From assembly GCF_033705735.1 (NCBI RefSeq), contig NZ_CP131131.1, positions 310,001 through 374,000 on the forward strand: a stretch of DNA of 64,000 nt, read 5' to 3'. This stretch comes from Shinella zoogloeoides. GTDB lineage: Bacteria > Pseudomonadota > Alphaproteobacteria > Rhizobiales > Rhizobiaceae. The notes below the pieces were generated by a model, which was not told the origin of the DNA, made no database searches, and saw nothing but the letters and a program-made list of their open reading frames with translations. Made by a program: the position numbers and the translations under genes. Shown in pieces: positions 1 through 64,000 of this stretch; within the stretch, counting starts at the first letter, position 1, and the number at the start of each line of letters is the position of its first letter.

Positions 1-749
1 AGCGGCACCTTTTCTATTCGATCCTGCGCTGGAAGCTGCCGCATCCGACCCGCGAGGAGGACCCCGCCGGCGGACTCGTCTTCGATTTCCTTGCCGACGA
101 GCTGGATGCGAACGGCAATGTCGTCGCGGCCGCCATGACCGGCCACGAGGATGGTTTGATCAGCCTGCGCGCCGCCGAGGCGGACGATGTGGTGCGCGAG
201 AGCGTGCGCGTTGCCATGGGCGAGCCCTATCGCTCGCTGCTCGGCCATTTCCGCCATGAGGTCGGGCATTTCTACTGGACGCAGCTCGTCTGCGACGAGG
301 CGATGCTGGAAGAGGCGCGCAATCTCTTCGGCGACGAGCGCGAAGATTACGCCGCCGCCCTCCAGCGCAACTACGACGAGGGGCCGCCTGCGGACTGGCA
401 GGAGCGGTTCATCAGCACCTATGCAAGCTGCCACCCGGCCGAGGATTTCGCCGAATGCTGGGCGCATTTCTTCCATATCGTCGATACGCTGGAAACCGCC
501 CGCGCCTTCGGCCTCAACACCGATCCGAAGGGGCATGAGGAGCTGGAAGCGGAAGTCACCTTCGATCCCTATCGGGCGCCGAATGCCGGCCGGCTCGTCG
601 AATCCTGGGTTCCGCTCAGCGTCGCGATGAACGCCATCCAGCGCTCCATGGGCCAGCCCGACAGCTACCCCTTCGTGCTCTCGCCGCCGGTGGTGGAGAA
701 GCTGGATTTCATCAATCGGCTGGTCAGGGCAGTAGGCAATAGCCAATAG
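1..749 (+). CDS. Zinc-binding metallopeptidase (Peptidase_Mx-like), 5' truncated by window edge
   Basis: The reading frame is open from base 3 and the gene enters from the left, so the N-terminus (where this family usually has a zinc-ribbon segment) is missing. The visible part contains GHFRHEVGHFYW, an HExxH zinc-metalloprotease motif, followed by a glutamate-rich stretch and AECWAHFFHIVDTLETA, the conserved C-terminal part of the putative zinc-binding metallopeptidase family. An ATG at 135 is internal: the upstream residues (FYSILRWKLPHPTREED) continue the family pattern. The substrate is unknown. The stop codon lies inside a 29-bp inverted repeat that also serves the convergent gene. Family assignment is from motif recognition. 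Confidence 0.8.
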   Translation, partial: RHLFYSILRWKLPHPTREEDPAGGLVFDFLADELDANGNVVAAAMTGHEDGLISLRAAEADDVVRESVRVAMGEPYRSLLGHFRHEVGHFYWTQLVCDEAMLEEARNLFGDEREDYAAALQRNYDEGPPADWQERFISTYASCHPAEDFAECWAHFFHIVDTLETARAFGLNTDPKGHEELEAEVTFDPYRAPNAGRLVESWVPLSVAMNAIQRSMGQPDSYPFVLSPPVVEKLDFINRLVRAVGNSQ

Positions 750-792
750 GCAGTAGGGAGTTTCTACTGCCTATTGGCTATTGCCTACTGCC
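728..792. repeat. Perfect 29-bp inverted repeat with 7-nt loop between convergent genes
   Basis: Bases 728-756 are an exact reverse complement of 764-792, with a 7-base loop (GGAGTTT). The left arm overlaps the stop codon of the metallopeptidase gene and the right arm ends 2 bases before the stop of the convergent GGDEF/EAL gene. Within each arm the words GGCAGTAG and GGCAATAG recur. The structure would form a very stable hairpin in either transcript and is positioned as a bidirectional terminator, although there is no clear T-run. Confidence 0.85.
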
Positions 793-794
793 TC

Positions 795-3707
795 TTACGC
801 CCGCTTCATCAACGGAAAGCGTTCCTTCAGGAGGCGCAGCACCGAATCGTAGCCGATCGGCGGGCCGAAGATGTAGCTCTGGCCGAACTCGCAGCCCATG
901 TTGCCGAGCTCGATGGCGTCCTCCTCCGACTCGATTCCTTCCGCGACAACCTGCATTTCCAGTTCCCGCGCCATCGAGATGACGGAGCGCAGCAGCACGG
1001 TGCGCTTGTCGGAACCGTCGCGCACCAGCGCCTTGTCGATCTTGATCGTGTCGAAGGGGAAGCGGGTGAGATAGGAGAGCGAGGAATGGCCCGTGCCGAA
1101 ATCGTCGAGCGCAAGGCCGAGGCCGACATCGCGCAGCTTGTTGAGGATCAGGCGGGCCTGTTCCGGATTCTCCATCACGACGGATTCGGTAAGCTCCAGC
1201 TTGATCTTCTGCGGTTCGCAGCGGGTGCGGGCGAGCGCCGCGCGCACGTCGTTGTAAAGCTCGTTGTTGAGAAGCTGCGCGCTCGACAGGTTGACCGAGA
1301 CGAAGACCGGAAGCTCGCCGGTCTGGAGCTGCCAGTCCATCAGGTCGCTCGCCGCCTTGTCGAAGGCGAAGAGGCCGAGCTGGTTGATGAGGTCGGACGC
1401 CTCCGCGATGGGGATGAACTCGGCCGGCGAGATATTGCCGCGCTTGGGATGGTCCCAGCGCATCAGCGCCTCGAAGCCGGCGATCTCCGCATCCTTGAGC
1501 CGGACGATCGGCTGGTAGACGAGGGAAAGCTCCTTGCGCTCGATGGCGCGGCGCAGGTCCGTCTCGATCTGAAGGCGGTCGGCGCCGAAGGTGCGGAAGG
1601 CGGGGCGGAAGGGCTCGACGCGGTTGCCGCCGGCCTTCTTGGCCCGGTACATGGCAAGCTCGGCATCGTTGAGCAGGCCGGCCGCATCCTCCTGCTGGTC
1701 GACCCAGGAGACGAGGCCGATGGAGGCCGTCAGGATGATCTCGCGGCCGCCGAAATTGATCGGCACCATGATCGCCTTGCTGACCGCATCGGCGAAATCC
1801 GCCACCTTGGTGGGATCCCGCTCCGACATGAGGATCAGGCCGAACTGGTCGCCGGCAAGCCGGGCCAGCGTATCCTGCGGCTTGAGGAGCCGGCGCAGGC
1901 GCCGGGTTAGCGCGATGAGGATATTGTCGCCGGCGGCGATGCCGAGCGCGTCGTTGACCTGCTTGTAGCGGTCGATGTCGATGGTCAGCACCGTCGGGCG
2001 CACGGTCTCGGAGCTGGCGGTCAGCGACAGGATCGATTGCAGGCGGTCGAGGAAGACCTGACGGTTCGGCAGGCCCGTCAGGTTGTCGTGCAGGGCGTCC
2101 TGCAAGAGGCGGTCGATCGAGTTGCGCTGTTCGGTGATGTCGATGATCGTGCCGACGCAGCGGATGATCTCGCCATTGGCGCCGAGCACGGGGCGGGCGC
2201 GGATCGAGAGCCAGTGATAGTGGCCATCCTCGGCGCGCACGCGGAACTGGTGGTTGAGCCGGCCCTTGCGGTGCTCCAGCAGCACGTCGAGCGTGGCGCG
2301 GAAGCGGTCGCGGTCATCGGGGTGGAGGCGCGGCAGCCAGTTGCGCGCCGGGCCGTGCATGACGCCCGGCGCAAGGCCGAGCTGGATGGAGATGTCGGGA
2401 ATGGTGACGACGCGGTCACGCGCCACGTCCCAGTCCCAGACGGTGTCGCCCGAGCCCGTCAGCGCCAGCGACTGGCGTTCGAGATCGGAGAACAGGCCCT
2501 GGCTGTAGGCGCCGCCGGCAAAGGCGTGCTGCATCACCGTGAAGCCGATGAGGAGCACGATGAGGACGAGGCCGCCGCCGAGCGCTGGCTGGATGATGTC
2601 GTTGTTGAGCTGGCCCGTCACCGTCAGCCAGGCGCCGAACAGCCAGACGAGGATCAGCGCCCAGGCGGGCACGAGCAGGATCGCCCGATCATAGCGGTTG
2701 AAGCCGAGATAAGCGATGAGCACGATGCCGACCGTCGCTGTCAGCGCGAAGGAGAGGCGGGCGATGCCCGAGGCGATCGGCGGATCGTAGATCGCGACGC
2801 CGAAGAGGAGGCCGAGGCCGAGGATCCAGGCGAGCGTCGCATAGGCGAGATGCGCATGCCATCGGTTGAGGTTGAGATAGGTGAAGAGGAAGACGACAAG
2901 GCCCGCCGCGAGGAACACCTCCGTTCCCGCGCGCCATATCCGCTCGTCGCCCGCCGTGATCGAAATGAGCTTGGAGAGGAAGCCGAAGTCGACGCAGATA
3001 TAGCCGAGCACCGCCCAGGCGAGCGCCGCTGTCGCCGGCAGCATGGAGGTGCCCTTCACCACGAAGAGGATGGTGAGGAACACGGCGAGCAGGCCCGCGA
3101 TGCCGAGCACGATGCCGCGATAGAGCGTGAAGGCGTTGACCGTGTCCTTGTAGGCGTCCGGCTCCCAGAGATAGATCTGCGGCAGGTCGGGTGTCGCGAG
3201 CTCCGCGACGAAGGTGACGACCGTGCCGGGGTTGAGCGTGATGGAGAAGACGTCCGCCTCTTCGCTCGGCTCGCGGTCGAGCGCGAAGCCTTCGCTCGGC
3301 GTGATCGAGATGATGCGCTTGGAGCCGAGGTCCGGCCAGAACAGCTTGGACTGCACGAGGCGGAAATGCGGGGCGACGATCACGCGGTCGATCTGCTCGT
3401 CGGAAACGTTGGCGAGCGCGAAGACCGCCCAGTCGCCCTGGTGCTCGTCGGAGGTGGCCCGCACCTCGATGCGCCGCACGATGCCATCGGTGCCGGGCGC
3501 TGTGGAAACCTGGAAAGCCTCGCCCCGGCCGGTATAGATCTCGGTGGTGGCGGTGAGGTCGAGCGCGGTGTCGTCACGGGAGATCTTCACCGGCTCGACG
3601 GCATAGGCGCGCGCCGGCAGCATCCCCGCAAGGAGGATCGGCACCAGAAGGATGAAAGCGAGCAACCGGCTGGCACGCAGCGCTTGCGGCACGAAGGAAG
3701 ACGTCAT
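795..3707 (-). CDS. Membrane GGDEF/EAL signalling protein with PAS domain; GGDEF degenerate
   Basis: 970 residues. It has an N-terminal signal/TM segment (about 15-37), a periplasmic sensor region to about 190, a run of seven or so hydrophobic helices (about 195-400, resembling the 7TMR-DISM arrangement), a PAS/PAC domain (about 415-540, ending GTIIDITEQRN), a GGDEF domain (about 545-705) and an EAL domain (about 715-960). The GGDEF active-site motif reads AGDQF instead of (G/A)GDEF, so cyclase activity is doubtful. The EAL domain keeps EALMRW, NLSSAQL, ELTES, DDFGTGHSS, KIDKALV and VVAEGIES, consistent with an active c-di-GMP phosphodiesterase. The degenerate cyclase may be regulatory. Sensor ligand unknown. 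Confidence 0.88.
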   Translation of the reverse strand: MTSSFVPQALRASRLLAFILLVPILLAGMLPARAYAVEPVKISRDDTALDLTATTEIYTGRGEAFQVSTAPGTDGIVRRIEVRATSDEHQGDWAVFALANVSDEQIDRVIVAPHFRLVQSKLFWPDLGSKRIISITPSEGFALDREPSEEADVFSITLNPGTVVTFVAELATPDLPQIYLWEPDAYKDTVNAFTLYRGIVLGIAGLLAVFLTILFVVKGTSMLPATAALAWAVLGYICVDFGFLSKLISITAGDERIWRAGTEVFLAAGLVVFLFTYLNLNRWHAHLAYATLAWILGLGLLFGVAIYDPPIASGIARLSFALTATVGIVLIAYLGFNRYDRAILLVPAWALILVWLFGAWLTVTGQLNNDIIQPALGGGLVLIVLLIGFTVMQHAFAGGAYSQGLFSDLERQSLALTGSGDTVWDWDVARDRVVTIPDISIQLGLAPGVMHGPARNWLPRLHPDDRDRFRATLDVLLEHRKGRLNHQFRVRAEDGHYHWLSIRARPVLGANGEIIRCVGTIIDITEQRNSIDRLLQDALHDNLTGLPNRQVFLDRLQSILSLTASSETVRPTVLTIDIDRYKQVNDALGIAAGDNILIALTRRLRRLLKPQDTLARLAGDQFGLILMSERDPTKVADFADAVSKAIMVPINFGGREIILTASIGLVSWVDQQEDAAGLLNDAELAMYRAKKAGGNRVEPFRPAFRTFGADRLQIETDLRRAIERKELSLVYQPIVRLKDAEIAGFEALMRWDHPKRGNISPAEFIPIAEASDLINQLGLFAFDKAASDLMDWQLQTGELPVFVSVNLSSAQLLNNELYNDVRAALARTRCEPQKIKLELTESVVMENPEQARLILNKLRDVGLGLALDDFGTGHSSLSYLTRFPFDTIKIDKALVRDGSDKRTVLLRSVISMARELEMQVVAEGIESEEDAIELGNMGCEFGQSYIFGPPIGYDSVLRLLKERFPLMKRA

Positions 3708-3723
3708 TGAAAGTGCATTGTCC

Positions 3724-4353
3724 TTAGGTACTGCCCAGTCCTGCCGCGCCCGGTGCCGCCTGGGGCCGCCTGTCGGCGGCCAGAAGCGAGAACATCACGT
3801 GGTCGCGCCACTCCCCGTTTATCTTCAGATACTCCCGAAGGTAGCCTTCCCGCTGAAAGCCGGCCTTTTCAAGGAGACGTATGCTTCTTGTATTGTCTGG
3901 AATACAGGCTGCCTCGATACGGTGCAACTGAAGGCTCGAAAAGATATAGGGTATGGCGAGGTTGAGTGCACCGAACATGTGGCCTTGGCCGGCATGGCGC
4001 TCACCCATCCAGTAGCCGATCATGCAGCATTGCGCCGCCCCGCGCCGGATATAGCCGACGGTGAGGCCGCCGAGCAGCGTCTTCTCCTCGCGCGTGAAGA
4101 CGAAGAGGGGGACGGCCTGCCCCGACGAAAATTCCTGTTCATTACGAAGGACGCGGGCGCGGAAGGCGCCTTCCGTCAGATCGTCGCTCCGCCATGTCGG
4201 CTCCCATGGTTCGAGGAAGCGCCGGCTCTGGGAGCGCAACGCATACCATTGCCTGTAATCCTGGAAGCGGGGGAGGCGCAGCAGGTGCCGTTCGCCGGCT
4301 AGTTCCACGGTGTCGGGCTGGCGCGACAGAAACCGAAAAACCGACCGTGCCAT
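3724..4353 (-). CDS. GNAT acetyltransferase, RimJ/RimL type
   Basis: 209 residues with the GNAT fold. The N-terminal half has PFEPWEPTW-like family sequence (FLEPWEPTW), and the acetyl-CoA binding region is represented by GYWMGERHAGQGHMFGAL. The C-terminal RIEAACIPDNTRSIRLLEKAGFQREGYL is the classic RimJ/RimL signature (N-x-x-S-x-x-(V/L)-LEK-x-GF). It probably acetylates the alpha-amino group of ribosomal protein S5 or another N-terminus, but the substrate is inferred only. It ends 17 bases upstream of the GGDEF/EAL start codon on the same strand, so the two may be cotranscribed. Confidence 0.88.
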   Translation of the reverse strand: MARSVFRFLSRQPDTVELAGERHLLRLPRFQDYRQWYALRSQSRRFLEPWEPTWRSDDLTEGAFRARVLRNEQEFSSGQAVPLFVFTREEKTLLGGLTVGYIRRGAAQCCMIGYWMGERHAGQGHMFGALNLAIPYIFSSLQLHRIEAACIPDNTRSIRLLEKAGFQREGYLREYLKINGEWRDHVMFSLLAADRRPQAAPGAAGLGST

Positions 4354-4611
4354 TCAGTCCTCCGCGCGCCGTCCTCGTGGCGGCCCCTTTCTCACAAAGA
4401 CTATGCCGAGAGCCTCGCCGGCGTCAAATGAAACGGGGCAGTCCTATGGAGCCGGCGACACCCCTTTTTCGTTCGCGTCGCCGGGCCGATTCGGGCCTGC
4501 CTCGGTGCTATGCAAAAGCCGCATGTCAGCGGTGTGAGCATATGCATTTTCTTTAGGCAGGAGGTCGCTTATCTATTGATCAACGCAAGGGAAACACAAA
4601 GGAATTGAACG

Positions 4612-4761
4612 ATGAACATCTTCGCAAAGCTCAAGAAGAATGCCGCTGACCGCCGCGCCGTCCGTGAACTCGGCGCCCTCGACGACCGCGCCCTGCAGGA
4701 CCTCGGCATCTCCCGCTCGAACATCCAGGCTGCCGTCAAGGGCATGGTCGTTTTCGGCTGA
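4612..4761 (+). CDS. DUF1127 micro-protein (49 aa)
   Basis: A 49-residue ORF, MNIFAKLKKNAADRRAVREL and so on, with the DUF1127 core (REL..L.DR.LQDLGI.R..I). It follows an AAGGA ribosome-binding site 8 bases upstream and is followed by a strong rho-independent terminator. DUF1127 proteins are short, arginine-rich and abundant in Rhizobiales. Known members have been linked to RNA turnover and phosphate or carbon metabolism, but the role of this copy cannot be told. The 258 bases between it and the divergent GNAT gene hold the promoters of both. Confidence 0.85.
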   Translation: MNIFAKLKKNAADRRAVRELGALDDRALQDLGISRSNIQAAVKGMVVFG

Positions 4762-4885
4762 TACGGCTTGGGGCCAACGCCCCGCGCCATGAGGGATGAC
4801 ATCGGCGCGCCATATCCGGCAGCGCCAGTCCGGTCATCCCGTCCCATTCATCGGGACCTCTCTCCTCCCAGGGTCCCGATCAGGC

Positions 4886-4912
4886 AACCCGCCGCAAGGC
4901 GGGTTTTATTTT
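4886..4912 (+). terminator. Rho-independent terminator after the DUF1127 gene
   Basis: AACCCGCC-gcaa-GGCGGGTT followed by TTATTTT: an 8-bp stem with a tetraloop and a T-tract on the plus strand only. It lies 125 bases past the DUF1127 stop. The minus-strand M16 peptidase gene ends 42 bases to the right, but no T-run exists in that direction. Confidence 0.85.
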
Positions 4913-4953
4913 GCCCGCTTGCGGGTCCCCAGGATATCGGAAAAGGCGCGGCT

Positions 4954-6249
4954 TCAGCTCGCCGCGCGGTCGATGGTCCCGCGCGAGAGCGAGCGCGTGA
5001 TGTCGCCGGCCGGGACGAGGTGTTCCAGTGGGCCGATGGCCGAGATGGTCGGCACCGTGTCGAAGAACAGGCGTCCGGCAAGGTCCGTCAGGCGCTCGAT
5101 GGTGATGCCGGCGAGGCGCTCCATCAGCTCCTCGTTCGGGATCGGGCGACCGTAGAGCATCATCTGGCGGGCGATCTGGCCGGCGCGGGCGGCCGGGCTT
5201 TCCTGGCCCATCAGAAGCTGGGCGCGGATCTGCGCGCGGGCGCGCTCGATTTCCTGCTGGTCGATCGTCTCGGACGACTTCTTCAGCTCGTCGAAGATGA
5301 CGGGCATCAGCTCGGGCAGGTTCTCGCCGCCGGTCGCGGCATGGATGCCGAAGATGCCGGTATCGGAAAAGCCCCAGTGGAAGGCGTAGATCGAGTAGCA
5401 GAGGCCGCGATGCTCGCGCACTTCCTGGAAGAGGCGGGAGGACATGCCGCCGCCGAGGATGTTGGCGAGGATCTGCGAACAGTAGAAGTCGCGGGCGTGG
5501 TAGGCCTTGCCCTCGAAGCCCAGCAGCACCTGCGCGTCCATCAGGTCGCGCGTCTCGCGGATATCGCCACCGGTATAGCGGGCCGGCTCGAAGACCGGGG
5601 AGATTTTTGGCGCGGTCGGCAGCGAGGAGAAGCGGTCCTCGACTTGGCGCACGAATTCGTCATGGTTCACCGCACCGGCCGCCACCACGAACATGCGGTC
5701 CGTCGTGTAGTTGCGGTCGAGATAGGAGCGAATCTCGCCGGGCGAGAAGGACAGCACCGTGTCCGGCGTGCCGAGGATGGCGCGGCCGATGATCTGGTCG
5801 CGATAGGCGACCTCGGAAAACTTGTCGAAGACCACGTCGTCCGGCGTGTCGTTCGCCGCGCCGATTTCCTGGAGGATGACGTGCTTCTCGCGGCGCAGCT
5901 CTTCCTCGTCGAAGACGGATTCCGTCAGGATGTCGGCAAGGATATCGACCGCGAGCGGGACATGGTCCTTGAGCACGCGGGCATAGTAGGAGGTGGTTTC
6001 CGTCGAGGTGGCGGCGTTGACCTCGCCGCCGACATTCTCGATTTCCTCGGCGATCTGGCGGGCGGAGCGGCGCTCCGTGCCCTTGAAGGCCATGTGTTCC
6101 AGAAGGTGGGCGATGCCGTGCTCGTCCGTGGTTTCGTTGCGTGACCCCGACTTGATCCACACGCCGAGAGCGACGCTCTCCAGATGCGGCATGTTTTCGG
6201 TCACCACGGTCAACCCGGACGCAAGCCGGGTGCACTCAACTTTCATCAT
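4954..6249 (-). CDS. M16 family zinc metallopeptidase (mitochondrial-processing-peptidase-like)
   Basis: 431 residues from the ATG at 6249; a GTG two codons upstream is also possible, but the AGAAAG Shine-Dalgarno spacing suits the ATG better. The inverted zinc motif HLLEH is at residues 48-52 with the downstream glutamate in RREKHVILQEIG, as in pitrilysin/MPP-beta subunits; GGGMSSRLFQEVREHRGLCYSI is the conserved C-terminal M16 segment. There is no signal peptide. It probably degrades peptides in the cytoplasm. It starts 18 bases after the thrC stop codon; this thrC-M16-RimJ order is common in rhizobia, suggesting an operon with thrC first. Confidence 0.9.
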   Translation of the reverse strand: MMKVECTRLASGLTVVTENMPHLESVALGVWIKSGSRNETTDEHGIAHLLEHMAFKGTERRSARQIAEEIENVGGEVNAATSTETTSYYARVLKDHVPLAVDILADILTESVFDEEELRREKHVILQEIGAANDTPDDVVFDKFSEVAYRDQIIGRAILGTPDTVLSFSPGEIRSYLDRNYTTDRMFVVAAGAVNHDEFVRQVEDRFSSLPTAPKISPVFEPARYTGGDIRETRDLMDAQVLLGFEGKAYHARDFYCSQILANILGGGMSSRLFQEVREHRGLCYSIYAFHWGFSDTGIFGIHAATGGENLPELMPVIFDELKKSSETIDQQEIERARAQIRAQLLMGQESPAARAGQIARQMMLYGRPIPNEELMERLAGITIERLTDLAGRLFFDTVPTISAIGPLEHLVPAGDITRSLSRGTIDRAAS

Positions 6250-6266
6250 ACGCACTTTCTGCGATT

Positions 6267-7664
6267 CTATCCCCGAACCCGCGTATGCTTCCCGATGAAG
6301 GCTTCCACCGCATCGAGTTCCGCTTCGAGGACGTCGAACCGCTCCTCCCTTTGCATGAGGTCAGCAAGCCACGTCGGAAGCGCCGGGTCAATACCGCATG
6401 CCGATTTTACTGCGGCGGGGAATTTCGCCGGGTGGGCGGTGGCGAGCGTCACCATCGGCGCGTTCGGCTTCTCGTGCTTGGCGGCGACGAAGACGCCGAT
6501 GGCCGAATGCGGGTCGAGCAGGTATCCGGTCGCGGCCAGCGTGTCCTTGATCGTCTGCGCCACCTGCTTTTCCGAGGCGCGGCCGGCGCGGAACTTCTTG
6601 CGGATCGTCTTCAGCGCGTGATCGCCGATCTCGAAGGCGCCGGACTGCTTGAGGCTCGCCATGGCGCGGCGCACGGCGCCGGCGTCACGGTAGTGGGCTT
6701 CGAACAGCAGCCGCTCGAAATTGGACGAGATCTGGATGTCCATGGAGGGCGAGGTGGTCGCCTTGACGTCCTTCATTTCGTAGCGGCCGGTTTTCAGCGT
6801 GCGGGCGAGAATGTCGTTCTCGTTCGTCGCGATCACCAGCTTGTCGATGGGAAGGCCCATGCGCTTGGCGGCGTAACCGGCGAAGATGTCGCCGAAATTG
6901 CCGGTCGGCACGGTGAAGGAGATCTTCCGGTCCGGCCCGCCGAGCGCGACGGCCGTCGTGAAGTAATAGACGATCTGGGCCATGATGCGCGCCCAGTTGA
7001 TCGAGTTGACGCCCGAGAGCTTTACGCCATCGCGGAACTTCGTGTCGTTGAACATCGCCTTGACGAGGTTCTGGCAGTCGTCGAAATTGCCCTTGATGGC
7101 GAGTGCGTGGACGTTCTTGTCCTTCGAGGTGGTCATCTGGCGCTGCTGCACCGGCGAGACCTTGCCTTCGGGGAAGAGGATGAAGATATCGGTGCGCTCG
7201 CGACCGGCAAAGGCGTCGATGGCCGCGCCGCCGGTATCGCCCGAGGTGGCGCCGACGATGGTGGCGCGCTCGCCGCGCACGGCCAGCGCATGGTCCATCA
7301 GGCGGGCGAGAAGCTGCATCGCCACGTCCTTGAAGGCGAGCGTCGTGCCGTGGAAGAGTTCCATGACGAAGGAATTCGGGCCCGTCTGGACGAGTGGGGC
7401 GACCGCCGGATGGCGGAAGGTGGCATAGGCCTCGTCGATCATCGCCTGGAACTTGTCGGCCGGAATGTCGTCCTCGACGAAGGGAAGAAGCACCGTGAAG
7501 GCGATTTCCTGATAGGACTTGCCGCGGAGTGCCCGAATATCCTTCTTCGAGAAGGACGGCCATTCGCGGGGCACGTAGAGGCCGCCGTCACGGGCAAGGC
7601 CCGCCAGAAGCGCATCGGAGAAACCGAGGGAAGGGGCCTCGCCCCGGGTCGAAACATAATCCAC
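6267..7664 (-). CDS. thrC: Threonine synthase
   Basis: Converts O-phosphohomoserine to threonine (PLP-dependent, last step of threonine synthesis). The start is the GTG at 7664 (VDYVSTRGEAPSLGF), preceded by AAGGAC at an 8-base spacing. It gives 465 residues, the usual length for rhizobial ThrC; the frame is open 44 codons further upstream but that part has no family similarity. The PLP lysine is K112 in HGTTLAFKDVAMQ, and GATSGDTGGAA is the phosphate-binding loop. The long form with the N-terminal domain is the fungal/proteobacterial type. First gene of the thrC-M16 unit. Confidence 0.95.
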   Translation of the reverse strand: MDYVSTRGEAPSLGFSDALLAGLARDGGLYVPREWPSFSKKDIRALRGKSYQEIAFTVLLPFVEDDIPADKFQAMIDEAYATFRHPAVAPLVQTGPNSFVMELFHGTTLAFKDVAMQLLARLMDHALAVRGERATIVGATSGDTGGAAIDAFAGRERTDIFILFPEGKVSPVQQRQMTTSKDKNVHALAIKGNFDDCQNLVKAMFNDTKFRDGVKLSGVNSINWARIMAQIVYYFTTAVALGGPDRKISFTVPTGNFGDIFAGYAAKRMGLPIDKLVIATNENDILARTLKTGRYEMKDVKATTSPSMDIQISSNFERLLFEAHYRDAGAVRRAMASLKQSGAFEIGDHALKTIRKKFRAGRASEKQVAQTIKDTLAATGYLLDPHSAIGVFVAAKHEKPNAPMVTLATAHPAKFPAAVKSACGIDPALPTWLADLMQREERFDVLEAELDAVEAFIGKHTRVRG

Positions 7665-7884
7665 GTCGCACGTCCTTGGATTTGCAAATGCCGTTGCGTC
7701 CGGCCCGTCCCGATGAAGCGAGGCGGGCCTCTCCGAATTTCTGAGGGCGGTTTCATTCGACAATCGATTTTTCGCCGCGTCGCTGCTATAGACCATCGCC
7801 TAGGGTCGTGAAAAGGCCCGTAAAACGAGTTCCGAAAGGCTTGGACGCCGGGGGCGGGGCCTGATCGCAGGGGTAGAACGTATC

Positions 7885-8460
7885 GTGTTTGGAATGACCA
7901 TCCGCCGTTTTCTCGGCATCTCCCTTCTCGCCGTCGTCGCCGGCTGCAACCAGACCGACAAGCCAGCAGATCTCGGCGTGACGAGCGATCCGTCGGGCGT
8001 CCAGGCCGCCGCGCAGCAGCAGACGCAGGTCGCGGTGATCCAGGGCTCGTGCCCGCAAGTCTTCCTGCGCGACGGCACCGCCGTCCTGCAGCGCTACGGC
8101 AAGGGCGCCAAGGACGATCCGCAGAACCTTGCCTATCAGGTGACGCTCGGCGACACGACGCGCCAGTGCGTGCTGAACGAGAACCAGCTCGTCATGACGA
8201 TCATGGTGCAAGGCCGCATCGTCGTCGGCCCGGCCGGTGCCGGCGGTACGGTAACGCTGCCGATCCGCGTCGCGGTCATGGACGGCGAGACCTCGCATTA
8301 TTCCCAGCTCGTGCAGTTCCCGGTCACGATTCCGGCCGATGGCAGCGCGGCCCAGTTCATCTTCACCCAGAGCAATGTCGCGATCCCCGGCGGCTCCGGC
8401 AGCTTCACCAAGGCCTATGTCGGCTTTGAAGAGGGGTCGGCGAAGAAGCGGAAGAAGTAA
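7885..8460 (+). CDS. Predicted outer-membrane lipoprotein
   Basis: 191 residues from the GTG at 7885 (MFGMTIRRF); an ATG at 7894 is an equally reasonable start. A short basic N-terminus is followed by a hydrophobic segment and the lipobox VVAGC, so cysteine acylation is expected. The rest is a globular, mostly beta-type domain with no recognised motif apart from two further cysteines (GSCPQVF and RQCVLNE) that could form a disulfide. The C-terminus is lysine-rich (KKRKK). It is divergent from thrC and followed by a strong terminator, so it is monocistronic. Homologues are widespread as hypothetical proteins in Rhizobiales. Confidence 0.75.
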   Translation: MFGMTIRRFLGISLLAVVAGCNQTDKPADLGVTSDPSGVQAAAQQQTQVAVIQGSCPQVFLRDGTAVLQRYGKGAKDDPQNLAYQVTLGDTTRQCVLNENQLVMTIMVQGRIVVGPAGAGGTVTLPIRVAVMDGETSHYSQLVQFPVTIPADGSAAQFIFTQSNVAIPGGSGSFTKAYVGFEEGSAKKRKK

Positions 8461-8482
8461 CCGCTTCTGCACATCTCAAAAG

Positions 8483-8515
8483 AAAAGGCCGCGGAACATC
8501 GTTCCGCGGCCTTTT
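8483..8515. terminator. Bidirectional rho-independent terminator
   Basis: A perfect 15-bp stem (AAAAGGCCGCGGAAC / GTTCCGCGGCCTTTT) with a 3-base loop, A-tract on one side and T-tract on the other. It sits between the lipoprotein gene and the convergent HAD phosphatase gene, and serves both strands. Confidence 0.9.
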
Positions 8516-8535
8516 CGTTGGGATGATTGGAAGGC

Positions 8536-9225
8536 TCAGATCGCTTCCTGCCATTCGGCGAGCGCGGCGACGACGTCCGGCAATTCACTCATGCGCGAGA
8601 TGACGGTTTCCGCGCCGGCCTCCGTCAGGCGGTCGGCATGGGAAGGGTAGGTGTGCGAGGCACCGGTGAAGCCGACGACGCGCATGCCGGCGGCGCGGGC
8701 GCCTGCAATGCCGTGAACCGAATCCTCGATGACCAGCGTGCGCGCCGGATTGGCGCCGAACTGCTTTGCGCCGTGCAGGAAGATATCCGGCTTCGGCTTC
8801 ACACGGTCGGCGCCGAGATCCTTGGCCGAATAGACATAGGGGCCGAAGACCTCCCGAAGCCCGACCTTCGAGAGCATCATGTCGAGGCGGTGCGAGGCCG
8901 AATTCGAACAGATGCAATAGGGCCTGGGGATGCGCGAGAGCATCGACTTGACGCCGTCGATGGCCTTCACCTCCTGCGCGAGGCGCAGGTCGAGCAGCTT
9001 TTCCGACTTGTCGAGCAGGGTGGCCGAGAGCGGGATGGAGGCTTCGCGCTCGACGGTCAGCAGGATGTTGTGCCAGGTCATGCCGGCAAAGCGCTCGCCC
9101 ATTTCCTCGACGCTGATCGGGTAGCCCGCATCCGTCAGCAGCGCCGATTCCACTTCCGCCGCGATGATTTCCGAATCGACGAGAACCCCGTCGCAATCGA
9201 AGATGATGAGATCGAAACCGTTCAT
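8536..9225 (-). CDS. HAD-superfamily phosphatase (subfamily IA)
   Basis: 229 residues from the ATG at 9225 (MNGFDLIIFDCDGVLVDSE). Motif I is FDCDGVLVDSE (nucleophile and acid Asp), motif II is CSNSASH, motif III is the lysine in KPKPDIF, and motif IV is IEDSVHGI. The cap is the helical C1 type between motifs I and II. This architecture fits beta-phosphoglucomutase or phosphoglycolate phosphatase-like enzymes; the sugar phosphate substrate is not determinable. The frame runs 14 codons further upstream without family similarity. Confidence 0.88.
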   Translation of the reverse strand: MNGFDLIIFDCDGVLVDSEIIAAEVESALLTDAGYPISVEEMGERFAGMTWHNILLTVEREASIPLSATLLDKSEKLLDLRLAQEVKAIDGVKSMLSRIPRPYCICSNSASHRLDMMLSKVGLREVFGPYVYSAKDLGADRVKPKPDIFLHGAKQFGANPARTLVIEDSVHGIAGARAAGMRVVGFTGASHTYPSHADRLTEAGAETVISRMSELPDVVAALAEWQEAI

Positions 9226-9393
9226 GAGCTGCTGTCTTTCATAGGGGCAAGTCCGGGAGGGCTGCATCCGGAATTACGGAAGAACGAAGGGGCGCGGAGC
9301 GCCCGTGAGGCCGCGGTTTCCCTACACGAAAGGGGGGCGTGGGACAATTGCCGATTCGGGGAGGGAGCCATGCGTAGCGGCCGGGAGCGGCTA

Positions 9394-9461
9394 CCCCTCA
9401 TCCCGCTGCCGCGACCTTCTCCCTGCAAGCGGGGAGAAGGTGCCGGCAGGCGGATGAGGGG
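9394..9461. repeat. RIME-like intergenic palindrome
   Basis: Outer inverted repeat CCCCTCATC / GATGAGGGG enclosing CCTTCTCCCTGCAAGCGGGGAGAAGG and GCCGGCAGG. The same building blocks recur at 14056-14081 joined to 15218-15350, and at 19011-19126. This matches the Rhizobium-specific intergenic mosaic elements (RIME). Confidence 0.75.
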
Positions 9462-9474
9462 CATTCGCCTGCCC

Positions 9475-10152
9475 TCACGGAAACAATGCCGTGAACTTCC
9501 GCTCGCCTTCTGCCGTGAAGCGGATGGCGCGGCTGTCCTTCTCACGCTTCGCCCAGCCATCCGCGATGAAGCGGGCTAGTAGCGCCTCGCCGAGGGAGCC
9601 GGCGAGATGCGAGCGGCGTTCGCTCCAGTCGAGGCAGGTGCGGCAGACCGGGCGGCGTTGCGCCCTGAGGGTGGGGACGTCGATGCCAAGCGCCGCCACA
9701 CGCGCTTCGCCGGAAGCCGTCAGCTCGGCATCGTCGCCGTCGAGCGTGACGTCGCCGTCGGCCACCATCCGGTCCAGCATGCGCACGCCGAAATCGCCGG
9801 CAAGGTGGTTGTAGCAGACCCGTGCCCGGCGCAGTGCCGGATCCTTCGGGCCGGGGCGGGTGCGCAGCAGGCCACGATTGGCCGCAAAACCCATGATGCT
9901 TTCGAGCAACGCGCCCACCTCGTCGTCCGCAAGCCCGAAATAGCGGTGCCGCCCTTGCTTGCGCTGCACGACGAGCCCGCCGCCCTCCAGTTTGGAAAGA
10001 TGCGAACTGGCCGTCTGCAAGGTGATGCCGGCCGCGCCGGCAAGCTCGGTCGCCGTCAGTGCCTGACCGCCCATCAGCGCGGTCAGCATGTTGGCGCGTG
10101 CAGGATCGCCGATGAGTGCGCCGATCTGGGAAATGTCCGGTCCTTCTTTCAT
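9475..10152 (-). CDS. ArsR-family winged-helix transcriptional regulator
   Basis: 225 residues from the ATG at 10152. The N-terminal 90 residues form the ArsR-type winged helix: GALIGDPARANMLTALMGG, TELAGAAGITLQTASSHLSKL (recognition helix), GRHRYFGLA (wing). The C-terminal 130 residues form a second domain with RARVCYNHLAGDFGVRMLDRM and two cysteines in RRPVCRTCLDWSERR that might sense metal or redox. It is divergent from the NIPSNAP/ABM gene pair across 72 bases that contain an inverted repeat, so it probably represses that pair and itself. Confidence 0.88.
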   Translation of the reverse strand: MKEGPDISQIGALIGDPARANMLTALMGGQALTATELAGAAGITLQTASSHLSKLEGGGLVVQRKQGRHRYFGLADDEVGALLESIMGFAANRGLLRTRPGPKDPALRRARVCYNHLAGDFGVRMLDRMVADGDVTLDGDDAELTASGEARVAALGIDVPTLRAQRRPVCRTCLDWSERRSHLAGSLGEALLARFIADGWAKREKDSRAIRFTAEGERKFTALFP

Positions 10153-10153
10153 A

Positions 10154-10171
10154 CTTCGATGATAGACGAAG
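10154..10171. promoter_or_regulatory. Candidate operator of the ArsR-family regulator
   Basis: CTTCG-N8-CGAAG inverted repeat directly upstream of the regulator start codon, in the 72-base divergent promoter region. Dyad operators of this size are usual for ArsR-family repressors. Functional assignment is inference. Confidence 0.5.
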
Positions 10172-10224
10172 CATTGGCGTCGGGCAATGTGGGAAAAGGG
10201 ATCATCGCAATCAAGGAGACGACG

Positions 10225-10551
10225 ATGATCACCTGCTTCATTCGCTACGAGATCGACCCCTTCAAGAAGGATGTCTTCGCCGAATATTCCCGCAACTGGG
10301 GCCAGGTGATCCCGCGCTGCGGGGCCGACCTCATCGGCTATTTCGCCCCGCACGAGGGCTCGGCGACCACGGCCTATGGTGTCTACAACATCGAGAGTCT
10401 TGCGGCCTACGAGGCCTATCGCGCCCGGCTTGCCGCCGATCCGCTCGGCCGGGAGAACTATGAATTCTCCCGCAGGGAGCGCTTCCTGAAGGAGGACCGC
10501 ATCTTTCTCAGGAACGCCTCGCCGCCCCATGCGCCGAGGATGACGCCATGA
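10225..10551 (+). CDS. NIPSNAP-family protein
   Basis: 108 residues; AAGGAG lies 7-8 bases before the ATG. It is a dimeric alpha-beta-barrel (ferredoxin-like) fold protein with the NIPSNAP pattern (CFIRYEIDPFKKDVFAEY, ADLIGYFAPHEG, AYEAYRARLAADP). Bacterial NIPSNAP proteins often accompany small monooxygenases or detoxification genes; no reaction is proven. Its stop overlaps the start of the next gene (ATGA), so the two are translationally coupled. Confidence 0.85.
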   Translation: MITCFIRYEIDPFKKDVFAEYSRNWGQVIPRCGADLIGYFAPHEGSATTAYGVYNIESLAAYEAYRARLAADPLGRENYEFSRRERFLKEDRIFLRNASPPHAPRMTP

Positions 10552-10895
10552 TCGCGGTCATCTTCGAGGTCGTGCCCGCGTCCGGCCGCATGGAGCTCTA
10601 TCTCGACACGGCGCGCGACCTCCGCCCGCTGCTCGACGGCATCGAAGGCTTCATTTCCATCGAGCGCTTCCGCAGCCTCACCGATCCGACACGGCTGCTT
10701 TCGCTCTCCTTCTGGCGCGATGAGGCGGCGGTGAAGGCGTGGCGCACCACCGAGGAACATCGCACTGCCCAGTCGCTCGGCCGCGGCGGTGTCTTCGACG
10801 CCTATCGGCTGCGCATTGCCAGTGTCGTGCGCGACTACGGCCTCAACGACCGGAACGAGGCGCCGGAGGACAGCCGCGCCTTCCACGCGGCATGA
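10548..10895 (+). CDS. Antibiotic biosynthesis monooxygenase (ABM) domain protein
   Basis: 115 residues with the ABM fold: IAVIFEVVPASGRMELYLDTA, GFISIERFRSLTDPTRLLSLSFW, WRTTEEHRTAQSLGR. The family includes cofactor-free quinol monooxygenases and heme-degrading enzymes. The pairing with the NIPSNAP gene and control by the divergent ArsR-type regulator suggest an inducible response to a small reactive organic or electrophilic compound, which is inference. Confidence 0.85.
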   Translation: MIAVIFEVVPASGRMELYLDTARDLRPLLDGIEGFISIERFRSLTDPTRLLSLSFWRDEAAVKAWRTTEEHRTAQSLGRGGVFDAYRLRIASVVRDYGLNDRNEAPEDSRAFHAA

Positions 10896-10896
10896 G

Positions 10897-10931
10897 GACG
10901 ACGCGGTCCGCATATGGCGGGCCGCATCGTC
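10897..10931. terminator. Hairpin between convergent ABM and VWA genes
   Basis: 15-base arms (10897-10911 and 10917-10931) pair with two G-U wobbles around a 5-base loop. It begins just past the ABM stop codon and ends 7 bases before the stop of the convergent VWA gene. There is no strong T-run on either side, so termination efficiency is uncertain. Confidence 0.5.
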
Positions 10932-10938
10932 TTTCGGA

Positions 10939-12603
10939 TCATTGCACCGTCACCTCGGCCCGCTCGCCGGCCTTGACGGTCGCCTTCGCTTCTTTGGGCG
11001 CGACGTCGCCCTCGTATTTCACCGCGACGATGTAGTCCCCGGGCGGCACCGTGTCCTGCCATTCCGCGCCGTAATTGATCGACACGGACTTGCGGTTGCC
11101 CTGGATGTCCTTCGCGGCGCTGAGGATCTCGATGGAATTGGCCCCCGGCGCGGTGATCGCCAGAACCCCGGCATTGATGTTGACGACGACTTCCTTCATC
11201 TCGCCGGCCTTGACGGTGAAGGGGATTTCCCCCGTCGCCGAGCCGAGCTTGGCCGTCAGCACATGGTCGCCAGCCGGAATGTCGAGCTTCGTGCCGGTGC
11301 CGTAGCCGTAGGCGACGCTCTTGCGGCTGCCGTCGATCGCCTTTTCCGGCGCCACGATCTCGAAGAAGACATTGCCGGAATCGACCTCCGGCCCGCCTTC
11401 CGCATAGACCGCCTTGTTGAGGACGATGCCCGCGCCGATGACGAGGTCGCGCGCGATCTCCTCGCCGGCCTTCACCGCGATGGTTTCCTCCACCTTGGAG
11501 GGGCCGATGGTGCCCTGCAGCTTTACCTCGCCGGCCGGAGCATAGAATTTCGCCGTGCCGTAATAGGTGCTGGAATAGCTGCCGAAGGAGACCTGGATCG
11601 CGCCGTTCGAGTCGGGCTCGGCGTCGGTCGGCGTGCGCCGCGCGGTGACGGTCACATGCCCGGAATCGAAGTTCACGAAGGGCTTTGCCACTTCGCCGGC
11701 CTTCACCTCGAAGGGAACCTGCCGTTCGATCGCGCTCTGCAATGTCACGACGGCGATGTATTTTCCGGGCGGGTAGCTGCCGGAATAGGCGCCCTTGTAC
11801 TGGCTGTCGATATAGTCGCCGGCCGGCTTGCCGTCGGCACCGGCATTGTAGATCAGCCAGTGGACGTCATCATTGTCGCCGAGCGACAGCCCACCTTCCG
11901 AAAGCACGCTGTCGGCCGCGGTGTTGAATTCGACGGCCGGCTCCGGCGTGGTCTCGACCACTTCCGGCTCCGGCTTCGACATCGGCGCTTCCGCCACCGT
12001 CTCCGTCAGCGCGGCGACGAGCTGCGTGGCGTCAGAGGCCTGGAAATATTTGCCGCCGGTATTTTCCGCAAGGCAGGCGACCTGCTTGCCTTCCTCCTCC
12101 GTCAGGCCGAAGCCGACGACATGGGTGGTGAAATCGACGCCCTTGCTTTCGAGCGCGGAGGCGAGGGCGCAGGGATCGGCCTCGCAGGTCTCCAGCCCAT
12201 CCGTCACGAGAACCACGGTCGCCTTCTCCTCGGTATATTTGAGGATGTCGGCGGCCTGCTCGACGGACTGCGTGAGCGGCGTCTTGCCCTTCGGATTGAG
12301 GCCGTTGACGAAGGCGGTGATGGCGTTTTCGGTGCCTGCGGCCGGCGGCACGGCCAGCTCGATGTCGCTGCACGAGCCTTTTTCACGATGGCCGTAGACC
12401 ATCAGGCCAAGCTCTGTGCCCGTCGGCACGGACTTCAGCACCGAGCCGAGCGTCTCGCGGGCGATCTCGATCTTGCTGCGCCCGCCGATCTGGCCCCACA
12501 TGGAGCCGGAGGCATCGAGCACGATCATCGTCTTGTCGGCGGCGAGCGCCCCGCTGGCGGCAAGCAGCCCCGCCAGAAGCATGAAAACGGCTCTCAATCG
12601 CAC
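10939..12603 (-). CDS. Secreted von Willebrand factor A protein with repeated beta domains
   Basis: 554 residues from the GTG at 12603, chosen because GAGGAGG precedes it by 6 bases and the signal peptide LRAVFMLLAGLLAASGALAA then begins immediately. The VWA domain (about 25-205) has the MIDAS motif DASGSMWGQ, the threonine in KGKTPLTQ, and TDGLETC, so metal-dependent adhesion is intact. After an acidic proline-rich linker (about 206-240) come four beta repeats, each with the core VKAGE (VKAGEVAKPF, VKAGEEIARD, VKAGEMKEVV, VKAGERAEVT). The protein is periplasmic or secreted, and its ligand is unknown. The last repeat ends at the C-terminus. Confidence 0.85.
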   Translation of the reverse strand: MRLRAVFMLLAGLLAASGALAADKTMIVLDASGSMWGQIGGRSKIEIARETLGSVLKSVPTGTELGLMVYGHREKGSCSDIELAVPPAAGTENAITAFVNGLNPKGKTPLTQSVEQAADILKYTEEKATVVLVTDGLETCEADPCALASALESKGVDFTTHVVGFGLTEEEGKQVACLAENTGGKYFQASDATQLVAALTETVAEAPMSKPEPEVVETTPEPAVEFNTAADSVLSEGGLSLGDNDDVHWLIYNAGADGKPAGDYIDSQYKGAYSGSYPPGKYIAVVTLQSAIERQVPFEVKAGEVAKPFVNFDSGHVTVTARRTPTDAEPDSNGAIQVSFGSYSSTYYGTAKFYAPAGEVKLQGTIGPSKVEETIAVKAGEEIARDLVIGAGIVLNKAVYAEGGPEVDSGNVFFEIVAPEKAIDGSRKSVAYGYGTGTKLDIPAGDHVLTAKLGSATGEIPFTVKAGEMKEVVVNINAGVLAITAPGANSIEILSAAKDIQGNRKSVSINYGAEWQDTVPPGDYIVAVKYEGDVAPKEAKATVKAGERAEVTVQ

Positions 12604-12768
12604 GGTCGTCCTCCTCGTTTGCCGGAAAACCGGCCGATCCCCTCGGCCAGGCGGCGGCATTGTCAGGGAAACGTGCGGGAAGGGGCGTCTATTCGCGGTC
12701 TCTTGAATTCGGCGCCGCGATCCCCTTGCGAAACGGTTTTCGCTTTTTCTCCAAACCCTTCAGTCTTT

Positions 12769-12790
12769 GGTAACCATCTTCGGTAACCAT
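12769..12790 (+). promoter_or_regulatory. Direct repeat GGTAACCAT x2 upstream of ccrM
   Basis: GGTAACCAT occurs at 12769-12777 and 12782-12790, a 13-base period, 48 bases before the ccrM start. TAACCAT resembles the alphaproteobacterial CtrA half-site TTAACCAT, and ccrM is a known CtrA target in Caulobacter and Rhizobiales. The spacing differs from the canonical TTAA-N7-TTAA box, so CtrA control is only a suggestion. Confidence 0.4.
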
Positions 12791-12834
12791 AAGCACCATC
12801 AAGTTCCGTTCCGAGTTAGCGTATCAGCGAGTAA

Positions 12835-15200
<2,366 letters not shown>

Positions 15201-15217
15201 CAACAAAGACAGTCGCT

Positions 15218-15350
15218 CTCCCCGCAAGCGGGGAGAAGGAACCGCGTGGCAACGCTCGCTTCCGATTATCGGTTTTGCTCTTGGGAAACCGGTCCCGCAC
15301 GGGCCCTTCTCCACGCTTGCGGGGAGAAGGTGGCGGCAGCCGGATGAGGA
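15218..15350. repeat. Right part of the interrupted RIME repeat
   Basis: Begins CTCCCCGCAAGCGGGGAG and ends GGCGGCAGCCGGATGAGGAG, with a second hairpin (CTTCTCCACGC / GCGGGGAGAAGG) near its end. Together with 14056-14081 it forms one two-hairpin RIME bounded by CCCCTCATC and its complement. The rest of the gap to 15605 contains only the terminator below. Confidence 0.7.
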
Positions 15351-15548
15351 GCTGCCAAAAAAGCATTGCGCTCCCCTCCTGCCCACACATTTGCGACACC
15401 GCGTTCAAACGATGTTAACCATCGCCCGCTTACTGTGATCCGGCAAACACATCAGGCCAAGCAACGGAAATCGTTGCGAAAGCCGAGGCCGATCAACCGG
15501 CCGGATATCGCTTTTCCGGTTTTTGTACCTTCAGTCCCGGAAATGCGA

Positions 15549-15580
15549 AAACGCCCGGAGCCTTGCGGCTCCGGGCGTTT
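15549..15580 (-). terminator. Rho-independent terminator of the mutY-HAD unit
   Basis: Perfect 14-bp stem (AAACGCCCGGAGCC / GGCTCCGGGCGTTT) with a tetraloop; read on the minus strand it ends in TTTTCGCATTT. It lies 26 bases past the HAD gene stop codon. Confidence 0.88.
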
Positions 15581-15605
15581 CGGTTTCGGGCCGGATGTGA
15601 CCGGA

Positions 15606-16223
15606 TCAGAGCGCGATGCCGTGCGCGGCAAGGTCGCTCTTCAGCTTTTCAGCACCGGTGAACAGCACGGCGTTCCAGCCCGCCATGCGTGCGCCCTCGA
15701 CATTGGCCGGTGCATCGTCGATGAAGAGCGTATGGGCGGGCGAAAGGCCGAAGTCGCGGCTGTGCTTCTCGTAGATCGCAAGATCCGGCTTGATGAGCCC
15801 GATCTCGCCCGAGACGGTGACGCCGCGCGGCTTGTCGAGGAAGGGATACATCTTTCGCGCCTCCTTGAAGGTGTCGGCGGCGAAGTTGGTCAGCATGGTG
15901 ACGTCGCGTCCCTGTGAGATCAGCGTCTCCAGGATCGCGACGCTCTCCACATAGGCGGGCGAGACCATCTCGTGCCAGTGCTTGCGGAAGGCGCGGATCT
16001 GCTCGACGCGGTCGGGATGCGCCTCGATCAGCAGCGCCTCGGCATCCTCCCACCGGCGCCCGCGGTCCTGCTCCAGGTTCCAGTCATGCGTACAGACATT
16101 GGCGAAGAACCAGTTGCGCTCCGCTTCGTCGGGGATCAGTCGCGCGAAGGGGATATGCGGATCATAGTGGATCAGCACCCGGCCGATGTCGAAGACGATG
16201 TGGCGGATTTCGATGCTGCTCAT
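15606..16223 (-). CDS. HAD-superfamily hydrolase (haloacid dehalogenase-like, YihX type)
   Basis: 205 residues from the ATG at 16223 (MSSIEIRHIVFDIGRVL), preceded by AGAGGAAAGC. Motif I is VFDIGRVLIHYD: the second acidic position of the DxD pair is replaced (FDIGR), as is usual in the YihX-like alpha-D-glucose-1-phosphate phosphatase group. Motif II is MLTNFA, motif III is the lysine in LIKPDLAIYE, and motif IV is FIDDAPANVEGAR. The start overlaps the mutY stop by 4 bases (ATGA), so it is cotranscribed with mutY. Confidence 0.85.
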   Translation of the reverse strand: MSSIEIRHIVFDIGRVLIHYDPHIPFARLIPDEAERNWFFANVCTHDWNLEQDRGRRWEDAEALLIEAHPDRVEQIRAFRKHWHEMVSPAYVESVAILETLISQGRDVTMLTNFAADTFKEARKMYPFLDKPRGVTVSGEIGLIKPDLAIYEKHSRDFGLSPAHTLFIDDAPANVEGARMAGWNAVLFTGAEKLKSDLAAHGIAL

Positions 16224-17314
16224 GCTTTCCTCTTTTTTTGAAACGCGTCCGGTATGGCTTGCGTGATGGCCTTCTTCATGACGGTCGGCAGTGCCTCGCC
16301 GTCGAGCGTTTCCTTCGGCTGCCACCATCCCGCGCCCGCCTGCGCATCCCGCAGAACCACGGAGCGGTAGACGCTGAGGCGCAGTTCGAAATGCGTGAAG
16401 ACATGGACGACGGTGCCGCAGGCCTGCCAGTCCGCCGAAAAGGGCGCGGCGGAGATATCGGTCTCCCCGTCGATCCGCGCCGTCCAGGCGCTGCCCGGCA
16501 CTTCCGTCATGCCGCCGAGAAGGCCGCTTTCCCCCCGCTTGCGCAGGAAGACGGCGCCGGTCTCGTCCTCGGCGACAAAGGCCGCGCCGAGCCGGACGGG
16601 CTTTTCCTTCTTCGCCGCCTTGCGCGGATAGAGCTCGGGGTCATTGCGCCCCAGCACCCGGCAGTCCGCGTTGAACGGACAGAGCGCGCAGGCCGGGCGG
16701 CGCGGCGTGCAGATCGTCGCGCCGAGGTCCATCATCGCCTGGGCGAAGTCGCCCGGCCGGTCCTCCGGCGTCATTTCGGCCACCAGCGCGCGCATTTCCG
16801 GCTTTGCCGCCGGAAGCGGCGTCTCGATGGCGTGAAGGCGCGAGACGACGCGCTCGACATTGCCGTCAAGCACCGCGCTCTTCCGGTTGAAGGCGATGGC
16901 GGCGATGGCCGCCGCCGTATAGTCGCCGATGCCGGGCAGGGCCTTCAGCCCGTCCTCTGTATCCGGAAAGACCCCGCCATGCTCGAAGGCGACGGCTTCG
17001 GCGCATTTCTTGAGGTTGCGGGCTCGGGCGTAATAGCCGAGGCCCGCCCAGGACTTCATCACGTCCTCGTTGTCGGCATTTGCGAGGTCCGTCACGGTCG
17101 GCCAGCGCGCGGTGAAGAGCGCGAAATAGGATTTGACCGCCTGCACGGTGGTCTGCTGCAGCATGACCTCGGAAAGCCAGATGCGGTAGGGATCGGGCGC
17201 AATCCCCCGCGCCGCCATTGGCGGGCTGACGCGCCACGGCAGATCGCGGTGGTGCCGGTCGTACCAGGCGAGAAGCAGGTCGGCGGGCGCCGCGGTCCGG
17301 TGGGATTGGGTCAT
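16220..17314 (-). CDS. mutY: Adenine DNA glycosylase MutY
   Basis: 364 residues from the ATG at 17314 (MTQSHRTAAP). It removes adenine mispaired with 8-oxoguanine. Catalytic Glu49 is in LSEVMLQQT; the helix-hairpin-helix is LPGIGDYTAAA (126-136) with Asp150 in VLDGNVERV; the [4Fe-4S] cysteines are C202, C209, C212 and C218 (C-x6-C-x2-C-x5-C). The C-terminal NUDIX-like 8-oxoG recognition domain follows (about 240-360). All key residues are present. It is divergent from the DUF721 gene across 166 bases, the arrangement seen in other rhizobia. Confidence 0.96.
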   Translation of the reverse strand: MTQSHRTAAPADLLLAWYDRHHRDLPWRVSPPMAARGIAPDPYRIWLSEVMLQQTTVQAVKSYFALFTARWPTVTDLANADNEDVMKSWAGLGYYARARNLKKCAEAVAFEHGGVFPDTEDGLKALPGIGDYTAAAIAAIAFNRKSAVLDGNVERVVSRLHAIETPLPAAKPEMRALVAEMTPEDRPGDFAQAMMDLGATICTPRRPACALCPFNADCRVLGRNDPELYPRKAAKKEKPVRLGAAFVAEDETGAVFLRKRGESGLLGGMTEVPGSAWTARIDGETDISAAPFSADWQACGTVVHVFTHFELRLSVYRSVVLRDAQAGAGWWQPKETLDGEALPTVMKKAITQAIPDAFQKKRKA

Positions 17315-17480
17315 GGTCTGCCTGAAACGGGATCGGGGCGCTTCTATAGCCTGACAGGGCGGCGCGCGCAAAACCGCTGCACATTTCTGCTGGAATTGCT
17401 CTATAACTGGCCGAGTGGTCCGCGATGTTCAAGGCATCCTGCGGGCGAGAACAGGAATATTTTCCCGCAAGGGGTAGGCC

Positions 17481-17999
17481 GTGAACGCGAAAATGCCCGC
17501 ACGCCAGTCGAGACGCGGTGTCGTCCAGATCAGCGAGGTCGCCAACGACCTCATCGATCCCGTGCTGGCAAAGCGCGCCGGTATCAACACGATGCTGCTC
17601 GGCTCGTGGGAGGAGATCGCCGGCGCCGAGTTCGCCGAATGCACGCGGCCGGAGCGCATCGCCTGGCCGCGCCGCGCCTCGGAAATGGCGGGCGAGGGCG
17701 GCGGCCACCAGCCGGGCGTGCTGACGATCGCCTGCGAGGGTGCGCGCGCGCTCTTCCTCAGCCACCAGCAGGGCGAGATCATCCAGCGCATCAACGGCTT
17801 CTTCGGCTTTCCCGCCGTCAGCCAGGTGAGGATCGTGCAGAAGCCGGTGGCGCTGCATACGCGCCATCGTCCCCGGCCCCGTCCGCTGACCGGCGCTGCG
17901 GCCCGCCATCTCGACGAACTGGTCGAGGGCATCGAGGGCGAGGCGCTGAAGGCGGCGCTGAAGCGCCTCGGCACCGCCGTGCTCGGCCGGCGCCGCTGA
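17481..17999 (+). CDS. DUF721 (DciA-like) protein
   Basis: 172 residues from the GTG at 17481, with AAGGGG 9-10 bases upstream. The DUF721 core is LLGSWEEIAGAEFAECTRPERIAWPRR and LTIACEGARALFLSHQQGEIIQRINGFFG, followed by a basic C-terminal tail. DciA-type DUF721 proteins help load the replicative helicase in bacteria lacking DnaC. That role is plausible here but not shown for rhizobial members. Precedes a DsbA-like gene in the same direction. Confidence 0.85.
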   Translation: MNAKMPARQSRRGVVQISEVANDLIDPVLAKRAGINTMLLGSWEEIAGAEFAECTRPERIAWPRRASEMAGEGGGHQPGVLTIACEGARALFLSHQQGEIIQRINGFFGFPAVSQVRIVQKPVALHTRHRPRPRPLTGAAARHLDELVEGIEGEALKAALKRLGTAVLGRRR

Positions 18000-18115
18000 T
18001 CATCGAACGGTCACAATTCTTTGAAGTTACTGGCCTTCACACCGCTTGTTCGCGCCCGAAAGCAGGTATAACGGGAGAGCGAAAGAATTTTACATCCCTT
18101 CCGACAGGAGAGACC

Positions 18116-18940
18116 ATGTCCCTTTCCGAAATGAGCCTGATGAAGCGTCTTCTGACCGGCGCCGCCGTTGCGGCGCTCGCCGTGACGCTGGCCGCCTGCT
18201 CCGACGAGAAGAAGGAGACCGCCAAGGCTCCCGAGACCAGCCAGACGACGGGCGAGACCGCAAGCTCGACGCCGGCGACCGCCTCGGGCACATCGAACGA
18301 GACCACGGCGGCAACGACCGAAACGGCGGCAGCGCCCGCCGCGGCTGTGGACGTCCCGTCTTCCGAGGGCAGCGTGGACATGGCCGAGGTGCTGAAGCCC
18401 GGCGCCCTGCCGGACATGGCGCTTGGCGAGGCGAATGCGCCCGTCACCATCGTCGAATACATGTCGACGACCTGCCCGCATTGCGCGGACTTCCACAACA
18501 AGACCTTCGACGCGATCAAGACGAAATATGTCGACAGCGGCAAGGTCCGTTTCATCGTGCGCGAATTCCCGTTCGACCCGCGTGCCGCGGCCGCCTTCAT
18601 GCTGGCGCGCTGCAACCCGCAGGACACGACGAAGCTCACCGATGCTGCGCAGTATTTCCCGATGCTTTCCATGCTGATGAAGCAGCAGGAAACCTGGGCC
18701 GCCGCGCAGGATGGCCGCGAAGCGCTGCTGCAGATGTCCAAGCTCGCCGGTTTTACACAGGAGAGCTTCCAGGCCTGCTTGACGAACCAGAAACTTCTGG
18801 ATGATGTGAACGCGGTACGGGAACGTGCCGCCAAGGAATTCGGGGTCGCCGCGACGCCGACGTTCCTGATCAACGGCAAGCGCTACGCGGGGGACATGTC
18901 GGTTGACACCATGTCGGCCCTCATCGACAGCATGCTCTGA
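18116..18940 (+). CDS. DsbA-like thiol-disulfide oxidoreductase, lipoprotein form
   Basis: 274 residues; CAGGAG sits 5-6 bases before the ATG. The signal peptide ends in the lipobox LAAC (C28), followed by a Thr/Ala-rich linker of about 60 residues. The thioredoxin-like DsbA domain starts near residue 95 with active site CPHC (C120, C123) and cis-proline loop ATPTFLING. It probably forms or isomerises disulfides in the periplasm while anchored to a membrane. The DUF721, DsbA-like and smc genes in the same direction are a conserved rhizobial block; the terminator behind this gene separates it from smc. Confidence 0.9.
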   Translation: MSLSEMSLMKRLLTGAAVAALAVTLAACSDEKKETAKAPETSQTTGETASSTPATASGTSNETTAATTETAAAPAAAVDVPSSEGSVDMAEVLKPGALPDMALGEANAPVTIVEYMSTTCPHCADFHNKTFDAIKTKYVDSGKVRFIVREFPFDPRAAAAFMLARCNPQDTTKLTDAAQYFPMLSMLMKQQETWAAAQDGREALLQMSKLAGFTQESFQACLTNQKLLDDVNAVRERAAKEFGVAATPTFLINGKRYAGDMSVDTMSALIDSML

Positions 18941-18959
18941 TCCTTCGACCGGATTTTCG

Positions 18960-18997
18960 GCGGGCGACGGCGGAAGCCGTGCGCCCGCTTTTTATTT
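18960..18997 (+). terminator. Rho-independent terminator after the DsbA-like gene
   Basis: GCGGGCG-ACGGC / GCCGT-GCGCCCGC stem with a GGAA-type loop, followed by TTTTTATTTT. It starts 20 bases past the stop codon. Confidence 0.9.
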
Positions 18998-19010
18998 TGC
19001 GGCGGCGTTG

Positions 19011-19126
19011 CCCCTCATCCTCCTGCCGGGAGCTTCTCCTTGGCTGCGGGGAGAAGGAGGAAAACGGCGCGTCCATCGTTCCTCGCCCCGTTTACGGGGA
19101 GAGGATGCCGGCAGGCAGGTGAGGGG
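19011..19126. repeat. RIME-like intergenic palindrome upstream of smc
   Basis: Outer arms CCCCTCATCCTCCTGCCGG and CCGGCAGGCAGGTGAGGGG enclose two inner hairpins with the words CTTCTCC/GGGGAGAAGG and CTCGCCCCG/CGGGGAGAGG. Same modular structure as the copies at 9394 and 14056/15218. It lies between the terminator and the smc start codon, so it is inside the smc leader region. Confidence 0.75.
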
Positions 19127-19174
19127 CATCCTTCGCCATGCGAAGGAAGGGTATCCCGCCCTTGCCGGTGCCGC

Positions 19175-22100
19175 ATGAAATTCACCAAGCTCCGCCTCCT
19201 CGGCTTCAAGTCCTTCGTCGAGCCCACCGAATTCGTCATCGAGCGGGGCCTGACCGGCGTCGTCGGGCCGAACGGCTGCGGCAAGTCGAACCTCGTCGAG
19301 GCGCTGCGCTGGGTGATGGGGGAAAACTCCTACAAGAACATGCGCGCGTCCGGCATGGACGACGTCATCTTCTCCGGTTCCGGTAACCGCCCGGCGCGGA
19401 ACACCGCCGAAGTCGGCCTCTATCTCGACAATTCCGACCGCACCGCACCCGCCGCCTTCAATAACGAGGACGAGATCCAGGTGACGCGCCGCATCGAGCG
19501 CGAGAACGGCTCGGTCTACCGCATCAACGGCAAGGAGGCGCGCGCCAAGGATGTGCAGCTCCTCTTCGCCGACGCCTCCACCGGCGCCCGCTCGCCCTCC
19601 ATGGTGGGGCAGGGCCGTATCGGCGAATTGATCCAGGCCAAGCCCCAGGCCCGCCGCCAGCTTCTCGAAGAGGCGGCCGGCATTTCGGGCCTTCATTCCC
19701 GCCGCCATGAGGCGGAACTGCGCCTGCGCGCCGCCGAGACCAATCTCGAACGGCTCGACGATGTCACCTCGCAGCTCGAAAGCCAGATCGAGAGCCTGAA
19801 GCGCCAGTCGCGGCAGGCGAGCCGCTTCAAGGCGCTCTCCGCCGACATCCGTCGCCACGAGGCGATGCTGCTGCATATCCGCTGGGCGCAGGCCAAGGAG
19901 GCTGAGAGCGAGGCGGAAAGCCAGCTCAACCAGACGACCTCGCTCGTCGCCGAGCGCGCCAATGCGCAGATGCAGGCGGCAAAGGACCAGGCCGTCGCCA
20001 GCCTCAAGCTGCCGGAACTGCGCGAGAACGAGGCCAAGCTCGCCGCCGTCCTCCAGCGCCTGCAGATCGCCCGCGCGCAGCTCGAAGAGGATTCCGCCCG
20101 GCTGCTGCGCCGTCGTGACGAACTCACCCGCCGCCTCGCCCAGCTCGCCGAGGATATTTTCCGCGAGGAGCGCATGGTGGCCGATAATGCCGCCGTGCTG
20201 GAACGGCTGACGGCCGAGGAGGAGGAGATCGGCGAGATCCTCGCCGAGGCCGACGAGCGCGCCGAGGCCGCCCGCGAGACGATGGACGAGGCCGCCGCGA
20301 AGCTTGCCGAAAGCGAAGCCGCCCTTGCCGCCGTCACCGCCGAGCGCGCGGAGGCGCAGGCAGTGCGCAACCAGCTCGAAAAGGCGATCCGCGACCTTTC
20401 CGAACGCCATCTCCGGCTCGGCCAGCAGTTGGACGCGCAGGCGCGCGAGCTGGAGGAGATGGACGCCCGCATCGCGGGGCTTCCCGATCCGGAAGAGCGC
20501 CGCGTCGCCGTTCAGTCCGCCGAAGAGGCGCTGGAGGCGGCCGGCGACATGCTCGTTGCGGTCGAAGAGGCCCTGGAAGAAGCCCGCTTCAACGAATCCG
20601 CCCTGCGCGGTCCGGTCGATGCCGCCCGCGCCCGGCTTGCCGGGATCGAGACGGAAGCCCGCACCATCCGCCGCATGCTGGAAGCCGGTGCCGCCGGCGG
20701 TTCCTTCGCGCCGGTCGTGGAGGAGGTCGATGTCGACCGCGGCTATGAGACCGCGCTCGGTGCCGCGCTTGGCGACGATCTCGATTCGCCCGCGGATGTG
20801 GATGCGCCCGTTCACTGGCGGCTGTCGGGAGACCCCGTCGGCGATCCGGCCCTGCCAGATGGCGTCCCGGCGCTGATCGCCCATGTCCGTGCGCCAAAAG
20901 TCCTGCACCGCCGGCTTACCCAGATCGGCCTTGCCGCCAGCGTGGAGCTGGCGCTGTCCCTGCTGCCGAAGCTGAAGCCGGGCCAGCGGCTCGTTACGCG
21001 CAACGGCGCGGTCTTCCGCTGGGACGGCCACGTCACCGGCGCGGATGCGCCGAGCGCCGCTGCCCTTCGCCTCGAACAGAAGAACCGCCTCGCCGAACTG
21101 GAGACCGAGGCAGAGGACGCCCGCGCGGCGCTCGCCGAAGCGGAAGCCGATCTAGCCCGCGCGGCCGAGACGATCCGCGCCGAGACGCAGCGCCAGCAAG
21201 CGGCGCGCGAGGCGCAGCGGGGTGCCGCCCGCACGCTGGCCGAGGCCCGCGAGGCGCTGGAAGCGGCCGAGCGCGCCTCCGGCGACCTTATCCGCCGCCG
21301 CGCCGTGCTCTCGGAAACGCGCGCCCAGATCGAGGCGCAGGTGGAGGAGGCCGCCGAAAGCCTGGAGGATGCCCGCGCCGCGCTGGAAGACGCGCCCGAC
21401 CTCGCCGATCTCGACCTGCGCCTGCGCACCCACACGATGGATGTCGCGACCGACCGGGCGACGCTGGCCGAAGCCCGGGCCGCCCATGACGGCCTTGCCC
21501 GCGAGATGGCCGACCGCCGCCGCCGGCTGATGGCCATCTCGGCCGAGCGCGAGACGTGGAAGAGCCGCGCCGCCAATGCGGAAAGCCATATCGCAACCCT
21601 GCGCGAGCGCGAAGGCGAGGCGCGCGAGGAGATGGAAGAGCTCATCGAGGCCCCCGACGAGATCGAGGAGAAGCGCCGCGAGCTCCTGATCGGCCTCACC
21701 AATGCCGAGGCCGCCCGCCGTGAAGCCGCCGACGCCCTCCAGGAGGCCGAGAACCACCAGCGCGAGGCCGACCGCATGGCCGCGACGGCCCTTTCGCAGC
21801 TTGCCGAAGCCCGCGAGACGCGCGGCCGCGCGGAAGAACGTCTCGTTTCCGCCCGCGAGCGCCGCGTTGAGGGCGAGGCGCGTATCCGCGAGGCGCTGTC
21901 CTGCGCGCCGCACGAGGCGCTGCGCCTCACCGGCCATCCCGCCGATGCCCCGCTGTCCGATCCGCGCGAACGCGAACGGGAGCTGGACCGGCTGAAGATG
22001 GAGCGCGAGCGTCTCGGCGCGGTGAACCTGCGCGCCGAGGAAGAGCAGAAGGATCTCACCGAAAAGCTCGACGCGCTCGTTGCCGAGCGCGAGGATATCA

Positions 22101-22639
22101 TCGAGGCGGTGCGCAAGCTGCGCTCGGCGATCCAGAGCCTCAACCGCGAGGGCCGCGAGCGCCTGCTCGCCGCCTTCGATGTCGTCAACGTCCAGTTCCA
22201 GCGCCTCTTCACCCACCTCTTCGGCGGCGGCACGGCGGAGCTGCAACTGATCGAGAGCGACGACCCGCTCGATGCCGGCCTCGAAATCCTCGCCCGCCCG
22301 CCGGGCAAGAAGCCGCAGACCATGACGCTGCTTTCCGGCGGCGAGCAGGCGCTGACGGCCATGGCGCTGATCTTTGCCGTCTTCCTCACCAATCCCGCGC
22401 CGATCTGCGTGCTGGACGAGGTGGACGCCCCGCTCGACGACCACAATGTCGAGCGCTACTGCAACCTGATGGACGAGATGGCGGCCTCCACCGAGACCCG
22501 CTTCGTCATCATCACCCACAACCCCATCACCATGGCCCGCATGAACCGCCTCTTCGGCGTCACCATGGCCGAGCAGGGCGTGTCGCAGCTGGTCTCTGTG
22601 GACCTGCAGACGGCCGAGCAGCTTCGCGAAGCCTCCTGA
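19175..22639 (+). CDS. smc: Chromosome segregation protein SMC
   Basis: 1154 residues from the ATG at 19175 (MKFTKLRLLGFKSFVEP). Walker A is GPNGCGKSN at 31-39. Two long coiled coils rich in Ala, Glu and Arg flank a hinge of about 130 residues near 510-640. The C-terminal head carries the ABC signature LLSGGEQALTAMAL and Walker B ICVLDEVDAPLDDHNVERY. It is an ATP-driven DNA loop extruder acting with ScpA/ScpB to condense chromosomes. The frame runs upstream to 19040 through the RIME repeat, which is not part of the protein. Confidence 0.96.
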   Translation: MKFTKLRLLGFKSFVEPTEFVIERGLTGVVGPNGCGKSNLVEALRWVMGENSYKNMRASGMDDVIFSGSGNRPARNTAEVGLYLDNSDRTAPAAFNNEDEIQVTRRIERENGSVYRINGKEARAKDVQLLFADASTGARSPSMVGQGRIGELIQAKPQARRQLLEEAAGISGLHSRRHEAELRLRAAETNLERLDDVTSQLESQIESLKRQSRQASRFKALSADIRRHEAMLLHIRWAQAKEAESEAESQLNQTTSLVAERANAQMQAAKDQAVASLKLPELRENEAKLAAVLQRLQIARAQLEEDSARLLRRRDELTRRLAQLAEDIFREERMVADNAAVLERLTAEEEEIGEILAEADERAEAARETMDEAAAKLAESEAALAAVTAERAEAQAVRNQLEKAIRDLSERHLRLGQQLDAQARELEEMDARIAGLPDPEERRVAVQSAEEALEAAGDMLVAVEEALEEARFNESALRGPVDAARARLAGIETEARTIRRMLEAGAAGGSFAPVVEEVDVDRGYETALGAALGDDLDSPADVDAPVHWRLSGDPVGDPALPDGVPALIAHVRAPKVLHRRLTQIGLAASVELALSLLPKLKPGQRLVTRNGAVFRWDGHVTGADAPSAAALRLEQKNRLAELETEAEDARAALAEAEADLARAAETIRAETQRQQAAREAQRGAARTLAEAREALEAAERASGDLIRRRAVLSETRAQIEAQVEEAAESLEDARAALEDAPDLADLDLRLRTHTMDVATDRATLAEARAAHDGLAREMADRRRRLMAISAERETWKSRAANAESHIATLREREGEAREEMEELIEAPDEIEEKRRELLIGLTNAEAARREAADALQEAENHQREADRMAATALSQLAEARETRGRAEERLVSARERRVEGEARIREALSCAPHEALRLTGHPADAPLSDPRERERELDRLKMERERLGAVNLRAEEEQKDLTEKLDALVAEREDIIEAVRKLRSAIQSLNREGRERLLAAFDVVNVQFQRLFTHLFGGGTAELQLIESDDPLDAGLEILARPPGKKPQTMTLLSGGEQALTAMALIFAVFLTNPAPICVLDEVDAPLDDHNVERYCNLMDEMAASTETRFVIITHNPITMARMNRLFGVTMAEQGVSQLVSVDLQTAEQLREAS

Positions 22640-22718
22640 TCGCCGGGAACAAAAGCCTTTCCAATGCGTTGACCGCTGCCCGCACGTTGCGGCGGGACTA
22701 TGCAATTGGGGATCACAC

Positions 22719-22865
22719 GTGAGCAGAAACGCACTTTACATGATCATCGGCGCCCTCGTCGTCGTGGTGGCCGGGTTTTCCTATTATGCCTGGCAGCAGG
22801 AAAAGAAGCCGGACGGCGTGGAGATCCGGCTGGACGACAAGGGGCTTTCCATCGAGGGGAACTGA
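22719..22865 (+). CDS. Small single-pass membrane protein (48 aa)
   Basis: GTG start: MSRNALYMIIGALVVVVAG, one transmembrane helix (about 6-26), then a short hydrophilic tail with KKPDGVEIRLDDKGLSIEGN. TTGGGG precedes the start by 8-9 bases. The pattern of a short TM anchor followed by a VEIRLDDKGLSIE-like motif recurs in small unannotated rhizobial proteins. It lies between smc and ppdK; function unknown. Confidence 0.7.
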   Translation: MSRNALYMIIGALVVVVAGFSYYAWQQEKKPDGVEIRLDDKGLSIEGN

Positions 22866-23027
22866 GCCGCCGATTGCCGCCGTGCCCGATGGGCACGGCC
22901 ATAGCCTCCTCTCGTGATGTTGCATTGCCGTTGCAAAATTGATGCAATGCAGCAAATTTCCCATCCTACCGCGTTTTCAAAGGGATGCAGTTCCTGTAGA
23001 TTACGGGAACGCATTTGGGAGGCGTCG

Positions 23028-25697
<2,670 letters not shown>

Positions 25698-25721
25698 CCG
25701 GCGGCAAGCGCGGCGCCCGCC

Positions 25722-25979
25722 TCAGCGGTGCCGGTGGTCGCGCACGATGATGACGGGCGGCGGCATGTAGAGCGCGTCGCGGCTCGCCTGCCGCAGCGCA
25801 TAGCGCCGGTCGAGATCAATGCGCTGCAGGCATTCCGCGAAGGCATCCGTGCGGGGGCGGAAGCCGTAGGAGACGCAGCGGTCCTCATCGGCCGCGCGCA
25901 TTTCCTCTGCCGTCTGGCAGCCGGCGATGACGACGGCGATGGCCGCAAGGGCGGCGAGCTTTGGAAACATCGTGGACAT
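25722..25979 (-). CDS. Small predicted lipoprotein (85 aa)
   Basis: Starts at the ATG at 25979 (MSTMFPKLAALAAIAVVIAG) with GGAGG 4 bases upstream. A typical lipobox (IAGC, C21) follows the hydrophobic segment. The mature part has two more cysteines (DRCVSYGF, FAECLQ), an arginine-rich middle, and a hydrophobic, proline-containing end (MPPPVIIVRDH). The DxRCxxYGF...FAxCLQ pattern is common in small rhizobial lipoproteins of unknown role. Convergent with ppdK. Confidence 0.8.
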   Translation of the reverse strand: MSTMFPKLAALAAIAVVIAGCQTAEEMRAADEDRCVSYGFRPRTDAFAECLQRIDLDRRYALRQASRDALYMPPPVIIVRDHRHR

Positions 25980-26041
25980 GCGGCCTCCGGCGGTCTGTTG
26001 ACCCCATGGAGATAGGCTTGCCCGGGCGCGGCGGCAAGCCC

Positions 26042-26422
26042 TCAGATGCGTTCGAGCACGTCGATGAAGGCGTCGGCGAAGCGCTTGAGGTCCTTCGTCG
26101 AATCGTCGGGGCTCTCGACCCGGATCGCGGCGCCTTCCGCATCGAGCAGGGCGAACACCACTTCGAGCGATCCTGCGTCTCCCTTCGGCACGCGTAGCGC
26201 TGCAATCCGCAGGCAATCCTCTGCAAGGCCGGAGGCGGGCAGCTCGAAGAGGAAATCCCCGCCCACCTGGTCGGCGGCGCTGCGCACGGCCTCGGTGAAG
26301 GTTTCCGCATCGCCGGCAAAGCCGTCGAGCGAAAGTTCCAGTTCCAAAAGCTCCAGGGGGAGGGCGGGCTCGCCAGCATTGGTGGCGACAGGTGTGTCGG
26401 CGGCTGTCTGCGTCGGCAACAT
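26042..26422 (-). CDS. Hypothetical protein (126 aa)
   Basis: An acidic protein without signal peptide, TM segment or known motif. The mid-region LPLELLELELSLDG followed by DAETFTEAVRSAADQ and a C-terminal FADAFIDVLERI suggests a compact alpha/beta domain. Codon use matches the backbone (strong G/C at third positions), which supports a real gene. The 238 bases between it and the divergent DUF1499 gene carry both promoters. Confidence 0.65.
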   Translation of the reverse strand: MLPTQTAADTPVATNAGEPALPLELLELELSLDGFAGDAETFTEAVRSAADQVGGDFLFELPASGLAEDCLRIAALRVPKGDAGSLEVVFALLDAEGAAIRVESPDDSTKDLKRFADAFIDVLERI

Positions 26423-26660
26423 CGTCAGGCTCCTAGCGCAATTCCAGCGAAGCGGTCCTGCCGCCGGAACTGCATCGAATGAAATTCCCCCGTTCGTGAA
26501 AACTCGTTAACGAGCGTGGCAAATTTGCGGCACGCAAGGATATTTGCCGCGCGAGGCCGGAAAGTCACAGCCACGATGCCGCAGCGGAGCGGTGGAAAAC
26601 CGCGCCCTGTTGCGCTAGGAAAAGAGCGCGGCAGCGGCGCCGCGAGCATCCGGTGAGGCC

Positions 26661-27572
26661 ATGGCGATCACGATCCAGTATGAACGGCCCGTTTCCCACG
26701 CGGCGCACTGGGCCCGGCGTCTGGCGCTGTTTTCCTGCATGCTCTTCATCGCCGTCGTGCTGTCGCATCGCTTCGGCCCGCTCACCACGCCGCATTTCCT
26801 GGCGCTCGCCGGCTTTGCCTGCGCCATGGCGGCGGTCGCCGTGCTGCTGGCCGCCTTCGGCCTTGCGCGCCTTTGGCAGGTCGGCGCGCGGGGCGGCAAG
26901 GCATCGCTCGTCGCGCTGCTTTTTTCGCTGCTGCCGCTCGGCGTCGCGGGCGCGGCCGGCTATTCCTATTTCTACAAGCCGGCGCTCTTCGACGTGACGA
27001 CCGATACCGCCGCGCCTCCGCCATGGCTCGCCGTGCCGTCCGCCGAACAGGACTGGCTGCCGCGCGCCGGCGCCGTGACGCCGCGTGACCGTGAAATCCA
27101 GCTCGAAGCCTATCCCGCCCTTTCCGGCCGGCGCTACGAAGGCGCGCTCGATCGCGTCTATCAGGGCGTGCGCAAGGTCGCAGCCGCCTATGGCATCACG
27201 ATCACCGCGGAAGACGGGCTCGACAATATCCTCGCCGATCTCGAGGACCTGGTGGTCGATCCGAGCAAGGCGGCGCAAAGCTCCGACGCCCTTGGCGAAG
27301 TGCCCATTCCCGAAGCCCGCCCGCTGGAAACGCCCATCAAGCCGCATATCGGCGGTGCTGGCGACGTGCTCCTGCAGGGGGAGTGGCGCTCGCCCGTCTT
27401 CGGCTTCCGCTTCGATGTGGTGATCCGCCTGCGCGAGGAAGCGGAGACGACGCTGGTCGACATGCGCGCTGCCTCCCGCTACGGCCCGCACGACCTCGGC
27501 ATCGGGGCGGATCTGGTGGAAGGCTACCTCAAGGCGCTAGATGCCGAATTGCTGGGCATCGCCGGCGACTAG
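26661..27572 (+). CDS. DUF1499 membrane protein
   Basis: 303 residues. Three N-terminal TM helices (about 20-40, 46-70, 78-100) precede a soluble DUF1499 domain (about 110-300) with IQLEAYPALSGRRYEGALDRV, AAYGITITAEDG, FGFRFDVVIRLREE and DMRAASRYGPHDLGIGADLV. The last is the diagnostic DUF1499 segment (DVRSxSRxGxxDxGxN). Probably an inner-membrane protein; function unknown. Confidence 0.85.
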   Translation: MAITIQYERPVSHAAHWARRLALFSCMLFIAVVLSHRFGPLTTPHFLALAGFACAMAAVAVLLAAFGLARLWQVGARGGKASLVALLFSLLPLGVAGAAGYSYFYKPALFDVTTDTAAPPPWLAVPSAEQDWLPRAGAVTPRDREIQLEAYPALSGRRYEGALDRVYQGVRKVAAAYGITITAEDGLDNILADLEDLVVDPSKAAQSSDALGEVPIPEARPLETPIKPHIGGAGDVLLQGEWRSPVFGFRFDVVIRLREEAETTLVDMRAASRYGPHDLGIGADLVEGYLKALDAELLGIAGD

Positions 27573-27593
27573 CGCCTGCCTTGTGACGCATGT

Positions 27594-28541
27594 TCAAAGG
27601 CCGGGAGCAGGGAAATAGAGCCCCTTCATTGAAGGCGGCCCCTCCGTTACCACCTCGCCGCGCGCGACGAGATCCTCCAGATGCGCCAGCACCGAAAGCG
27701 CCGCCGCCCCGTGCAGCCGCGGATCGGTCTCGCGGTAGATGACCTTCACCATATCGGCGATCAGCCGGTCGCCCGCGCGGATGCGCTCGCGCACCGCCCG
27801 CTCGCGCATGCGCCGGTGGGTGCGCAGCCCGCGAAGGAAGGAGGCCGGCTCCGTCACCGGCCCGCCATGGCCGGGAAAATAGATGCGGTCATCCCGTTCC
27901 AGCAGCCGCTCCAGGGAGGCCATGTAGTCCGCCATCGCGCCGTCCGGCGGGGCGACGATGGTCGTCGCCCAGGCCATGACATGATCGGCGGAAAAGACGA
28001 TGCCGTCCGGCCCGTCGAGCGCGAAGGCGGCATGGTTGGCCGTGTGGCCGGGGGTCAGCAGCGCCGTCAGCGCCCAGCCGTCGCCCTCGACGGTCTCGCC
28101 GTGACCGAGCGCGATGTCCGGCGAAAAATCCGTGTCCGCGCTTTCGGCGAAGGGATTGCGCTCGCCGGCATGGAGCGGCCGGGCGGCGCGGTGCGGGCCT
28201 TCGGCGACGATGAGCGCCCCCGTCTCCGCCTTCAGCCGCCGGGCGAGGGGGGAGTGGTCGCGGTGCGTGTGGCTGACGGCGATATGCGTCACCTCGCGGC
28301 CGGCAAGCGCCTGCATCAGCGCGCGGAAATGCGCCTCGTCCTCCGGTCCGGGATCGATCACCGCCACCGAGCGGTCGCCGACGATATAGCTGTTGGTGCC
28401 ATGGAAGGTGAAGGGGCTGGGATTGTTGACGGTGAGGCGCTGCACACGCGGCGCCACCGCCACCGCCTCGCCATAGGCCGGCTTGAAGGCGAGGTCGAAA
28501 TGCGGCGCTTCGTCCTTCCCGTCGCTCGCTTTACCCGTCAC
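27594..28541 (-). CDS. MBL-fold metallo-hydrolase
   Basis: 315 residues from the GTG at 28541, chosen because it overlaps the cupin stop codon by 4 bases (GTGA). Zinc ligands are in SHTHRDHSPLARR (HxHxDH), the TPGHTANH histidine, SADHVMAW and PGHGGPV. The C-terminal winged-helix segment (SVLAHLEDLVARGEV) is that of the LACTB2/GloB-like family. It may be a hydrolase of thioesters or an endoribonuclease; unresolved. Forms a coupled pair with the upstream cupin gene. Confidence 0.87.
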   Translation of the reverse strand: MTGKASDGKDEAPHFDLAFKPAYGEAVAVAPRVQRLTVNNPSPFTFHGTNSYIVGDRSVAVIDPGPEDEAHFRALMQALAGREVTHIAVSHTHRDHSPLARRLKAETGALIVAEGPHRAARPLHAGERNPFAESADTDFSPDIALGHGETVEGDGWALTALLTPGHTANHAAFALDGPDGIVFSADHVMAWATTIVAPPDGAMADYMASLERLLERDDRIYFPGHGGPVTEPASFLRGLRTHRRMRERAVRERIRAGDRLIADMVKVIYRETDPRLHGAAALSVLAHLEDLVARGEVVTEGPPSMKGLYFPAPGL

Positions 28542-28834
28542 TTGTATTCGATCTCGATGAAGCTCATCGGCTTGTCGCCACCATTGACGACATTGTGCGC
28601 CACACCCGCCTCGCGGCGATAGACGGCACCGGTCCTGGTGTGGACGCGCCGCTCGCCGGTCTCCTCCTCGATGAGGAAGTCGCAATCCGTCATCGGCACC
28701 ACGACATAGCCGAGCCCGTGCACATGATGGCCGGTATCGGCGCCCGGCTCGAAATCCCAGCGCGTGACGCGCACCACCGCGTCGTCGAGAAGAACGGTGG
28801 GCACGGCCGGCGGGCGGGCGCGGAACTGGGACAT
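28538..28834 (-). CDS. Cupin-domain protein
   Basis: 98 residues from the ATG at 28834, with GAGGAG 5 bases upstream. A single cupin beta-barrel: DTGHHVHGLGYVVVPM carries the metal-binding H-x-H and RREAGVAHNVVNGG the second cupin motif. Substrate unknown. Translationally coupled with the MBL-fold gene. Confidence 0.85.
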   Translation of the reverse strand: MSQFRARPPAVPTVLLDDAVVRVTRWDFEPGADTGHHVHGLGYVVVPMTDCDFLIEEETGERRVHTRTGAVYRREAGVAHNVVNGGDKPMSFIEIEYK

Positions 28835-29038
28835 GGCGGCTCCTCGGGAAGACGGCGGCAGAGGCTTTGGCTTGCAGCCGGACGGATGATCTTTCCGCCG
28901 GAGCCTATCGCCGCAGCACCGGCCTGCCAAGCGGCATGCCCGCCGAAATCGCCGCCCGCCCCTTTAGAATAATCGCGCAAAATCGGAACTTAAGCATTGT
29001 CCGCGCCCTCCCGCTTTGCTATCAGGCTCCCGCCGTGT

Positions 29039-29113
29039 TGGGGCGTCGCCAAGCGGTAAGGCACCGGTTTTTGGTACCGGCATTCCCAGGTTCGAATCCT
29101 GGCGCCCCAGCCA
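29039..29113 (+). tRNA. tRNA-Gln (anticodon TTG)
   Basis: 75 bases including an encoded CCA. Acceptor TGGGGCG pairs with CGCCCCA (29103-29109), discriminator G; anticodon stem CCGGT/ACCGG with loop TTTTGGT (anticodon TTG); T-arm with GGTTCGAATCC. All arms are well paired. Its 3' half marks the left end of the downstream integrated island. Confidence 0.95.
29090..29113 (+). other. Probable attachment site (attL) in the tRNA-Gln 3' end
   Basis: A tyrosine recombinase gene starts 167 bases downstream of the tRNA, and backbone genes give way here to accessory genes of different composition, the hallmark of integration at a tRNA 3' end. The matching direct repeat (attR) was not found in the window, so it must lie beyond 64000. 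Confidence 0.6.
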
Positions 29114-29185
29114 GCATTTCCTTATTTCAAGTCAAATCCCGGTTCTCCAGCACTTCCGAGTTAGCTGGGAATCGAATTCGGGGCA

Positions 29186-29237
29186 CTGTCGTACAGGATT
29201 GTCTTACACGACTGTCGTACACAGCTGTCTTACGGGA
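29186..29237 (+). repeat. Four tandem 13-bp repeats upstream of the integrase gene
   Basis: CTGTCGTACAGGA, TTGTCTTACACGA, CTGTCGTACACAG and CTGTCTTACGGGA follow each other without gaps; the core is TGTC(G/T)TAC. They lie between the tRNA 3' end and the integrase start (29280), where arm-type integrase sites or an excisionase/repressor operator would be expected. Confidence 0.8.
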
Positions 29238-29279
29238 AGGCGGACAAGATCCTGCTCACCCTTTCAGAAAGGGTTCAGC

Positions 29280-31301
29280 ATGACGGCAATTCAACACGTC
29301 TTCAAACGCGGTTCGGTCTACTGGTGGCGGCGGCGTTTACCGAATGGAATCGGTGCTCGTGCTTGGATGCGGCTCGAATTGAGCCTGCACACCAAGGAGA
29401 TGGAGCTGGCAAGGAGAATCGCGCCCGAGGTTGCGCTCGCCAGTGATTGTCTTTTGCCAGCCTTGAAGAGCAAGATGATTTCTCCCGAAGACGCCAAGAG
29501 GATACTGATTCAGGTTGCGACGAAGCACAGCCATTATCTCGACGCCATAACGTCCGGCCGTGACGCCCAGAAATCCCGCAGAAGCGAGACCGTGTCGGCA
29601 TGGGCCATTCGGCTCTATGCGGCCCAAGGGGAGAATGCTGCCATCGGTCCGATCGAGGAGCGCGCGTTGTACGCGGCCGGTCTGGACAACAGCATGATCG
29701 ACGAGGTCAGGAATTGCCTTGAATTCCACAGGACATCCGGCTTCGCCCGCCCCGGCAGACAGAAACTCGAAGGTATCTTGAAGCAGTACAACATCCCACT
29801 TGTCGACGGTCATTTCCGGGAGGCAGAATCAATCTACATGCGCGGTATGGCGGCAGCGCTCCTTAACACGGAGCGGCGTTGGTCTGGGGTGCGGGAAGAC
29901 GATCTTGCACTTGTGCAGGCCGCGCTGTCCGCTCAGGTCGTGCTACCGACCGCGATAGCCGCGACGGCGCCCTATGCACGGCCGGTCCCCGAGGAATTTC
30001 CGCTGGCTGCACAGACTCCGGCCATAGCCTGTCCGGTGGCCTGGCAACCCGGCGGGACTACAGCCGCCCAGCCTGCCGCGACACAAGAAGTTGAGGGAGA
30101 TGATACCGACGGTGCCGACCTCGAAGAGGAGATGTTCGATACGGAAGGCCGTGGCCTTGTCGAACTTGTGACAAGGGCAGCGGGTGAGCGGCTGGCATCG
30201 GGCGACTGGAACAACAAGACCTGCAAGCAGCATATCGCCCTTGCAAATCTTTTCGTCCGATTCATGGGACATGATGATCCTCGAAGAATGCGGCAGTCGC
30301 ACATCGCCGATTTCAAGAGTATTTTCTACAAAATGCCGAAGCACTACGGGAAATCTCCGAAGGATTTCGATTGTAGCGTCGCTGAAATCCTGAAGCGCGC
30401 GGAGAATTTGTCCGCCGATGAAAGAGGATTTTCCACCAGCACAATCAACAGACACATGACGCAGATGGGAAATATTGTCGACGTCTGCAAGCATGCAGGT
30501 TACCCCTTCGGTCACTATGAAGGTGTTGCAGGACTGCGATCGAAGAGGAAGGGAGACGTTCGCGACGAGCGAGGCCGGTTCAGCACTGATGAACTCTCGG
30601 CTTTATTTAGTCTTCCTATCTGGAACGGCTCGGCAAGCGAGAGCGAACGACTGGATAACGGTGAGACTGTTTTTCATGATGCGGCCTATTGGTTGCCGCT
30701 TATGGCGGTTTATAACGGCGCGCGGCGTGAGGAGAATTGCGGGCTTTTGCTTAGTGAAATTGACGACGATGGTGAATTGCCGTGTTTTCGCATCGAAAAC
30801 AACTGGATTCGCAAGTTGAAGAATCCCCAATCAAAGCGCCGTACCCCGATTCACGCGGAACTTGTTCGATTGGGCTTTCTCGAATATGTGGCCGCGCTGC
30901 GTAGCTCTGGCCACAAACTGCTATTTCCGGAATTGCGAGCGGCGAATAGTGCAACGCCGATGGGAGACGTCTTCGACGACAACTGGCAGAAAATGCGTGC
31001 CGCTGCGCTGTCAAACGCCAAGGAGGAGGGGAAGGTGTTTCATTCCCTGCGACATTGGTGCAACAACGAAATGAAGCAGGGGGATATTCGGCCTGAAATA
31101 AGGAAAGACATCCTCGGTCATTCGAACGATGACGTGAACGAAGGTCGCTACACAGATCCTGCACGATTGAGGGTTATGGCGCAGGCACTGTCCGTAGTTC
31201 CCGTACCGAGCGCCAAGCTGTTGCCTCATCCAATCAGGTTGATCAAGCAGGTCGTCAATCACGAGAAACGCCTCGGGCGGTCGAAGAAGTCGGACTCGTG
31301 A
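29280..31301 (+). CDS. Tyrosine recombinase / integrase of the island
   Basis: 673 residues from the ATG at 29280 (MTAIQHVFKRGSVYWWRRR); the frame opens inside the tRNA, so upstream starts are excluded. The N-terminal segment RGSVYWWRRRLP is the DUF6538-like start of many phage-type integrases. After a long central region comes a SAM-like core-binding domain (about 300-420), and the catalytic domain has R482 (NGARREEN), H588 and R591 (HSLRHW), H614 (ILGHSND) and Y624 (GRYTD), a complete R-H-R-H-Y set. It is the probable integration/excision enzyme of the element in tRNA-Gln. Larger than the common 400-residue integrases. Confidence 0.9.
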   Translation: MTAIQHVFKRGSVYWWRRRLPNGIGARAWMRLELSLHTKEMELARRIAPEVALASDCLLPALKSKMISPEDAKRILIQVATKHSHYLDAITSGRDAQKSRRSETVSAWAIRLYAAQGENAAIGPIEERALYAAGLDNSMIDEVRNCLEFHRTSGFARPGRQKLEGILKQYNIPLVDGHFREAESIYMRGMAAALLNTERRWSGVREDDLALVQAALSAQVVLPTAIAATAPYARPVPEEFPLAAQTPAIACPVAWQPGGTTAAQPAATQEVEGDDTDGADLEEEMFDTEGRGLVELVTRAAGERLASGDWNNKTCKQHIALANLFVRFMGHDDPRRMRQSHIADFKSIFYKMPKHYGKSPKDFDCSVAEILKRAENLSADERGFSTSTINRHMTQMGNIVDVCKHAGYPFGHYEGVAGLRSKRKGDVRDERGRFSTDELSALFSLPIWNGSASESERLDNGETVFHDAAYWLPLMAVYNGARREENCGLLLSEIDDDGELPCFRIENNWIRKLKNPQSKRRTPIHAELVRLGFLEYVAALRSSGHKLLFPELRAANSATPMGDVFDDNWQKMRAAALSNAKEEGKVFHSLRHWCNNEMKQGDIRPEIRKDILGHSNDDVNEGRYTDPARLRVMAQALSVVPVPSAKLLPHPIRLIKQVVNHEKRLGRSKKSDS

Positions 31302-31647
31302 TCGTCTTGCGGCAGGAGCGGATGCTCTGCGGGCGAATTTGGGTCTCGATGCGCCAGTTGAGATGAAAGACGTCCGACGCGGAAATAATTGCCGGATCGT
31401 GACTGCTGGCGATTGAAAAATCAATCAATGATTGCATTTTGAGGGGTGCGACGGGGATGCATTTGTGGTGCGTCAACTTGTCGCAGTTTTGGCATTTTGA
31501 AGCGAATCCGCACTTCGGAAAACCCAATAAAATCAGTAAAAGATATTTGTAATCAATAGCTTATGTGTGTCGTCGATTTGACAGGTGGACCTCATGGAAC
31601 GATCATGGAGGTACAGCAAACGTGCTGGATAACCGAAAGGATCACAT
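31302..31647. other. AT-rich intergenic region
   Basis: 346 bases, visibly AT-richer than the backbone (for example AATAAAATCAGTAAAAG near 31525). No supported ORF. An AAAGGA site serves the next gene. Probably carries its promoter. Confidence 0.5.
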
Positions 31648-32604
31648 ATGAGTACAGTCATCAAGTTGAAGGGTCACAATCAGAAGAAGGGGAAGGGAAA
31701 GCCAGTTGCCGCGGCTTCGGCGACCGTCGGCGAACAAGACAACGCGCTCCGGCGCGCGTTGGAGAAGATCGTTGCGCTGAACCGGGATTCTACCCATCAC
31801 GCCTTCGAGCTCGGCGCCTGCTTTGCCGAAATCAAGGCGCTCGTCCCGGAACGGGGCTTCGGCAGGTGCCTCAAGGTCTTCACGGACTACACCGTCCGTT
31901 CCGCCTGGAACTACATCTCGGTCCATGAGCGGCTCGGGGACTATCGGGACGCTCTGCTGAAGCATGCGATTCTGCCGACGGTGATGTTCGAGCTGGCCAA
32001 GGGCGAGCCCGCGCAGATCGAGGCGGTCATCGCGCAGATGGAGAGCGGCGAGCGCATCAAGGTCAAGGACGTCAGGGAGATGCTCGGCACGAAGCCGAAG
32101 CGCAAGAGCGATGCTGCCATCCTCAATGCAGGAGGTCCGGCCGGTCTTCGCAAGGTCGCGGAGTGGAAGATCGATCGGGATGCCGTTCAGTTCGGCCAAC
32201 TGATGTCGGCGGTGCTCGATCAGGTTGAGAAGGCGCTGGAGCCGCTTGCTCGCGGGCGCGCCGTCCGGAAGGGCGCGCTTCAGGACAAGATCGTTCATGA
32301 CTGCCGGCACGCGCACGATCTCGTCAACAGCATCGCCGCGCCGCTCCAGCCTCAAATGATCAAAAGCGACAACTGGCGGCCGGCCAGGCTTCCGGAAGGG
32401 ACCGTCTGGCGCGAGGTCCAGATGCTGCTTCACCGTATGGGCGGGGTCGAGTCCTGGCCGGCCCGCGACGACTTCGTTCCCTGGCTTCAGAATGAAGTCG
32501 TGCCGCTGCTGCGCTTCGTCGTCCACGGCGAGCCGTTGCCTGGCGAGGTCGAAGACGTCGATGAAGAAGCCACCGTTGAACAGGTTGAGCGTCGGGCAGC
32601 CTGA
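31648..32604 (+). CDS. DUF3102 protein
   Basis: 318 residues, AAAGGA 7 bases before the ATG. A basic N-terminal tail (KKGKGKPVAAAS) precedes the DUF3102 segment (about 30-140): HHAFELGACFAEIKALVPERGFGRCLKVFTDYTVRSAWNYISV. DUF3102 is found on phages and plasmids and has a predicted DNA-binding HTH in this part. The C-terminal half (about 160-300) is alpha-helical with no known motif. Followed by a strong terminator; monocistronic. Probable accessory-element regulator, function unproven. Confidence 0.75.
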   Translation: MSTVIKLKGHNQKKGKGKPVAAASATVGEQDNALRRALEKIVALNRDSTHHAFELGACFAEIKALVPERGFGRCLKVFTDYTVRSAWNYISVHERLGDYRDALLKHAILPTVMFELAKGEPAQIEAVIAQMESGERIKVKDVREMLGTKPKRKSDAAILNAGGPAGLRKVAEWKIDRDAVQFGQLMSAVLDQVEKALEPLARGRAVRKGALQDKIVHDCRHAHDLVNSIAAPLQPQMIKSDNWRPARLPEGTVWREVQMLLHRMGGVESWPARDDFVPWLQNEVVPLLRFVVHGEPLPGEVEDVDEEATVEQVERRAA

Positions 32605-32627
32605 TACCGTGCTCGCCTGCAAAATCC

Positions 32628-32658
32628 AAAGGCCCCCGCGATCGTGCGGGGCCTTTTT
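32628..32658 (+). terminator. Rho-independent terminator after the DUF3102 gene
   Basis: AAAGGCCCC-CGC / GCGGGGCCTTT stem (one bulged C) followed by TTTTT, 24 bases past the stop codon. It lies 17 bases before the convergent gene end. Confidence 0.85.
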
Positions 32659-32674
32659 GCGTTTGGGGGCAGGT

Positions 32675-33334
32675 TTATGCGGTGGGAGCAGTATGCTTCC
32701 CGGATGTGTCGTCTTGCGTCGCCGCGGCCGACGCGGTCCACTCGCTGACGAGGATCGGGAAACTCGCGCCGGTCGCCGGACACCAGACAACCCCCCTCGG
32801 CAGGTCGAGTGCGATAATGGCGCGTTCGCTGAGGCCCTCAGGAGCGGTGATCCTTCTGGTGAACGCGGCGAGGGCCTTGTGTGCCGATGCGCCATCCGCG
32901 CCGTTGTCGAAGCTCATGGTGTATCCCTCACCCGAGCCCAGGCCGTCGCAGGGGAAAATCCTGTAGCGGTATCGATAGCTTCGCATAGTGCCGTTGCGGC
33001 CGATCTTGCGGGTGACATAGGGCTCGAAATCCTTCGGGTCGCGGTCGCCGGCATGCCACCGGCCGATGACGACGATCTGCCGATGGCGGATGAGATCGCG
33101 TTCGGCCGACCGCCGAATCTCCGCCTCGAAAGCCGCCGCCTTCATAGCCAGCGGGTGTTCCGCCGATACAGGTTCTCCGTTCAGGAAGGTATGCAGGGTA
33201 TCAGGCGTTACGACGATTGCGGCATCCTCGCCCGGCAGCAGCAGTTTGCCTCGATAGGAAAGCTTGCTTTTCGCCCTGGCCTTCAGCGCGTCATCGAATG
33301 CGTTCGGGAAGTCGGGTGTATCCAGTGTCAGCAT
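32675..33334 (-). CDS. Unknown protein, paralogue of the 34318-34968 gene
   Basis: 219 residues. No known family recognised. It clearly resembles the 216-residue protein at 34318-34968: both start (T)PDFP, share GEDAAI(V/I)VTPD, GRW, FEPY, YRIFP or YQIFP, LPRGVVWCP or LPLGVVWCP and FPILV(S/A)EW. There is no signal peptide or TM segment. The ATG directly follows the stop of the upstream gene (TAGATG), so translation is coupled. It is the last gene of a four-gene reverse operon around a broken methyltransferase. Confidence 0.75.
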   Translation of the reverse strand: MLTLDTPDFPNAFDDALKARAKSKLSYRGKLLLPGEDAAIVVTPDTLHTFLNGEPVSAEHPLAMKAAAFEAEIRRSAERDLIRHRQIVVIGRWHAGDRDPKDFEPYVTRKIGRNGTMRSYRYRYRIFPCDGLGSGEGYTMSFDNGADGASAHKALAAFTRRITAPEGLSERAIIALDLPRGVVWCPATGASFPILVSEWTASAAATQDDTSGKHTAPTA

Positions 33335-33775
33335 CTATTGAACCGCAAGCGCCCGCTCTATCACCCCAGCAAGCGCGCCATCGCCGTACATGCCTTCGAA
33401 GTCTGCTGAGGAGACCCGCGGCATTCCGGGATTGCGTCGACGAATGTGGCAGCTGTCTTCAAGAATGGTCCGCCCGAACGGCAGATATTCCACTTTGATG
33501 CGGTAGCCGTCCACATAGTCGAGCCTGTAGCCCTTATCGGAACTTATTTCTCCTCCATGTTTGTATGCCGCCCTTTGCAGCTCCTCCTCTATGAGGGCGT
33601 AAGCGCTTTCGTCCCTTCGCCCTGAAGCATCTCTCGAACCGAACCGGCGCGGGCCCGCCAAGGCAAGAAGTTCTATGAGAAGACGAAGCTCGAAACCGGG
33701 CGGCAGGGCCTCGTCAATCCAGATGTAGACGACATCCTCGTCGCAATATTCGTTATGATGATGCTCGATGATCAT
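33335..33775 (-). CDS. Hypothetical protein (146 aa)
   Basis: Starts at the ATG at 33775, overlapping the stop of the methyltransferase remnant (ATGA). The sequence begins MIIEHHHNEYCDEDVVYIWI and has an acidic, aromatic middle (GYRLDYVDGYRIKVEYLPFG). Not recognised. Because the same frame continues upstream into the methyltransferase N-terminus, an automatic gene caller would fuse the two; the overlap pattern of the original operon argues for two separate genes. Confidence 0.7.
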   Translation of the reverse strand: MIIEHHHNEYCDEDVVYIWIDEALPPGFELRLLIELLALAGPRRFGSRDASGRRDESAYALIEEELQRAAYKHGGEISSDKGYRLDYVDGYRIKVEYLPFGRTILEDSCHIRRRNPGMPRVSSADFEGMYGDGALAGVIERALAVQ

Positions 33776-34321
33776 ATTCCATGTCTTCCATGGTTGTCCG
33801 GGTTCGTTGTTGCCGGATAGCCGGTCGCGAGAAGGATTGCATTGCCGATCATCTGAGGGATGAACGGCACGACGGCGTTGCCGATGGCGCGTATTCTGGC
33901 CATCATACCCGATCGCATCGAGTGCAGAGAGCAGGCGTTCCAGTCCGCGAGAGCGAATTTGGGAGATGTTTTCCAGAATGACGAGTCGTGGAGCGAGTTC
34001 TTCCGCAAGGCGGATGACCTCCCGCCAGAGCCCCGTCCTTGATCCGTCAATGCCTTCGCCGCGACCGGCGATGCTGACGTCCTGGCAGGGAAAGCCGGCG
34101 CAGATGACGTCGACCGCGATGCCGTCGTGTTTGAGAATGTCGGCGTTGAGCGTTCGAACGTCATGATAGATGGGCGCTTCCGGCCAATGCTTTGATAGAA
34201 TGCGGCGTTGGAATTCTGCGATCCCGCAGAAGGCGACGGTCCTGAACCCGCCCGTGCGCTCCAGCCCGAGACTGAAACCGCCAATTCCACTGAACGGGTC
34301 GAGAACACGCAGACTGGTCAT
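33772..34321 (-). pseudogene. C5-cytosine DNA methyltransferase with internal deletion
   Basis: The ATG at 34321 begins MTSLRVLDPFSGIGGFSLG (AdoMet motif I). Motif IV AGFPCQDVS (catalytic C79) and motif VI VILENIS follow. After GYDG (near 33900) the frame changes: the +1 frame continues ARIRAIGNAVVP and IPQMIGNAILLA, which is motif X, to the stop at 33772. Motif VIII, the target recognition domain and motif IX are missing, so about half of the enzyme was deleted out of frame. Both ends still overlap their neighbours by ATGA, showing an originally intact operon gene. Catalytically dead as it stands. Confidence 0.85.
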
Positions 34322-34968
34322 GCGGGCTCCCGCTTGCGCGCCTTCCTGTCCTTCCAGCCCGTAAAGCGGTTCCACTCCGCGACAAGGATCGGAAACTCGG
34401 GAACTTGCGGCGGACACCACACGACACCGAGCGGCAGGTTGAACAGCCCGATCAGCATCTCGTGCAGATGGGGATATGTCGTGATCGCCTCGCTGAAAGA
34501 GACAAGCGTTCGGCGTGCGAGCGTCCCGCTCATCGTCCGGTTGAGATTCACGACGCAATGGACCTTCGGCCAAGCGTCGTCGCGCGGAAAAATCTGATAT
34601 TCATACTGACGGCTTTGCGTGGAGCCGTCATGCTCGGTCCTGTTAAGGAGATAGGGCTCGAACACACTCTTGTCCTGGCCGTCGCCGCTCCACCGGCCGA
34701 CAATGGCGATCTTGCGGCAGAAGAGGCTGAGGTCGCCAGCCATTTCGCTTCGGATTTTCTCCTCGTGCCTGGTCGCCAACGCCATCAGCGGATGACCGGC
34801 CGGCGCGGGCTTTCCATCGAGAAGGATACTGAGAGCGTCCGGCGTGACAATGATCGCCGCATCCTCGCCCGGAGCGAGGAGCTTGCCCTGATATTCGATC
34901 TTCCGCTTCTTGCTGCTCTCGCATGCCTTCTCGAATTGCGCCGGGAAGTCTGGTGTCTTTAGTATCAT
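34318..34968 (-). CDS. Unknown protein, first gene of the methyltransferase operon
   Basis: 216 residues (MILKTPDFPAQFEKACESSK), paralogous to the 219-residue product at 32675-33334 over its whole length, with GEDAAIIVTPDALS, GRWSGDGQDKS, FEPYLLNR, LPLGVVWCPP and FPILVAEWNR. It overlaps the methyltransferase start by 4 bases. Not recognised as any family. The association with a methyltransferase on a mobile element suggests a part in DNA modification or anti-restriction, which is inference only. Confidence 0.75.
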   Translation of the reverse strand: MILKTPDFPAQFEKACESSKKRKIEYQGKLLAPGEDAAIIVTPDALSILLDGKPAPAGHPLMALATRHEEKIRSEMAGDLSLFCRKIAIVGRWSGDGQDKSVFEPYLLNRTEHDGSTQSRQYEYQIFPRDDAWPKVHCVVNLNRTMSGTLARRTLVSFSEAITTYPHLHEMLIGLFNLPLGVVWCPPQVPEFPILVAEWNRFTGWKDRKARKREPA

Positions 34969-35933
34969 CTCGTAGCTACTCCGTACTTGTTGCTATAAGA
35001 AAATGAGAACTGCAAAAATCACCAAGCACAACCCCTATTATGACTATTTTTATATTATATCGAAGGAGCGAGGCCAAATCCTTTATTTTCAGGGTATGAG
35101 AGTGCCGCTAATTTCTGGACTGCCGGCCGTTTGGAAGGGGAGGCGAAAAAAGTCAATGTTGACAATTGTTTTGCTATTGACAGGCTCGAATTCCTGCCGA
35201 ACCATTGGTGTCGCAGCGTATGGTTTCCGAACCAAAAGGATTGAAGTTTCCGAGTTCAGTATCGCGTAAACGGAGAAAAATTGGAATAAGATGGCGAACC
35301 TCGCAGTAAGTCTCCAGCGAAAGCGAAGAAACGGCCGGCGAGCAAGGTGGAGGCTCAGCGGGCGAAGGATTTGCAGGCGATCGGTGATTATTTCAATCGG
35401 GCTCTTGGTCTGGTCTGATCGAATGTCGGCAGACGAGGTGTGGTCGCGCCGCCTGGCCGGTCTTCTCTCACGAGGGTGCGAGAAGGATGCGCTAGGGGCA
35501 TGCTCTAGCGTTCCGAAGGCGACCCGCGTTCGGCATTAACCATACCGGAGCTCTATCTGTTCCGGATGTGTTCCGCCGGCTTGCCGGAAGGGAATCTCCG
35601 GGCTATGCCAGTCTGGTCTGTGGAAACTGAAACCTCTGAAGACACTTAGCGGCCCCCGAGGATGTTGGCGCATCCGCCGAGGGCCTGACCAGAAACCTTC
35701 TGTTGAAAGGCTACCGGCTATGTCGACCCTTAAATGCTTCGCTTCCCGGGTGGAAGCTTCTTCTCCCCGTTCTCCTGTCGAGAACCGCCGCTCCGTGTCG
35801 ATGTCGCGCGGCCGCGGCTGATCGCAACCGATCGTCCGTTCTGCGAAGTCCGATGCGGAAATCGTTTCCGCATCCGTGGACCTGTGTCCGCCGTTCGCAG
35901 GGCTGGTGATCCCGATCCTTCGACAGGAGAGAT
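34969..35933. other. Gene-poor region with a small ORF remnant
   Basis: 965 bases. The left third is strongly AT-rich (TATTATGACTATTTTTATATT and similar near 35035) and has no convincing ORF. Bases 35290-35418 form an open frame with natural composition (KSPAKAKKRPASKVEAQ, then RAKDLQAIGDYFNRALGLV, stop) but no good start codon, so it is probably a gene remnant. From 35640 to 35930 there are GC-rich dyads (for example around GGCCCCCGAGG) in the likely leader of the next operon. Confidence 0.5.
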
Positions 35934-36821
35934 ATGATGGACCTGAACACAGATAATGGCGTGCCGACGCCAATCTATCCCCACACGGCCGATCTCGCGG
36001 TCCTGCTGCCGTCCCTTGAGGCTCTCGTCGACGAGATCGTCGCGACGGGTCTGTCGCGCGATGCCCTTAGTCGGGCGCTCGATGCGGGCATGATCGAGGT
36101 GACCGCCGTGCTACGCGCCGTGCCGGCCGCCGAGGGCAAGCTGCTGGAGCGCGGCATCGCCTTGGTTGCCGGCCGCAATCCCGATCTCGTCGTGCTGACG
36201 CAGAACCTGCGCCTGCCGGTCACGAAGGCCGCCAGCGAACTCGTCGAGATGAACGATCCGGCATTGTACCGCTCGCTCAGTCTCGATGCCGATAGCGGCG
36301 GGCGCAAGACTTACACGCCTGATCTGCTGATCCTGAACCGCAGGACCGAGGTCGCGCATCTGGTCGACGTGAAGAGAAGCCTCGGCTCGTACGAGTTGTC
36401 TCGCATCGCCGAACTGAAAAGCAGGATGCTGGCGGCGGCACTGGTCGTTCCCGATTTGCTCTATAAAGAGCATCGCAGGCTGCGGGCGAAAGAGGTCCGG
36501 GTGGTCGTCCTCAATGCGGAAAACCAGCGCGCCGATATCGACGGCGGTGTCTGGCCGCTCTCGCATCTCGATCATCTTCTTGAGGTTACCGGAGCCGGCG
36601 AGGCCATGGCGCATCTGCGCGAGCTTTTCCAGCGCCGGGTCGAGGAGAACTGGTCGGCGGCGCTGGCCAGCTGTCGGCAGGTTACTTCTGCCGGCAATGC
36701 CCGGAAAGCGTCGACGCTTCATTGCGATGGCGACGACGTCTGCGGAACAGAGACTCGGGGCCGGCCGCGGCTTCCCGTCGCGATAGGCTTTGCGCGCGCG
36801 CCGCGGGCCGCCAGCCCGTAG
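35934..36821 (+). CDS. Predicted PD-(D/E)XK-type nuclease-fold protein
   Basis: 295 residues; GGAGAG lies a few bases before the ATG (a second ATG follows at once). The N-terminal 100 residues are alpha-helical. Residues around 120-145 read TPDLLILNRRTEVAHLVDVKR: an Asp after Pro, then D-V-K within a hydrophobic strand, fitting PD-(D/E)XK nucleases. A following helix and KEVRVVVLNAENQ strand are consistent. The catalytic assignment is from pattern only. First gene of the cluster ending in the split protease. No close family recognised. Confidence 0.6.
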   Translation: MMDLNTDNGVPTPIYPHTADLAVLLPSLEALVDEIVATGLSRDALSRALDAGMIEVTAVLRAVPAAEGKLLERGIALVAGRNPDLVVLTQNLRLPVTKAASELVEMNDPALYRSLSLDADSGGRKTYTPDLLILNRRTEVAHLVDVKRSLGSYELSRIAELKSRMLAAALVVPDLLYKEHRRLRAKEVRVVVLNAENQRADIDGGVWPLSHLDHLLEVTGAGEAMAHLRELFQRRVEENWSAALASCRQVTSAGNARKASTLHCDGDDVCGTETRGRPRLPVAIGFARAPRAASP

Positions 36822-36902
36822 CTGCCCGGACCACACCTTCTTCCCTTGCTGAAACTGTTTTGACGCCTGGTCCTTCGGACAGGCGATGAGGAGACGTCTG
36901 CC

Positions 36903-37250
36903 ATGACGCAACCCGCTTCCAATGTCATTCCCTTCCCGATCACGCGAACCCTGCCGGTGATGACGGCGCCGTCTTTGCAGGAGCGGGCGGCCGCGTTCAC
37001 CGCTGCGGTCGAATCTGCCGGTGAGCACAGCGCCCTGTCTGAGGACTGCGCTGCACATGTCGCCGCGGTCGTGCGCGCCTCGATCCGGTTTGCCCGCCGC
37101 AAGGGCGTTCGTCTCGATAGCCTGCCGCCGCAGTTGCGCGTCTGGCTGATCGATCTCTGCAATCAGGGTGACCCGACCTGCCGCATGATCCGCGACTGGC
37201 TTTCCGGAAACCGCCTGTTCTGTGCGTCCCTCGTGAAGGAGACTGTATGA
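36903..37250 (+). CDS. Hypothetical protein (115 aa)
   Basis: MTQPASNVIPFPITRTLPVM then an alpha-helical core (SLQERAAAFTAAVESAG, CAAHVAAVVRASIRFARRKG) and LPPQLRVWLIDLCNQGDPTCRMIRDWL. The N-terminal NVIPFP motif is common in small rhizobial element-borne proteins. Its stop overlaps the ATPase start (ATGA), so it belongs to the split-protease operon. Unknown function. Confidence 0.75.
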   Translation: MTQPASNVIPFPITRTLPVMTAPSLQERAAAFTAAVESAGEHSALSEDCAAHVAAVVRASIRFARRKGVRLDSLPPQLRVWLIDLCNQGDPTCRMIRDWLSGNRLFCASLVKETV

Positions 37251-39277
37251 TGGACACGCTGACGGATCGGATGACGCGCTATCTCCTGAAGCGCCTTCGC
37301 CGCCGCGCCGTGCTGACGCTCTATGAGCGGGCGGGCGATGCGGGATTGCTGACGTCCGCCTTCATCGAGGGGGAGGAGCGGAAAGGGACGATCTGGAAGG
37401 TGACCGATCAGGCCTGGCATTTGCTGACCGGCAATCCCGATCGGGATCGCGCGACCGTCGCGCGGATGATGGGCGTGGGCCGCGCTCCTCGTCAACGCGC
37501 CGACGAACCCATCACCTTTATCGTGCCGGATGAGGATGCGGTCGACGGAGTTGTGACGTTCGAATGCCGAACCGTGGGCGCATCGGAGGATCAGCCGAAG
37601 GGCAGGCGAAGGAAAGTCCAAAGGGTCAGCACAGCGGGTAGCCGAAGCGCTGGCACGCTGGATATCGACTTTCCCTATGTCACTGCGCTTCTTCGCGAGC
37701 ATCTGCCGCCGCCAAATCCCGTCCGTGCGGCCGTTGCGCTGCTCGTTGCCCGCGCCGTCGGCGCCAGTCTGCCTGATATACAGACGCTGATCGAGGCGCT
37801 GCGTCCCGCAGCGCCGTTTGTCCTGTTGAAGGCGCCCGTGCCGCGCTTCGAGCTGTGCCTCGGCATGATGCTTGAGGATGGCTTGCTCCTGCCGTTCCGG
37901 GCGGCGCTCGAAGACGTGCTTCGTGATAATCCTCTGTCCGGCCGGTACAGGCAGCAGCAGTCCGCGGTGAATCGGCGCAAGCTGAAGACGCTTTCGGGTA
38001 TCGCAGTCGAGAATACGGACGATCAGGACATCCGGAAGCAGTTTCGTCAGGCGCTCCTCGATGACCCTGCGCCGATCCTCCTTGCCGACGAGACCCGTTC
38101 CGCCCTGACGCCGGTCGTCACCGAGACCGCCGATCTCGTCCTCGAATGTGGTGGGATCGATTATGAGATGCTCGCGGAGCTGCTGCATGTCTGCTGTGGC
38201 ACTCCCCCGAAGCAAAGCCTGATCGCCATGGATGACATGGCGTTCGATCCGGAAAGCCTGACCCTCGACGACGTCGCGCTTGCAGTTCGCCCGGGGAGGG
38301 CGGTCGAGCAGACGCTGTCGGTGCTGGCCATGCTCGCCGAGCGCTCGGCGGCCGAGGAAGAGGAAGAGCGGGAGGGCAAGGATGAGCGAGGCCGGAAACA
38401 GCGGTCGGGAAAGGGGCGGGCCAGCGAGACGACGTCGCAAAGGAATGCCGGAAAGAAGAAGCCGCAGGATGTCGGTATCGAAGTGATCGAGCCGGTCACC
38501 CCGCCGGATAGCGACGCGGCCGCGGCTGATGCGGCGGGAACACCGTCACAGCAGGATCGTCTGCTGTCCGTCGAGACGCTTGCCGGTTACGGCCCGGCGC
38601 GTGACTGGGCGCTCAACCTCAAGGCTGATTTGCTGCTCTGGAAGCAGGGGAAACTGCGCTGGGACGACATGACGACGAAGCTTCTGTTGTCGGGGCCGCC
38701 CGGAACCGGCAAGACGATCTTTGCCCGGGCGCTCTGCAACACGCTCGAGGTTCCCTTGCTGGCGACATCGGTCGCCCGCTGGCTCGAGCCCGGCTATCTC
38801 GGCGATGTGCTGACACGCATGTCGGCATCCTTCATCGTCGCCACGGAGCGCGCGCCGTCAATCCTGTTCATCGACGAGTTGGACAATATTGGCAGGCGGC
38901 AGGGCGCGGGCAGCAGAAACTACGACGACTACTGGGCGTCGCTGATCAACCGCATGCTCGAACTGCTGGACGGGGCTTCGAAGACGGAAGGCATCATCGT
39001 CGTCGGGGCCACCAACCTTCCGGAGAGGATCGATCCGGCGCTGTTGCGCTCCGGCCGGCTGGAAACCCACGTCCAGATTCCAATGCCCAACCTGGAGGCA
39101 TTGGTGGGCATCCTCGGTCATCACCTCGGCTCCGATCTCCATGCGGTGCTCGCTTCCGCGCCTGTGGCGTACGCACGGCGACGTCTGCGCCCGCCGCCGC
39201 CCATAAATGGTAAGCCGCCAGTCCGGCATGAGCCGGATTACAAGCCGCAAGCAGAGAAAGGACGCCGTCATGACTGA
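37247..39277 (+). CDS. AAA+ ATPase, core half of a split FtsH-like protease
   Basis: 676 residues. The N-terminal 420 residues have no family I recognise and no TM helix. A basic/acidic linker (EEEEEREGKDERGRK) leads to a AAA+ core: Walker A SGPPGTGKT with K489, Walker B ILFIDELD with D543/E544, and second region of homology VVGATNLPERIDPALLRSGRLE with arginine-finger candidates. These are closest to FtsH/CDC48-type AAA modules. The FtsH lid helices are absent; they appear at the start of the next ORF, which overlaps this one by 8 bases. Unlike FtsH it is soluble. Confidence 0.85.
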   Translation: MMDTLTDRMTRYLLKRLRRRAVLTLYERAGDAGLLTSAFIEGEERKGTIWKVTDQAWHLLTGNPDRDRATVARMMGVGRAPRQRADEPITFIVPDEDAVDGVVTFECRTVGASEDQPKGRRRKVQRVSTAGSRSAGTLDIDFPYVTALLREHLPPPNPVRAAVALLVARAVGASLPDIQTLIEALRPAAPFVLLKAPVPRFELCLGMMLEDGLLLPFRAALEDVLRDNPLSGRYRQQQSAVNRRKLKTLSGIAVENTDDQDIRKQFRQALLDDPAPILLADETRSALTPVVTETADLVLECGGIDYEMLAELLHVCCGTPPKQSLIAMDDMAFDPESLTLDDVALAVRPGRAVEQTLSVLAMLAERSAAEEEEEREGKDERGRKQRSGKGRASETTSQRNAGKKKPQDVGIEVIEPVTPPDSDAAAADAAGTPSQQDRLLSVETLAGYGPARDWALNLKADLLLWKQGKLRWDDMTTKLLLSGPPGTGKTIFARALCNTLEVPLLATSVARWLEPGYLGDVLTRMSASFIVATERAPSILFIDELDNIGRRQGAGSRNYDDYWASLINRMLELLDGASKTEGIIVVGATNLPERIDPALLRSGRLETHVQIPMPNLEALVGILGHHLGSDLHAVLASAPVAYARRRLRPPPPINGKPPVRHEPDYKPQAEKGRRHD

Positions 39278-40013
39278 AGCTGCCGATCATTCCCGGTCTC
39301 CGGGTAGCTTGCGTCCGCTCGCACTGCTGGCGCTTGGCCGGACGGGCGCCGATATCGAGCGTCTCGTTCGCGAAGTCAGGAGCAAGCTGCGGCGTGAAGG
39401 ACGAGCGATGGTCTGGGACGATCTCGAAACGGCCCTGCGCGATGGACAGGCGGCGATGTCCGACGATCTGCGCCGGCGGGCAAGCGTGCATGAGGCGGGA
39501 CATGCATTGGTCTACACGTTGACCGGCATTGCCGAGGTGCAGGCCGCGAGCATCGGTCTCCACGGCCTCGGTATGGTCGCAACCGTCGCGAACGATTGTT
39601 TGCCGCAGAACGAGACCTGGCTGACGAACGCGATGGCCGCGATCCTGGCGGGGCGGACGGCGGAGCTGTTGCTGTTCGGCGAAACGCTTGCAGGGGCTGG
39701 CGGTGCAGATGAGAGCGATCTGGCGCGGGCGACGGACATGGCGCTGGCCGCGGAGACGCGGCTCGGCTTCTCCCGCCATCAACCGCTGCTCTACCGCCCG
39801 CCCACCGCGGCGATGAACGAGCTCGCCCTTGATCGCGACCTAGCCGAGCGGGTTCATGCACGGCTCCTTGCTGCCGAGGCCATTGCAAGGCAACTGCTGG
39901 AGGAGCATCGGAACCTGCACCGCGAGATCGCCACACGTCTGAGTGCAGTCGGGATCATGTCGGGCGACGAACTGCGGGAAATAATCAACGCCGCAAAGTG
40001 CGAGGCTGGCTGA
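39270..40013 (+). CDS. M41 zinc peptidase with AAA lid, second half of a split FtsH-like protease
   Basis: 247 residues from the ATG at 39270, GGA 7-9 bases upstream, overlapping the ATPase stop. Residues 15-60 (LLALGRTGADIERLVREVR) match the AAA lid of FtsH. The M41 domain follows with zinc ligands H74 and H78 (VHEAGHALVY, catalytic E75) and the third ligand D150 in DESDLARATDMA, spaced as in FtsH. ILAGRTAELLLFGE is also conserved. There is no TM helix. Presumably it assembles with the upstream AAA+ core into a hexameric processive protease; its substrates are unknown. Confidence 0.85.
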   Translation: MTEAADHSRSPGSLRPLALLALGRTGADIERLVREVRSKLRREGRAMVWDDLETALRDGQAAMSDDLRRRASVHEAGHALVYTLTGIAEVQAASIGLHGLGMVATVANDCLPQNETWLTNAMAAILAGRTAELLLFGETLAGAGGADESDLARATDMALAAETRLGFSRHQPLLYRPPTAAMNELALDRDLAERVHARLLAAEAIARQLLEEHRNLHREIATRLSAVGIMSGDELREIINAAKCEAG

Positions 40014-40329
40014 CTCGAATACGTCGCCGACATGGTCGATCAACGTGCGGGGGCGGCATTGCGCCGTGTCCGCACGTCGTTCTGCATCAAGTCGATTTGC
40101 GCCGATCCGATGTGGGTTGCGGGCATGTTGAAACACATCATCTCAATTTACCCTGACGCGATTCCCGGCAGGAAATCCGCGTTGCCGGATTGGGAAACCG
40201 CGATTCAGTGGCAAACCCCGTTTGCAGGAAACGGCGTTTGCGGGCGAGGGGAAGCGCGGTCTGCAAACCTCGTTTGTCACTTGCATCGCCGCCGGCGAGG
40301 CTGGGTCTCCAACACAAGGAGACAAGCAT
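40014..40329 (+). promoter_or_regulatory. Palindrome-rich region upstream of the 40330 gene
   Basis: No ORF of its own. Contains GCAAAC-CCC-GTTTGC (40211-40225), GGAAAC-GGC-GTTTGC (40227-40241) and GCAAAC-CTC-GTTTGT (40263-40277), all of the form GCAAAC-N3-GTTTGC, plus looser copies further left. A related dyad GCAAAACGACGTTTGC lies at 40785-40800, on the other side of the small gene. These look like binding sites of one dimeric regulator. Confidence 0.6.
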
Positions 40330-40671
40330 ATGGCCAGGAAATCGATACGACAGAGGAATGCCGAGCAGCGGGTTCGCCAGCAGAGGGTGAGGGACGATGC
40401 CCGGGAGAACAGGCGGCCGACGCGGGACGATATCGCCCGCACGTTATTGTGGCAGATGATCGTGACGGCGAAACAGAAGAAAAAACGCGACGAGATACTC
40501 GACAGGCTCTGCGACGAGATCGTCGCCGAACTGGTGCTCCAGGGCTTCGATATGTGCGAGAGCGAGGTCGTGTTCGAGGCGCTGGCGGAGAAGTACGAGC
40601 CCGACATAAGGCCCTTCCGTATCAAGCGATATCTGGAGGGGAAGGCTTGTACCCGCGGGGACCAGCAGTGA
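40330..40671 (+). CDS. Small basic hypothetical protein (113 aa)
   Basis: Starts MARKSIRQRNAEQRVRQQRV with AAGGAG 7 bases upstream. The N-terminal 40 residues are Arg-rich and helical; the rest (IARTLLWQMIVTAKQKKKRDE, EIVAELVLQGFDMCESEVVF) is alpha-helical. The charge suggests nucleic-acid binding. The three upstream palindromes make autoregulation likely; this is inference. No known family. Confidence 0.65.
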   Translation: MARKSIRQRNAEQRVRQQRVRDDARENRRPTRDDIARTLLWQMIVTAKQKKKRDEILDRLCDEIVAELVLQGFDMCESEVVFEALAEKYEPDIRPFRIKRYLEGKACTRGDQQ

Positions 40672-41081
40672 TGCGCTGTCTGTCGGTGTCCAGGCCGCCT
40701 TCTAGGCGATTGATCCGGCATGCCCCCCGCATCCTCTCGGCAAACGATGTCGTCTAATATTCTGCGCTCTCTCCCCATTACTTCGCAAAACGACGTTTGC
40801 AAAAGGATGCGGGCGACCCCTTCATAAAAGGGTGAGGGTCATTCAATGATCTCGGAGGAGGAGGTCTCGTTTGCCGAGCCAAATGACTCGTATCATTGTC
40901 TCAGATTATTGGTGACGTTAGGCCTCTCGAAGAGTTGGGAGTTATCGCCAGTTTAGTCGCCAATTGGGAATTTAATATCGCGTAAATGATTGATAATGCA
41001 AACTTATCCATCATTATACATAGACGACAAGCCGTGCGGTTTTATCGAAATCTATAGCATAAACCGCGCACCCATTGTAGG
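40672..41081. other. Intergenic region with a GCAAA(A/C)..GTTTGC dyad
   Basis: 410 bases with no supported gene. Holds the dyad at 40785-40800 and a half-site GTTTGCC near 40870. The right part (40910-41060) is AT-rich and probably contains the promoter of the DUF1403 gene. Confidence 0.5.
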
Positions 41082-42044
41082 ATGGCGGCCATGGATTCGC
41101 CCGTCGCCTCGCCCGTTTCCGCTTCGGCGTTCATTGCCGCCTTGCCCGGCTGGACCCTGCCGCGCGGCCGCGAGCCGGACGATCTTGCCGCCACCTTCGC
41201 CGCCGGCATCGCGTTGAAATCGCTCGACGATCTTGTCCGTTCTACGCCGGTCTGGGCCGGCTGCTGGCGCGCACGCCAGGCCCTCAAATGTGCCGCCGTC
41301 GCGGTTCGGCTGATGGGCCGCAGCGAGGACGAGCCGGCGTTGCGCGACGCCGTTCTGCTGACGGCCGCCGGTGACGATCCCGGACCGGCGGGAAAGGTGT
41401 TTTTGGCAACCAAAAGGCTTTCCACCCGAAAAACCGCCTTTTCCTCGAAAGCGGTGGCTGAGCTTGCCGATCTGTTGGGGCTGGCCTGGGACGATCGACT
41501 GGCGACGGCGGTCGACCACGCCGACGATGCGCTGCAATCCGGCCGCCCGGCGCCGCTTGCCGCGGCGGACCTGGTGAGCGCCATCTATGCTACGCGCCCG
41601 GATGCCGAACCGCTCGCCTGGATGCTGGCCGACATGCTGATCGCCGCGCTGCTGGAATGGGATTTTGCCGTGCCGTTGCTGATGGCCGAACGCTATGGAC
41701 CGGCCTTCAAGACGCTTGGGGGCAGGGGCCGCGTGCGCCCGGGGGAACCGGCCTTCGCCCGCGCCGTCTGCCTCGCCCTCACCGAGGCAACGGGCGCGGC
41801 CCTGCGCACCGCCGGCGAGATTTCCCGGCGCGCCGAGACGCTGCGCGCCGCCGCGCCAAAGGTGCGCACCAAGGGCGCCGGCGCCGTCATCCAAGCGCTT
41901 CTCGATCACGACGCCGTGGCGGCCTCGGCGCCCGGCAGCAATCTCTCGCGCTGGGCGGCGACCCGGCTGTTCGACCGGCTGGAAGGCTTTGGCGCGGTGC
42001 GGGAACTGTCCGGTCGCAGCGCGTTCCGGATTTTTGGGTTGTGA
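41082..42044 (+). CDS. DUF1403 family protein
   Basis: 320 residues. Begins with [29 protein letters not shown], then a helical repeat-like body: [61 protein letters not shown]. This matches DUF1403, a family found mainly on rhizobial plasmids and integrative elements next to an ScpB-like gene. Role unknown. The next start codon is 2 bases past its stop. Confidence 0.82.
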
Positions 42045-42046
42045 CG

Positions 42047-42745
42047 ATGAGCGAAGCGGACCTAGCCAAACCGTCCCACGGTAAAGGACGAGAGAGGCAA
42101 GCGAAGGCCGGAGATGAATATCTCCTGGATCGGGACCTGGTGGATTTACCGCCGGAGCTGCGCTGGCGGGAATGGATGCTGCGCGTCGAGGCGGTGATCT
42201 TTGCCGCGGCTGAGCCGGTCGGTCGCGAGACACTGGCGCGTGTCGTCGGCAAGGACTGCAGCATCGATCTCCTGATCGACGACCTGCAGGAAGCACTGCG
42301 TGACCGGCCCTATGAGATCGTCTTCGCCGCCGGCGGCTGGCAGCACCGAACGCGTCCGGCTTACGCGTCCGCGATTCGGGCGTCGCAAGCGTCGACGGGG
42401 GGAGGGGCGCTGGCGCTGTCCGACTTCGAGGCGATGGTGCTGGTGGCGATCGCCTATTTCCAGCCGATCACCCGCGGCGACCTGTCGAAAATCTTCGGCA
42501 GGGAGGTCAGCCGCGACACGATCGCCAGCCTACGAGGCGCCAACTTCCTCGCCTCCGGCCCACGCAGTCCGACGCCGGGCGCGCCCTATACCTATGTCAC
42601 GACGAAACACTTCCTCACCGCCTTCGGCATGGAGACGCTGCGCGACCTGCCGGACATCGAAGCGCTGGAGGATGCGGGATTGTTAAGCCGAACGGCAACT
42701 GCCGCAGAAACCGACTTGGCGCCGGCCGGTGACGATGAACCTTAG
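42047..42745 (+). CDS. ScpB-like winged-helix protein
   Basis: 232 residues from the ATG at 42047. An N-terminal charged segment precedes the first winged helix (RVEAVIFAAAEPVGRETLARVVG, LIDDLQEALRDRPYEIVFAAGGWQHRT) and the second (FEAMVLVAIAYFQPITRGDLSKIFGREVSRDTIASLR, TPGAPYTYVTTKHFLTAFGM). This is the ScpB fold that binds SMC-ScpA kleisin. It is an extra, element-borne copy without ScpA next to it, coupled to DUF1403; it may act in element partition or with another SMC-like protein. Confidence 0.85.
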   Translation: MSEADLAKPSHGKGRERQAKAGDEYLLDRDLVDLPPELRWREWMLRVEAVIFAAAEPVGRETLARVVGKDCSIDLLIDDLQEALRDRPYEIVFAAGGWQHRTRPAYASAIRASQASTGGGALALSDFEAMVLVAIAYFQPITRGDLSKIFGREVSRDTIASLRGANFLASGPRSPTPGAPYTYVTTKHFLTAFGMETLRDLPDIEALEDAGLLSRTATAAETDLAPAGDDEP

Positions 42746-43138
42746 CGATAGAGATTGATCGCCGCCCGCCACCGCTGACTATCTTCTGTCGTGCGGCAAG
42801 CACCGAGGCCGGAGAAGGCGAAGGAGGAAAGAGGCAATCGGCACCATGCGCACCCCTTTGGCTGCTTCTGTTGCACGCTCCGACTGCGCAACCATTTCTT
42901 CAAGTCTTCCAGATGAGGCTCCGCCGCTTCGATCTCGAATAGGTCGCGCGGAACTCGATCGCACATGACCCGCGACCATGGTCCTGTTTCCTGAGCATTA
43001 GGAGCCTAAACCGGTTGTGAATTGGGTTACTTGAGTGCCATCATACGTTGACTCGGTGATGCCTCTGATAAACCATAGGAAAATATCAGGGTGGCAAGAA
43101 ACGGCCGCTGACCGGAAGAAAACAAAAAGGAGGGGAGG
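42746..43138. other. Intergenic region; possible reverse small ORF
   Basis: 393 bases between the ScpB-like gene and the ABC-3C operon. A reverse frame (42742-42966, 74 codons, CDRVPRDLFEIEAAEPHLEDL and so on) has some natural composition but overlaps another open frame and lacks a clear ribosome-binding site; it may be a remnant. The composition becomes AT-richer from about 43000. Confidence 0.4.
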
Positions 43139-44356
43139 TTGAGCAGTCGAGATAATCAGTTTAGCGCAGCACCCTCAGCCGCCGGATATCTCTATCAAGC
43201 CCGCTTGGCGCTGTTTTTGTCTATTCCCTACGTAAACAGCGGAGCGGAAGTAGAGGTCTCGGTCGAGCGACTGGATGATGTATCTTTTGAGAAAGAAGGA
43301 ACTCCAATCGAGCTCCTGCAGACGAAACATCACATTGATCGCGTTGCTAGCCTGACAGACGCCAGTCCCGACATTTGGAAAACGCTTCGAGTATGGGCCG
43401 AGGCCGCAGCCGACGATCCTTCGCTACCCTCGAGGGCGAAGCTTATGCTCGTCACGACGGGGGAGGCGCCTGAGGGGTCTGCGGCATCATTGCTACGTCC
43501 GCGGCAGTCATATGGTCCCGGCACGAAACGCAATCCAAAGCTGGCTAAGGAGATTCTGACGACGATTGCGGAAACCTCCGACAATAAATCTCTGAAGTTG
43601 GCATTCTCCGCCTTTCTTGCCCTGTCGGATGCCATGCGTTCGTCGTTGCTGAGTGCAATTGAAGTTGTCGATCGGCAGCCACTCTTGAATGATCTCGGGG
43701 AAGAACTGGAGCATTCGCTGCGTCTTGTCGCTCCAACCGGGAAGGCCGCACTCGCACGCGAAATGCTCGAAGGTTGGTGGTGGCCTCGCATATGCGAGGT
43801 GCTCATGGCGAACCCGCCTGATCCTATTCCCATAAGCGCGCTAGAAGCAAAGCTCGATGATATCAGAGAGCTTCTCAAGCGCGACGCGATCATCGCGGAT
43901 TTTGAGTACGCCGAGCCGAGTGACATCGAAATTGCGGAATACGATGGCTTCCGGTTTGTGAAGCAGCTTCATGTCATCGGGCTTGGTGGAAATCGCCTGC
44001 GCTTCGCAAAACGAGACTATTATCGCGCATTCGTCCAGCGATCGAAGTGGACCCGAGAGCACGTTGTTTTGGACGAAGAGCTAGAGAGGTTTGAACAGCG
44101 GCTCGTGGAAGAGTGGGAGCCTCGTTTCGCTGCAATGTGCGATGCGCATGCTGAGGGCGAGATCGACGACACAAAACTGAAACAGGATGCACAAGAAATT
44201 TACTATTGGGTCGAAACCGAAGCCCGGTTGCCGTTCCGGTCGATCACCGCGAAGTTCTTGAACGTCGGTTCCTACCACATCCTTGCCAATGATCTTCGCG
44301 TTGGGTGGCACAAGGACTTTATGGTTTTGTGCGCCGAGGAAAGCCAAGATGGCTGA
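43139..44356 (+). CDS. ABC-3C system component with Cap4-like nuclease N-terminus
   Basis: 405 residues from the TTG at 43139, the only reasonable start: AAGGAGGGGAGG stands immediately upstream. The N-terminus (AAGYLYQARLALFLSI, VSVERLDDVSFE, ELLQTKHH) matches the dsDNA-endonuclease domain of CD-NTase-associated Cap4-type proteins, with E58-x2-Q61-x-K63 as the candidate active-site strand. The C-terminal half (FVKQLHVIGLGGNRLRFAKRDYYRAFVQRSKW, YYWVETEARLPFR) fits the C-terminal domains of ABC-three-component proteins. First gene of a coupled three-gene operon. Probable effector; DNA is the expected target. Confidence 0.75.
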   Translation: MSSRDNQFSAAPSAAGYLYQARLALFLSIPYVNSGAEVEVSVERLDDVSFEKEGTPIELLQTKHHIDRVASLTDASPDIWKTLRVWAEAAADDPSLPSRAKLMLVTTGEAPEGSAASLLRPRQSYGPGTKRNPKLAKEILTTIAETSDNKSLKLAFSAFLALSDAMRSSLLSAIEVVDRQPLLNDLGEELEHSLRLVAPTGKAALAREMLEGWWWPRICEVLMANPPDPIPISALEAKLDDIRELLKRDAIIADFEYAEPSDIEIAEYDGFRFVKQLHVIGLGGNRLRFAKRDYYRAFVQRSKWTREHVVLDEELERFEQRLVEEWEPRFAAMCDAHAEGEIDDTKLKQDAQEIYYWVETEARLPFRSITAKFLNVGSYHILANDLRVGWHKDFMVLCAEESQDG

Positions 44357-44885
44357 TACCCGACACTTCACCAGGCCTTGGCGAGAGCGACCCTTGGAAG
44401 AGGCTGCTCATTTCAATCCGGCATTTTGTGGCGAGCTGATCGCGCGTACCCTGCATGGCTACAGCAAACTTGGCCCGAACCCATTGCCGTTTGCCCTAAC
44501 TTTTCTTGTGCTTCCGCTTGCTCTGCATCCGGCAACGCGACAAGCTCTCCCACGAAAGGCAAATACAGCCTTTGCGTCGTGGGCCGGCGAAAACGCTGAT
44601 GTTCTTAGTACGGTGCCCGACCGCGTATTGCGTCTGCGGCCTGTCAGCCGGGAAGCGCTGCTTTTTCTCTCGCAGCTTGGCGCGATCAGAGTCGACAAGA
44701 ATGGCGTGAGTATCGGTGATAAGCCCTTGAGCTTAACCGCCAAGCCTTCGGTTAGCACAGATGAAGTCGATGAGATCCGGCGCACTGCCGGTCTGCTCGG
44801 ACGCTGGTTTGCTCATCAATCACAAGCAGACGCTGTGTTGCAGGCCACGGGCGCTGTCCTTCAGACGATGGGAATAAGGGTATGA
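44349..44885 (+). CDS. ABC-3C middle component
   Basis: 178 residues; starts 5 bases before the stop of the previous gene. The sequence NPAFCGELIARTLHGYSKLGPNPLPFALTFLVLPLALHP is typical of the three-component ABC system middle component. The C-terminal part is helical (IRRTAGLLGRWFAHQSQADAVLQATG) with a likely winged-helix role linking nuclease and ATPase. It overlaps the ATPase start by 4 bases. Confidence 0.78.
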   Translation: MADTRHFTRPWRERPLEEAAHFNPAFCGELIARTLHGYSKLGPNPLPFALTFLVLPLALHPATRQALPRKANTAFASWAGENADVLSTVPDRVLRLRPVSREALLFLSQLGAIRVDKNGVSIGDKPLSLTAKPSVSTDEVDEIRRTAGLLGRWFAHQSQADAVLQATGAVLQTMGIRV

Positions 44886-46816
44886 CACTACAGATTCGAG
44901 CCATCGCTATTTATTCGAAAGAAGGTGAGCGCAGGGATGTTCGCTTCAATCTTGGTGCTCTGAACGTCGTTACGGGCGCCTCGAAAACGGGAAAGTCCGC
45001 CTTGCTCGACATCGTGGACTACTGCTGGGGACGGACGGAATGCACTGTTGCTGAAGGGGAGATTCGCCGGGGTGTATCCTGGTTCGCTGTGCTGTTCGAC
45101 AACAGCGGTGAAGGCATTCTTGTTGCGAGGAAAAATCCAGGGCCGGCCGTCAAGACCAGCGACGAAATCTATTTTCAGCGAAACGTTGAAGACTTTCCGG
45201 AACATCCGGACGTCTTTGTGAAGAACTCCACGGCTGATGGGCTGAGGGCTCGATTCTCGGCGATCCTCGGCATCGCAGAAAACTTATATGTACCAGAGCC
45301 AGGAGCAACGCGGCGTCCATTGGAAGCGTCCTCCGGTCAGGCAATCTTCTTCAGTTTCCAAGGCCAGGACGAGATTGCAAACAGACGACTGCTGTTTCAT
45401 CGGCAAGGTGAGGAACGGATCCCGCAAGCGATTAAGGACACACTTCCTTACTTCGTCGGAGCAATGGGTGAGGATCATTACCTCAAACAGAAACGGTACG
45501 AGGATGCGCGTCGCAGACTTCGGACTTTGGAACGCGAGTTCGCCGAGGCAAAAGCGTTGGCTGACGAGGCCTCCGGTACCGCCCGGAGCCTTCTGCAAGA
45601 GGCAAAACGCGTTGGCCTGCTTCCTCTTGATGCAACAGCGGATTCGGTTGACGATGTAAGGAAACTATTGGTTCAGGCTGAGGCCCCACGCACGCTCACT
45701 TACGCTCACAACGACGATCCGGCCGCCGATCTGACTGATCTGGAAGAACGTCGCAGGCGGCTACGAACCGAGCTTCAAGAGATCCGAGACGAAATCAAAG
45801 ACCTCCAGCGCCTGACTCGAGAGGCAACTGATTTTGAGGCCGAAGCGCGTGAACAGCAGGCACGATTGGCATCGATAGGGCTCGTGGATGTCGGCGAGCG
45901 CGGCCACGAGGTTTGCCCGCTCTGTGATAGTCACCTTCCCGTGCCAGTTCCCTCGGTGAATGAAATACGGCGGTCGCTAGCGGGTTTAGATCGGCAGCTA
46001 AGTGCGGTCCGTCGCGATAATCCTCGGTTACAAGGTCAGATCGCCGAGCTTGAGGCAAAGCGAACCACTCTTGAGTCCGATTTGGGTTTGGTTCAACGCG
46101 ATATCACGACCCGTATCGCCGACAACGAGCGTCTGCGTGTTGAGCAGGATCAATTTACAGAGCAGGCGAGGGTTGCTGGACGAATAGGATATTACTTGGA
46201 AAACGCGAAGGCGGTATCCAATGATGATGGCCTGCGGCTTCAGATCGCACGGGTACGGGCTGAAGTCACGGAGTTGGAGCGTGCGCTCGATCAGGAGGCG
46301 ATGGAAGAAAGGCTTACAACTGCACTCAGTCTCGTCGGTCGTGACATCACAGAATATGCGGGACGGCTGCAGCTTGAACACGGCGAAAATAGCTTACGAC
46401 TTGATCGGAAGAATCTGACGGTTGTCGCGGATACGGTTGATGGGCCGTTATCACTGCCGCAGATTGGCAGCGGTGAAAACTGGGTTGGTTATCACGTGGC
46501 TGCGCATCTCGCACTTCACAAGCTCTTCCGCGCTCGCCGCCGGCCGGTGCCAGCATTTTTGATGCTGGATCAACCTTCACAAGCTCATTATCCGCCAGAT
46601 CGAGATGTTGGCGAGATATCAGGAGGTGAGGATGAGGATCAGGCTGCGGTCGCAAGGCTCTATCGTCTCCTCCTTGATTACTGTGTTGGTCAATCCTCAC
46701 AAATGCAGATCATCGTAACTGATCACGTTGACCTGCTCATTGATTGGTTTCGCGATGCCACGGTCGAACGCTGGCGTGATGGAATAAAGCTCGTTCCGAT
46801 CGCTTGGCTTCGGTGA
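44882..46816 (+). CDS. DUF3732 SMC/Rad50-like ATPase of the ABC-3C system
   Basis: 644 residues. Walker A TGASKTGKSALL (K38) at the N-terminus; coiled coil (about 190-470) interrupted by a zinc hook CPLC (C345, C348) as in Rad50; C-terminal LPQIGSGENWVGYHVAAHLAL (degenerate ABC signature) and Walker B PAFLMLDQPSQ. DUF3732 ATPases occur with the two preceding components in predicted bacterial conflict systems, where the ATPase is thought to sense damaged or invading DNA and license the effector. That role is established by comparative genomics, not shown here. Confidence 0.85.
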   Translation: MTLQIRAIAIYSKEGERRDVRFNLGALNVVTGASKTGKSALLDIVDYCWGRTECTVAEGEIRRGVSWFAVLFDNSGEGILVARKNPGPAVKTSDEIYFQRNVEDFPEHPDVFVKNSTADGLRARFSAILGIAENLYVPEPGATRRPLEASSGQAIFFSFQGQDEIANRRLLFHRQGEERIPQAIKDTLPYFVGAMGEDHYLKQKRYEDARRRLRTLEREFAEAKALADEASGTARSLLQEAKRVGLLPLDATADSVDDVRKLLVQAEAPRTLTYAHNDDPAADLTDLEERRRRLRTELQEIRDEIKDLQRLTREATDFEAEAREQQARLASIGLVDVGERGHEVCPLCDSHLPVPVPSVNEIRRSLAGLDRQLSAVRRDNPRLQGQIAELEAKRTTLESDLGLVQRDITTRIADNERLRVEQDQFTEQARVAGRIGYYLENAKAVSNDDGLRLQIARVRAEVTELERALDQEAMEERLTTALSLVGRDITEYAGRLQLEHGENSLRLDRKNLTVVADTVDGPLSLPQIGSGENWVGYHVAAHLALHKLFRARRRPVPAFLMLDQPSQAHYPPDRDVGEISGGEDEDQAAVARLYRLLLDYCVGQSSQMQIIVTDHVDLLIDWFRDATVERWRDGIKLVPIAWLR

Positions 46817-47130
46817 TATTTTGTTCGGTTTCAAACTCGCTCCTACTTCGCGTGGGGAAAGTAGTTTACTTGGAACTCGCGAAATCATTGACAAGCGTCT
46901 TACCGGAGTTCTCATTTCCGGACCGCCTCGATTTCGAAGATCTTCCGATGCCTCCGGACAAGGGCATCATAAAGGTATTCCTGGAGACCAGTCTGGTTGC
47001 GTTAAGGATGATGGGATCGCAACTGGTCTTCGATGTCAGCTAGAGCGGCAGGAATTACTTGGTGTACCAGACGGGGCAAAGCAAGCTATATCAGATCGAT
47101 GCTACGTCGTAGCTCAAGGAAGGACGTTGC
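46817..47130. other. Intergenic region upstream of the AbiC-like gene
   Basis: 314 bases, AT-richer than flanks. Two short frames (46804-47043 and 46821-47204) are open but neither has a ribosome-binding site or a recognisable product. AAGGAAGGA directly precedes the next gene. Confidence 0.45.
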
Positions 47131-48114
47131 ATGCGTATAGTAGCCTGGTTTGCCGGACTCGCCGTGATTGGAGCGGGCGCTGTCTTCTACCGACCCCTTG
47201 GTGATTTTGGAACAGAAACCTGGCTCATCGTAGCGACCATCGCATCGGTCTGGTCGATGGTTCTCTGGAACTCGATTATCGTCGATCGGGCCGTCGCACC
47301 GCGCGGCGGCGATTCAAGGGGCCTGTTTACCGTTCTGCTTTCGGTTGCCTTGGCGTCGATGGGAGCCGTTTTCGTCGTTGCAATCCACGCTGAGGCTGCC
47401 GGGAAAAACTGGGGCACGTTCGGCGATTTTTTTGGCGGGTTGCTCAACCCGGTTCTGACTTTCCTGAGCTTCATGGCGCTGCTGCTCACGATCATCCTCC
47501 AGCAACGCGAGATCCACAGTGCGAAGCAGGACGCGTTAGATCTTCAGAAGCAGAAGCTTGAAGATCGATTGAGCAGCGAGCGGATGCAGTTCGAAAACAC
47601 GTTTTTTCAGATGGTCTCGATTCACAATACGATCGTCAACTCCATCGATGTCGATCGCGGCACCTCGAAAAACCAGTTGAAGGGGAGAGAATGTTTCAAG
47701 TACTTCCGCGACCAAATGAGGACGTTTTACGAGGCCGATCCTAACCTAGACGAGCTTCAGAAATCGCTCAATGCTCACGATCGCCTGTGGCAGTCGTATC
47801 AGAACGACCTGGCGCACTATTACCGATATCTCTACAACATCATCCGATTCATCAACGAAAGTAACGTCAACAAGGCTCGATACATCCGCATCCTGAGGGC
47901 CCAACTTTCCGACTTTGAGCTCCTCGTGCTCTTCTATAATGGCCTCTTTCCGCTTGCTCGAAAATTCAAAGAGTATGTCGAGTTCTTTACGTTGTTCGAC
48001 AACCTTCCGAAGGATTTGCTGTTCGACAGTTCCCACGAAAAATTCTACGAACCCAGCGCTTTCGATGAAAAGGCGCCGAAAAAGCCCCTTTCCTTCACGG
48101 ATGCCGCGACATAG
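47131..48114 (+). CDS. Putative phage abortive-infection protein (AbiC-like, putAbiC)
   Basis: 327 residues. Three N-terminal TM helices (about 4-20, 31-50, 66-88), then GTFGDFFGGLLNPVLTFLSFMALLLTIILQ (a further helix) and the diagnostic soluble part: coiled coil DALDLQKQKLEDRLSSERMQFENTFFQMVSIHNTIV, then HYYRYLYNIIRFINES and RAQLSDFELLVLFYNGL. This is the putAbiC family of membrane proteins linked to phage abortive infection. The ATG follows AAGGAAGG. Its position between two defence operons supports the role; activity is not shown. Confidence 0.8.
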   Translation: MRIVAWFAGLAVIGAGAVFYRPLGDFGTETWLIVATIASVWSMVLWNSIIVDRAVAPRGGDSRGLFTVLLSVALASMGAVFVVAIHAEAAGKNWGTFGDFFGGLLNPVLTFLSFMALLLTIILQQREIHSAKQDALDLQKQKLEDRLSSERMQFENTFFQMVSIHNTIVNSIDVDRGTSKNQLKGRECFKYFRDQMRTFYEADPNLDELQKSLNAHDRLWQSYQNDLAHYYRYLYNIIRFINESNVNKARYIRILRAQLSDFELLVLFYNGLFPLARKFKEYVEFFTLFDNLPKDLLFDSSHEKFYEPSAFDEKAPKKPLSFTDAAT

Positions 48115-48287
48115 CACTCCTGTTGTCAAATCTGCTCGACGTACCGTGACTGGCGCCTTCCTTAGCTGCGCCCACTGTTCCGCCTGCGAGCCGTCGTCAA
48201 CTAGTTTGAGAACCTCTCTTACGATTGGGCAGCGAATCATAAACTTTAATGAAATAAGACGATGTAATAGCGCGGGGAGGTTAGGCA

Positions 48288-51200
48288 TTGTTCGTTCGGT
48301 CGAACGGGGGGCAGTACGCATCGCTGGGCATTGGCAAGCAGATTGACCGGAAAGGGTCTCTCTGTGCTGTCGAATATTTCGATTCACCCACGTCCGAGTT
48401 GGTCGTCCACCAGATTGAAGCTGATCTGATCGAGCGCGTGACGCTCGCTGAGCAGACCCGCATCTATCAATTCGACGAGGCGGCGGGTTCTTGGGAGATT
48501 GGTCGGCTGCTCGACGATCATGGCGACAGCCAACTCGTCCAGTTCCCGAACGGCAAGGCGAAGCACCTGAAGGCCGAGGCGCTCTTCGTGCGGTGGGCTC
48601 TCCCAATCGAGGACCCGATGTTGTTCCTCGCCAACCGGATCAACGAGAGCCCGCGATTTTCCGATGGTCGCAGTGCGTTCATGCGTTCGCAGACCCGCCA
48701 ACGCGCAGCGTCGATGGGAATGTCGGCTCTACTTGCGTCGGCGATCGAACTCGAAGCGCATCAAGTCGAGGTAGTGCGCCGCATCCTTCAGGACCCCGTG
48801 CAGCGCTATTTGCTCGCGGACGAGGTTGGGCTGGGCAAAACGATCGAAGCCGGCGTACTTATCCGGCAATGCATTATTGATACGCAGCAGAAATGCAGCA
48901 TTCTTGTGATTGTGCCCGCAGCGTTAGTCGATCAGTGGCGAAGGGAGCTTGCGAACAAATTTTTTCTCGGGCGCTGCCTAGACCACAGCCTTCACATTGT
49001 TGCACTCGACGACTACGAGAGCATACGCGCGCTTCTGCCTAGCGCTACGATGCTAGTGATCGACGAAGCGCATCATCTGACTGGGCAAAAGACGGTCATC
49101 GGTGACCGAATTTACGCCGATGTTGCTGCAGCGTCTCCATCAATCGACCGTGTCCTGTTATTGTCTGCGACGCCAGCACTCCACAATGAGCGCGGCTTTC
49201 TTGAGATGCTACACCTGCTCGACCCCGCTACTTACCAGCTCGATGATGAGGAGTCGTTTCGGCGAAAGGTCGAAAGCCGCCAGGCGCTGGCGGAGATCGT
49301 GGCCGGTCTGACGATCGAAAACGCGCTATACCTTGACTATACCATCGACCAGTTGGCGACCCTATTTCCCCATGACGAATTGCTGCAGGAGCATGCGGGG
49401 GATTTGCGCAGCGTCATCGACACGATGCCCGATCCCGATGATCCTGCTCTCGTAGAGGCGATCGGACGACTACACACCCATCTCAGCGAAGTTTACAGGT
49501 TGCACCGGCGCATCCTGCGCCATCGGCGGCGGAGCATCGGGGGGCTAACCCCTGACCGTTCTGGCGCCAAGATCATCCGATATCGTAGCACCGATCGCGC
49601 AGCTTTGACTGCCGCCTTGGAAGACTGGCGGTTCGATGAGGCCGTCGAACTCGACGCGGCCGGCTCCGAAAAGCTCTGGAGTGATCGTGTTGTGCGCACC
49701 TTCTGGGAGGTACTCGACCGCGCGTCGCAATATCCGAGTACTGGCCCTGGGATAATCGGTTTCCTCGCCAGCGAAACCGCGGTGATCGGAGATCAAGAAC
49801 GTTTTGCGTCAATCAACCGTTGTCTCGGCCGCGATGGCCTGTTTGAGGACCGGGTACAAGCGCTGCTTGAAGCGCTTGCTCCATTAGTGCGCAGTCGCGC
49901 GCAGTGCGTAGTTTTCTGCTCCGATCCGAAGACCGCCGACGCCCTCGCGCAACGCATCCGTGACGTGTTGGAGATTACGGTCGATCGGCACGATCCAGAG
50001 GACGATGTATGGACAGCTTTTGCAGCGGCAGCCGATCATCCTGTGCTCGTCTGCGACCGACGAGCCGAGGAGGGTCTAAACCTACAGGGCGGAAATAAAG
50101 TGGTTGTTCATTATGACCTGCCGCTCAACCCAAACCGGATCGAGCAGCGACTCGGCCGGGTGGATCGCTATGGATCCGGCGAAGCCGTGCGATCGCTCGT
50201 GTTGGCTTGCGAGGACGATCCCCTGGAAGTGGCTTGGATAGGCTATCTCGACACCGCCCTAAGGGTATTCGACCGTTCGGTTGCGAGCCTTCAATATTTG
50301 ATCGAGCAGACTGTGCGCGAGATCAGGCCCGCACTTTTCACGGATGGCGCAGAAGTGATTACCGATCTGACAGCGAGCGGCGCAGGCGACCAGGGTTTCA
50401 TCGAACGGGAGATCAAATCGATAGATCAACAGGATGCCCTCGATGCGTTGGGAGCGCCTCCCACCGATATGATCGATGAGCTTTCGGAAATCGACGATGA
50501 TTGGCAGTCGCTTGCGACTGATACCGCAGCCTGGCTCGACCAGACTCTGCAGTTCGGCCGCGCCGACGAGGCGCGCCTCCTCGCCGGCGCCGGTGTGGCG
50601 GCACCATTTCGTTACGTCTATTCGACCTCCAATCCGCATACCCTGATCTCGCTTCCCGCGTTCCTGGCGCAGTGCGCGGACGCGCTCGATCTGGGATTCG
50701 GGTCGAGGGGCGTGCGGACGATCGGGACGATTCCGTATACATTCCGCAGACGCACTGCGCTCAGTCGTGTCGAGCGCGCCAATGGCGTTGGTCTTTTGCG
50801 CTATGGCGATCCCTTGATCAGTGGAATGACCGCGCTCACGGACGCCGACGACCGCGGTCGATCCTTCGCTATGTGGCGCTTCGTGCCCGATCATATTGGC
50901 GACCCGCTTGCCGAATTCTATTTCCGATTCGATTTCATTTTGGAGGCGGACAGCGCCGTGGCGATGCGCGTGCTAGCAGCGCACGACCGTGATACGAGCG
51001 CTGCCCGCGCAGCCGTTCGCCGGCGAGGCGACATGGCGCTCGCTCCGTTCTATCGCTCGATTTGGCTCGATCGTGAGCTGAACCCTGTCCATAACGAGGC
51101 ACTGTTGGCGAGATTAGCGCGTCCGTATAGCGTCAAGCCCGACCGTAGCGGAGCACTCGATCTCAACCTGAATTCGAGGAGATGGCAGCGTCTGCTGGAG

Positions 51201-51536
51201 TTGCAACTCCCGGAACTCGCCTATTGGAGAGAGCTTTGCGGAAAGGCTAGATCGGTGGCGGAGGATGCACTTCGTGCTGATCCAGAACTGATAGCAAGCC
51301 TCGGCCAGGCAGAGCAGCGAGCGGCTCGCATCGATCAAGGGCGCCTAGGGCAACTGCGGGTGCGGGCACGTGCGGAGGGCCGCGAAGGAGAAAGTGCGGA
51401 GCTTGCATTCGAGGAGAAACTCGCCGTTGGACTGCGGGCCGGCATCAATGTCCCTCGTGTTCGGCTTGATACGATTGGTGCAGTCTTCATCTCGGCGAGC
51501 CGATCGGCGACCGACCAAATTTCGGGCGGCATCTGA
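48288..51536 (+). CDS. dpdE: DpdE, SNF2/RapA-like helicase of the Dpd system
   Basis: 1082 residues from the TTG at 48288 (GGGGAGG 6-7 bases upstream). Superfamily 2 helicase: Walker A ADEVGLGKTIEAG with K184, DEAH box at 259-262 (VIDEAHHLTG), motif III LLLSATPALH, and the C-terminal motif VI RIEQRLGRVDRYGSG, closest to RapA/SNF2 enzymes. The N-terminal 130 residues form a SH3/Tudor-like substrate domain. In Dpd clusters, dpdE-K are thought to restrict DNA lacking 7-deazaguanine modification. The stop overlaps dpdF (TGATG). First gene of the dpdE-J unit. Confidence 0.85.
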   Translation: MFVRSNGGQYASLGIGKQIDRKGSLCAVEYFDSPTSELVVHQIEADLIERVTLAEQTRIYQFDEAAGSWEIGRLLDDHGDSQLVQFPNGKAKHLKAEALFVRWALPIEDPMLFLANRINESPRFSDGRSAFMRSQTRQRAASMGMSALLASAIELEAHQVEVVRRILQDPVQRYLLADEVGLGKTIEAGVLIRQCIIDTQQKCSILVIVPAALVDQWRRELANKFFLGRCLDHSLHIVALDDYESIRALLPSATMLVIDEAHHLTGQKTVIGDRIYADVAAASPSIDRVLLLSATPALHNERGFLEMLHLLDPATYQLDDEESFRRKVESRQALAEIVAGLTIENALYLDYTIDQLATLFPHDELLQEHAGDLRSVIDTMPDPDDPALVEAIGRLHTHLSEVYRLHRRILRHRRRSIGGLTPDRSGAKIIRYRSTDRAALTAALEDWRFDEAVELDAAGSEKLWSDRVVRTFWEVLDRASQYPSTGPGIIGFLASETAVIGDQERFASINRCLGRDGLFEDRVQALLEALAPLVRSRAQCVVFCSDPKTADALAQRIRDVLEITVDRHDPEDDVWTAFAAAADHPVLVCDRRAEEGLNLQGGNKVVVHYDLPLNPNRIEQRLGRVDRYGSGEAVRSLVLACEDDPLEVAWIGYLDTALRVFDRSVASLQYLIEQTVREIRPALFTDGAEVITDLTASGAGDQGFIEREIKSIDQQDALDALGAPPTDMIDELSEIDDDWQSLATDTAAWLDQTLQFGRADEARLLAGAGVAAPFRYVYSTSNPHTLISLPAFLAQCADALDLGFGSRGVRTIGTIPYTFRRRTALSRVERANGVGLLRYGDPLISGMTALTDADDRGRSFAMWRFVPDHIGDPLAEFYFRFDFILEADSAVAMRVLAAHDRDTSAARAAVRRRGDMALAPFYRSIWLDRELNPVHNEALLARLARPYSVKPDRSGALDLNLNSRRWQRLLELQLPELAYWRELCGKARSVAEDALRADPELIASLGQAEQRAARIDQGRLGQLRVRARAEGREGESAELAFEEKLAVGLRAGINVPRVRLDTIGAVFISASRSATDQISGGI

Positions 51537-52167
51537 TGGCCGTGCATGATTTCGGAAGCTTGCAGGATGCTCTGCTAGACCTCGCCAAGGCTGTCAGACA
51601 GTCGCCGATCACAGATGGCATTTTTGATAGGCTGACCCAAGTGCTCCTAGCCGCGAAGGAAGCGGGGCGGCTGAACAGTCCGCAGGACGCGATGGCGCTT
51701 TTCCGGCACGTGCTGCGCCGGCAATCGCTGCGCGCGGGTCAGCAGGCGCAGTTGCGCGTTCCGTCCGGAGTTGGTTGGCCCAGCCGAACCGATTGGGCGA
51801 GCTTTGGCATCCGTGCCCATAGTGAATCGAGCGGGCATCTCCTCATCGAAGCCCGGCCATGGCATGCGGCCTGGCTCGGAGACAGTGACAACCCGGTCTT
51901 CGAGGATGTCTTTGCCGAGCGGAATGTCCGGCTCGACTGGCAAAGGCCGATCGATCCCTTTCTTAGCGAGGCGAGCGGTTTCGACACCTACGTGTCCCCG
52001 GGACAGCGCGAAGCCGTGCGCAGCGCCTTTCTGCTGCCGCCCGGAGAGACTTTGGTGGTCGCTCTGCCGACTGGGTCGGGCAAGAGCTTTATCGCCCAGG
52101 CCCCCGTCCTCGCGCGGGGCATCGAAGGCGGTCTATCGCTTTGTATTGTGCCGACGACAGCGCTGGT

Positions 52168-52172
52168 GCTCG
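52168..52172 (+). repeat. Target-site duplication of the IS21 element (left)
   Basis: GCTCG, repeated at 54506-54510 on the right side; 5 bp is a usual IS21 duplication length. Confidence 0.85.
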
Positions 52173-52316
52173 TGTCAGTACCGGAGCAATACTCCCCAAT
52201 AGTGCCGTTTGAATCTTCCCCAGGTGCTGCGGCCGCCGGTCTTCCGGGGCGGGCCCCGGAAGACCGGCGGCGCGTCATCGCCGATACTCCTTCCGATGGT
52301 CGGGAGGGGGATTTTG

Positions 52317-54454
<2,138 letters not shown>

Positions 54455-54505
54455 CTGGGGAATTTTACTTCGGCACTTCTGGGGAAAATTCACGCGGCAT
54501 TGACA

Positions 54506-54510
54506 GCTCG
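54506..54510 (+). repeat. Target-site duplication of the IS21 element (right)
   Basis: GCTCG, identical to 52168-52172. The dpdF frame resumes immediately after it (DQSRQMRD). Confidence 0.85.
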
Positions 54511-56455
54511 ATCAATCGCGGCAGATGCGAGACATGCTTAAACGCCGCTACCCACGACGCGAAGTGCCCGCGCTTGCCTGGCATGCCGGCCTCCGCACGG
54601 AGGAGCGCGCCGCGATCAAGTCCGCCATCCGCGAGGGTCGCCAAGGCATTCTCTATTGTTCACCCGAGGCGGTGACGAGCGCGCTGCTGCCCTCACTTTA
54701 CGATGCGGCGCGCGCCGGGCTGATCTCGTATCTTATCGTCGATGAGGCCCATTTGGTGAGCCAATGGGGTGATGGCTTCCGCCCCGCCTTTCAAATGCTG
54801 GCGGGCGTTCGCCGCGGTCTGCTTGACGCATGCCCCGAGGGCCGGCGGTTCAGGACGCTTCTGATGTCCGCGACCCTGGCGCCTGACACGGTGGAAACAA
54901 TCGACGCGCTGTTCGGGCCCGCGCGCACTGTCCAGATGGTCGCCTCCGTCCATCTTCGGCCAGAGCCGCAATACTGGGTGCACCGCGAGGATGATCCCGA
55001 AGACAAGGACCGTAAGGTTCTCGAACTCCTGCGGCACGCGCCGCGCCCGTTCATCCTTTATGTGACGAAGCGCAGTGATGCGAAACGATGGATGCGGTTG
55101 TTGCGGAGCGAAGGTTATGCGCGTATCGATTGCTTTCACGGCGAGACGCCGCATGCCGATCGTCTGCGCATCATCGACCAGTGGTCTGAGGGCGGGCTCG
55201 ATGGAATCGTCGCCACCTCGGCCTTTGGGGTCGGTATCGACAAACGCGATGTGCGCACGGTCATTCATGCCGCCGTGCCCGAGACACTCGATCGCTTCTA
55301 CCAGGAAGTGGGGCGCGGCGGACGCGATGGGTGTCCCTCGGCGTCGTTCCTGATCTACTCGCGCGAGGACCAGGAGACGGCCCACCAGATCGCCTCGCCT
55401 TCTTTGATCAGCGACGCTCTCGCGTTCGAGCGGTGGTCGACCATGTATGGTCAAAGCGCGCAACTCGATACCATAGGGCAGCTGCTCGAGGTGGACCTGG
55501 CGGTCGTTCCTCCGCGGCTGCGGAGGCAGTCAGACTATAACGAGTCTTGGAACATGCGCACTTTGATCATGATGGCTCGCGCTGGCATGCTGGAACTGGA
55601 ATCGCAGCCGCCGTCCCGTATTGCGCAGCAGGAGGACGAGAGCGAAACCGCCTTTGAGCTCCGCAGCGATGAGCATTGGTCCAAATATTTTCAGCGCACC
55701 GTCGTTGGCATGTCGGAGTTCGGCCACCTCAGCCGCGAACGCTTCGAAGCGCTGATCGGTCAGGAGCGGCAGCGCTCGTTCGATGCAGCGACCGAGAACC
55801 GCGTGCTGCTCGACAAGCTGCTCAGCGGTTCGACCGAGGTTTCGCTGCTGCTGGATCGTCTCTACCGCAGTAACGCCCCGGGGCGTTCGGTAATTGTGTC
55901 ACGCGCGTGTGGGGGATGCCCGACGCATCGACGCGAGGGGACGGCTAACACGGAGTATCCGGCGCCTCCCGCCTACGGGATCGAGCAGGTCGGCCAGTTC
56001 GACCTCAGCCTCTTTTCTGATCGTTTCCCGCATCTCGACTTGAACCAGCCGATTATCCTGCCCCTCGAGGACCTGGTCGACGAAGCTGAGATCGTCGGCC
56101 TGCTCCGAAATTTCGTTGCGATGTTCGGCGTGCGTGAGATCGCGACCTCCGCGTCGTTTCGCCGGCGCAATCCGGCGCTGTCAGTCCTGCACAAGCACGG
56201 CGAGGATCATGTGCTGTTGTTGCAGACGCTCGAGGAAGAAATGCTGCGTCCCTCGTCCTACGAGCTTCCCCGGGTGACACTCTGGACGGACACGACTGGC
56301 ACGACGCTGCCGAAAGATTTATTCATCATGAAGCGACCGCTGCATGTCATTATAGCATCGGCCTCGACGCCGGACCCATGGAACTTCGTGCGCCGCATTG
56401 CCGACACCGGTTCCAATGTGCTAGCGGTCGACCAATTCAACCTTGGAGCGCGCCT

Positions 56456-57358
56456 GTGAGTCTCCTCAACCAAGCAAGCGACGGGCTATTCAATGTGCTG
56501 ATCGTGCTGGTTCGCGCGCTCGTTCGCTTTGGTCCAAAGAGCCGCGAAGATTTAATCCTTGCTTGTGGCGGCGCCACCGACGCGTGCGATACCAGCCAAT
56601 TGACGAAAACGTTGAACCGCTGGACCGAACTTGGCTTGTTCGGCGAGGAAAACGGGTCCGTTATCATCGCCGAGCCGTACCGCTCCGCGCTCGGCAAGAA
56701 CGCCGACGAAGCGGAAGCCCGCCTTCCGAAAGTGGCACGCACGGTGGCGTTGCACTCCGCAAACAATGCGCGTTTCTGGGAGAGCGAGGGAGCCAAGAGC
56801 GCGGACCTGTCGCGCGGCGTGGCTTGGATGCTCACCCAGGACGTTTATACGCTCGACGTCAATTCCGACCGTTTGGCTGAACTAGAGGGGCGGCAGCTGA
56901 TCGACAGCGGCACGCAGAAGATCGCCCAGAACAATACGCGCTGGAACGGCCTCAAAACCTGGATGCTCTATCTGGGATTCGCCCGCGACGGCATGCAGTG
57001 GGTCGTCGATCCAACGCAGGCGCTGCGCGAGGCGCTTCCCGAGATCTTCGGTTCGAACCGAGAATTGTCCGCTCCTGCCTTTGTGGAGCGGGCTGGCGCG
57101 GTGCTGCCGGTCCTCGACGGAGGCGCCTACCGGGTGCAGGTCGAGGGTGCGTTAAAGGAGAGCGCCTGGCCCAGACTACGTGCTGGCCTCGTATCCTCTT
57201 CCATGTCGCGGGCTATCCAGCGACTCGATCGTGAGGGATTCATCACGCTCTCAAACCGAAGTGATACCGAAGGCGTCGTATCGCTCACCGGCAGCAATGC
57301 GCGCACCTGGCGGGACGTCTCGCATGTAGCCCTGGCGCAATCAGGAAAGGCGCGTTGA
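56456..57358 (+). CDS. dpdG: DpdG, Dpd system protein of unknown activity
   Basis: 300 residues from the GTG at 56456, which overlaps the dpdF stop (GTGA). It is mostly helical with winged-helix-like segments (LNRWTELGLFGEENGSVIIAEPYR, AIQRLDREGFITLSNRSDTEGV). No catalytic motif is visible. Position between a RecQ-like and an ATPase gene is that of DpdG. Its stop overlaps the dpdH start by one base. Confidence 0.75.
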   Translation: MSLLNQASDGLFNVLIVLVRALVRFGPKSREDLILACGGATDACDTSQLTKTLNRWTELGLFGEENGSVIIAEPYRSALGKNADEAEARLPKVARTVALHSANNARFWESEGAKSADLSRGVAWMLTQDVYTLDVNSDRLAELEGRQLIDSGTQKIAQNNTRWNGLKTWMLYLGFARDGMQWVVDPTQALREALPEIFGSNRELSAPAFVERAGAVLPVLDGGAYRVQVEGALKESAWPRLRAGLVSSSMSRAIQRLDREGFITLSNRSDTEGVVSLTGSNARTWRDVSHVALAQSGKAR

Positions 57359-60300
57359 TGCTCGAGAGATATTGGCCTGGGGCCGACGAGGTCAACGCGT
57401 GCATCAAGAACGAAGCTGAGACCGCGGACGTGTCGGTTCTGCTGGCAGTTCATCAGCCGACTCCGCTCACCACGCGCAATGCCGGTACGAATATCGAGTC
57501 TCCGGCAAGCGAGCAGGAACTGCTCGATGCCTTTCTTTCCGACGACGTGCCGGGTGGATATATGCTGTTTCCGATCACCGGACCTTCCGGCGTCGGCAAG
57601 TCGCACATCATCCGCTGGCTCGACGCGCAACTCCAGCGCTCGCCCAAGCGCGATCGCCTCCACATCATCCGTATTCCCAAGAGTGCAAGCCTCCGACGCG
57701 TTGTCGAACTCATCCTCGAGCCGTTGGATGGCGATCCTCGCTTCGAGAGATCACGATCGGAACTCGCGCGTGCATTTGCGGAGATCGACAAGCGAAAGGC
57801 CGTAGTACTGTTCCGCGCGCAGATCGAGAACGCGCTGGCAGGCCGGGCGGAGACGCTGTTGCTGGAGGCGCGCGAACATAAGGACCGCGCGGTGGAGTTG
57901 AGGCCGCTGATCGGTCATGCCCAAATGCTGCCGAAGCTGTTTGGGGACGCCGCGCTCAAGGACCATTTCGATGAGGTCGTCCTTGCGCGAGTCGTCGCGC
58001 GCGCGCTGCGGGGACGGGAAGACGGTGCGGAGGGAGACGAAACCCAATCGCAATTCTTCGCCGAAGACCTGCTTCTTCCCGATGCGATCGATCTTAACGA
58101 AGCGGCCCTGCCGGTAAAGACCTATTATCAGACTCAGCTTGCCGTCCAGGACGTGCGCCGCCGGCAAGCCGCGGCGGACATTCTCAACACGATCGTCGAT
58201 ACTGCTATTGGCAATGTTTTTCAGCTCGAGCAGAGCACCGGTGGCATCACCCTACAGGACATTATCCTGGGGATCCGTGAGATCCTGCTCAAGGACGACA
58301 TGGACCTGGTGCTGCTCGTGGAGGATTTCGCCGCGCTGTCGGGCATTCAGGATGTGCTTCTCAAAGTCTGTGTGCAGGAAGGCACCCATGACGGCAAGAA
58401 GGTGCGCGCCACCATGCGCACGGCGCTCGCGCTCACAGACGGATATCTCGCCTCGCGTGACACGATCCTGACGCGCGCGCAACGCGTCTGGGTGGTCGGC
58501 CACCGCGAGCAGAGCGATGATGAGATCAAGCGCGCCGTGACCGAGATGGTCGGCGCCTATCTGAATGCGGCCCGCTGGGGCGAAGACGGCCTGCGCAAAC
58601 GCTTTGACCGTCGCGGCGCCGACGATGCTCTCACCGGCTGGTTGCCAGCCTGGCAGGATGAGGAGCAGAGCGACGAGGAAGCCGAGGCGCTGACCGCTTT
58701 CGGCTTTTCTGCGCGCGGCCACGCGCTATTTCCGTTCAACCGTCTGGCGATCGAGCAACTCGTCCACCAGCATCTAACGGAGGCAAATCGGCTCGTCTTC
58801 AACCCACGCCGTGTAATCAACGAGATCCTCCGCCGCCCCATGCTGATGCGAGGCACGTTTGTCAGCGGGAGCTTCCCGCCGCCCGAATTCCACGGGCTGC
58901 GCCCGAACGCCTATCTCGCCGGTCTGGTCCGGCAGGTAAGCCAGCCCGAGCAAGTCAAGCGGCGCTTGGGTTCGGCGCTGGCGGTATGGGCCGGCAATGC
59001 GGCGGATCAGGCCGCGCTTGCCCATGTGCCGCCGGCGATCTTCTCGACCTTCTCGCTACCGACGCCAGCCGAACTCGCCAACGTGGCGTACGTACCGACA
59101 CCCACTCCACCAACCTTGCCGGCAGGCTCGACCCTCGAAGAAACTCCGCCCTCCGCGCCTCCTCCAGCGCGAGCCGATCACGATCCGCGTGTCGCGGCCT
59201 GGTCGAAGAAGTTGGATGCTTGGGCGTCTGGTACCGAGTTGGTTCAGGCTGACGCGCGTGAGCTTCGAAGCGCCTTGGCGGTGATGCTGAAGGGTGCAAT
59301 CAATTGGCCGGCACTTCGCATTCCGGATCAGGAGATCAAGGCTACTTGGCTAGCTATCGCCGGGTCGCGCAACAATCCGGTCGGCGGTCGCATCCTTGTC
59401 GTTTGCGATAGCCATGACGACCCGGAAGGTGCGCTGCGCGAAGGCTTTCTCGGTGCACTGCGGTTCGGCTTCAACGGTCATCGCTGGGATTATCCCGAGG
59501 CAGATACTGACTATGTCGCGAGCGCCGCGATCATCGATCGTTTGGTCGCGCAGTTGGTCCCAACGCTCGTTGCGGAAGCAAATGCGCAGACCGCGGTGAT
59601 CGGCCGAGCCCTACTTAATCAATCGCGCATCGTCGGCCTTTCCCCTCCGGTTCGGCCGGCTAGCGCCGAGCCGCTTCTGCGCGGCCTCTTCTCGCCGCCG
59701 CCGCAGGTGGAGACGCAAGCGTTTGAAGAAGGCTGGGATCAGCTTCGCGCCCAGGCGACGGGGTCGGTCAACGGCCGGAGCACGCGCACGATCCTGCAGC
59801 AGCTACTGCTCGATCGCAGCGCCAGCTTCCAAGGCACCGGAAGCAAGCCCTTCGCGGTCGACAGCCCCCGGCTGCTCGACGCGCTTGCCTGGGATTTGCC
59901 GGCGGGGCCGCTTCCGGACGGGTTGCCGGACGAGGCGCGGACCTTCATCCCGACCATGACCGACGCGCGCATCTGGGGAAAGCTCCAGTCGGTCATAGCC
60001 AAGCTTCGTGCCTTCCGCAGCGAGATCACTGATTATGTAGATGAGAGCTTCGACAAGGGCGCTTTCGTTGCCGACTTGCGCGAGATCATCCCGCTGCTGC
60101 AGAAGACCAACTGCTGGCCCGCTAATGTCACGATCAAGCTCAGCGAGTTCGAAATGCGCCTAACGGAGTTTCAGACCAGCCGCTTCGTAGACTTGGTTGA
60201 AAAGACGGCGACGATCGTAGACGAAGCGGATCGTGAGCAAATCCCTAAGTTGCTCAACGCGCTTGGGTCGCTCGATCTCGGATTGATCCAGAGGACCATG

Positions 60301-60468
60301 TCCTTCCTGACCCTCGCCAACGAGATCGTGTCGCAAGCTCAGCCGCGCGTCACTCAGCAGGAGGCGGTTCGGGGCCAATCGGATCCCAACTCCGTTGCGG
60401 CGGAGATCACGAGCCTGCTCGAAGGCGCGAGTGGAAAGTCGCCCGTGGCAGCGGAGGCCGCCGAATGA
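57358..60468 (+). CDS. dpdH: DpdH, large P-loop ATPase of the Dpd system
   Basis: 1036 residues from the ATG at 57358. P-loop ITGPSGVGKSHII (K81); Walker B DLVLLVEDFAALSG near residue 320; between them a helical insertion. The region after residue 540 contains a proline-rich linker (PTPTPPTLPAGS, about 580) and a second, helical domain to the end. Architecture and place match DpdH. Presumed motor coordinating the restriction complex; no nuclease motif visible. Confidence 0.82.
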   Translation: MLERYWPGADEVNACIKNEAETADVSVLLAVHQPTPLTTRNAGTNIESPASEQELLDAFLSDDVPGGYMLFPITGPSGVGKSHIIRWLDAQLQRSPKRDRLHIIRIPKSASLRRVVELILEPLDGDPRFERSRSELARAFAEIDKRKAVVLFRAQIENALAGRAETLLLEAREHKDRAVELRPLIGHAQMLPKLFGDAALKDHFDEVVLARVVARALRGREDGAEGDETQSQFFAEDLLLPDAIDLNEAALPVKTYYQTQLAVQDVRRRQAAADILNTIVDTAIGNVFQLEQSTGGITLQDIILGIREILLKDDMDLVLLVEDFAALSGIQDVLLKVCVQEGTHDGKKVRATMRTALALTDGYLASRDTILTRAQRVWVVGHREQSDDEIKRAVTEMVGAYLNAARWGEDGLRKRFDRRGADDALTGWLPAWQDEEQSDEEAEALTAFGFSARGHALFPFNRLAIEQLVHQHLTEANRLVFNPRRVINEILRRPMLMRGTFVSGSFPPPEFHGLRPNAYLAGLVRQVSQPEQVKRRLGSALAVWAGNAADQAALAHVPPAIFSTFSLPTPAELANVAYVPTPTPPTLPAGSTLEETPPSAPPPARADHDPRVAAWSKKLDAWASGTELVQADARELRSALAVMLKGAINWPALRIPDQEIKATWLAIAGSRNNPVGGRILVVCDSHDDPEGALREGFLGALRFGFNGHRWDYPEADTDYVASAAIIDRLVAQLVPTLVAEANAQTAVIGRALLNQSRIVGLSPPVRPASAEPLLRGLFSPPPQVETQAFEEGWDQLRAQATGSVNGRSTRTILQQLLLDRSASFQGTGSKPFAVDSPRLLDALAWDLPAGPLPDGLPDEARTFIPTMTDARIWGKLQSVIAKLRAFRSEITDYVDESFDKGAFVADLREIIPLLQKTNCWPANVTIKLSEFEMRLTEFQTSRFVDLVEKTATIVDEADREQIPKLLNALGSLDLGLIQRTMSFLTLANEIVSQAQPRVTQQEAVRGQSDPNSVAAEITSLLEGASGKSPVAAEAAE

Positions 60469-61199
60469 GCACTTCGCTTCCTGCTCGCACCAAGGCGCTT
60501 CGCGAACGACTGGTTGCGCTCGATCTGCTTGGTGCGAATGTCGAGGAAACAGGGCTGCTCGAGGACCTGCGCTCGGACCTCGCGCCGCTCGCGGCCGAAC
60601 TCAGCCGCGCCCTTGACCATCGTGCGCTGCTGCTCGGTTCGGGAATCGAAACGCCCGAACCACCCTCGCTCAAGACGGCACGCAAACGGGCCGCGACACT
60701 ACTCGAACGCTTTACGGCGGAGCGAAAGGCAGCCGCGCTCAAAAAGGGCACTGGTTGGGCCAATCTGCTCAAGGAGATAAAGACGGCCTCCACGGACGTC
60801 TCCGACTCCGTCGTGCGTGCCTGGAAGGGATATCGGCAAACCGTGTTCACCGGCGAGGCGCCAGCATTGGTGAAAGGCCGCATTGCCTTCACGCCGGCGA
60901 ATAATGCCGCGTTCAAGACCTATGAACAACTCCACCAGACGTTCCGAGCCGAGTTCGACAAGCTCCCAGCGGACGAGGCAGCGATCGGACGCGTGAAGGC
61001 ACTGGCGGCACGACTTACCGAGACGGCGAAGGAGTTCGACTTCGACGTGCCGGTCGACGTGAAGCGCTTCCTCGAGGCCATCCAGAGCGGGGGAGCGAAG
61101 CTCGACCTGCTGACCGAAGCGGTCCTCAAATGGCTCAACGACAATGATGCGTTCGACAATTACCGTATCGTGCCGGGGAATGCCGATGGAAGCCGATGA
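60465..61199 (+). CDS. dpdI: DpdI, Dpd system protein of unknown activity
   Basis: 244 residues, start overlapping dpdH by 4 bases (ATGA). Entirely alpha-helical, with probable coiled coils (LRERLVALDLLGANVEETGLL, KALAARLTETAKEFDFDVP). No catalytic motif. The order dpdH-I-J identifies it; sequence-based confidence is lower. Stop overlaps the dpdJ start by 14 bases. Confidence 0.72.
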   Translation: MSTSLPARTKALRERLVALDLLGANVEETGLLEDLRSDLAPLAAELSRALDHRALLLGSGIETPEPPSLKTARKRAATLLERFTAERKAAALKKGTGWANLLKEIKTASTDVSDSVVRAWKGYRQTVFTGEAPALVKGRIAFTPANNAAFKTYEQLHQTFRAEFDKLPADEAAIGRVKALAARLTETAKEFDFDVPVDVKRFLEAIQSGGAKLDLLTEAVLKWLNDNDAFDNYRIVPGNADGSR

Positions 61200-64000
61200 A
61201 GCTCTGCTGCTCGCCGCGCTCGATGAGATCGAGCAACGTGAAGCCCGGCTCCTGACATGGGGCCTGGTCGATGGCCACGTCTCAGCGGGCGAATTGCACG
61301 GCATTATCGATGCACTGCTCGACGATCCGCGATTGGGCGCGGGGGTTTCTTTCGCGGATGCAGGTCACGTCATCGTCGCGCTGATCGATCGTGCCCTCCT
61401 GTTCGACGTCGGTGAGGTATCGGGCTCGCGATATCGGTCGCGGATGGCGGAAGGCGTGCGTCTACTGTTCCGGTTGCGCCAACTCTTTCCGCAACATCGC
61501 GGACCCATCGGCTGGCAGGCCGCGCCGACCCTCGTTGCCGACTTCCGCTTCATTTGGCGCCGACGCCGATACCCGCGGCGAGAAATCGACGCAGCGACTG
61601 CGCTCGAGACGATTGCGTCAGCAACGCCCGATCAGGCCGCGCGCGCTGCCCTCTCGGCGCTCGTCGATAGCTATGGGCCAAGATTTGCGCTTGCAGGCTT
61701 TCAGGTCGCGGCCGCTGCGCGGATCCTTGGGAGCTTTGAGGGCTCGCAATCGACAGCCACGCTTGTCAGCGCCGGCACCGGTAGCGGCAAGACCATGGCC
61801 TTCTATCTGCCCGCGCTGTCGCGGATCGCCTCGCATATACAACGTGATGCCGTCGGCGACCGGTGGGTCAAGGTCCTCGCCCTTTATCCGCGCAACGAAC
61901 TGCTCAAGGATCAGTTCGCCGAGGTCTATGGCCAGTCGCGCCGGCTCGATGCGTTGCTCGCGGCGCGCGGACGCAGGAAGATCCTGATCGGCACGTTCTT
62001 CGGTCCGACGCCTCGGTCCGCAGAAAAAGCCCACGAGGCGCGCAGCGGCTGGCGACAAACCTCCGCCGGTCTCGTCTGCGAATATCTCCGTTGTCCCTCG
62101 CCGGGTTGTGACGGCGACATGGCGTGGCGGGACGCGGACCGGCGCACGGGGCGTGAACGGCTCGAATGCCTAGAATGTTGCGCCGCCATCGAGAGCGACG
62201 AGATCATTCTCACCCGCGATCGGTTGCAGTCCGAGACGCCCGACATCCTGTTCACTACCACCGAGATGCTCAACCAGCGCATGGGGGACGACCGTTTCCG
62301 GCATCTGTTTGGAATCGGCGAGCGTGCGCAGCGACCGGTGGAGATGATGCTGCTGGACGAAGTCCACACCTACGCAGGTAGTTCCGGTGCTCAAGTTGCC
62401 TTCCTCTTACGTCGCTGGCGGCGACTCCTCCGGCGGCACGTCAGCTTTGTGGGCTTGTCCGCCACGCTCAAGGACGGTGCGCGCTTCTTTGCGCAATTGA
62501 CCGGCCTGTACGAACAGGCGTCGGCCGAGATCGCCCCTTCCAACAGTGACATGATCGCGGAAGGTGCCGAGTATTTGCTCGCGCTGCGCGGCGATCCCGT
62601 GTCGCGCACCGCACTGCTGTCGACGACGATTCAGACAGGGATGCTCCTTTCCCGGCTTCTCGACGCGCCGGATGAACGCAAGAGCCAGGGCATCATCGGC
62701 GAACGTGTGTTCCTGTTCACCGACGACATCGATGTTACAAACCGCATGTATTTCGCCATGCTCGATGCCGAGGGTCGACGGAGCAGCGGTGTACCCGACT
62801 TGGCGAACAAGCCGGACGGTGGTCTGGCTTCGCTGCGTCGTCCGCTGCCGGTCGAGCACCGCAAGCTGCATGGGCAGGATTGGGAGGCGGTGGTTGAGAT
62901 CGGCCACACTCTCCAGCCGCAGGATCGCAAGGCGATCGGGCGCGTGATGTCGATGGATCCGGGGGTCGGCAACAATCTCGACATTATTGTCGCGACCGCT
63001 TCGCTCGAAGTTGGGTTCAACGATCCGCGCGTCGGCGCGGTCATCCAGCACAAGGCACCCCGCGACGTTGCGCAATTTCTCCAGCGCAAAGGTCGCGCTG
63101 GCCGATCACGCCTGATGCGGCCTTGGACCGTCGCGGTGCTGTCCGACTATGGACGGGACCGTCTCGCCTACCAGGGCTATGACCTGCTGTTCGATCCCGA
63201 GTTGCCGCTGCGTACGCTACCGATCGCTAACCGCTATGTGATGCGCATTCAGGCGGTCTATGCGACGCTTGACTATTTGAGCCAAATGCTAGGCCCCTCC
63301 CGACCGGGAAGCGTGTGGCTGGACCTATCGAGCAGCACCGACAACAACTATCAGCGGGCGCGGCAGACAGCGCTCGCCGGCGTGATCCGCCGCATCCTCA
63401 CCATCCCTGCCGAACTCGACCGCTATGTGTCCTATCTCGCCTCGGCGCTCAAGGTCGATGAAAGCGCGGTCACGCCCTTGCTCTGGGATCACCCCAGGCC
63501 GCTCATGACGCAGGTCCTGCCAACTGCGCTTCGCCGGCTCGAGAGCAACTGGCGCGCTTGGGGCGAGCCCGGCGAGGATCATCAGGTCTTCAACTCGCCT
63601 CTACCTGAATTCGCGCCGGCCAACCTGTTCAGCGACCTCAACCTTCCTGAAGTCGATATCGTCTTGCCGCAACCCGGCAGCGCAACGCCCGAGCGGGTTG
63701 CTATGCCGATCGCGCAGGCCCTGCGCGAGTTCGCGCCCGGCCGCGTGTCGCGGCGATACGGCATCAGCCATGCGTTCGAGCGGCATTGGTTATGCCCGGC
63801 CCTCAACCAGAACCGCGGGCAGACTGTGCCGCTCGAGCCGCTCGCCCGTCTCGACCGCCTCGGCGATTGGCGCATCAATGTCGCCGGTTCGGCTCGGCTG
63901 GTCCCCGTCTATCGGCCGCGTGTTCTCGAAGTCCAGCCACCGCCCGCTACTGTCGTCGATACGTCCAACGCCCGACTTCGCTGGCGCAGTCAGATTGTCG
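61186..64000 (+). CDS. dpdJ: DpdJ, DEAD/DEAH-type helicase with zinc finger, 3' truncated by window edge
   Basis: 938 codons are visible and the frame is still open at the right edge. Walker A SAGTGSGKTMAFY (K202), DEVH box at 391-394 (LLDEVHTYAG), SATLKDG, then LDIIVATASLEVGFNDPRVGAVIQHKAP and FLQRKGRAGRS (motif VI). Before the DEVH box, CEYLRCPSPGC and LECLECCA form a four-cysteine (or more) zinc-binding insertion, typical of DpdJ and DrmA-like helicases. Starts at the ATG at 61186, 14 bases inside dpdI. The rest of the gene, and probably dpdK, lie beyond the window. Confidence 0.85.
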   Translation, partial: MEADEALLLAALDEIEQREARLLTWGLVDGHVSAGELHGIIDALLDDPRLGAGVSFADAGHVIVALIDRALLFDVGEVSGSRYRSRMAEGVRLLFRLRQLFPQHRGPIGWQAAPTLVADFRFIWRRRRYPRREIDAATALETIASATPDQAARAALSALVDSYGPRFALAGFQVAAAARILGSFEGSQSTATLVSAGTGSGKTMAFYLPALSRIASHIQRDAVGDRWVKVLALYPRNELLKDQFAEVYGQSRRLDALLAARGRRKILIGTFFGPTPRSAEKAHEARSGWRQTSAGLVCEYLRCPSPGCDGDMAWRDADRRTGRERLECLECCAAIESDEIILTRDRLQSETPDILFTTTEMLNQRMGDDRFRHLFGIGERAQRPVEMMLLDEVHTYAGSSGAQVAFLLRRWRRLLRRHVSFVGLSATLKDGARFFAQLTGLYEQASAEIAPSNSDMIAEGAEYLLALRGDPVSRTALLSTTIQTGMLLSRLLDAPDERKSQGIIGERVFLFTDDIDVTNRMYFAMLDAEGRRSSGVPDLANKPDGGLASLRRPLPVEHRKLHGQDWEAVVEIGHTLQPQDRKAIGRVMSMDPGVGNNLDIIVATASLEVGFNDPRVGAVIQHKAPRDVAQFLQRKGRAGRSRLMRPWTVAVLSDYGRDRLAYQGYDLLFDPELPLRTLPIANRYVMRIQAVYATLDYLSQMLGPSRPGSVWLDLSSSTDNNYQRARQTALAGVIRRILTIPAELDRYVSYLASALKVDESAVTPLLWDHPRPLMTQVLPTALRRLESNWRAWGEPGEDHQVFNSPLPEFAPANLFSDLNLPEVDIVLPQPGSATPERVAMPIAQALREFAPGRVSRRYGISHAFERHWLCPALNQNRGQTVPLEPLARLDRLGDWRINVAGSARLVPVYRPRVLEVQPPPATVVDTSNARLRWRSQIV

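Follow-up and report, generated by a model that had tools for sequence, protein, structure and literature searches.

A Dpd (7-deazaguanine) locus with two DpdB paralogues and an IS21-interrupted dpdF in Shinella zoogloeoides

We analyzed a window of 64,000 bp (G000:C2:310001-374000) from the four-contig, 5.79-Mb genome of Shinella zoogloeoides. Together with the DNA to its right, the window very probably holds a complete Dpd (7-deazaguanine) restriction-modification locus. It is of an alphaproteobacterial type that encodes two DpdB paralogues, and an IS21 element in dpdF has very probably disabled its restriction half. A first-pass annotation had assigned positions 48288-64000 to the Dpd system. 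This identification of a known system is sound. The novelty lies in the IS-interrupted dpdF, in the independent assortment of the two halves of the locus, and in a pair of genes, encoding a membrane protein and a HAD hydrolase, that is linked to Dpd in other genomes.

The Dpd genes and their genomic setting

The Dpd assignment is strongly supported by PADLOC profiles, which identify dpdE, dpdF, dpdG, dpdH, dpdI, and dpdJ, all on the forward strand. The SNF2-like helicase gene dpdE (48288..51536; 894.5 bits; Pfam SNF2 and Helicase_C) starts with TTG and encodes a Walker A and a DEAH motif. It is followed by dpdF, described below, and by dpdG (56456..57358; 190.8 bits), whose start we place at the GTG at 56456 and not at the first ATG of the open frame, because of the GTGA overlap. 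The large P-loop ATPase gene dpdH (57358..60468; 464.8 bits; Pfam AAA_22) precedes dpdI (60465..61199), which matches its profile weakly (25.2 bits) and is kept in place in 10 of the 11 named relatives, the eleventh locus being cut before it. The DEAD/DEAH helicase gene dpdJ (61186..64000; 1211 bits for the part in the window) continues to G000:C2:375739. The gene order and the five junctions described in the first-pass annotation are all present in the sequence (dpdE/F TGATG, dpdF/G GTGA, dpdG/H TGATG, dpdH/I ATGA, and a dpdI/J overlap of 14 bases at 61186-61199), as is its picture of a SNF2-like DpdE, a helicase DpdF, a P-loop DpdH, and a DEAD/DEAH DpdJ with CxxC.

The remaining Dpd genes, which had been suggested to lie to the right of position 64000, were found there. 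After the end of dpdJ come dpdK (165.4 bits) and dpdD (234.7 bits), and then, convergent on the minus strand, VUT, queC, queD, queE, dpdB2 (402.1 bits), dpdA (555.8 bits), dpdB1 (443.0 bits), and dpdC (347.0 bits). Hence, all the restriction genes from dpdD to dpdK are present, dpdI with the weak score given above, and dpdF is the one that carries an insertion. The genes queC, queD, queE (radical SAM), and VUT were matched by Pfam and lie beside dpdB2, as expected for a supply of preQ0; a second queC occurs elsewhere in the genome. Residues 1-424 of DpdA align to the solved structure of a DNA-guanine transglycosylase, 7ui4 (E 9e-100), and the protein keeps a GDCGAF stretch and the CxCxxC cysteines. 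Its length of 455 residues was considered as a sign of damage and rejected, since five other copies have the same length (G001, G008 twice, G009, and G022). Both DpdB keep DGQQR, and a DndB-like domain occurs in DpdB (Pfam); extra dpdB copies are already reported (n=801; PMC11888242). The dpdC, dpdB1, dpdA, and dpdB2 genes of the strain are open frames. The four genes are also long open frames in all 16 loci compared, ours included, although one dpdC is truncated where its stretch ends. Seven of the 64 copies contain one stop each, always within 16 residues of the start or 9 residues of the end of the sequence extracted.

The description of the region as rhizobial agrees with the closest DpdF by identity, which are from Ensifer (95%), Phyllobacterium (92%), and a Rhizobium MAG (91%). 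The locus had also been placed in a tRNA-Gln island, and this is borne out in part. The tRNA-Gln (29039-29113) does adjoin a tyrosine-integrase-like open frame (29016-31301) whose integrase Pfam match is below the cut-off, but another genome of the species (G029), where DpdA has no match, matches the window at 98% over 25454-42691 (the left limit is that of the fetched stretch) before diverging. The tRNA-Gln, integrase, and scpB region is thus independent of Dpd. At G029 C1 285229, which corresponds to position 42691 of the window, other cargo begins in that genome, including an ImmA/IrrE-like peptidase (named by eye), so the site behind scpB (42.7 kb) is a variable cargo site. In the same-genus genome G022, the Dpd locus is also near relatives of duf1403 and scpB (58% and 71% identity). 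A second copy of the tRNA 3' end, which would mark a right island border, was not found in the 100 kb examined, and there were only scattered partial matches of our right flank to G029 and three other genomes, or of the G029 cargo to our genome. DpdA is rare: it was found in 2 of 21 genomes of the genus and in 3 of 397 sampled from the order, our genome being counted in both.

Several other genes were observed around the locus. Lamassu/ABC-3C-type genes (LmuA 184.7 bits, MC3, and LmuB 447.8 bits) occupy 43139-46816, upstream of dpdE, and a putative AbiC-type gene (47131-48114) lies just upstream of it. A C5 cytosine methylase frame (33335-34573, minus strand) matches the 324-position Pfam profile over positions 2-136 only and looks like a remnant. 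To the right of dpdC lie a frame of 787 residues that looks recombinase-like by eye and gave no Pfam match (L002 16169-18532, minus strand), and a gene resembling a serine recombinase, also by eye (L003 370-1266, minus strand).

An IS21-family element inside dpdF

The first-pass annotation spoke of six consecutive genes, and its Dpd finding did not mention an insertion sequence splitting dpdF. The gene is in two pieces, separated by an IS21 element with its istA and istB. The 5' piece (51536..52172, plus strand) encodes 212 residues with Walker A (motif I) before the frame enters the IS; scanned as the open frame 51536-52444, which runs into the element, it scores 157.5 bits over positions 4-217 of the 859 of the PADLOC DpdF profile. 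The 3' piece (54506..56459, plus strand) encodes the DEAH motif II and the C-terminal helicase domain with motif VI. Scored from its first ATG, at 54525, it reaches 536.4 bits over positions 225-855. The break thus falls inside the first RecA-like domain. The element (52173..54505, plus strand; 2333 bp) has TGTCA...TTGACA ends with sub-terminal inverted repeats and is flanked by a 5-bp target duplication, GCTCG, at 52168..52172 and 54506..54510. It encodes the transposase IstA (52311..53576, plus strand; Pfam rve and Mu-transpos_C_2) and the helper ATPase IstB (53573..54454, plus strand; Pfam IstB_IS21, 266.4 bits), and so has the two genes, terminal repeats, and short target duplication of the IS21 family.

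The ends of the element are fixed by an identical second copy at the end of contig C4 (2333/2333 bases). This identity suggests that the insertion may be recent, with one flank of the second copy being visible, since that copy ends the contig. The element matches 193 records of the plasmid collection, and in 30 of these the match covers 80% or more of the element. Among the 15 matches listed, identity is 86.1-88.6% where the annotation names the ISRel3 family and 95.0% for a copy on an Agrobacterium tumefaciens plasmid. The element shares with ISRel3 (IS21 family) the istA/istB genes, the 2333 bp, the terminal repeats, the target duplication, and this DNA identity. It is an ordinary copy, and only its position inside dpdF is of consequence.

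When aligned with the uninterrupted dpdF of Sphingomonas G002 and Ensifer G008, our gene gives two blocks with the same break and a 5-bp overlap; the overlap is longer with Phyllobacterium G001 because the match runs by chance a few bases into the end of the IS. The two halves of dpdF adjoin in all 11 named relatives. The gap between the matched parts is 15 bases in 10 of them, and L014 is the same once 8 unmatched residues are allowed. In one MAG (L022), dpdF and dpdJ contain frame breaks that may be sequencing errors. No second DpdF was found in our genome, the next match having 147.6 bits against 542.3. Since the IS genes are on the same strand as dpdF and the element ends in TTGACA, the 3' piece of dpdF and the genes dpdG to dpdK may still be transcribed.

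Three other explanations have to be weighed against this account. An assembly artefact, i.e., a misjoined repeat, has very little probability: the identical second copy does end contig C4, a typical break at a repeat, but both flanks on C2 are dpdF sequence sharing the duplicated GCTCG, as transposition leaves and as is not expected from a misjoin. That the genes belong to another helicase system (BREX, DISARM, or Druantia) is virtually excluded. While DpdE, DpdF, and DpdJ also touch models of BrxH, DrmA, DrmD, or DruE, the Dpd models win clearly for DpdE, DpdF, DpdH, and DpdJ. The best non-Dpd model for DpdE, BrxHI, has 127.1 bits, and DrmD 118.5, against 894.5 for DpdE itself. The presence of dpdA, dpdB, and dpdC downstream in the same locus refutes this alternative. 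The match of IstB (163.7 bits) to a model named DrmD is likely a model artefact, since its Pfam match identifies the protein as IstB. As a practical point, automated runs with this model (PADLOC PDLC02630) could call a false DISARM at 53573-54454.

A system that still restricts is improbable, although it has more in its favor than the previous two. DpdF could be dispensable, its halves could work in trans, or the IS could be present in only part of the population. Both halves keep long frames (302 aa, IS-encoded residues included, and 644 aa from an internal ATG), the overlaps downstream of dpdF are intact, and other parts of the system can be missing elsewhere: in Methylobacterium and Caulobacter, nothing in the 29 kb examined matched dpdE. 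Against this, the split leaves Walker A and DEAH on opposite sides, none of the named relatives has separated halves, and even the divergent loci of Methylobacterium and Caulobacter keep a DpdF-like helicase. Hence, we favor a disabled restriction half: with DpdF cut between motifs I and II, marking is expected, and restriction is likely to be poor or absent.

The roles of QueD/E/C, DpdA/DpdB, DpdC, and DpdD-K follow the known pathway (PMC11888242, PMC12839542). By homology, preQ0 would be made by QueD, QueE, and QueC and imported by the VUT transporter, DpdA and the DpdB ATPases would swap guanine in DNA for preQ0, and DpdC would turn it into the amide (dADG). In relatives where the system is intact, DpdD-K would then attack DNA lacking the mark, whereas our strain would mark its DNA and restrict poorly or not at all for want of DpdF. 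Such a break may be tolerable, because the loss of restriction, unlike that of modification, spares the host DNA. The break falls in the half where it is expected and would be survivable, although a single interrupted gene in a single genome does not test this asymmetry statistically.

Different histories of the two halves

The restriction cassette extends over about 48221-68583 and the modification cassette over about 68740-75552. The border between them is sharp at the DNA level, as restriction homology stops at 68523-68583 and modification homology starts near 68740. A possible structured element at this border gave a z of -2.06. We compared concatenated restriction proteins (DpdE, the 3' part of DpdF, DpdH, DpdJ, DpdK, and DpdD) and modification proteins (DpdB1, DpdA, DpdB2, and QueC) across 12 loci; DpdC, DpdG, DpdI, QueE, QueD, and VUT stayed outside the concatenations. 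Some rows are partial, i.e., the matched parts of the G022 genes, the frame-broken dpdF and dpdJ of G009, and the contig-cut dpdD of G006. Ten of the 12 loci were fetched by similarity to DpdF, which preselects likeness in restriction, and G022 came from a DpdA search.

The two halves are discordant. Our locus and that of the same-genus G022 share 93% identity in modification and 34% in restriction, and the opposite is found with Sphingomonas G002 (restriction 89%, modification 61%) and with the Rhizobiaceae MAG G003 (81% and 54%). Between Sphingomonas and Sphingopyxis, restriction is 59% and modification 81% identical. Over all pairs, the rank correlation of identities between halves is 0.05 (Mantel p 0.31). 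Splitting each half in two gives internal correlations of 0.97 for restriction and 0.83 for modification. Leaving out G022 changes the three figures to 0.13 (p 0.23), 0.94, and 0.84, in that order. Gene by gene, correlations are 0.90-0.98 among restriction genes, 0.55-0.80 among dpdC, dpdB1, dpdA, dpdB2, and queC, and -0.11 to 0.24 across halves. Some weak association may exist, since leaving out G022 raises the cross values to as much as 0.35 (for dpdC and dpdE). AU tests (LG+G4, quick trees), on groups that were named after the trees had been seen, point in the same direction. The modification data reject the restriction clade of our locus, G001, G008, G009, and G002 (p 4e-8; 2e-6 with G003 added), and the restriction data reject a sphingomonad clade (p 1e-4 with three members, 2e-63 with four) as well as the grouping of our locus with G022 (p 0.01, with a very long branch). 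Orientation also varies: six of the 12 loci are convergent (ours, G001, G008, G009, G003, and G010) and the other six are collinear. These comparisons indicate that the modification and restriction halves assort independently and would have been joined as separate cassettes.

Two additional observations were made at these loci. In Phyllobacterium, a remnant of a second VUT gene lies beside dpdD (L047 16461-16693), possibly a scar of cassette exchange. In L048 and L049, identity to our proteins is 41 and 46% for DpdC, 62 and 59% for DpdB1, 87 and 85% for DpdA, and 82 and 82% for DpdB2. This suggests that DpdC and DpdB1 are faster evolving or separately exchanged.

Restriction genes and possible other effectors beside the marking cassettes

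A DpdA match was found in 26 plasmid records, of which nine were opened (that of Rhizobium WYJ-E13 being without annotation). The genes beside the marking cassette vary. They are dpdD-K-J-I-H in Agrobacterium vitis and dpdD to dpdE in Enterobacter, and in Methylobacterium there is a DpdF/DpdG/DpdH-like set (DpdF 695 bits, DpdH 1025, DpdG only 17.7), with homologues in Caulobacter and in genome G059. DpdJ-like matches occur in Caulobacter, Skermanella, and G059. In the Acetobacter stretch, DpdA and DpdC have matches, and neither DpdB nor restriction genes were found. The divergent restriction type lies behind the marking cassette (L099 19447-26733; L097 19100-26169; G059 C1 about 665950-673281) and comprises genes resembling dpdF, dpdG, dpdH, and possibly dpdI. 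Behind them, on the opposite strand, comes a very large gene, which the Methylobacterium and Caulobacter annotations call an AAA protein and which is DpdJ-like in Caulobacter and in G059.

A different pair of genes sits directly behind VUT or queC of the marking cassette in several genomes. It encodes a membrane-type protein of 259-304 residues with matches to PycTM-like profiles and a HAD hydrolase. Eight copies were found, all at Dpd loci (L054 12860-14522; L094 18657-20313; L101 18658-20317; L098 18076-19614; L095 24678-26367; L047 14725-16414; L048 3503-5207, minus strand; L019 4497-6094). They are from S. americanum, Rhizobium WYJ-E13, Bradyrhizobium 41S5, A. vitis, Phyllobacterium, Novosphingobium, and both Dpd loci of Ensifer LCM 4579. 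The membrane protein occurs in 4 of 72,556 plasmid records, each time at a Dpd cassette. A search of 16 whole genomes, of which 15 had been chosen for Dpd, gave four copies, again all at Dpd loci. It was found neither in our genome nor in a sample of 397 genomes from the order, none of which was known to carry it. The PADLOC PycTM profile matches four of these proteins with E 1.6e-9 to 1.1e-6. With Pfam (E up to 1), one of five gave a PycTM match, at 14.7 bits and hence short of the 27.2-bit cut-off, and the other four gave none; a PDB search with a profile of the protein gave two weak matches only (best E 0.043). Its annotated neighbors are VUT or queC and the HAD hydrolase (confirmed by Pfam in the two scanned); the adjacent pyrimidine cyclase that Pycsar would have is not among these annotated neighbors. 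The pair occurs together with the restriction module in the first locus of Ensifer, Phyllobacterium, Novosphingobium, and A. vitis. At the other four copies (S. americanum, WYJ-E13, Bradyrhizobium, and the second Ensifer block), our DpdD-K had no match in 29 kb (E 1e-4) or 35 kb (E 1e-5). A divergent set is possible there, because our DpdH, DpdG, and DpdE also miss the Methylobacterium stretch, or the restriction set may lie on a different replicon. In Ensifer, a full set is present at another place in the genome. Among the open-licence papers listed on these subjects, no title or abstract opening describes this pair or the swapping of Dpd modules.

For comparison with known systems, we used the layout of Enterobacter cloacae pPOL9A, which we take to be of the S. 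Montevideo type of enterobacterial Dpd. Our locus has in common with it the protein families and the convergent operons, with dpdE-F-G-H-(I)-J-K-D facing the operon of dpdA and dpdB. It differs by its two DpdB flanking dpdA, by having queE, queD, queC, and VUT inside the operon, by its far diverged proteins (DpdA 42%, DpdH 27% identity), and by its IS-interrupted dpdF. The loci of Ensifer sp. LCM 4579, Phyllobacterium endophyticum, and A. vitis CG957 have the same order and orientation as ours, with restriction proteins 84-96% identical in the first two and DpdH, I, J, K, and D 90-94% identical in A. vitis. However, dpdF is uninterrupted in Ensifer and Phyllobacterium, and all three have the membrane protein and HAD hydrolase genes between VUT and dpdD, where our locus has none. 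In the Dnd/Ssp systems (PMC10853773), the phosphorothioate marking module is often decoupled from the restriction module and pairs with other effectors. The likeness to Dpd is this decoupling of marking from restriction, whereas the chemistry and the proteins differ, save for the DndB-like domain in DpdB.

We tentatively suggest, without regarding it as the probable outcome, that the alphaproteobacterial marking genes (dpdC-B1-A-B2-queEDC-VUT) are a mobile platform for different executioners. These would be restriction modules that are near-identical with marking about 61% alike, or 34% alike with near-identical marking, the shortened DpdF/G/H type, or the PycTM-like and HAD pair with no dpdE-K nearby. 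If this is true, the pair would kill the infected cell rather than cut DNA, and restriction would read a chemical mark, not a sequence co-recognized with its partner. A 2025 review states that the restriction activity of Dpd "has not been further explored" (PMC12707154). Our strain is a naturally occurring candidate for a state in which DNA is marked and not restricted, and the independent exchange of halves amounts to a complementation experiment done by nature. Should one restriction module function alongside marking enzymes that are 61% alike, a close fit between the proteins is unlikely to be needed and restriction may read the mark itself. The membrane protein and HAD hydrolase may be a second kind of effector linked to 7-deazaguanine DNA marking.
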